DNA of 39,886 nt from an uncultured Mollicutes bacterium (GTDB lineage: Bacteria; Bacillota_I; Bacilli_A; Acholeplasmatales; Anaeroplasmataceae). The notes below the pieces were generated by a model, which was given only the letters and a program-made list of their open reading frames with translations, searched no databases and was not told the DNA's origin. The position numbers and the translations under genes were made by a program. Of the stretch, positions 1 to 39,886 are shown in pieces; the first letter of the stretch is position 1; each line of letters opens with the position of its first letter. The stretch spans positions 1 to 39,886 of the forward strand of contig CAMELE010000018.1 in the NCBI GenBank assembly GCA_945923475.1. The letters are read 5' to 3'.

Positions 1-52
1 AATACCCGTGACTGGACTTTCACCAGTAAGACTAATGCCATGCCCGGCACAC
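1..52 (-). mobile_element. Probable 5' end of a group II (class C-like) intron, truncated by the window edge
   Basis: Read on the minus strand from base 52 toward the left edge, the sequence begins GTGTGCCGGGCATGGC, which fits the GUGYG 5' consensus of bacterial group II introns. It is followed by a short hairpin (ACTGG, loop TGAAAGT, CCAGT) carrying the GTGAAAGTCC-type element common near the start of domain I. The segment is much richer in G+C than its surroundings. It starts five bases past the stem of the rlmI terminator, the insertion preference known for class C group II introns. The reverse transcriptase gene and domain V would lie outside the window. The alternative is the end of another mobile element, since only 52 bases are visible. 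Confidence 0.6.
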
Positions 53-57
53 ATAGT

Positions 58-87
58 AAAATCAGCCTCGTTTTTGAGACTGATTTT
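58..87. terminator. Rho-independent terminator of rlmI, interrupted on the minus side by the intron
   Basis: The arms are 58-69 and 76-87 (AAAATCAG and CTC pairing with GAG and CTGATTTT, with one mismatch) around a six-base loop. On the plus strand the stem is followed by a T-rich tract. On the minus strand, which is the direction of rlmI, it is followed by ACTAT and then the GTGTG intron boundary. The rlmI stop codon lies just beside the stem. Confidence 0.65.
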
Positions 88-88
88 T

Positions 89-1252
89 TTATTTTACTCT
101 TAATATCATACATTTTAAATATAATTGCTCTTCTGATTGAAGTAACGCAGGATGATCTGGTGCTTGAATTCTGAAATCTAAAAATTGAATTGTTCTTCCT
201 GCATCATGCGCAGCTTCATTTACCATTTGCATAAATAAATCGGGTGTCATATGTTGTGAACAACTAAATGTTAATAAATATCCACCAGATTTAATAATCT
301 TCATTGCTTGCATGTTTATTTCCTTATATCCCCTGTATGCTTTCTTCAAAGATTCCTTATTTTTAGAAAAAGCAGGTGGATCGAGAATAATAACTGAGTA
401 CCTATTCTTAATATTTTCAGAATGCAAATAATCAAACACATCCACGCACTTGGCATTTAGCTGTGTAAAACCATTGAGTTTCGCATTATTTGCAATCTCA
501 TCACATGCACGCTGGGATATGTCACAGGCATCTACATGCAAAGCTCCATACTTACACGCATGAAGCGCAAAGCCACCAACATTTGAAAATGCATCTAATA
601 CCACTTGGTCTTTTGCATATAATCTCAAAATATCTCGATTTAGCTTCTGATCTAGAAAATAACCCGTTTTTTGACCATTTTCTATATCGACTATCATCTT
701 TATTCCATCTTCAACAATCTCGACTCTAGGGTCAAATTTACCATATAAGAAACCTTTCACTTGTTCTAAGCCTTCTTTTTCTCTAACAGGCATATCGCTA
801 CGTTCATAAATTCCTTTACAACCGGTTAATTCAACTAAGATATCAACTATATCTTGTTTAATCATATCCATACCTAAAGACATAAATTGAACCGATAAAT
901 AATCACCATATTTATCCACAACAAGTCCAGGTAAGAAATCAGCCTCACTAAATACTAATCTAGTTGCATTCCAGCCAAGATTCTTTCTATGTTCAATTGC
1001 ATATGATATTCTTTTTTTAAAAAAATCTTTATCTATAACTTCTTTTTCGTCTAATGATAATATTCTTACCATAATCTTTGAATTAGTATTTAAAAAACCA
1101 TATGCAACAAATTTATGATCATATGTATAAACACTGCAAACCTTACCATTTTCAATATTACCTTCAAAATTTATTATTTCATTATTAAATACCCAAGGAT
1201 AGCCATTTATAACATTAATTTCTTCGTTTTTATTTAATATAACCTTAAGCAT
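89..1252 (-). CDS. rlmI: Class I SAM-dependent rRNA methyltransferase, RlmI-like
   Basis: A 387-residue protein of the size and layout of RlmI, which makes 5-methylcytosine in 23S rRNA (position 1962 in E. coli). Residues 1 to about 75 look like a PUA RNA-binding domain. The SAM-binding motif I is LDAFSNVGGFALHA (about residues 219-234). The catalytic-site motif DPPAF starts at D291. The conserved SCS with the presumed nucleophilic Cys is at C331, within TFSCSQHM. All key motifs are intact. It is transcribed alone, with a TATAAT promoter upstream and a terminator just past the stop. Family assignment is firm; the exact target base is inherited from the family. Confidence 0.9.
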   Translation of the reverse strand: MLKVILNKNEEINVINGYPWVFNNEIINFEGNIENGKVCSVYTYDHKFVAYGFLNTNSKIMVRILSLDEKEVIDKDFFKKRISYAIEHRKNLGWNATRLVFSEADFLPGLVVDKYGDYLSVQFMSLGMDMIKQDIVDILVELTGCKGIYERSDMPVREKEGLEQVKGFLYGKFDPRVEIVEDGIKMIVDIENGQKTGYFLDQKLNRDILRLYAKDQVVLDAFSNVGGFALHACKYGALHVDACDISQRACDEIANNAKLNGFTQLNAKCVDVFDYLHSENIKNRYSVIILDPPAFSKNKESLKKAYRGYKEINMQAMKIIKSGGYLLTFSCSQHMTPDLFMQMVNEAAHDAGRTIQFLDFRIQAPDHPALLQSEEQLYLKCMILRVK

Positions 1253-1291
1253 AAAATCACATCCATTTCAAATTCTCGTAGTACTGAATTT

Positions 1292-1320
1292 ATTATATCA
1301 TTTTTATATAATCCTGTCTT
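1292..1320 (-). promoter_or_regulatory. Promoter of the rlmI-like gene
   Basis: On the minus strand, -35 AAGACA (1315-1320) and -10 TATAAT (1292-1297) are separated by exactly 17 bases, about 40 bases upstream of the ATG at 1252. The -10 is perfect and the -35 matches four of six consensus positions. Confidence 0.6.
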
Positions 1321-1375
1321 TAATTAAATATTAAAAAAAATCTAGCATTTAATTCTAAAAATTTACAAATAATTT

Positions 1376-1415
1376 ATAAAAAAAATGATGCTTAGTATTA
1401 AAAACTAAGTCATCA
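1376..1415 (-). terminator. Terminator ending the protease-Opp operon
   Basis: On the minus strand the stem is TGATG-CTTAGT pairing with ACTAAG-CATCA (1404-1415 with 1386-1396, one bulged base). It is followed by an uninterrupted T run (complement of 1376-1385). It lies seven bases beyond the stop codon of the last operon gene. Confidence 0.8.
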
Positions 1416-1422
1416 CCTTTTT

Positions 1423-1992
1423 TTAATCAATATAACTATAAATAGTAGAAATTGCAACATCCTTGCTATTCATTTTATATGAAGTACTTAATGTAGATAT
1501 CCTTTTATTATTTAAAGTAATATTAAATGGAAAATCACTTACAACCTCAACAGTAGGAGAATTTAATAAATCCTTAGCTGCGGATGCCTTAACAGTTGAA
1601 ATTAAACCATCATTATTAACTGTATAGCTTGTAAAATAGCTTTCATTTAAATTATACATGAATAATGTATCAGTCTTAATGTCCTCAATGGTTTCTACTG
1701 ATGTACTTTTTTCTAGAGTAAAGCTCGAATTTAGCATATATGTTTCTGTTGTAATAGTACCAGAAAGCTTATCCGTTTTTTCAAGCGAAATAGTTATAAC
1801 TCTTTTATATACCTCAGTTTGTCCATCCTTAATGCTTGTCGTAGTCACAACCTGATATGGTTCAGATATAGAGGCCTTAATGCTTGATACTAATGATTCA
1901 ATATTCTCAATATCCTTGTCGCCACCACATGAAGCTAAGGCTATAAGAGAGAATACCAAAACTGTAAATAATAAATATTTAATTTTTTTCAT
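1423..1992 (-). CDS. Small secreted lipoprotein of unknown function
   Basis: A 189-residue protein with a lipoprotein signal peptide (MKKIKYLLFTVLVFSLIALA) and lipobox ALAS-C with C22 as the lipidated residue. The mature part is about 167 residues, rich in Ser, Thr and beta-branched residues, with no Cys or recognisable catalytic motif; it is probably an all-beta domain. It begins 12 bases after the stop of the giant protease gene and has its own strong AAGGAGG site, so it is the last gene of that operon. A role as accessory or chaperone of the protease is possible only by position. I do not recognise the family. Confidence 0.75.
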   Translation of the reverse strand: MKKIKYLLFTVLVFSLIALASCGGDKDIENIESLVSSIKASISEPYQVVTTTSIKDGQTEVYKRVITISLEKTDKLSGTITTETYMLNSSFTLEKSTSVETIEDIKTDTLFMYNLNESYFTSYTVNNDGLISTVKASAAKDLLNSPTVEVVSDFPFNITLNNKRISTLSTSYKMNSKDVAISTIYSYID

Positions 1993-2004
1993 TTTCTCTC
2001 CTCC

Positions 2005-5000
2005 TTAGAACTTAGATTTTAATGCTACACCAGCAACTGTAATTAAGCTTAATAATGAAATCACAAGTGAACTAGCATAATTAAATGAATTATTTGCGAC
2101 TTCATTTACCGCATCAATTGTTGGTTTTAATGATGAACAATAATCGTTATATGATGAAATTAAAGCATTGTAGTTAGTTAAATCAAGAATCGCTCTTTCT
2201 GAAATAGTTAATTTACTTAATTCTTTAGCAAGATTATTTAATTCTGATAAACGATCAATTGTGAATACTGGATTAAGGCTATCTAGCTTTGCCTGCAATT
2301 TCTTTACATCTGCTGATGCTGTCTTAAACTTAAGATCTCTTAAATCCTTAGAAATTGCTGTAAGCTTATCACTCATAGCGTTAATTTCATCTTGGGTATA
2401 TCCAAATTTAGTTAAATCTGTACTCATATTAGCATATGCTGTACTTGCAGTATTAATTAAAGCCTCATCTGATAATGCCACAACAGAAATATTCATAATT
2501 CTTTCCATAGCCTCAAGATAAGAAACAGAATAGCTATCCATTGCTGTATATTTAGACTTTTGGGCATTATCAATACCACCAAAATATACCTCAAATATAA
2601 TTGAATTGTAGCCATTTAATTTTGAATTATTTGGAACAATTAGATTTAATGGCTTATTCTTACCAATCAAATTAACAAAATTTGTATAATATAAAATATT
2701 ACCATATACGTTGAAGTAATTTTGTAGTTGTTCATATCCCGGATCCTTTTCGGTTAAAGTTAATGATGAATCATAAGAGCATTCAAATGTAGGAGCATTA
2801 ATTGACTTAAATTCAACACTATTAAGTCCTGTGTATCCAAAGAAGGCATAATCTCCAATAACCCTTAATGAATCAGGTAAAACGATTGCTTTTACGTTCT
2901 TGTTAGCATTTCCGGCATAGAAGCCAATGCTATAAGTACCTTCAAGAACCTCTAATGTTTCAAAGCTTTTTGCGGCTGGAACCGAATGAAGGTTAAGCTT
3001 TTTCTCAGTAACATATGTATATAATATGCCATTATCAAGTCTCACATAATTATTTACAATTCCTGTTTCACTTAAAACACCGTTGTTATTATAATTAATA
3101 CTTTCTAAAGAAGTTGTGTCAAGGAAAGCATGATCTCCAATAAATTTCAAATCCTTTGAAATAGTAAATGATGTTAATTCTGTTGATTTATAGAATGCAC
3201 CTTCCCCAATTGATTCAAGCTTAGGAGCAGTAAAGCCTGAAATCTTTGTCATTTGGAATGCATATGAGCCTATATTAGTTAGCTTTGGAGCATTTATGCT
3301 TGAAATTAATCCTGAAGCTGCGAATCCAAAATCAGATACACTTAACGCGTTAGATAAATCAACATTAGTCAATTTAGCTGTACCACCAAAAGCGCCCTTG
3401 CCCACTATTTCAACATTTGTTAAGTTGATTGAGTTTAAATTTGCACAATCAGCAAATGCATAGTTTCCTACTACCTTGATAGCATTAGATAAAGTAACAC
3501 TCTCTAATTCTAAGCACTGTCTAAATGCATTTTCTGCTATATCACATGTACCATTGTTAATAACTGAAGTTAGCTTATTACAATTCATAAATGCGCCTAC
3601 ACCTAGCTTTGTTAATGATGAAGGTAATTCAACACTTGTAAATATAGGAGCTTGTAAAGCTGAAGCTGTAGCTGCTTCATCACATGAAAATGCATAAGCT
3701 GCAATTTCCTTAACCTTAGGGATAGATATAACCCCAAGCTTATTACAATTTCTAAATGCTGATTCTCCAATGAATAGCACATTTGGCATATTTGCTTCTG
3801 CAATCTTTGTTTTATAGAATGAACTTTCACCAATCTTTTCAATATTTTCAAAATTAAAGCTTAACAAATTTATACATTCATAGAATGTCTCAGCTTTGAT
3901 TTCCTTGAATGATGTAGGAACAGTTACTTCTACTAAAGAATTACACTTCTTAAATACACCCTCATCAATAGTCGCATTATCACCAATTACTACTGATAAG
4001 ACACTTGATTGCTCAAATGAATGATATAAAACATTTGCATTACTTGAAATTGTTAAATATTTGATACCAGTATTATAGAACGAATACTTTCCAATTAAGG
4101 TAATCTTATCTAGATTATTAACAGTTGATAGATTAGAACAATTATAGAATAATTTATCTGAAATATCTTGCTTTTCATTTAATGAAACAGATGCTAAATT
4201 AGGACAGCTTGCAAATACTCCGATACCTAAATCTACTTTGTTATTAATTGTAACACTAGTAATACCACTAACACCAGAGAAAGCATAATCACCAATCGCA
4301 GTAATATTACTTGGTAATGTGTAATCTCCTAATTCAGCCTTAGGAGCTACTAATAATATCTTATTGTTAGCTACAAGCATACCGTTTTCAGATGTATAAT
4401 TAGGATTGTTTTCATTTACAACAAATGTCGAAACGCCACTATTTGCAAACATACTTTGTTCTAAAGTACTGAAGAATGTTTTTTCTTGAAATTCAACCGT
4501 GCTCAATTTAGGATTATTTGCAAATGCATAGCTAGATACATTAACACTACTATTTGGTAGTACTATTTTTTCTAGATTAGCATTATTCTCACATGCCTTT
4601 TCATTAATATATTCTACTGAACCATTAATAATAATTTCTTTTAAATTTTCGTTTTTACTGATCGCGTTTGTACCAATTGATATCAGCTTACCATTTATTG
4701 TAATGCTTGTTAAATTTTTACAATTATAGAATGCACGGTCTGGAATAGCTGTAGCATTTAAGGTGATACTAGTTATACCTGAATTTTCAAACATACCAGC
4801 ACTAATTTTTGTTGATTCATTTGTCACAATCTTTGTTAAATTAGTACAGTTGTAGAATGTTTTTTCACCCGCATTACGAACCTTTGTCAAATCTACCTCA
4901 GTAAGTGATTTACATCCAGCAAAGCCATAGGCTCCAATTGTATAGCAATTATTAAGATTAATTTCCTTTAAATTGTCGCAGCCTTCAAATGCATTGTGTC

Positions 5001-8000
5001 CAACTACTTCTACATCCTCTAGATTGATTGATTCAAGAGCACTAGAATTATATTTTTTAGTATCATATGCAAATGCATATTCCTTTATAAATCTAATTGT
5101 AGATGGTAATGTCACAGACTTTAAGCTTGGACAATTGTAGAATGCATACTTTTGAATTTGTTCTACTCCCTCCGGAACTACTACACTAGTAATTTTTGTA
5201 TTTCCATAAGGAACCTTATTTGCATCTCCATCATCATCAGGATTTACATCCGTATCATCTGATTCATATAATGAAAATGCATATGGTCCAATGTATAAAA
5301 TTCCCTTATCATCTGGAATAACTACATCTCCACCTAAGCCCTTATAAGAAACTAAAACTCTATTTTCAACAATAAATTCATTTAAAACTGTAATTTTAAT
5401 TCTAGCAATAATAGATGTACCCTCTGCTTGAAGAGTAATATTTGTACTTCCCTCCTTCAAAGCGGTTACAACACCATTTTCATCAACAGAAGCCACAAGA
5501 CTATTTGATGATTTCCATACAAAGCTATACTTATCCTCTACATACCAAGGACTAACATTATAATGAAGCTTAATGCTTTCTCCAGGGTACATATTAGGAC
5601 TAGGTACTGAGCTTGTATAGACTATAGCACCAGTTTTTGCAATATCACTTACCCCATATGATTTGGGATGAGCATAAAGTGTATCAAAGTAATCAAATGT
5701 TAGTTCTTTAATATTTTCTGTACCAGAATAAGCCTTCTTAATTGCATATGCTGTACTTTCTTTAGTATCCTTAACATTTACTGTAATCTGTGCATAATAT
5801 CCTCTTCGGTGGTCGTAACAAGAAATAACTGCACGGCCCTTTGCGTATGGCATTACAACACCATTATGAACCTTTGCAACACTTTCATTACTGCTCGTCC
5901 AATTTAAATAAGAAAAATATGATTTATCTTCATTTGAAGCTGAGCACAAATATTGAGTTAAATCTAATGGTTCATTCACATATCCAGTAATAATACTCAT
6001 TTTAGCACTTGTTGAATTTCCGTCTGTTGTATACCAAATTGATTCTGATGTGCCTGGAAGTTCTACAACAAATACATTTGTATTTAGTGCGTAGTCATCA
6101 ATGTTAAAGCTTAGTGCATTATTTACAATTGCATCATGATCTCTAGTTTCTAGGAAATCAGTAATTTCAATTTTAATATCTGTATCTGCACCCTTTTTGC
6201 TGTAAACAGGAATTGGGTCTGAAGTTAAAATAGTATAGGTCTTATCGTTATTAAAAGAAATTGGGGTAATTGATTGAACATAGTGATTATCATATACTGT
6301 TAAGGTTACATAATAACGATACTTCTTTAATGTCTTATCATATACCTTTTGATATTTAGCTTCCTTTATGATTGGAGCTTCATTATCCATTACAAAATCA
6401 AATCCAAAGGAATTACGAACATTCGTAGAAATACCTCCATCACCATAATCGATTGTACCAACCATATTAAAGCGATATGTACGATTATTAACCAATCCTA
6501 GTGAAGAGCTCTTTTGTCTTAAATATTGATAATATGGCCTTGCTGATCCATTATATCCAAATGCTTTTGAGCAGTTATAATCAATCATTTCATAAATTAC
6601 TTCACCAGTTACAGTATCTGTAATTGTATATGTCATAGTTTTAGCAGCTCTTAAGCAGCCTGCATAAACAACGCTAAGTCCATCAATAGTACCATGATCC
6701 TCTGAGATTGCAATATGATCTAATGAACCAGGAATTGCAGAATATTGAGATTCATCAATATCATAAATATATGTTCCAAGCGGAATAATATAGTTATTCA
6801 TATAAGATCCATATGGTCTTGTAGCATAATAATCAGCAGCAATCTTGTCTTCATCATCGATAGAGCCATCATGAGCCTCAGTTTCTACCTCGAAGAAGGT
6901 CTTGTCAAATAAAGGAGCTTCTGTCCAATCCCCATAGAATGCTAGGAATGGAGCATTTAATGAAGTTTCATTAGAATCAGTTGGAATTGCCTTAACAAAG
7001 CCTTCAACATAAATTCCATATGGGAAGCCGTTTTCTATATAACTACGGTCTTTATCTGATAATTCATATGCTATAACTACATTTACCTTACCATTTGCAG
7101 GTACTGTTACTTCATTATTAGAAATAGCTGAGCCATTAGCTGTAGCTTTAAATGAATTATCTAAAACATATGATTTTTCAGCTACATACTCTTCATCAGA
7201 TGATGAAACAGTTTCAGTTAAAGCAGTTAAATCAAGCGTATATGTAATTGCTTTTTCTGAAATATTATTAATTGTAAATGCTAATTCATATTTTCCTGTG
7301 CGCTTTGCATCATCACCTAGTTCAATTTTTGGCTTATCAATACCATCAACACTAATATATCCATTAGTATTAATCGCATTTTTTAAATTAGCAAGTCCTG
7401 CACCCTGCTTACGTGGTGTATATGCATTTCCTTCCTCGTTTAAGGCAATTGTAGCTGTAGACATTAATAGGCTATATGCCATATTCATAATTTCTTTTGA
7501 GGTAGCATTAGGATACTTTTCTTTTAAATATTGTCTAATAAGTACAACTACACCGCACATATTAGGAGCCGCCATTGAAGTACCACTCATTGAATCATAT
7601 GAATCTCCAGGAATAGCGGATTTAATTTCGCCACCATGAGCAGTGATTTCTGGCTTTAATTCAAGTGATGGAGTAGGTCCCCAGCTTGAGAAATCAGAAA
7701 TAAATGGTCCAGCTAAATTAGTCGTTGAAACAGTTATTGTACCAGACTTCTTCTCTGCTAATTTAAGTCCTACCTCTTTTGTTACAGAAATAGCAGGAAT
7801 ATGGTCCTTATCGGTAATAGACATTGAGATATCGCCCTCAACATTATTATAAATAATAACCGCAACTGCACCATTTTTCTTCGCATTCTTTACCTTTTCA
7901 TCAAATGTATTTGAACCACGCTTAACAAGAGCAATTTTTCCCTTAACATCGATTCCATTATATGAAGCATCGATACCAACTCCAGGGATAGTAACATATT

Positions 8001-9438
8001 GATAAGTTTTTGTACCAGCTGTGTTTAGCTCTGAGTCAACTTTACATAAGTCCTTAACAAATTCTTGCTTCTTTGCAGTAACATCTGCACTCTCTGTAAA
8101 GAAGAATGTATAGTCATTATTTGCAACTAAATAGTTACTCTTAAGACCACTAATTGAAGCTACTGATAATGTATTTGAATATGATGATGGAGAACCTACC
8201 GTTCCTGAATCTGGATTAGATACCTTGTTAACATTTCCATTAGGTCCGCCAAAGCCTGATGAATAATCATTACTTGCAGCCGCAATTAATGAAATACCAG
8301 CCTCTTCAATTGCATCATATACTGCATTGATACTATCATTATCAGCTTCTCTACTAAATCCACATGATGTACCAAGTGACATATTAATACAATCAACACC
8401 AAGAACTACTGAATCCTCAAGCGCCGCAACAATATCTTCTGCTTCAGCACCACTAGTTGTATCACCGAATACCTTCATTAATGCTAGCTGAGTATTGGTT
8501 GCAACACCTGTAATAACATCATCTTTTCCACCAATAATACCAGCAACATGGGTTCCATGCTCTGAATCATATGGGTTAACATCAAAATCCTTATCTGCAT
8601 AATCATACATGAAAGGGATTTTTTTACTATAATATAAATCCTCTGGTTTTAAATTTTTTGTTGATTCATATGCATTTAATTCTGTAATAACTTTAGAAAT
8701 TGAATCAACATTAATAACCTCTTTTTCAGGTTGATTCTTAAACACAGAATGTGAGCATTGGAATCCAGAGTCAAGAACCGCAACTACAGTTCCTTCTCCA
8801 TTGTAGCTTACACTAGATGAATTAAAAATACCTGTTGGATATACGTCTACAATATTTTGAACAGCACCACTACTAGATGAATCCTCTGTCGATGCTTGAG
8901 GTAAATTATATGTATCAGATAAAATAACCTTATCAACTAATGGATTATTTTCGATTTCGCTGATTTTACCATAAGTTGTAGTCGTAGAAAAGCCATTTAA
9001 AACTGTACGATATCTATGCTTAATTCCACTGATTAAGGAATTAGCTTGAAGCTCATTAATAGCCTTTGTTTGCTCGTTAATAATGCTTGAAAGCTTAATT
9101 GCTGCAGCATTACTTTCAACAAACTCCGAAACAGTTGCATATGCGCTTGCATAATAATCATTATAGTAATCAATTAAAGGATTAGTACTTAAAGATACAA
9201 TTATATTTACCTCATCACTATCCTTATATCCATTATTCTTAAGAAGATACTCTGCTTTAATTTGAGATGTACGAGTTTCTTGTGAAATAGATTGATCAGA
9301 CTTTAAAACTCTTAAGGTAGTAGAATCATCTAATGATGAATCATCTCCCTTTTGTGAATTTGAAGAATTACAGCTAGTGATAGCTACTGCTGATAATGCA
9401 CATAATGAAGCTATTAATGTTCGCTTTAAATATTTCAT
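2005..9438 (-). CDS. Giant cell-surface subtilisin (S8) with PA, Ig-like and BspA-type LRR domains
   Basis: A 2477-residue exported serine protease. It has a lipoprotein signal with lipobox ITS-C23, then an I9-like propeptide (about 40-175). The S8 catalytic domain carries D223 (AVLDSG), H294 (HGTHVAG) and S621 (GTSMAAP), with a PA insert at about 470-570 as in streptococcal C5a peptidase and lactococcal PrtP. Fn3-like beta domains follow, then a Big_2-type Ig domain near 1330. A long run of LRR_5 (BspA-type) repeats covers about 1370-2220, then a helical region, and a C-terminal hydrophobic segment ending KSKF with no LPXTG. The catalytic triad is complete. It follows the Opp transporter genes by 16 bases, behind a GAAAGGAG site, suggesting it supplies peptides for import. 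The LRR tract could bind host or food proteins. Confidence 0.93.
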   Translation of the reverse strand: MKYLKRTLIASLCALSAVAITSCNSSNSQKGDDSSLDDSTTLRVLKSDQSISQETRTSQIKAEYLLKNNGYKDSDEVNIIVSLSTNPLIDYYNDYYASAYATVSEFVESNAAAIKLSSIINEQTKAINELQANSLISGIKHRYRTVLNGFSTTTTYGKISEIENNPLVDKVILSDTYNLPQASTEDSSSSGAVQNIVDVYPTGIFNSSSVSYNGEGTVVAVLDSGFQCSHSVFKNQPEKEVINVDSISKVITELNAYESTKNLKPEDLYYSKKIPFMYDYADKDFDVNPYDSEHGTHVAGIIGGKDDVITGVATNTQLALMKVFGDTTSGAEAEDIVAALEDSVVLGVDCINMSLGTSCGFSREADNDSINAVYDAIEEAGISLIAAASNDYSSGFGGPNGNVNKVSNPDSGTVGSPSSYSNTLSVASISGLKSNYLVANNDYTFFFTESADVTAKKQEFVKDLCKVDSELNTAGTKTYQYVTIPGVGIDASYNGIDVKGKIALVKRGSNTFDEKVKNAKKNGAVAVIIYNNVEGDISMSITDKDHIPAISVTKEVGLKLAEKKSGTITVSTTNLAGPFISDFSSWGPTPSLELKPEITAHGGEIKSAIPGDSYDSMSGTSMAAPNMCGVVVLIRQYLKEKYPNATSKEIMNMAYSLLMSTATIALNEEGNAYTPRKQGAGLANLKNAINTNGYISVDGIDKPKIELGDDAKRTGKYELAFTINNISEKAITYTLDLTALTETVSSSDEEYVAEKSYVLDNSFKATANGSAISNNEVTVPANGKVNVVIAYELSDKDRSYIENGFPYGIYVEGFVKAIPTDSNETSLNAPFLAFYGDWTEAPLFDKTFFEVETEAHDGSIDDEDKIAADYYATRPYGSYMNNYIIPLGTYIYDIDESQYSAIPGSLDHIAISEDHGTIDGLSVVYAGCLRAAKTMTYTITDTVTGEVIYEMIDYNCSKAFGYNGSARPYYQYLRQKSSSLGLVNNRTYRFNMVGTIDYGDGGISTNVRNSFGFDFVMDNEAPIIKEAKYQKVYDKTLKKYRYYVTLTVYDNHYVQSITPISFNNDKTYTILTSDPIPVYSKKGADTDIKIEITDFLETRDHDAIVNNALSFNIDDYALNTNVFVVELPGTSESIWYTTDGNSTSAKMSIITGYVNEPLDLTQYLCSASNEDKSYFSYLNWTSSNESVAKVHNGVVMPYAKGRAVISCYDHRRGYYAQITVNVKDTKESTAYAIKKAYSGTENIKELTFDYFDTLYAHPKSYGVSDIAKTGAIVYTSSVPSPNMYPGESIKLHYNVSPWYVEDKYSFVWKSSNSLVASVDENGVVTALKEGSTNITLQAEGTSIIARIKITVLNEFIVENRVLVSYKGLGGDVVIPDDKGILYIGPYAFSLYESDDTDVNPDDDGDANKVPYGNTKITSVVVPEGVEQIQKYAFYNCPSLKSVTLPSTIRFIKEYAFAYDTKKYNSSALESINLEDVEVVGHNAFEGCDNLKEINLNNCYTIGAYGFAGCKSLTEVDLTKVRNAGEKTFYNCTNLTKIVTNESTKISAGMFENSGITSITLNATAIPDRAFYNCKNLTSITINGKLISIGTNAISKNENLKEIIINGSVEYINEKACENNANLEKIVLPNSSVNVSSYAFANNPKLSTVEFQEKTFFSTLEQSMFANSGVSTFVVNENNPNYTSENGMLVANNKILLVAPKAELGDYTLPSNITAIGDYAFSGVSGITSVTINNKVDLGIGVFASCPNLASVSLNEKQDISDKLFYNCSNLSTVNNLDKITLIGKYSFYNTGIKYLTISSNANVLYHSFEQSSVLSVVIGDNATIDEGVFKKCNSLVEVTVPTSFKEIKAETFYECINLLSFNFENIEKIGESSFYKTKIAEANMPNVLFIGESAFRNCNKLGVISIPKVKEIAAYAFSCDEAATASALQAPIFTSVELPSSLTKLGVGAFMNCNKLTSVINNGTCDIAENAFRQCLELESVTLSNAIKVVGNYAFADCANLNSINLTNVEIVGKGAFGGTAKLTNVDLSNALSVSDFGFAASGLISSINAPKLTNIGSYAFQMTKISGFTAPKLESIGEGAFYKSTELTSFTISKDLKFIGDHAFLDTTSLESINYNNNGVLSETGIVNNYVRLDNGILYTYVTEKKLNLHSVPAAKSFETLEVLEGTYSIGFYAGNANKNVKAIVLPDSLRVIGDYAFFGYTGLNSVEFKSINAPTFECSYDSSLTLTEKDPGYEQLQNYFNVYGNILYYTNFVNLIGKNKPLNLIVPNNSKLNGYNSIIFEVYFGGIDNAQKSKYTAMDSYSVSYLEAMERIMNISVVALSDEALINTASTAYANMSTDLTKFGYTQDEINAMSDKLTAISKDLRDLKFKTASADVKKLQAKLDSLNPVFTIDRLSELNNLAKELSKLTISERAILDLTNYNALISSYNDYCSSLKPTIDAVNEVANNSFNYASSLVISLLSLITVAGVALKSKF
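2780..5340 (-). repeat. Tract of LRR_5 (BspA-type) repeats within the protease
   Basis: About 850 residues of repeats, each about 22-24 residues, of the form I-x-x-x-A-F-x-x-C-x-x-L-x-x-V-x-L. AFxxC appears as AFYNCPSL, AFEGCDNL, GFAGCKSL and many degenerate variants. Several units have lost the Cys or the AF pair. The repeats diverge at DNA level, so the array is old. Boundaries are approximate. Confidence 0.85.
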
Positions 9439-9454
9439 TTTTTTTTGCTCCTTT

Positions 9455-9691
9455 CTATCGTAGCCATAGCCATATGAGAACCATTGCTAGCGAAAAACCA
9501 AGAACTACAGTTATTAGCCTTGGCAAAATATGAAGAAGAGCAGCTCTTCTAATTGCTCTTCTTTCTTTTTTTGTTAATACAATTCCAGCTAAATTAGATT
9601 TTCTAGCTCGATGTGGCATCCCATCTATATCCATATTATAGATAGTGTGTCCATCATCAATTATTTCTTTATTTTTATCTTTTTTAACCAT
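9455..9691 (-). CDS. 78-residue single-TM protein at the end of the opp genes
   Basis: A short protein with a charged N-terminal part (MVKKDKNKEIIDDGHTIYNM), a basic stretch (KKERRAIRRAALLH) and one C-terminal membrane segment (about residues 57-77) ending LWLR. The positive-inside rule places the long N-terminal part in the cytoplasm. Its start overlaps the end of oppF by 31 bases and it has a good AAAGGAAT site, so it is translated with the transporter. No family name is known to me. Possible roles are a membrane accessory or regulator of the transporter or of protease export; position is the only support. Confidence 0.75.
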   Translation of the reverse strand: MVKKDKNKEIIDDGHTIYNMDIDGMPHRARKSNLAGIVLTKKERRAIRRAALLHILPRLITVVLGFSLAMVLIWLWLR

Positions 9692-10875
9692 TTTTTAATT
9701 CCTTTTGGATTATTCTTCTCTTCTTCTTTTTGAGCTTGAATTAAAGCCTCTTGTCTTACCTTTTCTTCAAGCATTTGATCATACTTATCAATCTTACTCA
9801 TAACCTCTTCATCATACAAATGACATGCAACAAAGTGGTTAGATGAATGCTCAACATACCTTGGCGAAATAAGCTTACATACACTCTTACATTCGCTACA
9901 ACGTGTATGGAATTTACATCCCTTTGGAGGATTTGCAGGTGATGGAATATCACCAGTTAAAATTATACGATTAGATTCGTGATCAGGATTTGGAACTGGA
10001 ACAGCTGAGAATAAGGCTCTAGTATATGGATGTAGAGGATTATTAAATATTTCATCTGTATCACCATATTCCATCATATTTCCTAAATACATAACTAGTA
10101 TTTGATCAGTAATATATTTAACAACTGATAAGTCGTGAGAAATAAACAAATATGTTAAATTCATTTCTTGTTGTAAACGACGAAGTAAGTTAATAATTTG
10201 TGCTTGAATAGAAACATCTAGCGCACTTACCGGCTCGTCACAAACTACAAGCTCAGGCTTAACTGCAAGAGCACGGGCAATACAAATTCTTTGACGTTGT
10301 CCACCTGAAAACTCATGTGGATAACGATTATAATATGAAGGCTGAAGGCCGCATTGCTTCATAATTGAAATTACATATGCTTCAACCTCTTCTTTTGGTA
10401 CAATATTATGAACCTTAACCGCCTCAGAAATAATACTTCCGATAGTCATACGTGGAGGAAGACTTGAATATGGGTCTTGGAATACAAGCTGCATCTTCGT
10501 ACGAAGGGCTTGCATCTCCTTTGATTTATAATCAGTAATTTCTTTACCATTAAACCAAATATGTCCACCATCTGGTTCATATAATTTTAAAATTGTACGA
10601 CCAAGAGTTGTTTTACCACAGCCGGATTCACCAACTATACCTATTGTTTGTCCCTTTTTAACTCCAAATGAAACATCATTTACAGCTTTTAAGTAATTTT
10701 GAGGACGTCCGAAAAAATCAGGATTTAATGGGAATGTCTTATTTAAATTTCTAACCTCTAATATATAATCAGGATTTGGCTTCGCTCCTACTTCGTCAGC
10801 AGCTGCTAAGGAAGTATTTAAATTAGAATTAACAGCATCTTGTGCTTTTACTTCTTCATTATTTAAATTTTCCAT
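9661..10875 (-). CDS. oppF: Oligopeptide ABC transporter ATP-binding protein OppF
   Basis: A 404-residue ATPase. It has Walker A GESGCGKTT (82-90), Q-loop FQDPYSSL, ABC signature SGGQRQR (190-196), Walker B LVVCDEP (209-215) and switch His in FISHDLSVV. After it comes the oligopeptide-transporter C-terminal domain with a Cys cluster (CKFHTRCSECKSVC plus a later C), typical of Opp/Dpp ATPases. A lysine- and glutamate-rich tail of about 45 residues extends beyond the usual end. The start codon overlaps the oppD stop (TAATG), implying coupled translation. It pairs with OppD to power peptide import. Confidence 0.93.
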   Translation of the reverse strand: MENLNNEEVKAQDAVNSNLNTSLAAADEVGAKPNPDYILEVRNLNKTFPLNPDFFGRPQNYLKAVNDVSFGVKKGQTIGIVGESGCGKTTLGRTILKLYEPDGGHIWFNGKEITDYKSKEMQALRTKMQLVFQDPYSSLPPRMTIGSIISEAVKVHNIVPKEEVEAYVISIMKQCGLQPSYYNRYPHEFSGGQRQRICIARALAVKPELVVCDEPVSALDVSIQAQIINLLRRLQQEMNLTYLFISHDLSVVKYITDQILVMYLGNMMEYGDTDEIFNNPLHPYTRALFSAVPVPNPDHESNRIILTGDIPSPANPPKGCKFHTRCSECKSVCKLISPRYVEHSSNHFVACHLYDEEVMSKIDKYDQMLEEKVRQEALIQAQKEEEKNNPKGIKKWLKKIKIKK

Positions 10876-12059
10876 TATTCATCAACCTCCTGATCCTTAG
10901 ATTCTTCTTGAGCATATAAATAACACGCTACGCTATGAGTAGGGGTTACCTGTACATAGTTTGGATATTTACCATCACACTTTTTAATACACCTTTGACA
11001 TCTTCCATGGAAGAAGCAATTATCTGGTAAATTGATTGGACTAGGTACTGAACCAGGAATTGAATATAAAGGTTCATTAGAATTTGAGGTTATAAGTGGT
11101 TTACTCTTTTGAAGGCCAATTGTATATGGGTGTAAAGGATTATTAAATATTTCTCTTACAGTACCCTTTTCGATTACTCTACCAGCATACATAACCACTA
11201 CCTCATCAGCCATTCCTGCAATAACACCAAGGTCGTGCGTAATTAGCATAATAGAGCAGTGCTTTTCCTTTTGAATTTTCTTAAGTAGCTCCAAAATTTG
11301 GGCTTGAATAGTAACATCTAGAGCTGTTGTAGGTTCATCAGCTATAATTAGCTTAGGATCACCCAAAAGAGCCATCGCAATCATAACTCTTTGTCTCATA
11401 CCACCAGATAACTCATGTGGATATGAATTATAAACACGCTCTGGCATTGAAATACCAACCTGTACCAATAGCTCTAAGGAACGAGCCTTAGCATCTTCCT
11501 TAGAAATTTCAGGCTTATGAATGAATGTTACCTCATCCAATTGGTTACCAATTGTAAATACAGGATTTAAGCTTGTCATAGGCTCCTGAAAAATCATTGA
11601 AATATCATTACCACGAATATTATATAATTCCTTCATCGGCATTTTGGCAATGTCATATGCGAGTTTATTTCCATTCTCATCTGTACCAAGCTTATCTGAA
11701 TTAAAACGAATTGAACCACCAACAATTTGTCCTTGAGGAGCTTGAACAAGTTGCATTATCGATAAGCTTGTAACACTCTTACCACAGCCAGATTCACCAA
11801 CAACACCAATAATACGGTCCTTAGGTAAATCAAATGAAACCTTATTTACTGACATTACAGTTCCATTATCTGTGAAAAAGCAAGTCTCTAAATTATCAAT
11901 TTCAATAATGTTATTAGGATCTCTCATTATAGTTGTATACTCAGCTGGATCCTTTTTACGTTGCTTTTCTTTTTCATAATAACGCATTTGCTTAACATTA
12001 TACTTTAAGATTTTTTTACTTTCAGCATTAGAAAGGTAGTTTGATTTATTCTTTTTCAT
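10875..12059 (-). CDS. oppD: Oligopeptide ABC transporter ATP-binding protein OppD
   Basis: A 394-residue ATPase. It has Walker A GESGCGKS (88-95), Q-loop IFQEPMTSLNP, signature LSGGMRQR (217-224), Walker B LIIADEP (237-243) and switch His in LITHDLG. A C-terminal Opp domain follows, with Cys residues at CFFHGRCQRCIKKC. About 50 charged residues precede the usual ABC start, an N-terminal extension unlike standard OppD. It has a strong AGGAGG site and sits nine bases after oppC. It is the heterodimer partner of OppF. Confidence 0.93.
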   Translation of the reverse strand: MKKNKSNYLSNAESKKILKYNVKQMRYYEKEKQRKKDPAEYTTIMRDPNNIIEIDNLETCFFTDNGTVMSVNKVSFDLPKDRIIGVVGESGCGKSVTSLSIMQLVQAPQGQIVGGSIRFNSDKLGTDENGNKLAYDIAKMPMKELYNIRGNDISMIFQEPMTSLNPVFTIGNQLDEVTFIHKPEISKEDAKARSLELLVQVGISMPERVYNSYPHELSGGMRQRVMIAMALLGDPKLIIADEPTTALDVTIQAQILELLKKIQKEKHCSIMLITHDLGVIAGMADEVVVMYAGRVIEKGTVREIFNNPLHPYTIGLQKSKPLITSNSNEPLYSIPGSVPSPINLPDNCFFHGRCQRCIKKCDGKYPNYVQVTPTHSVACYLYAQEESKDQEVDE

Positions 12060-12068
12060 AGTTACCTC

Positions 12069-13154
12069 CTACTTTCTAGCCTTAGGATCCATTGCGTCAC
12101 GAAGACCATCACCAATAAAATTGAAGCCTAATACAGCAATAACAATTAAAACTCCAGCTGGAAGCCAAACATTAACATGGTAATTTAATACCATTGTATC
12201 ATTTGCAAGCGCAATCATAGAACCCCATGCAGCTTTAGGTGCTTGCACACCAAGTCCTAAATATGAAAGCGTTGATTCATATAGAATAATACTACCAAGA
12301 CCTAATGTCATAGATACAATTAACTGTGGCATTACATTAGGAATTAAGTGCTTAAATATTCTTCTCCAGGTTGGAAGACCCATAACCTCAGTAGCTGTAA
12401 TATATTCCTGCTCACGAAGATATAATATTTGTCCACGAACAACACGAGCAGTTCCACTCCAGCCAAATATCGTGATAATAACCATTAACACATAGATTCT
12501 TGCGTCTGCAGAAAGATTCCAAGAATCAATAACAGCTGATGAAATAAGTAATATTGGTAATGTCGGAATACAGTTAAATACATCCACAATTCGCATTATA
12601 AGATTATCAACCCAACCACCAAAATAGCCAGCAAGTCCACCAAATAAAATTCCAAGTAATGTTTCCAAAATAACAACAATAAATCCAATTGTAAGGGAAA
12701 TACGACCACCATACATCAAGCGAGTAAATACATCATATCCTTGATCATCCGTACCAAGCCAGTGAGAACCAGATGGATCTCCATATGCTAATACAGTTTT
12801 TTCAGTAATAATTATTTCAATAACCTCTACCTCTAAGCCATCAATATCATGAGTATAAACTATAGTTTCGTTTTCAAGCTGAATTGGAGTTTCAGGTCGA
12901 TCAGGCTCTGATTCTCCCCATGAAGAGAAAACAGGTCCTAAAAAGCTAAACACAAATAAGAAAACAATCATACATAAACCAACAATTGATAGCTTTGAAC
13001 GGAAAAATCTTCTCAAAACTAATCTAATTGGTCCAATTTGCTTGAATGTTTCAGTCTCTTTTACTTCTACTTCCTCTGCAACCTTTATTTCCTTAACCTC
13101 AGTTGTTTCAGTGCTTTGTGGAGCTTCTTCTAAATTAATATTTTTATCTTCCAT
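12069..13154 (-). CDS. oppC: Oligopeptide ABC transporter permease OppC
   Basis: A permease of 361 residues from the chosen start. A GTG two codons upstream (13160) could extend it, but the AGGTG site is correctly spaced for the ATG at 13154 and overlaps the alternative. The N-terminal 35 residues are acidic and charged, then come TM1 (about 50-70), an outer loop longer than usual, and the five-helix BPD_transp_1 core. The EAA-type loop contacting the ATPases is EYITATEVMGLPTWRRIF. It ends in the family-typical GDGLRDAMDPKAR. It forms the channel with OppB. Confidence 0.93.
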   Translation of the reverse strand: MEDKNINLEEAPQSTETTEVKEIKVAEEVEVKETETFKQIGPIRLVLRRFFRSKLSIVGLCMIVFLFVFSFLGPVFSSWGESEPDRPETPIQLENETIVYTHDIDGLEVEVIEIIITEKTVLAYGDPSGSHWLGTDDQGYDVFTRLMYGGRISLTIGFIVVILETLLGILFGGLAGYFGGWVDNLIMRIVDVFNCIPTLPILLISSAVIDSWNLSADARIYVLMVIITIFGWSGTARVVRGQILYLREQEYITATEVMGLPTWRRIFKHLIPNVMPQLIVSMTLGLGSIILYESTLSYLGLGVQAPKAAWGSMIALANDTMVLNYHVNVWLPAGVLIVIAVLGFNFIGDGLRDAMDPKARK

Positions 13155-13162
13155 AATCACAC

Positions 13163-14167
13163 CTACTTTCCTAACTTAACACGTGGGTCAACCACTGAAT
13201 ACATAATATCAGAGAATAATGTACCTAATACAGATAATATCGCTAAGAACATATTATATCCCATTACGAATGGAATATCTGCCGCAAGCAATGCTTGGTA
13301 TGCTTTATTACCAATACCAGGAATACCAAATACCTGCTCTGTAATCATCATACCACCAAATAATGAAGGTAAAATACCTGCAAGTAATGTAACAATTGGA
13401 ATTAAAGTATTTCTAAAGGCATGCTTATAAATAACCTTCTTCTCTGAAAGACCCTTTGCTCTTGCAGTACGGATATAATCTGCACTTAAAACCTCTAGCA
13501 TATTAGTTCTTGTATAACGCATTAATCCACCAATTGATAGAATAACAGTACAGAAGATTGGCAAAATCAAATGATGAATTGTATCACCAAATTTAGCCCA
13601 CCATCCTCCAAATGTATCTGGGAAAATCGTAGATGAATTCAATCCAGAGGTTGGGAACCATCCTAAATCAACCGCAAATATTTTAATTAAAATTGCACCA
13701 AAGAAATAAGTAGGCAAAGAGATACCAATCATAGTTAAAATTGTAACTATATAATCTCGTGCTGAATATTGATGAGTTGCACTGGTAATTCCAAGAGGAA
13801 TTGCAATCAAAAACTGTAATACTGTAGCTACAATTGCAATACCAAATGAAATCCACATGTATTGTCCAATAACGCTTTTAACTGGTAAATTATATTTCCA
13901 AGACATACCAAGGTCACCTTGGAACAATTTGCCTAGCCATTTAAAATAACCACCCATTATACCTGAAAATGTATTATCTCCTAAGCCATATAATGCTTTA
14001 TATGCATCTAAATCTGCTTGGGTCATTGTACCATTTTGTATTTGGGCAGAAAACTTATTAGTAATATAGTCCATTGGCATCATACGAACCAATGAATATA
14101 GAATAACTGAAACACCAAATAATACGATTAATGATATTCCAAGTCTCTTTAAAATGTACTTAAACAT
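13163..14167 (-). CDS. oppB: Oligopeptide ABC transporter permease OppB
   Basis: A 334-residue permease. I place the start at the ATG at 14167 (MFKYILKRLG, the usual OppB opening), preceded by a GAGGAG site. A GTG five codons upstream is in frame, but its codons contain that ribosome site. There are six membrane segments. The EAA loop is ARAKGLSEKKVIYKHAFRN, the outer loop after TM1 carries the standard MDYITNKF region, and the end is SVVDPRVKL. It lies 124 bases after oppA, separated by a perfect hairpin, and 8 bases before oppC. Confidence 0.93.
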   Translation of the reverse strand: MFKYILKRLGISLIVLFGVSVILYSLVRMMPMDYITNKFSAQIQNGTMTQADLDAYKALYGLGDNTFSGIMGGYFKWLGKLFQGDLGMSWKYNLPVKSVIGQYMWISFGIAIVATVLQFLIAIPLGITSATHQYSARDYIVTILTMIGISLPTYFFGAILIKIFAVDLGWFPTSGLNSSTIFPDTFGGWWAKFGDTIHHLILPIFCTVILSIGGLMRYTRTNMLEVLSADYIRTARAKGLSEKKVIYKHAFRNTLIPIVTLLAGILPSLFGGMMITEQVFGIPGIGNKAYQALLAADIPFVMGYNMFLAILSVLGTLFSDIMYSVVDPRVKLGK

Positions 14168-14247
14168 AAATTCACTCCTCACTAATAGAAAGCTGTGGTA
14201 AACAATCTATTAATTTCTTTTAATTAAAAGTATTCTTTTTTTTAGTC

Positions 14248-14280
14248 ATAAATGGCTATTTCAGAAAAATAGCCATTTAT
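14248..14280 (-). other. Perfect intercistronic hairpin between oppA and oppB
   Basis: Arms 14248-14261 and 14267-14280 pair perfectly over 14 bases (ATAAATGGCTATTT with its complement) around a five-base loop. No T run follows on either strand, so this is not an ordinary terminator. Such structures often protect the 3' end of a binding-protein mRNA so that OppA is made in excess of the permease. That role is inference. Confidence 0.65.
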
Positions 14281-14291
14281 TATAAACTTAA

Positions 14292-16874
14292 CTAAGCAAC
14301 TAATGATGTACGCCAAAGAGTATTCAATAAGCCAGAATAAGCAGATGTATCTAAATTCAATGAAGATTCATCTAATTTATTTGCATTATATGCATATAAG
14401 TCATTTCTTTGATATGTAGGAAGCTCAATTGCCATTTGCATAACAAGGTCTAAAGCTTCTTTATAATATTGCTTACGAAGAGTTTGATTTGTTGTATGAC
14501 GAGCATCCTCAATTAAAGTTGAAAGCTCCTCTAACAATTCATATTCAATTGCATATTTTGAAGTATCTCTTAGAATTGCATTATAACCCCAGTTAAGACG
14601 AGATGATGCTTGAGTATCCTTATGGTATACCTGATACATATCAGGATCAATTGTTGAAGTCCATGCAGCTGCCCATACAGTTAATTCTCCTGAGTTCAAT
14701 TTCTTTAAAGCGTTTGAATCCTTTGAAACAGTGATTTGCATACCAATCTTATTCAATAAAGTTGCAGCATGATTCATTGGTGAGAAGGCAGGGTGATCCT
14801 CAGATGCACCAGCAACTGTAAATGTATATTTTAAATCAGAATATACACCATTTGCATTCTTAACATATCCTCCCATTTCAATAAGGTTAGTTAAGAACTC
14901 AAGCTGATCAGCCTCAGATAAAGTTTGACCTTTAGTATATCCTTTTGCTGTAACATATTCAGCATAATATGGATTAACAACAGTTAAATTTTCAGGAACC
15001 TGTCCACCGATGAATGGATAGTAAGCAGTTGCACCATTAGGATATGCCCAGTTAGATGTAGACATTGAACGATAAATTGGTTCCGCATTAGCACCATAAT
15101 AATTAGCTACATCTTGAGAGTTAATTGCATGCATAATTGCTTGACGAACATAAATTGATGGAACCTTACTTGCATTTATACCGATATAACCATATCCTGA
15201 TGTTTTAACCTGCTTATACTTAATTCCATCCTTTGCCTTAGCATTTAGCTCTGTAATTGTTTCAGGCTTAGCACTTGGATCAGCATAATCAACCTCGTTA
15301 GTATATAAAGCATTTAGGATACCATTTGTTGGTACAACACGATAGTACATATTTTTAATAGTTGCAGATTTGCCAGTTTGAACATCCTTGAAATATTCAT
15401 TTCTTGTAAAATAAATTGTTGTTCCATCAAAGAAAGTACCAGCAGTTACATTATCAGTACCATCTGAAGATGCAGCCTTGTATGCACCAGCACCCATAGG
15501 TACAGAAATCTTATTTTGATCCTTTAATACATTATCACGGAAATCCTGTGACATATACTTAACACCAAAATTTGATTCGTAATCAAATAATGCAATTTGC
15601 TCTTGATTTGAATAATAATACATAGGAGCTACTGAGAACGCAAAGTTCCAAATAGCCTTTGGATCTTGTCCATTAATTTCAATTGATAAAACCTCATATG
15701 AGCTTGGTACACCATTTGCATCATACGTAGGTACACCATAGGTTACACCATTAACCGCAACACTTTCAGTTCTATTTGCAAATTTTATACCTGAAATATT
15801 CATAAATTGACGTTCATGAGTATTCATATATTCTTCTTTTAAATCAGCAATGATATAGTCACGTAGATTAGATCCTGATTGCCAGTAATTTAATACCTCA
15901 ACAGCCTTGCTAGGAATATTTGCATTAATTACTAAGCTCTTAGCTTCAGCAGCAGACATTTTTTCATATTCAGCTAGAGAGTGAGATTGAGTCTCAAGAA
16001 TAGCATCCTCTGCATTCCAAGTGATAAATCCTTCTGCATATAAGAACATTTGAACATCATTTTTAATTAAATCCTTATGTTCGATCTTATCCTTATCAAC
16101 AAATGCCAAATCAACCCAACCATCTCTTGAGTTATTATAATCAGTATCAATTTCTTCATTAAATAAAGAAATTAGCTTTTGATAATCCTTAGAAAGATTT
16201 TGATATGATTCATCATTATAATCTTTTTCCTTATCCTTAAGATAGTTAACCATATTATTTCTAAGAGTATCATTTGATTCATCGTCATGCTCCTTAAGAA
16301 TTTCCTCAAGTACAGATGATAAATTATCAATACGAGTATCAGCTGCAACCTCAAATTGAGTATTGAAGGCATCTGCAGCATCCTCGTCAGCCTCTTGTGT
16401 ACGATATTCCTTTAAACCAACAATATCTGTTGAATAAATAGTTGTAGAGCCATTATAAACAGGGTCAAGATATACATATAAATTAAATAATACATCTTTA
16501 ATTGTTAAAGGAGATCCATTAGAATATTTAACATCATTTCTTAATACAAGATAGTAAGTAGACTTATCCTCACTAGAGTTATATTGAATATCATAATCAT
16601 AAACAACTACAGAATCACCAGTTTTAGCTGTAGTAACGTTTCCAGTTTTATCATTGCCTAGCATTGACATTTGAGTTTGAGCAATAACTGAGCTATCTGC
16701 TAAGGATGATGAGAAGAATGGGTTAAATACTTGATCAACATCTTGAGTAGATATAATTAATGGGTCAGTTTCATTATTATAAGCTCCAGTTTTATCTGAG
16801 CAGCTTAATAATGTAGCTGTTGCGATTCCAACAAGACCAATACAACTAGCTGTTTTTAAAATATTTCTTTTCAT
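14292..16874 (-). CDS. oppA: Oligopeptide-binding lipoprotein OppA (SBP family 5), enlarged
   Basis: An 860-residue solute-binding protein, against about 540 for typical OppA. The signal peptide ends at lipobox TLLS-C25. The N-terminal lobe shows the family-5 pattern (YYLVLRNDVKYSNGSPLTIKDVLFNLYVY). The C-terminal half has IYVRQAIMHAINSQDV and the LWRTSLVA end. The extra length comes mainly from an acidic, helical insertion at about residues 150-340. The AGGAGG site lies in the last codons of the preceding gene, with only two bases between stop and start, so translation is coupled. It captures peptides for OppBCDF; which peptides cannot be told. Confidence 0.9.
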   Translation of the reverse strand: MKRNILKTASCIGLVGIATATLLSCSDKTGAYNNETDPLIISTQDVDQVFNPFFSSSLADSSVIAQTQMSMLGNDKTGNVTTAKTGDSVVVYDYDIQYNSSEDKSTYYLVLRNDVKYSNGSPLTIKDVLFNLYVYLDPVYNGSTTIYSTDIVGLKEYRTQEADEDAADAFNTQFEVAADTRIDNLSSVLEEILKEHDDESNDTLRNNMVNYLKDKEKDYNDESYQNLSKDYQKLISLFNEEIDTDYNNSRDGWVDLAFVDKDKIEHKDLIKNDVQMFLYAEGFITWNAEDAILETQSHSLAEYEKMSAAEAKSLVINANIPSKAVEVLNYWQSGSNLRDYIIADLKEEYMNTHERQFMNISGIKFANRTESVAVNGVTYGVPTYDANGVPSSYEVLSIEINGQDPKAIWNFAFSVAPMYYYSNQEQIALFDYESNFGVKYMSQDFRDNVLKDQNKISVPMGAGAYKAASSDGTDNVTAGTFFDGTTIYFTRNEYFKDVQTGKSATIKNMYYRVVPTNGILNALYTNEVDYADPSAKPETITELNAKAKDGIKYKQVKTSGYGYIGINASKVPSIYVRQAIMHAINSQDVANYYGANAEPIYRSMSTSNWAYPNGATAYYPFIGGQVPENLTVVNPYYAEYVTAKGYTKGQTLSEADQLEFLTNLIEMGGYVKNANGVYSDLKYTFTVAGASEDHPAFSPMNHAATLLNKIGMQITVSKDSNALKKLNSGELTVWAAAWTSTIDPDMYQVYHKDTQASSRLNWGYNAILRDTSKYAIEYELLEELSTLIEDARHTTNQTLRKQYYKEALDLVMQMAIELPTYQRNDLYAYNANKLDESSLNLDTSAYSGLLNTLWRTSLVA

Positions 16875-16876
16875 TT

Positions 16877-18070
16877 TTATTCCTCCGTTTTATTTAAAAC
16901 AATGCTTGAATTTACAATAGTACAATCAGTAGCTAAACCAATTCCTACTTGATTATTACTATAGCTATCATCTGCAAAAATAATATTGCATTCTTCCCCC
17001 GCAGCATTTCCACTAACTCTAATTGTAACATTCTCTATGGTTGCACCATTAGCCATATAAGCTAAAGGAGCCACCACTAATGTCTTTACCATTGAATTCT
17101 TTACCAATACATTAAAGCTTACATTTACAAAGCTAACATTTCTAATTGTTGAATTACTTAAATTCCTAAACAATGATATATAGCCTGTATTCTTTTGAAG
17201 ATTGGTATTATCGAAATCATTACCAACTAAGCTTGAATTTTTTAAATCATTATTAATTACAAAATTACTAATCGTATGACCGTTTCCTTCAAAAATATGG
17301 TCCTTAAAATCACCATATGTAAGAGTTTTTCCTTTGCAATCAATATCATTTAATAGATAAATATTTGAAGTACCAAGTACTTTAATATCATCATATGTAC
17401 GAGCTAACTTCCATACTCCTTCAATTGCCTTAATATACACCTTTACGGATAGAGATTCCTCTCCTCCAGGATGAGTTACATCCACATTATATCCAGTTCC
17501 TACGGCATCACTTGATACAGATTTTCCACTTGAATCCTCAAACTCCCACAATGATGTATAATTATTCTTTTCAAAAACTTTATTTATTTCTCTTACTGTT
17601 GCAGAGTCAATGTTTAGCTTATAGGTTTGTTCATTTGCTAGAACATTGTATAAATATACATCTTTATTGTCCTTATCCTTATAATATAATGCGAAATCAT
17701 ATGTTACCGCATATCCCCATTTAATATAAATTTTAATATTTTCCTTTGCGTTTAATAAATCATTATCAAAATCCCAAGGTTGAGTAAAGTTTTCATCCTT
17801 ATACCAACCCTTGATAATCTTATTACTATTAGTAATTAAGCTTTCAGGTGATAGCTCAGATGGAGTTTTAACCTTGCAAGACTTCCCCTCTGCTAAATTA
17901 TAATAATAAGTTATGTCCTTATTACTATTTTTAAATGTACCACCATTTAAAACAAAAGTTACAGATGCCATATCCTCATATTTATTAATATTTTTACTAT
18001 TACAGCTTGCTAAGCCAAGCACTGCAACTACAACTAGCAACAAAGTAACTAAAATTTTGTTACGCTTCAT
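16877..18070 (-). CDS. Surface lipoprotein with an InlB-type repeat, first gene of the opp operon
   Basis: A 397-residue lipoprotein. I start at the ATG at 18070 (MKRNKILV), because TGGAGG is seven bases upstream and an upstream in-frame ATG lacks a site. The lipobox is GLAS-C23. Residues about 40-120 form an InlB B-repeat/Flg_new module (VTFVLNGGTF ending in KGWYKD, PWDFD, IYIKWGY). A second related stretch (VTYDFALYY) follows. The C-terminal 150 residues resemble a GLUG/beta-helix region (EGNGHTISNFVIN, STIRNVSFVNVSF). It is two bases from oppA. A role in adhesion or holding substrate near the transporter is plausible but unproven. Confidence 0.8.
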   Translation of the reverse strand: MKRNKILVTLLLVVVAVLGLASCNSKNINKYEDMASVTFVLNGGTFKNSNKDITYYYNLAEGKSCKVKTPSELSPESLITNSNKIIKGWYKDENFTQPWDFDNDLLNAKENIKIYIKWGYAVTYDFALYYKDKDNKDVYLYNVLANEQTYKLNIDSATVREINKVFEKNNYTSLWEFEDSSGKSVSSDAVGTGYNVDVTHPGGEESLSVKVYIKAIEGVWKLARTYDDIKVLGTSNIYLLNDIDCKGKTLTYGDFKDHIFEGNGHTISNFVINNDLKNSSLVGNDFDNTNLQKNTGYISLFRNLSNSTIRNVSFVNVSFNVLVKNSMVKTLVVAPLAYMANGATIENVTIRVSGNAAGEECNIIFADDSYSNNQVGIGLATDCTIVNSSIVLNKTEE

Positions 18071-18161
18071 GATGACCTCCAAATCATACATTTCATCATT
18101 ATAAATGATTAAGTATAATCTTTTTTTAAAATGAAAACAAATAGAATAATCAATGAATTTT

Positions 18162-18190
18162 ATTGTAAAAATTTACCTATTTTTTTCCAA
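18162..18190 (-). promoter_or_regulatory. Candidate promoter of the lipoprotein-opp-protease operon
   Basis: On the minus strand, -35 TTGGAA (18185-18190) and -10 TACAAT (18162-18167) are separated by 17 bases, giving a leader of about 85 bases. A second, weaker -10 (TATACT near 18111) lies closer to the gene. The leader holds a small inverted repeat (ATCATT/AATGAT, 18095-18109). The rest of the 274-base gap 18071-18344 is plain AT-rich DNA. Confidence 0.45.
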
Positions 18191-18325
18191 CGGGATTATT
18201 TTATCATAAATATATCTAAAATACTACTTTATTTTAAAAAATATATTTAATTTTTCACTTCATTTTTGAATAAAATTCGGCATATTATTTTAATATCTTA
18301 ACTATAGTTATTATAAAGACTAAAT

Positions 18326-18345
18326 AGCTAAATGAAACTTTAGCT
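18326..18345 (-). terminator. Weak terminator-like hairpin after the redox operon
   Basis: AGCTAAA (18326-18332) pairs with TTTAGCT (18339-18345) around a six-base loop, overlapping the stop codon of the upstream lipoprotein gene. The following minus-strand sequence is only partly T-rich. It is the sole candidate between the two operons, so some read-through into the opp operon is possible. Confidence 0.35.
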
Positions 18346-19094
18346 TAATTAGTTTTTGTGACACTGAAAGGGAATGCTTCTTCATTTGTAACATTATTAA
18401 CAGCGAAATCTAATGTAGTTGAATCTTCAGTAACTGTAAATTCATATCTAAAATTATATTCGTTGCCATCGTCTTTTCCCTTTACACTAAATTTTCCATC
18501 TTCAATTAAGGCAAAATCTGTATCTACAGTTCCACTTACAGCCGCAGCATAAGACTCAATTACATATGTTCCAGGAGTTAGACCTGTTAATTTATAGTAT
18601 TGAGGAGTACTTTTTGCACAAGCAGTTGTCTCATAGTAGCCTGTACCAATTACATAAGGATTTGTAGCTGTACCTTCACCTGTTTTTGTACCTAGCTCAT
18701 AAACATGGACAGTTACTTCCTTAGTTGTATCGCTTGATTTAACCTCAAAGGCATTGTATGTATAGCCTGAAGGAACACCATTTAAGTGAACAGAGAACGT
18801 ACTACCAGGTTCAACAGGCATAGTTGCAACACCATTTTCATCTACTGCCTTTGGTAATTTACAGCCACTGGCATTACACCATTGAACCTTTACCCCGGTA
18901 ACTGGTTGATTGTTAGATGCATATACAACAGTTACTTTATAAACATTTTCATCTGCAGTTGTAGCTATAAGATTAGTTGTCGTTGTAGATACTGCTGAAG
19001 TTGGATTTTGAGAAGTAACATTTTCTCCTGTACATGCTACAAGAAGTGCAGCAAGTCCTATACTACTAATTGTTAATAATTTTGACTTTTTCAT
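18345..19094 (-). CDS. Cysteine-containing lipoprotein with CnaB/carboxypeptidase-regulatory-like domain
   Basis: A 249-residue lipoprotein with lipobox LLVA-C21, then a Ser/Thr linker (about 25-47). A beta domain follows (about 50-120) with VYKVTVVYAS, a C73-x4-C78 pair, DENGVATMPV and PSGYTYNAF. The second domain (about 140-249) contains YYKLTGLTPGTYVIESYAA and one more Cys (C159). Both domains have counterparts in the 563-residue lipoprotein at 24893-26584, and the first also in the TlpA-like lipoprotein. It lies 18 bases after the ferredoxin-thioredoxin gene behind a GAGAGG site. Its extra cysteines make it a candidate client of that redox chain (inference). No enzyme motif is seen. Confidence 0.78.
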   Translation of the reverse strand: MKKSKLLTISSIGLAALLVACTGENVTSQNPTSAVSTTTTNLIATTADENVYKVTVVYASNNQPVTGVKVQWCNASGCKLPKAVDENGVATMPVEPGSTFSVHLNGVPSGYTYNAFEVKSSDTTKEVTVHVYELGTKTGEGTATNPYVIGTGYYETTACAKSTPQYYKLTGLTPGTYVIESYAAAVSGTVDTDFALIEDGKFSVKGKDDGNEYNFRYEFTVTEDSTTLDFAVNNVTNEEAFPFSVTKTN

Positions 19095-19112
19095 ATTTTT
19101 CCTCTCATTCTA

Positions 19113-21158
19113 TTATTTATTTAATGCTTCTACTATAACTGCATCTAGCTCAGCTTCAGTCATAGGTCCTTGAACATTTTTAATTACATAACCATTTTCA
19201 TCAACGATGATTGACATTGGGAATGAGCCTCTGCCACCTAGTGAGTAATAATAGCTATCATCCACATCATCATATACAAATCGAGCATTTAAGTTTTTAA
19301 ATTTATCATCAGTATGTAGTAAATTTGCAAGCTTACCATTTTTTATATAATCCTGATACATACTACCTGCATGAACTAAAACTAGCTCTACATCATTAGA
19401 ATATTTAGTTACAACCTTGTTAAATTCTGGAATCTCAGTGACACATGGACCACATTCTGTATACCAGAAATTAAGAATTGTAATTTTACCATGATTATTT
19501 TCTAGGTTAAATGTTCCAATATCATCAAGTGTTGCTGGATTAAATTCTGTTAAATCCTTAGTAAAGCAATAATTTCCTTCCTTATTACCGATAATAGTAC
19601 CCGCTAGAGATAGCTCTATTTTTTCAATTTCAGTCTCACTAAAGAAGCTATTTGAAGAATAATTCAATACATTATCGCTCGAAATCCATACATAGTAAGG
19701 ATATGTTTCTTCTTTATTAAATAAGCTTAATTTATTACTATTCTTATCATCATAGCCTAAAAGAATATTTGAAATATTAGCTTCCTTTAGCTTCACTTCA
19801 TTTTCATCCTTTTTAGCATAGCTTGATACAGCTATCATATCATATTTTGCGCCAGCTAATCTTTCATTTATTTTTGCTAATTCAGCGAATGAATTAGTAT
19901 CAAATTCATCATAAAAATATATAATTGTTAAATGATTATCAACCTTTATATTAAAGCTTTCTTTATCATTAAGACCTTCATATAATTCAAGTTTGAAATC
20001 TCCAACCTTTTCATTTACGTTGATATGCTTAGACCAGTTAATATTTGTAAAAATAACAACTAAAACTAGGAAGATAAGCATTGCTGAACCAACAATAATT
20101 TGATATAAGCTTCTCTTATTTAGTTTTTTCTTAGGCTTTATCGTTTTTTGCTCCTTATTATTAGTAGCTTCATTTGTTTCAATTAAAGCTATTTGTGACT
20201 CTTGTTCACCAACAGCTTCTTCACTTAAAGCCTCAGCATTTTCATTTGAAGCTTCTGTTACAGATTCATTTGATCCTTTAGCCTCTTCTTTTAGCTTATC
20301 TCCAACAAGCTTCCACTTGATTGCGCATTGCTTACAAACATCAATACATTCACCACACTGAATACATTCATGATCCCCGACCTGCTTAACATCCATTTTA
20401 CATTTAGATACGCAGGCTCCACAATTATTACATTTAGATTTATCTACCTTAATGCCAATAATTGATAATTTGTTAAATAATCCATAAATTGCACCAAGTG
20501 GGCAGAAGAATCTACAGAAAAATCTATATATGAATATAGAGCCTACAATAAATCCAATCAATAAACAGAACTTCCAGGTAAATAGAGGACCTAACATATC
20601 AAAGAATGAAACATTAGCACTGTTCCCCAACAAGAATACTGCACCCTCAAAAGTTCCTATAGGACAAACATATTTACAAAATGCAGGAACAGTTTTGTTA
20701 GAAGCTAAACCAAACATCAAAGGAACACATATAACAAGCACTACTAATAATACATATTTAAAATATGATAATATTCTTGTAACACGATTCTTACGAAGCT
20801 TTGGTGTCTTAATTTTATATAATAATTCTTGAAGTAATCCTCCAGGACATAACCAACCACAAATCCAACGTCCAAATAATATACAATATAATAAAATTAT
20901 ACCAAGAACATATGTTGGAGCCTTTGTTTTACTGGCAGCTAGCTCATTTTGTAAAGAGCCAAGTGGACAAGCACCAACAGCACCAGGACACGAATAGCAA
21001 TTCATACCAGGTACACATAAATGCTTTAAAGGACCAGTATAAATATTGCCAGATATAAATCCACTTAATTGAGCATTATATAAAAGCGCTGCATATAGCT
21101 GAATTAATTTACGCTTATTAGGAAATATTCTATTAAAAAAATTCTTAATCTTACTCAT
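19113..21158 (-). CDS. Membrane polyferredoxin (NapH/CcoG-like) fused to extracellular thioredoxin domains
   Basis: A 681-residue fusion. Residues 1-235 form a multi-helix membrane part with Cys-Pro motifs typical of NapH-like proteins (C54, C57, C64-P; C100, C104-P; C161, C165-P; C215, C219-P). A cytosolic 2[4Fe-4S] ferredoxin follows (C243/246/249/253 and C265/268/271/275). Then come an acidic linker (290-340) and a membrane helix (353-370). Outside is a first thioredoxin-like fold without Cys (about 380-510). Last is a TlpA/ResA-like domain with C569-G-P-C572. The layout implies electron transfer from cytosolic ferredoxin across the membrane to an outer dithiol. It starts four bases after the CXXC-tail protein. 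Confidence 0.9.
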   Translation of the reverse strand: MSKIKNFFNRIFPNKRKLIQLYAALLYNAQLSGFISGNIYTGPLKHLCVPGMNCYSCPGAVGACPLGSLQNELAASKTKAPTYVLGIILLYCILFGRWICGWLCPGGLLQELLYKIKTPKLRKNRVTRILSYFKYVLLVVLVICVPLMFGLASNKTVPAFCKYVCPIGTFEGAVFLLGNSANVSFFDMLGPLFTWKFCLLIGFIVGSIFIYRFFCRFFCPLGAIYGLFNKLSIIGIKVDKSKCNNCGACVSKCKMDVKQVGDHECIQCGECIDVCKQCAIKWKLVGDKLKEEAKGSNESVTEASNENAEALSEEAVGEQESQIALIETNEATNNKEQKTIKPKKKLNKRSLYQIIVGSAMLIFLVLVVIFTNINWSKHINVNEKVGDFKLELYEGLNDKESFNIKVDNHLTIIYFYDEFDTNSFAELAKINERLAGAKYDMIAVSSYAKKDENEVKLKEANISNILLGYDDKNSNKLSLFNKEETYPYYVWISSDNVLNYSSNSFFSETEIEKIELSLAGTIIGNKEGNYCFTKDLTEFNPATLDDIGTFNLENNHGKITILNFWYTECGPCVTEIPEFNKVVTKYSNDVELVLVHAGSMYQDYIKNGKLANLLHTDDKFKNLNARFVYDDVDDSYYYSLGGRGSFPMSIIVDENGYVIKNVQGPMTEAELDAVIVEALNK

Positions 21159-21162
21159 AATT

Positions 21163-21942
21163 CTAACCTAACCCTATACATTCAGAACAAATATTTGCAG
21201 CTTTAAAAAATACACTAGTTGCACCACCGTTAACAGCACCAATAATAATCATTGCAATAGCAAGTGCTAAAACTCCACATTTTACACCAATTAAAATATT
21301 ACGCTTTTTAATTGTTTCTTTTTCAAAGCTAACTGAAACTTTTTTATATTTAGCTAAAAGCTTTTTAGCATGAATAGTAGCTAGATTTGCACTATATGAT
21401 TCAAATATAATCATTGCAATTGAAATTACAAATCCAACAATAACAAAAGGCAGAATATGACTAACTAATTTAACAATAACCTCGTTAGGTTCTGTGTAAT
21501 CATAATTCTTCTTATTAAAAACATATAAAAATACAAATAATGCACATACTGCTAAAGAAATAAACGTTATGAGCCAACCGATTTTACGCTTTTTATCTTC
21601 TTTTTTTATTACAAGATAAAGAGGATCTTCAGCTACCTCTTCCTTAGGAAGCATTCTTAATAAATTATTTAATATAAAAACTTTTGAATGTTTGGCTGAT
21701 TTATTATCGTTCAATTTATGCTTAAATGACAAAATACCTCCAGCACAAACAACTAAAACCCATAAAATCATTGAAAATAGGATTTGAAGTAAATACTTGC
21801 CTACAATATCCTTAGTATACGTTCCATTATTACCAAAATAAATTCTTAAAGCTTGTATAATAAACAATACAGCCGTAAGCATAGTAACTATACTTATTGC
21901 TATCCAAACTATATTTCTAGTAAGCTTTTCCTTCTTTTCCAT
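21163..21942 (-). CDS. Five-TM protein ending in a CXXC tail, CD1871A-like C-terminus
   Basis: A 259-residue membrane protein with helices at about 11-32, 50-72, 122-142, 161-180 and 216-237. By the positive-inside rule the C-terminus is outside. The last segment (GAVNGGATSVFFKAANI then C252-S-E-C255-IGLG) matches the small CD1871A family of CXXC proteins, which are normally only about 40-60 residues long. Here that unit is fused to four extra helices. It lies between the TlpA-like lipoprotein and the polyferredoxin-thioredoxin fusion, with a TAGGAGG site. The likely role is a membrane-tethered dithiol carrier between them. The family link rests on the tail motif and the neighbours. Confidence 0.7.
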   Translation of the reverse strand: MEKKEKLTRNIVWIAISIVTMLTAVLFIIQALRIYFGNNGTYTKDIVGKYLLQILFSMILWVLVVCAGGILSFKHKLNDNKSAKHSKVFILNNLLRMLPKEEVAEDPLYLVIKKEDKKRKIGWLITFISLAVCALFVFLYVFNKKNYDYTEPNEVIVKLVSHILPFVIVGFVISIAMIIFESYSANLATIHAKKLLAKYKKVSVSFEKETIKKRNILIGVKCGVLALAIAMIIIGAVNGGATSVFFKAANICSECIGLG

Positions 21943-21966
21943 GTGTACCTCCTATAAAGCACAAAG

Positions 21967-21990
21967 GCACAAGGCTTTTTGACCTTGCGC
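21967..21990 (-). other. Intercistronic hairpin in the redox operon
   Basis: In the minus-strand RNA, GCGCAAGG (21983-21990) pairs with CCTTGTGC (21967-21974) through eight pairs including one G-U. The next bases are only moderately U-rich and run directly into the ribosome site of the next gene. It may be a partial terminator or a processing structure that keeps the lipoprotein mRNA more abundant than the downstream membrane genes. Confidence 0.4.
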
Positions 21991-22001
21991 TTTTGTATTT
22001 A

Positions 22002-24746
22002 TTATGCACCTAAATGCACAACATAGTAGCATAGCTTAAGCCATGAACCTTCTATACCAGCAAATGTATACTTATCCATTAGCTTTTGAAGTAAATCACA
22101 CAATGTAGCATCAACCTTAACCATACCATAGTAAATAGACTGTGTATTTGTTTCCATCAATGCTTGATATTGTCTAGCTAAAGCTGTTAAATCTTCTCCA
22201 TCTACTGCTTGACCATGTTCATCCTTAGTAAAGTTGAACGCACCTGCCTCAATCAAATATTCTAATGAACCAGCTCCAGCAAAAACACCTGTAATATACT
22301 TAAAATCTGCATAAATATACTCATTTGCCAAGATATTACCGTTTTCATCTGTTACATGATAATATCCATCAGTTCCTAAAGCAACACCAACATTAGCAAT
22401 AGAAATAATGTCTGACATATTTTCATCTGATGATGTAAATGTTGGTTCTGAGCATGATGCTAAATAGTCACATGATTCCCCAAAATATTCAATTGAATAC
22501 TCAAGTACACCAATTTCCTCAACGTTAAAGAATGCTGGTGAAATATAATATGTCTTACCTGCTTCATAATATACATATTCATAGAATGGATCACCAGAGG
22601 TTTGTGATGTATGAATAGTATAATAGTAGTCTCTTGGAGTATTTCTTGTTTCATACTTTGTATTTCCATCCTTAGAAAAGAATAGCACAGCTTGAGCATC
22701 ACCTAATGACTTAATCAAATATACGCCTGTCTTTTCTGGAACGAATTTTACTGTATATCCTCTTGGTACGAATACATACTTATACTCAATAGAGTTTACA
22801 CCTTCGTGTGCTTCAAAAGCATTGAATGAAGCAAGTCCCTTAATTGGATCTCCAATAGGCTCATCACCATTCTTTAAATATTCATTAATATAAACGCACA
22901 TCTCAAGAACTTCTTTTTCAGGTGTAGTATTTTTACCAATTGCCTTAACAACATTAAGTAATGCGTTATATAATTCCTGAGTAATAGGTGTTAATCCTTC
23001 AGTAGGAATATTTAAGTAGATATTAAATACTGAATTTACAGCATATTGAGCATATTTTGTTAATATAGCATCAGTTTCATCATCAAAATAATCAGTTTCA
23101 CCATATACATAATTGATAATAGAAACAGAACTAAAGCGTGTATTAGAATCTAATAATGCTGCAAATAATAATGGACCATTTACACTACCAACATGATAGT
23201 ATCCATCCTCTTCATTATAAACTGGCGTAATGTAGTTTTCATATAATTGATTAAACGAATTAAACTCTCCAGTTGCGGCTTGTCTGATTACATACATACT
23301 ATATGGAACATCCTCAACCTCAACAAAACGAATATTACTTATATATATAGTATCATCATATTGTGATAATGCTTGATCCTTACGGAACAATAAATTGATA
23401 TATATTCTTTCAGACTCATCTGAAGTAGCATATAAATAGTACGTATCACTTGTTGCACCTGAAATTGTTCCGATTTGAGTTGAACCAATAAATACACCTA
23501 AAACATCATTAGTTTCACATGATGAATGATAATCAAATGCAAGTACCTTATTAGCAGGTACAGTTATGTCAATTGATAACAATGCATAAGAATAATCATA
23601 ACCTGCATTCGAAGGTTGAATTGACTTTCCATCCTCAGATACAATCCAAGGCCAGTTAGCGTTATATTCTTCAGATAATCCATCTACGAATTCAGCAGTA
23701 ACACCACTGGCTAGTGAAGCATTTGCTAAAGCATCAGAGCCAGGGAACTTTGGACCAGTTTCAGAATCTGGCTTTTGCCAATCGATGTTTCCTTCTTCGT
23801 TTGTTGGAATATATTTTGGTTCATAGTCATCCGCAAGATATTCATCAAATAAGCCTGTCCAAGACTCAACAGATGTGATTGCACCACTATGAACATATCC
23901 AACAAGTCCATAACGGTCAATCATGATAGTTGTAGGTGTTGAACTAATTTGAAAAGCTGATATAAGCTCTGTATCCCCATATGTGTTAAAGAAATTTAAC
24001 CCTAACTCTATACCATATTCTTCAAGTACACTAGCACTATCAGATGTATTAATACCAATTAATGAAACACCCTTATCCTTATATGAGTTATAGGCATCAA
24101 TTAAGTAAGGGAATTCCTTTATACACCATGAACATGTTGAATACCAGAAATTTAAGACAACAAGATCATTTTCCTCAAGCAATGACGACAATGTGACTGA
24201 AACACCATCTTTTGCAGTACCATTTTTAAAGTCCATTCCATTGAAGGTCTTATCGTACATTACATCTCCTTGAACATATGATGTACCCTCTGGCATAGTA
24301 TCCATAATCAAGCTAGCATCATATTTTACAACTGTTTCCTCTGCAGTTGAATCATATGGTAATGCATAAGAATCCTCTTGGATAGTATAGCCTGGTAAAT
24401 CCTCAGGATATATAGTATATGTTTGTTCTTTTAATTCGAAAGTTGCGTAACCTTTATTATCTGTATATTGAGACTCAGTTACACCCTTTCCTTTCATTAC
24501 TATTTCAGCATTTGCAATTGGCTTTCCATTGAAGCAAACTGCCTTTACTTTGTAAGTCTTTGTATCAGCATCTACAGTTGTAGTTGGGATTGTTGTTGTA
24601 GACGTACCTGGTACTACTGTTGTTGTTGAATTAGAATCAGTAGTAGATGTTGTTGTAGTGGTATTTTCACCTTTACATCCTACAAGTGCAAGTCCAACAA
24701 GACCAATGCAAGATAACGATACTAAAGATTTAACTATCTTTTTCAC
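22002..24746 (-). CDS. TlpA/ResA-like thioredoxin lipoprotein with large C-terminal extension
   Basis: A 914-residue lipoprotein. I choose the GTG at 24746 (KKIVKSLVS follows), because AAGGAGG sits just ahead of it and the signal peptide begins there; the longer reading adds 16 non-signal residues. The lipobox is ALVG-C24. A Thr-rich linker (about 28-60) and a CnaB-like domain (YKVKAVCFNGKPI, KGYATFEL, LPGYTI) come next. The TlpA-like domain has C205-S-W-C208 and the cis-Pro loop SSTPTTIMIDRYG. The remaining 600 residues include a beta sandwich and two DGYYHV modules. Six further Cys lie outside the active site. It heads the redox operon under an extended -10 promoter and likely acts on external disulfides. 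Confidence 0.88.
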   Translation of the reverse strand: MKKIVKSLVSLSCIGLVGLALVGCKGENTTTTTSTTDSNSTTTVVPGTSTTTIPTTTVDADTKTYKVKAVCFNGKPIANAEIVMKGKGVTESQYTDNKGYATFELKEQTYTIYPEDLPGYTIQEDSYALPYDSTAEETVVKYDASLIMDTMPEGTSYVQGDVMYDKTFNGMDFKNGTAKDGVSVTLSSLLEENDLVVLNFWYSTCSWCIKEFPYLIDAYNSYKDKGVSLIGINTSDSASVLEEYGIELGLNFFNTYGDTELISAFQISSTPTTIMIDRYGLVGYVHSGAITSVESWTGLFDEYLADDYEPKYIPTNEEGNIDWQKPDSETGPKFPGSDALANASLASGVTAEFVDGLSEEYNANWPWIVSEDGKSIQPSNAGYDYSYALLSIDITVPANKVLAFDYHSSCETNDVLGVFIGSTQIGTISGATSDTYYLYATSDESERIYINLLFRKDQALSQYDDTIYISNIRFVEVEDVPYSMYVIRQAATGEFNSFNQLYENYITPVYNEEDGYYHVGSVNGPLLFAALLDSNTRFSSVSIINYVYGETDYFDDETDAILTKYAQYAVNSVFNIYLNIPTEGLTPITQELYNALLNVVKAIGKNTTPEKEVLEMCVYINEYLKNGDEPIGDPIKGLASFNAFEAHEGVNSIEYKYVFVPRGYTVKFVPEKTGVYLIKSLGDAQAVLFFSKDGNTKYETRNTPRDYYYTIHTSQTSGDPFYEYVYYEAGKTYYISPAFFNVEEIGVLEYSIEYFGESCDYLASCSEPTFTSSDENMSDIISIANVGVALGTDGYYHVTDENGNILANEYIYADFKYITGVFAGAGSLEYLIEAGAFNFTKDEHGQAVDGEDLTALARQYQALMETNTQSIYYGMVKVDATLCDLLQKLMDKYTFAGIEGSWLKLCYYVVHLGA

Positions 24747-24806
24747 TTTTATTCCTCCTTGTATGTATGAGTACCAAATATTGGAAAGTCTCATAAATAC
24801 TTTGTA

Positions 24807-24834
24807 ATTATAACATATTCTATATGAATTTCAA
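24807..24834 (-). promoter_or_regulatory. Promoter of the thiol-redox operon
   Basis: On the minus strand, -35 TTGAAA (24829-24834), a 16-base spacer and a perfect -10 TATAAT (24807-24812) preceded by TGT, an extended -10 (TGn). The leader is about 54 bases. This separates the redox operon from the MoxR/VWA operon, which ends only 59 bases upstream of the -35. No convincing terminator lies between, so read-through from the MoxR operon is likely. Confidence 0.75.
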
Positions 24835-24892
24835 GAAAAATGCTAAAAATTACTAATTTCTTTGTTTTTTTAAATAAAACTTCGTTTTTTAT

Positions 24893-26584
24893 TTAATTTA
24901 TATAAAAACCACATGCAAAAAGCCATTGATTTTCTTCGGCCGCAAAAACGCCACCTTGTTCACACCAACCATTACCATCAAAGAAATAGCATTGTGAATT
25001 ACTAAAGTACTGTAAGAATTCTTTAAGCTCCTTAGTAACATAACAAACTCCATCACTATTACATACGCTAGCATATTCCGCTTCAATGAAGCGTTTATAA
25101 TTGTATATCTTATGATCAATACTAACGTTTTGTAATGCACCATTACCAGGATCTTCAATATGGATTAATGCTGATTCTACAAAGACAGTGGCACTGGTAA
25201 TTTTTGCACACACAATTCGATCCTCTCCATTATAATTAAAGTGATAATATCCATCCTCTTCGTTATAATAAATAACCTCTTGACCATTTTGGTTAACATC
25301 TAAAACTAAATTAGATCCTTTTCTCCAGTCATTAAAATTACCAAAATTTTGATAAGCATTTCCAGTTATTTCTTTTGTTGTTTCTTTTAAGATATAATCA
25401 CCTGTAGGATCTTGTACATACCTTCCATCAACCAAATTATATCTAGCTCTTAAATAATTAAAACTATTTGTATCATTAAATGATGGATCAAGCATATTAT
25501 TCCAATAATATGGATAATGAAGTGTAGTACCTGCATTATCAACGCATGAATAAGTATTAGGGTAATATAGATCTGCATCTGATGTTATTTTTACATAATT
25601 AAGCTCAGGAGTACCATCAGCACTATAAATTATATTACCATTTGTATCACGTTTATAATATAATTCATTAGCAAATACAGGATTACGAGTAGCTTGTTCT
25701 TCCTTATAAGTATCTACATATGTAATTTTAAATGTAATTGTAACTGGATAGCTTGAGCTGTCCTTTACATCTGCTTTAATACCAAATTTAGCAACATTAC
25801 CAATATAATGTTCATCTAAATCAATACGATATTTGAAATTCTTAGTATATCCACCCGATAATGAATAGCCTCCATCATCAATTTCCTTATCAAAAACCGT
25901 ATATGCTGCAGGACCTACTTTATACTTTCTTGCGATAGGATTAACCGAATTTTCATATACGTCAACCAGTGATTCTACAGTGTAAGAACCAGGACTTTTA
26001 ATCGAAAATTGATAATATTTTATATCTGTTACATTTTTCAATGTAGCTATATAGCAATAGCTTATATTTTTCTTCTCAGGATCACTTATTGTAATATTTT
26101 CAATTTCAATCGGATTGTAAATACTACTGCTATTCTTATCTGAAAGTTTAATAATTCTTAATAATTCAATACTTCCGATTGGATTATCATTGCTAACTAT
26201 TGTCCCATTTGGATCATATGTATATCCATTTGGAGTTTTTGACAAATGAACATTAAACTCACCGACTAATCCCGTAGCTTTGGCAACACCGTTTTCATCT
26301 AGCTTAACTCTTTTTTCAGTAGAACTATTTGTAAAAATAACCTCAATAGCATTTTCCTCACTATAATCAGGATCAAAATAAGGTTCTCCTCTTAATAATA
26401 AGGTTATAACAAATTCAACTTCCTCATCATTAACCGTTGTAGTTGGGCCTAATGTTGATGTAATAGCTGATGAGGTTGGAGCAGAAACAACAGGATTTTT
26501 TGTTGTATTTCCGCCCTCAATAGTTTTGCAGCCTACAAGAAGGCAAATAAAACTTATTAAAGCAATTGTTACTACTTTTTTCAT
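24893..26584 (-). CDS. Cysteine-rich lipoprotein, last gene of the MoxR/VWA operon
   Basis: A 563-residue lipoprotein with lipobox LLVG-C19 and a Ser/Thr linker. An N-terminal CnaB-like domain (about 45-125) contains KLDENGVAKATGL and TPNGYTYDPNG. A second domain (about 150-290) contains YYQFSIKSPGSYTVES. A C-terminal region has a DGYYH module and six Cys in the last 110 residues, plus two earlier ones. The first two domains match the 249-residue lipoprotein; the DGYYH module matches the TlpA-like lipoprotein. Its start overlaps the dual-VWA gene stop by four bases (ATGA). It probably forms the secreted client or ligand of the VWA machine; no enzyme motif is recognised. Confidence 0.8.
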   Translation of the reverse strand: MKKVVTIALISFICLLVGCKTIEGGNTTKNPVVSAPTSSAITSTLGPTTTVNDEEVEFVITLLLRGEPYFDPDYSEENAIEVIFTNSSTEKRVKLDENGVAKATGLVGEFNVHLSKTPNGYTYDPNGTIVSNDNPIGSIELLRIIKLSDKNSSSIYNPIEIENITISDPEKKNISYCYIATLKNVTDIKYYQFSIKSPGSYTVESLVDVYENSVNPIARKYKVGPAAYTVFDKEIDDGGYSLSGGYTKNFKYRIDLDEHYIGNVAKFGIKADVKDSSSYPVTITFKITYVDTYKEEQATRNPVFANELYYKRDTNGNIIYSADGTPELNYVKITSDADLYYPNTYSCVDNAGTTLHYPYYWNNMLDPSFNDTNSFNYLRARYNLVDGRYVQDPTGDYILKETTKEITGNAYQNFGNFNDWRKGSNLVLDVNQNGQEVIYYNEEDGYYHFNYNGEDRIVCAKITSATVFVESALIHIEDPGNGALQNVSIDHKIYNYKRFIEAEYASVCNSDGVCYVTKELKEFLQYFSNSQCYFFDGNGWCEQGGVFAAEENQWLFACGFYIN

Positions 26585-29208
26585 TTGTCCTTCACCCTCT
26601 TCTTTTTAGTAAATATGTCTTTTATATCCTGCCAACGTAGCTTTCTAATTGCTATATCGCATACAAAAACAACGCAGCATAGAATCATTAATAATGGAGC
26701 AAATTCGTACTTATAATAGGTTACTGGAAGTCCATCATTACTAATTTGAAGTTTTCCTTCCTCAACTACCTGTCCATCACTTGTAATAAAGCGATACAAA
26801 TTAGATGCGTCAAATAATTCAAACGAATCATATTCTGGCATATAAGAAATAACAAATGAAGCTTGAGCCTTTGTTTCAATACTACCAACCTTATAGCTTA
26901 ATTCCAAATTATATGTTCCAGCATATTCACAATTAAATGATGTTAAATAATCCTTAGAATTAAAGCTCATCACAATTTCCTGAACTCCTATATTACTCTT
27001 ACTTGGATATGTAACCTTAAGCGTTGCAACGGCTAATGAATTAATTTCAGGAGGTGTAACAACAACCTCAACTGATGACCCATTCAATGATGATTCAAAC
27101 AAGAATGGAGTGTAGCCATACAAATTAGGCTTATTAATTGTAGGAATTCTCTTAACTAATTCCTCATCAACATTGCTAAAGCTTGTGGTTATACAAGAAA
27201 CCTTGCCCTCACCATAGCTCCAATTTGAATATAAAGGATATTTTTTAGATTTTTCCTCAACCTCAACAATCGTTTGAGCTGTTGTTTTAGCAACACTTAC
27301 ATAAAAATCATTAACTGAACTAAGCTTATTTAAATCTGCAACAAGCTCATCTTTTGGCTTTTTAATATATAATTCAAATCCATCCTTAGATGTTTTATAG
27401 CTTTCAGTTACCTCATCCGCAACTGCAGTTAGTACTAAATTAGAGGCTTGCTCCTCAGTTGATACACTATAATAATTACCATTACCATAGCTAGCAATAT
27501 TCTTAAGATTAATCGAAACATCATCATCCGTTTTAGCAGTAAAAATTGTACTGACGTGAATATTTGCATTCCCAAGCTTTTTAGCTGCATTATCAATGTT
27601 TGTTTGATCAAGTCCATATGATAATCCATCAGAAATAAGCATTACTTGCTTACTGATATAATTTTTTGTAACTAAGCTTTCGTATGCATAATTGAGTGCA
27701 GCTCCTAGGGATGTAGCTTGCTTAGAATCAAGCTTACTAATTACTTCCTTAGCCTTTAGCTTATTTGAAGGAGTTGCCTTATCAACATTAAATGGTGTAA
27801 TAACATCTCCATAAAAGGCAATAACGTATAAAGAATCTGTTTCCTCAAGCAAATCAATAATTGAATACGCTGCTTGCTTAGCCATTTTTAGATGTGATAT
27901 CGAATCCATACTCTTAGATATATCGAGAATAATTGTATAAAGACGGCTCTTATCAGAAGAATTATCATACTTAAGTGGTAACATCTGGCTTAAAATAGAT
28001 AATGTACTGTTTTCTCCATCCTTGTTATTTTGAATATAAGTATTACCAATTGTCACAAGGCTCTTTCCGTATAAAGAAATTGCTTTTTCTAAATTAGTCA
28101 CAAATAATTCACTATATGATAAATCACTTATATTAATATTTGATAAAACGAATTCATCATATTGGCATAAATCCTCTAAATTATAAGGGACATTAGGATT
28201 ATTAATATATGAAGTTACATTAACATTATCGTTTTTGCTAACATAATTGTCATAATCAGCTTGATTGGTACCAATAAACAATACATTTAATGCCTCTGTA
28301 ATCGTTTGATTAAAGAAATATGAATTATTGATATCATTCAAATCTCCATCTTTAATATTAACAAGCTTAGCATGATAATAATGGGTTCCACTAACTGATG
28401 TGTCCATATTTAATATCATAGAATTACTACCCTTAGATAATAAAATATCAGTAGTTTTAGTAACTAATACCTCTTCTTCGTTTTCGTTTATCTCATACAA
28501 TTCTAAATCACAGCTAGTTTGCTTGTTAGAATCAATAGTAAATGTAACATCTGAATTACTATTAATTACTGTTGTATCTGATAATGTAGTATTAGATATT
28601 TGAACCTCGCCTGTATCCTCAGGTAAATTATTATCTAAATATATAGCATCTATATGAATATCCCTTGACTCATAATCACTAATAAGACCTGAAATATGAT
28701 CATCATTAGTTTCGTTACCATCTGAAATAATTACAATTCTTTTTATAACATTGTCAGAAAAAGCTCCTGAGGCATACTCTAATGCAGGCTTAATGCTAGT
28801 AGCACTATCATCAACCTTAGCTTCTTTAACACTTTTTAAAGCTTGACCGGGCTCAACCAAGACTTCAAAATCCTTGCCATAGCAAATAATACCAATTTCC
28901 GAATTCTTAGGCAAATTCTTTTTCAAGCTATTAATCTGCTCATCAATCTTATCTAAATTATTATGTGATGAATATGAAACATCGGCTAAAACATAAACAG
29001 TTGTTTTAGTTTGAACTGTTCTTAAAGTCATTTGAGCAAGTGCTAGTGTTGCCATAATTGCAATAAGAATATGACATACTAGTGATGTAATATTATGAAA
29101 ATTAAAGCCACTTTTCTTAATAGATAAGAAAAAAGGTATACAAACAAGTGCAATAAATACTAATCCAACTAGTAATAAATACGGATTAGTAAAGCTGATG
29201 TTGCTCAT
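26581..29208 (-). CDS. Membrane protein with two VWA domains and a GATase-like domain
   Basis: An 875-residue protein with two N-terminal helices (about 10-28, 42-62). VWA domain 1 has MIDAS DVSYS (D76) and IISDGNETND. A middle domain of GATase1-like type follows (ALNVLFIGTNQADY through SLVTIGNTY). VWA domain 2 has MIDAS DISKS (D429) and LISDGLSYG. Beta domains and a C-terminal helix (about 836-856) with a basic cytoplasmic tail follow. Both metal sites look intact. This architecture is known from MoxR-DUF58 loci in Gram-positive bacteria. The start lies 23 bases inside the preceding BatA-like gene. The external VWA domains probably bind protein partners through Mg2+. Confidence 0.87.
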   Translation of the reverse strand: MSNISFTNPYLLLVGLVFIALVCIPFFLSIKKSGFNFHNITSLVCHILIAIMATLALAQMTLRTVQTKTTVYVLADVSYSSHNNLDKIDEQINSLKKNLPKNSEIGIICYGKDFEVLVEPGQALKSVKEAKVDDSATSIKPALEYASGAFSDNVIKRIVIISDGNETNDDHISGLISDYESRDIHIDAIYLDNNLPEDTGEVQISNTTLSDTTVINSNSDVTFTIDSNKQTSCDLELYEINENEEEVLVTKTTDILLSKGSNSMILNMDTSVSGTHYYHAKLVNIKDGDLNDINNSYFFNQTITEALNVLFIGTNQADYDNYVSKNDNVNVTSYINNPNVPYNLEDLCQYDEFVLSNINISDLSYSELFVTNLEKAISLYGKSLVTIGNTYIQNNKDGENSTLSILSQMLPLKYDNSSDKSRLYTIILDISKSMDSISHLKMAKQAAYSIIDLLEETDSLYVIAFYGDVITPFNVDKATPSNKLKAKEVISKLDSKQATSLGAALNYAYESLVTKNYISKQVMLISDGLSYGLDQTNIDNAAKKLGNANIHVSTIFTAKTDDDVSINLKNIASYGNGNYYSVSTEEQASNLVLTAVADEVTESYKTSKDGFELYIKKPKDELVADLNKLSSVNDFYVSVAKTTAQTIVEVEEKSKKYPLYSNWSYGEGKVSCITTSFSNVDEELVKRIPTINKPNLYGYTPFLFESSLNGSSVEVVVTPPEINSLAVATLKVTYPSKSNIGVQEIVMSFNSKDYLTSFNCEYAGTYNLELSYKVGSIETKAQASFVISYMPEYDSFELFDASNLYRFITSDGQVVEEGKLQISNDGLPVTYYKYEFAPLLMILCCVVFVCDIAIRKLRWQDIKDIFTKKKRVKDK

Positions 29209-31054
29209 AACAATACACCATCCAATCTGCGATAAACAATAAACCTAAAAGAACAAATAATACTATTAATGGATCATATGTTCCTTCGATTTTTTCATCT
29301 AAAGCCTCGCCTACTAAAGATATATACAATTCTGATTCCTCTTCGTTTTCCTTTTGAGGGAAACCAGAATAAAAATTAATAGTCATAATTTCATTTGACT
29401 GTAATGTAATTGTTAGCTTATATGTTCCAACAGATGTTAAAGAATAATTAACAACACTTGAGGAAGTATCTAAATATGTAGATTTTCCATTTGGTGTTTC
29501 TAATCTGATTGACTTTGCTTGAGCTAAAACATTAATGCTAATTTCATCTCCACATGTATAGTTTGATGTTTCAATTACATTTGGGAAAGAATAGTCAAGT
29601 AAATTATTAAATAAAACTAAGAAATTGTAGCTTAATGGTAAATTTGAATTATGTAAGTCAAATCCAAATACAATCTCACGATTACCATTTACTGTATTAC
29701 CACTAAACACAACAGGATTTCCTTGACATGAATATAGAGTTGTAAATCTCTTGTTAATTCCATATGAAACATAGGATTTAACATACAATGGTAAATCAAT
29801 TAATCCTTCAACAAGCTTCTTTTCCTCACCATATATGTTTTCTAATTCAAGTAATGCGCCATCCTTTACTTCAACCTCATCTTTAACAGTGAACAAGGTT
29901 CCTGATAGACTTTCCTTTTGATTAAAAAACCAAATAGTTCCATCAGATGGCAATACACTAGGTGTACATGAATCAAAGATATATAATCCATAGCCTGATT
30001 GAACATTGAATTTATCTGGTTCTATATGTTCAATATTATTTACGCCATACGCTTCTAAGACAGCAAGTAGATAAAAAGGATTCTTACTTACAACAAGTGC
30101 TTTATAATTGTGTTCAGCTACAAGATTATACACAGTAACACTATTATCTAATGCAAGACAATCTTCATTAGCAATTTTTACTTCAAAGTTTGAGAATCGT
30201 GAACGATAAACTGTAAAAGAATATGGAGTTTTAACTCCTTTAAGGCATAAAACATTTTTCGTTTCAACAAGCTTACCATCCATATACAATTCAAGGCTTA
30301 AATCTTTATCGTTTTCATATGAAATAACATTACCTATAACATCAACTGACGCAGCAGTAATTACTTCTCCATCAGTGCCATATGTAGCAGGTGTTATATT
30401 GTAGGTAGCGTCATAAAGAGCATAGTTTTCTTCTTTATTGGAAACATCAACTAGTTCAATATTATTTGTGCTATAATTCTTATCTGTATATAAATATGTT
30501 TTTATTGATGGATTACTATTGAAATAATTTTGAGCTACTGATAAGGAATCTGCACAATTATTAACAATATATGAGCTACTTACTTTTTCTAATAAATCAA
30601 GAGCCTTTTTCTTATCTGTATAATCCTCAAAAATTACCTGAGTATCATTTCCAACAAGGATTAAATTATACACACTTCCATCTTTAGAGCTATTTATTTG
30701 TTCTTTAATCTTCATCTTAGCCTTATCAAACCTAGTTTGTCCAGCATTTTCCTTAAGCATAGAACCAGATCCATCTAAAATGAAGCAAAATTCATTAGCT
30801 GAATTAGGAATATGAATGATTGGTCTAGCAATTAAAAGAGAAATAACTAATACAGCAAGACATTGAAGTATTAAATTAATAAGTCCCTTTAGTTTTGAAA
30901 TAGGCTTACGATTTTTTAAAAATCTTTCACTTAAATTCCATAAATATGTACTGGCAATTGTTTGCTCAGTATATTTATTTTTTATAATATAAATAATAAT
31001 TAAAATTGGAATACCAATTAATCCAAGTAAACCAAGAGGATAAACAAAACTCAT
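29186..31054 (-). CDS. BatA-like membrane protein with VWA domain
   Basis: A 622-residue protein with the N-terminal BatA signature (FVYPLGLLGLIGIPILIIIY), a second helix (about 58-78) and a VWA domain with MIDAS DGSGS (D94). The long external beta-rich region resembles the DUF4350/GATase-like part of such proteins. A C-terminal helix (about 595-612) ends in YCYEQHQLY. BatA/BatB proteins belong to the Bacteroides aerotolerance operon and work with MoxR and DUF58 partners. The start overlaps the DUF58 stop (ATGA), and the 3' end overlaps the next VWA gene, so the three are made together. Confidence 0.87.
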   Translation of the reverse strand: MSFVYPLGLLGLIGIPILIIIYIIKNKYTEQTIASTYLWNLSERFLKNRKPISKLKGLINLILQCLAVLVISLLIARPIIHIPNSANEFCFILDGSGSMLKENAGQTRFDKAKMKIKEQINSSKDGSVYNLILVGNDTQVIFEDYTDKKKALDLLEKVSSSYIVNNCADSLSVAQNYFNSNPSIKTYLYTDKNYSTNNIELVDVSNKEENYALYDATYNITPATYGTDGEVITAASVDVIGNVISYENDKDLSLELYMDGKLVETKNVLCLKGVKTPYSFTVYRSRFSNFEVKIANEDCLALDNSVTVYNLVAEHNYKALVVSKNPFYLLAVLEAYGVNNIEHIEPDKFNVQSGYGLYIFDSCTPSVLPSDGTIWFFNQKESLSGTLFTVKDEVEVKDGALLELENIYGEEKKLVEGLIDLPLYVKSYVSYGINKRFTTLYSCQGNPVVFSGNTVNGNREIVFGFDLHNSNLPLSYNFLVLFNNLLDYSFPNVIETSNYTCGDEISINVLAQAKSIRLETPNGKSTYLDTSSSVVNYSLTSVGTYKLTITLQSNEIMTINFYSGFPQKENEEESELYISLVGEALDEKIEGTYDPLIVLFVLLGLLFIADWMVYCYEQHQLY

Positions 31055-31935
31055 TTCAATACCCCCTCTTCTGTAAGCATCTTAATAAATGTATCCTTAA
31101 TATTCTTATCATCCTGAACAAGAACATAATTTGCCCCAAGAGAAGAGCAATAATTTTTTAGCTCGCTTTTTACATAATTAACTGCCTCACGATAGGCCTT
31201 AATTACATCCTTTGTAACATTCTTTCGATAATCTGCAGAGCTTGATTCCGAATCAAAATAATGAATCTTTCCACGAATCATTGGATTTATCTCTTCTTTA
31301 GATAATAATTGAACACATAATACATCTCTTTTTTTCTCAATCATACGAGTAATACCTGTTTTATAATCATTATCAGTTAAAAAATCAGATACGATAATAG
31401 ATAAACCATCTCCATATCCAACGTCTTCTGGCATAATAGCTTCAGAAAAGCTAAAATCTCCACCAAAATCAATTTCATTAATTTTACCAATGCTAGTATA
31501 AAAGCTATCCTTGTTTGCTAAATCTGTTAATATCTCGTAGCATTTATTATCCTTAATAATATATATAGATGCTTTATCCATCAATACAATTGATAGATAA
31601 GCAAATGCAGCAGCTATTTGTAAAGCTAAAACAGCTTTATTTGATTTATTAAAATCCATTGATAATGAAGCATCAAGATAGATTTTAGTTTTTAATCTTC
31701 TTTCATCTAAATACTGCTTTAGATACAAGTTTTCTGTTCTAGCGTATAAATTCCAATTAATTTTAGTTATATCGTCACCTGGCAAATATTCTCTATGATC
31801 AGCAAATTCACAGGATGATCCAAACTTTTTACTTTGATGATTTCCTCCGAATAATCCGGCAACATTATTTTTTAAAATTAATTCTATGGTTTCAAGTTGC
31901 TGCAAAAAATCTTCATTTATTGCATACTTACCCAT
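31051..31935 (-). CDS. DUF58 domain protein
   Basis: A 294-residue soluble protein with the DUF58 core: REYLPGDD (48-55), INWNLYART and a VWA-like strand with DASLS (D88). SIIVSDFLTD lies in the second half. The long N-terminal membrane region of some DUF58 proteins is absent, so this is the short cytosolic form. Such proteins are co-encoded with MoxR ATPases and VWA membrane proteins, and are thought to link the ATPase to its clients. It starts three bases after the moxR-like stop, with only a weak AAGGCG site, suggesting translational coupling. Confidence 0.92.
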   Translation of the reverse strand: MGKYAINEDFLQQLETIELILKNNVAGLFGGNHQSKKFGSSCEFADHREYLPGDDITKINWNLYARTENLYLKQYLDERRLKTKIYLDASLSMDFNKSNKAVLALQIAAAFAYLSIVLMDKASIYIIKDNKCYEILTDLANKDSFYTSIGKINEIDFGGDFSFSEAIMPEDVGYGDGLSIIVSDFLTDNDYKTGITRMIEKKRDVLCVQLLSKEEINPMIRGKIHYFDSESSSADYRKNVTKDVIKAYREAVNYVKSELKNYCSSLGANYVLVQDDKNIKDTFIKMLTEEGVLK

Positions 31936-31938
31936 ATA

Positions 31939-32925
31939 TTACTTTATCGCCTTTTTTGTTTCCTTAAGTAATAAACCAATTACATCATCAACTGATAGAT
32001 GCTCATTGATTGCAGTATAATTAATCTTTACACGATGTCTTAAAACTGGATATGCAAGGGCATTGATATCTTCAATTGATACATTAAAGTTTCCATTAAT
32101 TAATGATCTTACCTTTGCAGCAGTAATTAAAGCTTGTCCAGCACGTGGTGAAGCACCATTCTTTAAATACTTCTTTGCAACTTCACTATTACCAAGCTCA
32201 GGATGTGTATTAGAAACTAAAGTCATAGCGTATGTTAATACATCATCAATAACTGGAACATTCTTTGAAAGCTCACGCATTTGAAGAATTAAATCGCCAT
32301 CTACTACTGCTGAAGCAGTTTCCTCTAATGTAATTTGAGTTATATTAACAATATCCTTTAATTCTTGAATTGATGGATATTCCATAATTAGTTTAAACAT
32401 AAAACGGTCCATTTGTGCCTCAGGAAGAGGATAAGTACCATCTTGCTCAATTGGGTTTTGAGTTGCAAGGACAAAGAATGGCTCAGCCATTTTATATGTT
32501 TCATTTGCAACAGTAACCTTATGCTCTTGCATTACTTCTAGCATGGCAGCTTGAGTCTTTGGAGTTGCACGGTTAATTTCATCGGCTAGTACTAGATTGG
32601 CAAAAATAGGTCCCTTTTGGAAAACCATTTTCATGTTTCCATTTACATCCTTCTCTATTACATTTGTACCAGTTACATCAGATGGCATTAAATCTGGCGT
32701 AAATTGAATTCTTGAAAACGGAAGATTCATAACCTTACCTAAGGTACGTACTAAACGAGTTTTTCCAACACCTGGAATACCTTCAAGTAATACGTTACCT
32801 CCCGAAATAATTGCGATTAAAACATTGTCAACTATATCATTTTGACCAACAACGTCTTTTCTAATCTCATTTCTAATTGCACTTACTGTTTCGCTAAATT
32901 GTTTAACTTTTTCAATGTTTTCCAT
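31939..32925 (-). CDS. MoxR-family AAA+ ATPase
   Basis: A 328-residue AAA+ ATPase: Walker A GIPGVGKT (K55), Walker B LVLADE (D115, E116), the MoxR hallmark INRATPKTQAAMLEVMQE, and the sensor region FVLATQNPIEQDGTYPLPEAQMDRF. The AAA lid follows, with SPRAGQAL. All catalytic motifs are intact. MoxR proteins act as chaperone-like ATPases that load cofactors or assemble VWA-containing partners. It is preceded by AGGAG and lies 13 bases after the DUF4175-like gene. It is the probable motor of the six-gene operon. Confidence 0.95.
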   Translation of the reverse strand: MENIEKVKQFSETVSAIRNEIRKDVVGQNDIVDNVLIAIISGGNVLLEGIPGVGKTRLVRTLGKVMNLPFSRIQFTPDLMPSDVTGTNVIEKDVNGNMKMVFQKGPIFANLVLADEINRATPKTQAAMLEVMQEHKVTVANETYKMAEPFFVLATQNPIEQDGTYPLPEAQMDRFMFKLIMEYPSIQELKDIVNITQITLEETASAVVDGDLILQMRELSKNVPVIDDVLTYAMTLVSNTHPELGNSEVAKKYLKNGASPRAGQALITAAKVRSLINGNFNVSIEDINALAYPVLRHRVKINYTAINEHLSVDDVIGLLLKETKKAIK

Positions 32926-32938
32926 AATAATCTCCTAA

Positions 32939-34651
32939 CTATTCATCTTTATCTTCATTTAAGCCATTTAATAGCTTGTTAAAATAATCCTTTACATATT
33001 GCGCCATTTCTTCAGATATTGTTCCATCTTGAATCAAAGAATCAATAATTGAATAATAATCATTATAAAATACACCATATGCCATCCACTTACCACTATC
33101 ATAATCATAGAAATAGTCCTTAGCTGCAAAGATGTAGTCTCCATTACCTAAGCCACCATTTCCAAAATCTTCATTTCCTTCGTTATCATTACTACCGGTA
33201 TTTCCACCGCCATTGCTTAAATCATCTTCTCTATTGGCTTTTCCTAGATTAAATATTTCTCTTAGAGTATCCTCTATGTACCAAGCCTCATTGCGATTTT
33301 CAAGCATTTCAGGAATGACATTAGCTAAAGCTATATATAATTCATCAAAGGCTGATGTAATCATATCTAATTTTTTACTATCTGATGCGCTTGAAGCCTT
33401 TTGAAGTGAATCATACAATGTTTTTAAAGAATTATATATATCATCATTTTCTTGATTATTTTCAATCAAGCTTTTATAAATCTCTATGTCTAAAGCTAAT
33501 TTATCTCTTACTAAAATAATTGAATTAGCAGCTTTTGTAACAAACTCGTCATTAATATTATTAATAACACTTTCAATATCATTAATAGAATAATTATATA
33601 TTCCTTCTCCTAAAGCCTTAAGCCTATAAAAATCATCATACTTGCTATATATTAACTTTCCATCTGATATAGTTCCATCGTCTAAGTTTAATGTTAAATT
33701 AACATTTGATGTAACTTGATTTACAGTAATTTTTCCAATTAGTGAACTATTTGTAAATGAAGAAATCTCATAATCATTTCCCAAATAAGTTATCTTATCG
33801 CGGGTTATTTTTATTTCACTACTAGCATTATCCTTACATTTCCAATTTCCAACAAAAGAAGAGTTAAATGCAGTTTCTGCTACATTAGCTATTGTAGGTG
33901 TATAAAATTTTTCATCTGTTTCATACAATATTTTTCCGTATTTTACATTGACATTTTTCAAAGACATATAATAAAGCACGTTATTAATCGTTGTATAAAC
34001 ATATGTTTTTATGCGTTCGTTAGTAAGACCATCAGATTGCAATTCTAAAATAAGCATGTTTAATTCAGCTATGTATTTTGTTTTCATTTCTTCATATATA
34101 TCTGACGCTTCTACATGCTTAATTAATTTCTTTATTTTATCTATATCTGTCTCAGGAACTTCAACTGGAGGAACAACTGGTGAATTATGAACAACCTTTG
34201 GAACTGATACTGAAGTTATTGATAAACCAATTCCAATTACTAGCATGATATAAAACACAAAATGAATACTTAATCTTAAACTAGAAAGCTTTATTGATTT
34301 TAAGATATGATTTGTATCCTCTCTTTGTAAAATAACAATCTCATTATTATTATCATCCTTATAATCAAGCATTGTTTGAACCTTTTCATTCAAGCCAAAT
34401 GTTTTATCTAATCGTCGTGCAATTTTTTTGTCAGATGGCTTTTTTATAAAATAATATGCTGACATAATAAGAATGACTGAGGCTAAAGTTATTAATACTA
34501 AAAGCCATATTTTTAAATTTATAATTTCTCTTTTACTCAACAAAAAAAGAACGCCAAATATCGATAACCCTCCTGAAACTCCGATAATAGTTGTCTTTAT
34601 TAGATGTTCTTTTATTATACGCTTTTTAAAAGCGTTAAATCCTTCACTCAT
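32939..34651 (-). CDS. Three-TM DUF4175-like protein with inserted F-x-G-x-W module
   Basis: A 570-residue protein opening the operon. Helices lie at about 20-38, 48-69 and 128-148. Between the second and third is a motif reminiscent of DUF4175 proteins (ARRLDKTFGLNEKVQTML). The rest is outside: a helical segment, then a beta module (about 265-345) beginning FVGNWKC with ITRDKITYLGN and DDGTISDGKLIY. Next come more helices, a Gly/Asn-rich linker (about 480-515) and an aromatic C-terminal part. The beta module resembles three copies in the lipoprotein at 34900-38958. DUF4175-type proteins occur beside MoxR/DUF58 genes in other phyla. It has a strong AAGGAGG site. Function is unknown. Confidence 0.75.
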   Translation of the reverse strand: MSEGFNAFKKRIIKEHLIKTTIIGVSGGLSIFGVLFLLSKREIINLKIWLLVLITLASVILIMSAYYFIKKPSDKKIARRLDKTFGLNEKVQTMLDYKDDNNNEIVILQREDTNHILKSIKLSSLRLSIHFVFYIMLVIGIGLSITSVSVPKVVHNSPVVPPVEVPETDIDKIKKLIKHVEASDIYEEMKTKYIAELNMLILELQSDGLTNERIKTYVYTTINNVLYYMSLKNVNVKYGKILYETDEKFYTPTIANVAETAFNSSFVGNWKCKDNASSEIKITRDKITYLGNDYEISSFTNSSLIGKITVNQVTSNVNLTLNLDDGTISDGKLIYSKYDDFYRLKALGEGIYNYSINDIESVINNINDEFVTKAANSIILVRDKLALDIEIYKSLIENNQENDDIYNSLKTLYDSLQKASSASDSKKLDMITSAFDELYIALANVIPEMLENRNEAWYIEDTLREIFNLGKANREDDLSNGGGNTGSNDNEGNEDFGNGGLGNGDYIFAAKDYFYDYDSGKWMAYGVFYNDYYSIIDSLIQDGTISEEMAQYVKDYFNKLLNGLNEDKDE

Positions 34652-34708
34652 AGCAAAACCTCCTTGCTTGGTTTATTGCTAATCTTTTCTAATAAACATA
34701 CATTAGTA

Positions 34709-34737
34709 ATCTTATATCAAATGCTAAAAAATGTCAA
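34709..34737 (-). promoter_or_regulatory. Promoter of the MoxR/VWA operon
   Basis: A perfect -35 TTGACA (34732-34737), a 17-base spacer and -10 TAAGAT (34709-34714) on the minus strand. A TATAAG reading at a 15-base spacing overlaps it. It lies about 58 bases upstream of the operon's first ATG. A palindrome stands just upstream of the -35. Confidence 0.6.
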
Positions 34738-34752
34738 TGAAATTACATTTTT

Positions 34753-34769
34753 TAACAATATTATTGTTA
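34753..34769. promoter_or_regulatory. Perfect 17-base palindrome upstream of the MoxR operon promoter
   Basis: TAACAATATTATTGTTA reads the same on both strands apart from the central base. It lies 15 bases upstream of the -35. Its size and place suit a dimeric regulator's operator, although AT-rich DNA makes chance palindromes more likely. Confidence 0.45.
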
Positions 34770-34813
34770 TTTATGAAATTTTATTTCGTTTATTTTAAGA
34801 AAATTAATTATTA

Positions 34814-34847
34814 AGCATAAAAGACCATTTTATCGGTCTTTTATGCT
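34814..34847 (-). terminator. Strong terminator of the 1352-residue lipoprotein gene
   Basis: Arms 34814-34826 (AGCATAAAAGACC) and 34835-34847 pair perfectly over 13 bases around an eight-base loop. It lies 53 bases past the stop codon and upstream of the MoxR operon promoter, so the lipoprotein gene is monocistronic. No long T run follows on the minus strand, but the stem itself contains the A/T-tract arrangement. Confidence 0.7.
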
Positions 34848-34899
34848 ATTTATGAAATATAATTATGTTTTGATCATTAATTTTATTTCGTTAGTAAAT

Positions 34900-37800
34900 T
34901 TACTTTGTTAATTCAACTAAAGTTCCATTTCCGAATACATTTAGGTATAGTTTTCCGTCTTGAAGTTCTATCTTATGCTTTCCAGCAGTATCTGTTCCTT
35001 CTATTAATGTTAAAGTAATAGTTCCGTCAGAACCTACCTCATATGAATATTTTCCACTCTTTGAGCTGATTTCAGGAATGCATATTGTAACATTATTTCC
35101 ATCAAATGTTGCTTCAAAAGTCATATTCATACTAGCAAATTTAAATTGTGCTGTATATTTACCAGAAAAAGCTCCTTCGCTTGAAGATTTAGTATAAACT
35201 GTACCGTTTCTATCAGTAATAGTTCCTGTAGAAGCGTTATATGTATACATATATGTATAATACCCATCTGTTAAAATAAGTGTAGTTTCATCACAACCAT
35301 ATACATTTAAGCTTTTTCCTTCAGCTACAACAGTTGAATTACCCTCTTCTACAATAATTACATCTTCAAAGCTTGATGTCCATGTTCCAATAAAGTTTGC
35401 ATTGATTTCTACTGCAGGTGTTTCCTCAGAAGAACCACCTTCTTTTGTAAATTCAACTATTGTACCATTACCAAATACGTTTAAACATAACTTATCGCCT
35501 TGGATTAGTAACTTATGATTACCAACAACATCTGATCCTTCTACAAATGATAAAGTAATAGTTCCGTCAGAACCAACCTCATATGAATATTTTCCATTCT
35601 TTGAACTGTTTTCAGGAATGCATATTGTAACATTATTTCCTTCAAATGTTGCTTCAAAAGTCATATTCATACCAAAAAATGTGAATGGTGCTGTATATTT
35701 ACCAGAAAAGCTGACAGATTCACTACTTGAGTCTTCACCTTTTGTATATTGGTTTCCATCTGAATCAGTCAATTGATTTGTAGACGCAGTATATAAGAAA
35801 GCAAATCTATTTGATGCTTCACCATTTACAATACATTGTAATAAAGTTTCAGTACAATTTACTATTGTTAATGTATTTCTTCCTAATTGAATTTCTGTAG
35901 TATCAGCTGTAATTGTTATACTTCCGTTATCACAAGTCCATGTTCCAATGAAATTTGCATTAATTTCTACTGATGGTGTTTCTTCAGAAGATCCACCTTC
36001 TTTTGTCCATACATTTTCATATTGATCAGAAATTGTTCCATTTTCGTTATATGTGAATGTTGTTGTTGTCCATGAGTCTTTAACAACAAGTGTTGTTTCA
36101 GTGCATGAAATAATTTCTTCTGTATCACCAAATAATGTTGCACCTGTTTCAGATACTACAAACTGTTCATTATGGTCATTTACCCATGTTCCAATGAAGT
36201 TTTCATGGATTGTTACTCCTTCAGTTTCTCCACCTTCAGAAGATCCACCTTCTTTTGTAAATTCGCTTGTTTTTCCAAATGCTGTTACTTTTAATACTCC
36301 ATTTTCAATAAATAATGAATAACTTCCTACTACATTTGTTCCCTCAGTCAACGTTAATGTTACTGTTCCATCTCCATTTACAACATATGTATATGTTCCT
36401 GTTGCAGTACTATTTCCTTCGACTTGTGCAACTAATGTTCCTGTTGTATTTGTTTCTACAGTAAATTCTGCAACATATGTAAACATTCCATTCATAAGTG
36501 GTGCTGTATATTTACCTGATACCAATACTGAATCACCTGAATCTTCTTTTGGCTCTGTAAGTTCATACTTGTTACCATTTGCATCTACTAATTGAACAGC
36601 AAATTTAGAAGATAATGCTAAATCAAATCCTAATTCACTTCCACTTACATGGTTAACTGTGAATCCATTTGTCGCATCATATGTGAATGAAGCTGTTTCA
36701 GTTCTAGTAGAATCTGTAGTATCAGTAATTGTAACACTTCCAGTTAAATCTGTATCCGCATTTTTTGTAAATACAACGCTATATTTTGTACCATTAACAA
36801 CGGCTTCCTTTGTTCCTGTTAGTAAACTAGAAACCTCAGGGTTAGCACTAACAACAATTGTAACCTCTTTTGTAGCTGCTACTCCACCTTCACAATCAGG
36901 TATTGCACCTGTTAGGATAACCTTATATGTACCAGGAGCTGTTGCATTGAACTTGTAACAATCCTTTTCAAGGGCCTTATCAGCTACTAATGTAGCATTT
37001 TCTGTACCTGCTGCTAATGCTGCAGTATATGTTTGTGTAAATTTTGAATCAATGTTTGCTTTGATATATAGAGTATTTGCTACATACATTTCATATGTAT
37101 CAGCTGTAACGAAGTCAGAGCCCTCGCCATCATATAATGCTGAATCAACAGTTGCTGGAGCTTGTTCAGATACATTGAATGTATATGTCTTTGTAACATA
37201 TGCAGATGATACTGTTAAAGTATATGTACCAGCATATTTAAATGTAACACTACCTGACTCTCCATAGAATGATGCCATAGCATATGACCAATCACTCAAA
37301 CCTCCTGATAATTCATAACCAGAATTAGTTTGACCTAATAATGTAGCTTCAAATCCATCGAAATAAACTTCTGATTCTGGGGCGATATTATCAATAGTTA
37401 ATTCATATTGAATTCTCTTATTATTACCACCATCTGGGTCTGCACCAGTATCAAGATCAACATCATAAACCTTTCCACTTTCTGCAACTTCACCATTAAT
37501 CTTTAAATCAAATGAATCATAGAACGCAGTTTTTAAATCAAATGGTAATTCAGACTCTGCTGCTTTAGCTCCGACACTTTGACTAACAGTTATAGTTTTA
37601 CCATTTTGAGTAGAAGCTCCATCCTTAAAATCAACTATATAAGAAGAAACACCATCTGCATCAGTAGTCTTTGTTACTGTGAATTGCTCGTCTGCTGGAA
37701 TAGCCTCTAAATCAGAATAATTTGAATATTTTCCAAACTCCTCTACCTTAACATAAACCTTATCAACAGAACCAGCATCTGATAAAGTAAATTCAACGTT

Positions 37801-38958
37801 GATGCGATAGAATACATATGAGCCATAACGATCATAATAATAATTTAAATTAAATTTATAGCCTGCTGCATTTTCTAAATTAGCACATTCACCAACGCTT
37901 TCAGCAAAATGACTTGCCTTTGCATCATTCTTAAGATCGTAAAGTGCACTAACAAGTCCTGCTGCACCATATGAATAATTTGTTCCTCCGAATAAATCAT
38001 ATTCAAATCCCTTTGTCGCCTCAAGGTTATGTTCAGTATAAGATTTATATGGTTGACCTTCTTCAGGTACATCAATTGTAATACATGCATCCTCACCATT
38101 TCCATCCTTATATGCCACCATATATTCAGGATCATATGTATATGAACCATATCCATAATCAGATGTAGCAGTAACCTTTACATATGAAGTTCCATACAAA
38201 TAATTAATATTTTCACTTGATCTACTTACTTCATCATCTGGATTATATTGACTAGTAGATGCAGCTACAATTTCACCAGATGCAACAAATGATTCTTTTT
38301 CACCAGCTAATGCTATAGCACCTTCTACTGAATCGAAGCTATATTTAACAGCTGTTACTTTAACACTCGCACTCTTTTCTCCATAGCTAACTGTAACATC
38401 ATATTCTCCTAAAGCATTAAATACGGTAACCACATCACCTGATGCATTCTTTACCTCAAAGGTATAGTCCTCGGCTGATAATGTTACTTCTGAATCTGTA
38501 TTATCAACAGGATTTGTATAAGTAGCTTTAACTGTTAAGTCTGCGGCTGCTAATGAATCACCATAATGGAAATCCTTACTTGCAACTGTTGCAGAAACAC
38601 TCTTTAATACTAGATTTTTAACTTCTACTGAATAAGTGGTAGATTTACCTTCAAAAGTTACTGTTACTGTATATGTACCAGCTTTTGATAAATCAACTGC
38701 ACTGCTATTAACTGTAGCATTTGCAGTTACATCAACTGTGCTTCCATCACTATAAGAAGCTGTAACTACTAATGCTCCTTTACTAAATGAGTCTCCTACA
38801 GCAAATACATTTTTACCACCAGATACCGAAATTGAAGATACTTCTTTTTGTACTTCTGATGTAGTAGGAGTATCGACACCGCTACATGATGCAAGACTTG
38901 CTACTGCAACACCGGATAGTGCAAGAGCACTCAATACTAATAATTTCTTTTTCTTCAT
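34900..38958 (-). CDS. Large surface lipoprotein with Ig-like domains and repeated beta modules
   Basis: A 1352-residue lipoprotein with lipobox SLAS-C25. Two Big_3-like Ig domains (about 40-210) carry YSDGSTVDVT and AGTYTVTV. A long unique region (about 210-620) is rich in Tyr, Gly and Asp. Further Ig-like strands follow, and then the C-terminal half holds modules in the order A1-B1-B2-A2-B3-A3. Module A begins SGKYTA and ends near EFTKE; module B begins NFIGTW and ends near YTK. They are joined by Ser/Glu linkers (KEGGSSEETP). No catalytic motif is seen. It has its own promoter and terminator. Module B recurs in the first protein of the MoxR operon downstream, suggesting common function. 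It is probably an adhesin or structural surface protein. Confidence 0.85.
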   Translation of the reverse strand: MKKKKLLVLSALALSGVAVASLASCSGVDTPTTSEVQKEVSSISVSGGKNVFAVGDSFSKGALVVTASYSDGSTVDVTANATVNSSAVDLSKAGTYTVTVTFEGKSTTYSVEVKNLVLKSVSATVASKDFHYGDSLAAADLTVKATYTNPVDNTDSEVTLSAEDYTFEVKNASGDVVTVFNALGEYDVTVSYGEKSASVKVTAVKYSFDSVEGAIALAGEKESFVASGEIVAASTSQYNPDDEVSRSSENINYLYGTSYVKVTATSDYGYGSYTYDPEYMVAYKDGNGEDACITIDVPEEGQPYKSYTEHNLEATKGFEYDLFGGTNYSYGAAGLVSALYDLKNDAKASHFAESVGECANLENAAGYKFNLNYYYDRYGSYVFYRINVEFTLSDAGSVDKVYVKVEEFGKYSNYSDLEAIPADEQFTVTKTTDADGVSSYIVDFKDGASTQNGKTITVSQSVGAKAAESELPFDLKTAFYDSFDLKINGEVAESGKVYDVDLDTGADPDGGNNKRIQYELTIDNIAPESEVYFDGFEATLLGQTNSGYELSGGLSDWSYAMASFYGESGSVTFKYAGTYTLTVSSAYVTKTYTFNVSEQAPATVDSALYDGEGSDFVTADTYEMYVANTLYIKANIDSKFTQTYTAALAAGTENATLVADKALEKDCYKFNATAPGTYKVILTGAIPDCEGGVAATKEVTIVVSANPEVSSLLTGTKEAVVNGTKYSVVFTKNADTDLTGSVTITDTTDSTRTETASFTYDATNGFTVNHVSGSELGFDLALSSKFAVQLVDANGNKYELTEPKEDSGDSVLVSGKYTAPLMNGMFTYVAEFTVETNTTGTLVAQVEGNSTATGTYTYVVNGDGTVTLTLTEGTNVVGSYSLFIENGVLKVTAFGKTSEFTKEGGSSEGGETEGVTIHENFIGTWVNDHNEQFVVSETGATLFGDTEEIISCTETTLVVKDSWTTTTFTYNENGTISDQYENVWTKEGGSSEETPSVEINANFIGTWTCDNGSITITADTTEIQLGRNTLTIVNCTETLLQCIVNGEASNRFAFLYTASTNQLTDSDGNQYTKGEDSSSESVSFSGKYTAPFTFFGMNMTFEATFEGNNVTICIPENSSKNGKYSYEVGSDGTITLSFVEGSDVVGNHKLLIQGDKLCLNVFGNGTIVEFTKEGGSSEETPAVEINANFIGTWTSSFEDVIIVEEGNSTVVAEGKSLNVYGCDETTLILTDGYYTYMYTYNASTGTITDRNGTVYTKSSSEGAFSGKYTAQFKFASMNMTFEATFDGNNVTICIPEISSKSGKYSYEVGSDGTITLTLIEGTDTAGKHKIELQDGKLYLNVFGNGTLVELTK
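34903..36525 (-). repeat. Duplicated A/B beta modules within the lipoprotein gene
   Basis: Copies A3 (about 34903-35172) and A2 (about 35445-35712) are in exact register at 540 bases (180 residues) and nearly identical over long runs: 35011-35030 equals 35551-35570. A1 (about 36255-36525) is 804 bases further from A2 and more diverged. B modules fill the intervals (one between A2 and A3, two between A1 and A2). This points to a recent in-frame duplication of one A+B unit. Confidence 0.8.
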
Positions 38959-39019
38959 TATATTCCACCTCTATATATATCCCACTAATTCAAAACTAAA
39001 TAAATCTTGAATTGTGTAC

Positions 39020-39048
39020 ATTATAACGCTTTAAATGCATAAATTCAA
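39020..39048 (-). promoter_or_regulatory. Promoter of the large lipoprotein gene
   Basis: On the minus strand, -35 TTGAAT (39043-39048), a 17-base spacer and a perfect -10 TATAAT (39020-39025). The leader is about 57 bases, with a GAGGTGG ribosome site. It contains an inverted repeat (TTGAATT/AATTCAA arms at 38987-38993 and 39007-39013) that could fold at the start of the mRNA. Confidence 0.65.
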
Positions 39049-39159
39049 TAGTTTTTTCGAATTTTATTGCAATATTTACTAAAAAGTTGCTCTTAAATCG
39101 TATTAGTCGCGAAATAAAAGCGTTTTCATTCGGTGTATTAAATTTATATTAATCTAGAT

Positions 39160-39789
39160 TTATATAAATAAGTCAAATTCTAGTTCCTTAATAAAATTAG
39201 TTACAAACTCTTGTTTATGAGTCCAATACTTTTTAGCAGGAGCTGTTACCATAGGATTTTTAGTTAAAATATGAGATGAATATTTCTTTATTCTAGCTAA
39301 ACCATTGCTATAGCTTTGGGGATTTTTTTGTCCTTCAACCATTAAGTCCCAGCATATTGACATTGATCCTTCTTCATCTAGCCAATCAGATTCCATTAAT
39401 ATAATCAATTCTAATGGTGTAGTGTTATCTTTAAATAGCTCCTTATTAGAATGCCTTGATATTAAAAAATAAACGAAGTTAATTGTATTATCATCATATT
39501 TACCATTTGCATACTTTAGCCAAATATCACCGCTTTGTAATGGATGTGAGTTTTTATATTCCTCAAATCCGTAACCAATGTCGTGGAATAAGCAAGCTAA
39601 ATACAATGATTTAACATCTATCTTCTTTTGAAGCGTTTCATCTAGTTCATTATAAATCCTTTTTGCCCATCCAAGTACATTTTGCACATGAAGGTCTCGT
39701 TTCCTAAATGTTTCTTCTTTTCTTCTTGAATCATTACCAGCATTGTTATGAAGGAATTCTTTCATATATTCAATTTCTCTTTCAAACAT
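39160..39789 (-). CDS. HD-domain metal-dependent phosphohydrolase
   Basis: A 209-residue cytosolic protein with the HD superfamily ligands H34 (RDLHVQNVL), H69-D70 (LFHDIGYG) and D135 (LMESDWLDE). H82 and H113 are likely extra ligands or substrate contacts. It is a single-domain protein with no synthetase or sensor domain, so a nucleotide or small phosphoester is the probable substrate. The exact one cannot be named. It has an AAGGGG site and its own promoter, and no operon partner is seen. The downstream gap 39159-38959 has only an imperfect hairpin and the next promoter. Confidence 0.8.
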   Translation of the reverse strand: MFEREIEYMKEFLHNNAGNDSRRKEETFRKRDLHVQNVLGWAKRIYNELDETLQKKIDVKSLYLACLFHDIGYGFEEYKNSHPLQSGDIWLKYANGKYDDNTINFVYFLISRHSNKELFKDNTTPLELIILMESDWLDEEGSMSICWDLMVEGQKNPQSYSNGLARIKKYSSHILTKNPMVTAPAKKYWTHKQEFVTNFIKELEFDLFI

Positions 39790-39809
39790 AAAACCAACCC
39801 CTTTTATAT

Positions 39810-39839
39810 ATTATAAACGAATAGAAGGCAAAATAACAA
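39810..39839 (-). promoter_or_regulatory. Promoter of the HD-domain gene, touching the right-edge repeats
   Basis: On the minus strand, -35 TTGTTA (39834-39839), an 18-base spacer and a perfect -10 TATAAT (39810-39815). The -35 ends one base before the inverted repeat at 39841. Confidence 0.55.
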
Positions 39840-39840
39840 T

Positions 39841-39859
39841 CCACCCGTTCAACGGGTGG
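39841..39859. repeat. Perfect GC-rich inverted repeat at the right edge
   Basis: CCACCCGTT and AACGGGTGG pair perfectly over nine bases around a single central base. It is sharply richer in G+C than the flanking DNA. It may be a terminal hairpin of an IS200/IS605-like element or a terminator stem for a gene beyond the edge. Confidence 0.5.
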
Positions 39860-39863
39860 TATT

Positions 39864-39885
39864 CAGGCTCCCCTATAAGGGCCTG
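39864..39885. repeat. Second hairpin at the right edge, cut close to the window end
   Basis: CAGG (39864-39867) pairs with CCTG (39882-39885) and CCCT (39871-39874) with AGGG (39878-39881), with a three-base bulge. It lies four bases from the preceding inverted repeat. Two adjacent hairpins in low-GC DNA suggest the subterminal structure of a mobile element. Confidence 0.4.
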
Positions 39886-39886
39886 T

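Follow-up and report, generated by a model that had tools for sequence, protein, structure and literature searches.

A polyferredoxin, a CXXC-tail protein and exported thioredoxins: a proposed trans-membrane electron relay for extracytoplasmic thiols

The window, the whole stretch of 39,886 nucleotides that was analysed, carries a gene cassette that we interpret as a trans-membrane electron relay keeping extracytoplasmic thiols reduced. We put the probability of this reading at about 0.6, and within it we infer the donor, the direction, the outer cluster, the order of the carriers and the substrate. The reading is partly supported, with strong comparative evidence and a topology that is predicted from the sequence. 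It bears on the question of how surface thiols stay reduced in anaerobes that lack both CcdA and DsbD.

On the minus strand the cassette genes run in the order TlpA-like lipoprotein, five-transmembrane (five-TM) protein, polyferredoxin-thioredoxin and lipoprotein. The features of the region are as follows.

18345..19094, minus strand: lipoprotein with a prealbumin/SpaA-like domain and the cysteine pair C73/C78 (QWCNASGC); domain and pair are found in about 40 related loci.
19113..21158, minus strand: NapH-like polyferredoxin-thioredoxin, assigned from Fer4_5 and Redoxin Pfam matches, cysteine invariance and an AlphaFold2 model.
21163..21942, minus strand: five-TM protein whose last TM helix and C-terminal tail are a CD1871A-family CXXC domain (NF040920; C252/C255), the tail being predicted outside.
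21967..21990, minus strand: RNA hairpin, a possible attenuator, in the gap between the TlpA and five-TM genes (gap fold z-score -4.0).
22002..24746, minus strand: TlpA/ResA-like thioredoxin lipoprotein with lipobox LALVGC and the motif CSWC (C205/C208), assigned from a Redoxin match (51.6 bits), a ribosome-binding site and a GTG start.
24807..24834, minus strand: promoter-like site for the TlpA gene, TTGAAA-16-TATAAT, with a TG ahead of the -10 element (11/12 matches); weak evidence, because the region holds no more of these sites in total than chance would give.
24893..26584, minus strand: lipoprotein with a related prealbumin-like domain lacking the cysteine pair (domain HMM 2e-13).
26581..32925, minus strand: Bat-type genes (MoxR ATPase, DUF58, BatA, VWA protein) recognised by Pfam; genomic neighbours that are not assigned to the relay.

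The initial annotation had described the cassette as one operon. This is likely for the five-TM, polyferredoxin and lipoprotein genes, which are separated by gaps of 4 and 18 nt and probably share a transcript. A single transcript spanning all four genes is only possible, because the TlpA gene is preceded by a promoter-like site of its own and the hairpin stands in the 59 nt between it and the five-TM gene. Linkage to Bat-type genes was seen again at loci L025-L028 and L038. Scanning the window for Rfam families and for tRNAs gave no match.

The longest open reading frame of the TlpA gene comprises 930 amino acids and places CSWC at positions 221/224. A GTG at 24746, however, lies behind AAGGAGG and downstream of the TTGAAA-16-TATAAT site, and is the likely start; on this basis the cysteines are numbered C205/C208, as first annotated for a TlpA-like lipoprotein. 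Both this protein (51.6 bits) and the fused domain of the polyferredoxin (44.7 bits) exceed the Redoxin cut-off of 26.6 bits (PF08534) and contain a CXXC motif. Their scores against ResA sensu stricto (PRK03147; 65.8 and 43.2 bits) do not reach its threshold of 170 bits. Behind its thioredoxin part the TlpA protein has a long C-terminal region without assigned function, and it carries a domain related to the prealbumin/SpaA-like domain but without the cysteine pair.

The polyferredoxin combines six cysteines predicted at the outer membrane face (C48, C54, C57, C64, C161 and C165) with two inner CX3CP motifs (C100/C104 and C215/C219), two cytosolic 4Fe-4S motifs and a fifth TM helix. Its exported half contains a degenerate thioredoxin-like domain without CXXC in addition to the active thioredoxin domain (C569/C572). 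The ten membrane-face cysteines just listed are kept in 71/71 polyferredoxin-thioredoxins, as are C569/C572 and the eight ferredoxin cysteines, and C92, C144, C198, C278 and C531 vary among these proteins; the outer cysteines are invariant in 71/71 and 26/26 sequences. Across 14 distant relatives C54, C57, C64 and C165 were always kept (14/14), with C48 lost in 13 and C161 in 7. Alignment to NapH of E. coli shows the ferredoxin and inner CX3CP cysteines to be common to both proteins, and the outer cysteines to be all missing from NapH.

Because there are three clear helices and an exported thioredoxin, C48-C64 and C161/C165 were placed outside. Charge statistics agree with this prediction for the extra cysteines and the thioredoxin: the two predicted outer loops contain 5 K+R per 100 residues versus 15-24 in the predicted inner parts. 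The polyferredoxin membrane protein with a fused outer thioredoxin at C569/C572 that had been annotated agrees with this, the cysteines being exact and the outside placement predicted. An AlphaFold2 model gave moderate confidence for the membrane part (blocks of pLDDT about 61-91). The fused thioredoxin matched the folds of ResA, StoA and Etrx2, and the TlpA-ScoI mixed disulfide structure was also among its matches. With four cysteines at the outer membrane face and four at the inner, the number would be right for one cluster on each side. For NosR, a content of at most 8 Fe per molecule, as cited in PMC5928378, argues against extra clusters at its CX3CP motifs.

Of the named families, NapH/MauN (TIGR02163) is nearest to the membrane part, at 78.1 bits against a cut-off of 213; the two inner CX3CP and two 4Fe-4S motifs of that architecture are present, and their columns align with E. 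coli NapH. CcoG/RdxA/FixG (TIGR02745; cut-off 316.7 bits) was absent from the matches of the window protein and scored 25.7 bits with one homologue. No external FMN-binding domain, a trait of RdhC and NosR, was found among the Pfam matches of the polyferredoxin. A literature search for Fer4_5 combined with thioredoxin returned nothing.

In the five-TM protein the final helix together with the tail scores 35.3 bits against NF040920 (cut-off 32) and ends in the C-terminal CXXC, which places this part in the CD1871A family. The family name conveys no function, and in the window four additional TM helices are fused to this part. Among 52 five-TM homologues (18-67% identity to that of the window) the only invariant residues are K247, A248, C252, E254, C255, G257 and G259. 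In 52/52 of these proteins K+R is more abundant inside than outside when the tail is placed outside, so that an outward-facing tail is predicted; the outward CXXC tail with C252/C255 of the initial annotation was therefore confirmed in its cysteines and agrees with charge in its orientation. The K+R balance of the single-TM form of the tail protein is ambiguous (10 for, 8 against, 8 ties) and was not used as evidence. A fold search of the five-TM protein gave no significant match, its sequence matched none of the solved structures, and a literature search on CD1871A returned nothing.

In many gut anaerobes the three linked genes are neighbours. The comparative evidence for the cassette comes chiefly from 299 clostridial genomes, taken from the phylum that includes the Oscillospiraceae genome of locus L052. 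CD1871A was present in 41 of these and the polyferredoxin in 44, the 41 all lying within the 44. Both genes were on the same contig in 41/41 cases and at most 250 bp apart in 36/41. Similarly, in a set of 60 genomes made up of the window's own and 59 relatives, the CXXC tail and the polyferredoxin occurred in the same 7, always adjacent. One scan of GTDB species genomes yielded at least 591 relatives. The best 80 matches of that scan, a locus set biased to close homologues, had the CXXC-tail gene in 78/80 and the fused thioredoxin in 77/80. Where the thioredoxin is unfused a TlpA gene adjoins. The minimal form, at L035, has a CD1871A protein of 55 aa with one TM helix, a polyferredoxin that lacks the thioredoxin, and a TlpA lipoprotein encoded on its own; at L037 the tail protein is of the five-TM form and TlpA is again a separate protein. 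Proteins that are encoded apart in some lineages but fused into one elsewhere are usually direct partners.

A thioredoxin was also found beside the polyferredoxin at 33/40 clostridial loci when TGA was read through, and was not found nearby at the other 7. Together with the shared contigs this bears out the co-conservation expected of the three families. At 14 clostridial loci the first active cysteine is encoded by an in-frame TGA (UxxC), mostly in lipoproteins. SelB scored over cut-off in 13/14 genomes with a TGA thioredoxin and in 7/13 other genomes examined, and the TGA is probably read as selenocysteine. Thioredoxin-like UxxC selenoproteins as such are already known (PMC13188914). Selenocysteine at the first active position strongly hints at a function in thiol redox chemistry.

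The SpaA-like domain with the cysteine pair is fused to TlpA in 14 of the approximately 40 loci that contain it, and in L112 and L120 it forms the C-terminus of the polyferredoxin-thioredoxin. Its position after the thioredoxin suggests that the pair domain of the lipoprotein at 18345..19094 may be a terminal dithiol carrier or a main substrate.

The proposal that no CcdA or DsbD is present was substantiated. The genome of the window contains no PF02683 match, no match reached the cut-off in the 60 genomes comprising it and its relatives or in any of 50 cassette genomes (0/50), and no DsbD_TM domain (PF02683) was matched by Pfam on any of the three proteins. That the cassette is an alternative to CcdA is true as a statistical tendency only. 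In the 299 clostridia CcdA was depleted in genomes with the polyferredoxin (15/44, 34%) versus those without (189/255, 74%; Fisher p = 7e-7, in a test that ignores ancestry), but those 15 clostridia possess both. In the window's own phylum CcdA (31/392) is too rare for replacement to be tested. Turning to the source of electrons, pyruvate:ferredoxin oxidoreductase (PFOR) was present in 7/7 host genomes checked. UbiA was over cut-off in 0/7 of them, with 14/14 controls positive, so the checked hosts very probably make no quinone. Taken together, these gene contents make ferredoxin a plausible electron donor, and quinol an unlikely one.

Three other explanations were weighed against a relay serving surface thiols. 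The thioredoxins might belong to a complex for metal or cofactor handling, or for redox sensing, and keep a single dedicated metal site reduced instead of surface thiols generally. CcoG and NosR are examples of accessory factors among the Fer4_5 proteins. The TlpA family can also serve copper-site assembly, as the TlpA-ScoI mixed disulfide among the fold matches illustrates. However, family profile searches recognised no copper or cytochrome gene in the cassette, CcoG was not among the window protein's matches, and the partner lipoproteins with a cysteine pair resemble dithiol carriers or substrates, leaving this explanation unlikely. We consider it quite improbable that the polyferredoxin draws on a quinol pool, as has been proposed for NapH, and feeds the external thioredoxins from there. 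Such transfer would fit the proximity of the membrane part to NapH/MauN (78 bits) and the two CX3CP and two 4Fe-4S motifs common to E. coli NapH, and quinol is the presumed donor in some NapH-like systems (PMC8238504); against it stands the absence of UbiA from the checked hosts.

The relay might also run in reverse, with surface thiols being oxidized to form disulfides and the electrons discharged into the cytosol. A CXXC tail and thioredoxins are reversible in principle, and direction is not fixed by sequence alone. Yet the thioredoxin domain resembles ResA and StoA, which act as reductants. The same is true of Etrx2, its third counterpart (PMC3914529). Hosts with PFOR are unlikely to offer an acceptor in the cytosol for electrons from thiols, and the depletion of CcdA suggests a job shared with a reductive route. 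Disulfide formation therefore appears very unlikely to us.

In the relay that we favour, PFOR would reduce cytosolic ferredoxin, which would pass electrons to the polyferredoxin at its two cytosolic 4Fe-4S clusters. Electrons would cross the membrane via the inner CX3CP cysteines C100, C104, C215 and C219 and arrive at an outer-face site formed by C54, C57, C64 and C165, joined by C48 and C161 in close relatives. This site would turn single electrons into dithiol chemistry and reduce the outward-facing CXXC tail on the CD1871A-type protein. The tail would then reduce the fused thioredoxin and the TlpA lipoprotein, and these in turn surface disulfides, probably including the paired cysteines in the SpaA-like domain of the lipoprotein. 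Whether the cassette represents an undescribed class of thiol reductant system is a more tentative matter, which we judge at rather less than even odds. Such a system would consist of an Fe-S wire with an outer-face cluster at C54/C57/C64/C165 that converts ferredoxin electrons of low potential to dithiols on a membrane-tethered CXXC tail, and would serve Cys- or Sec-containing surface thioredoxins in anaerobes mostly without CcdA/DsbD and, in the hosts checked, without sign of a quinone.

A known surface route is CcdA1-Etrx1-MsrAB2 of S. pneumoniae (PMC3914529). As in the CcdA/DsbD route, a membrane protein of the cassette would give electrons to exported thioredoxins of the TlpA/ResA type, the fused one folding like Etrx2 and ResA. 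In contrast to that route, the cassette lacks PF02683 and has an Fe-S polyferredoxin and a CXXC-tail protein instead of a thiol-only carrier; its presumed donor is ferredoxin rather than NADPH-thioredoxin, and no MsrAB was recognised within the window. NapH-like proteins are established in outline as modular trans-membrane electron carriers (PMC8238504). With NapH/MauN, NosR and RdhC/PceC the cassette shares a TM core with two CX3CP motifs and, in the case of NapH, two cytosolic 4Fe-4S motifs. It differs from them in its extra outer cysteines, its fused or partner thioredoxin and its lack of an FMN-binding domain, and nothing in the cassette hosts checked points to quinone synthesis.

In our search, which mostly did not extend to subscription journals, no mechanism for the three-gene operon was found, and the operon itself appeared only in a 2025 bioRxiv preprint (PMC12637426). 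That preprint describes a gut ‘redox homeostasis’ operon of Clostridia, comprising a 4Fe-4S protein, TlpA and a CxxC protein, as a biomarker of immune-related adverse events, and makes a general redox remark only. Judged by gene content, it is very probably the same system as the cassette. Topology, electron path, relation to CcdA, selenocysteine and the dithiol domain are not given in the text examined.

The cassette is common, occurring in 44/299 sampled clostridial genomes and accounting for at least 591 matches in a single scan. It supplies concrete residues and partners, and would explain an operon that the preprint connects with side effects of immunotherapy against cancer. Should the outer cluster be real, the relay would constitute a new way of turning single ferredoxin electrons into dithiols across a membrane.

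Among loci related to the cassette (TlpA lipoprotein, five-TM protein and polyferredoxin with fused thioredoxin), TlpA-like proteins adjoining the polyferredoxin carry an in-frame TGA in place of the first active cysteine (UxxC; L155, L161, L163, L164, L165, L168, L169, L171, L172, L173, L175, L176, L177 and L179). These are probably selenoproteins. Plain ORF calling breaks their genes at the TGA.

The window holds the following features:

2005-9438, 2477-aa ORF adjoining Opp-type transporter genes
18345-19094, minus strand, lipoprotein with a prealbumin/SpaA-like domain and conserved cysteine pair
19113-21158, minus strand, polyferredoxin-thioredoxin; thioredoxin-like domain without CXXC at residues about 375-520
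21163-21942, minus strand, five-TM protein
26581-32925, MoxR, DUF58, BatA and VWA genes, directly upstream of the cassette
34900-38958, probable surface protein of 1352 aa with Big_3 Ig-like domains

In the five-TM protein, helices one to four (residues 1-210) are strongly variable, unlike the tail, and neither sequence nor fold searches gave a match for them. The CXXC-less domain sits after the fifth TM of the polyferredoxin-thioredoxin and before the active thioredoxin.

The prealbumin/SpaA-like cysteine-pair domain, for which a search for a dedicated family model found none, is a repeated companion of the cassette, including fusions to cassette thioredoxins. Loci named with this domain were the window, L112, L120, L084 and L070.

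Linkage of Bat-type genes to the cassette was seen again in related loci L025-L028 and L038, and this recurrence suggests a shared stress or surface function.
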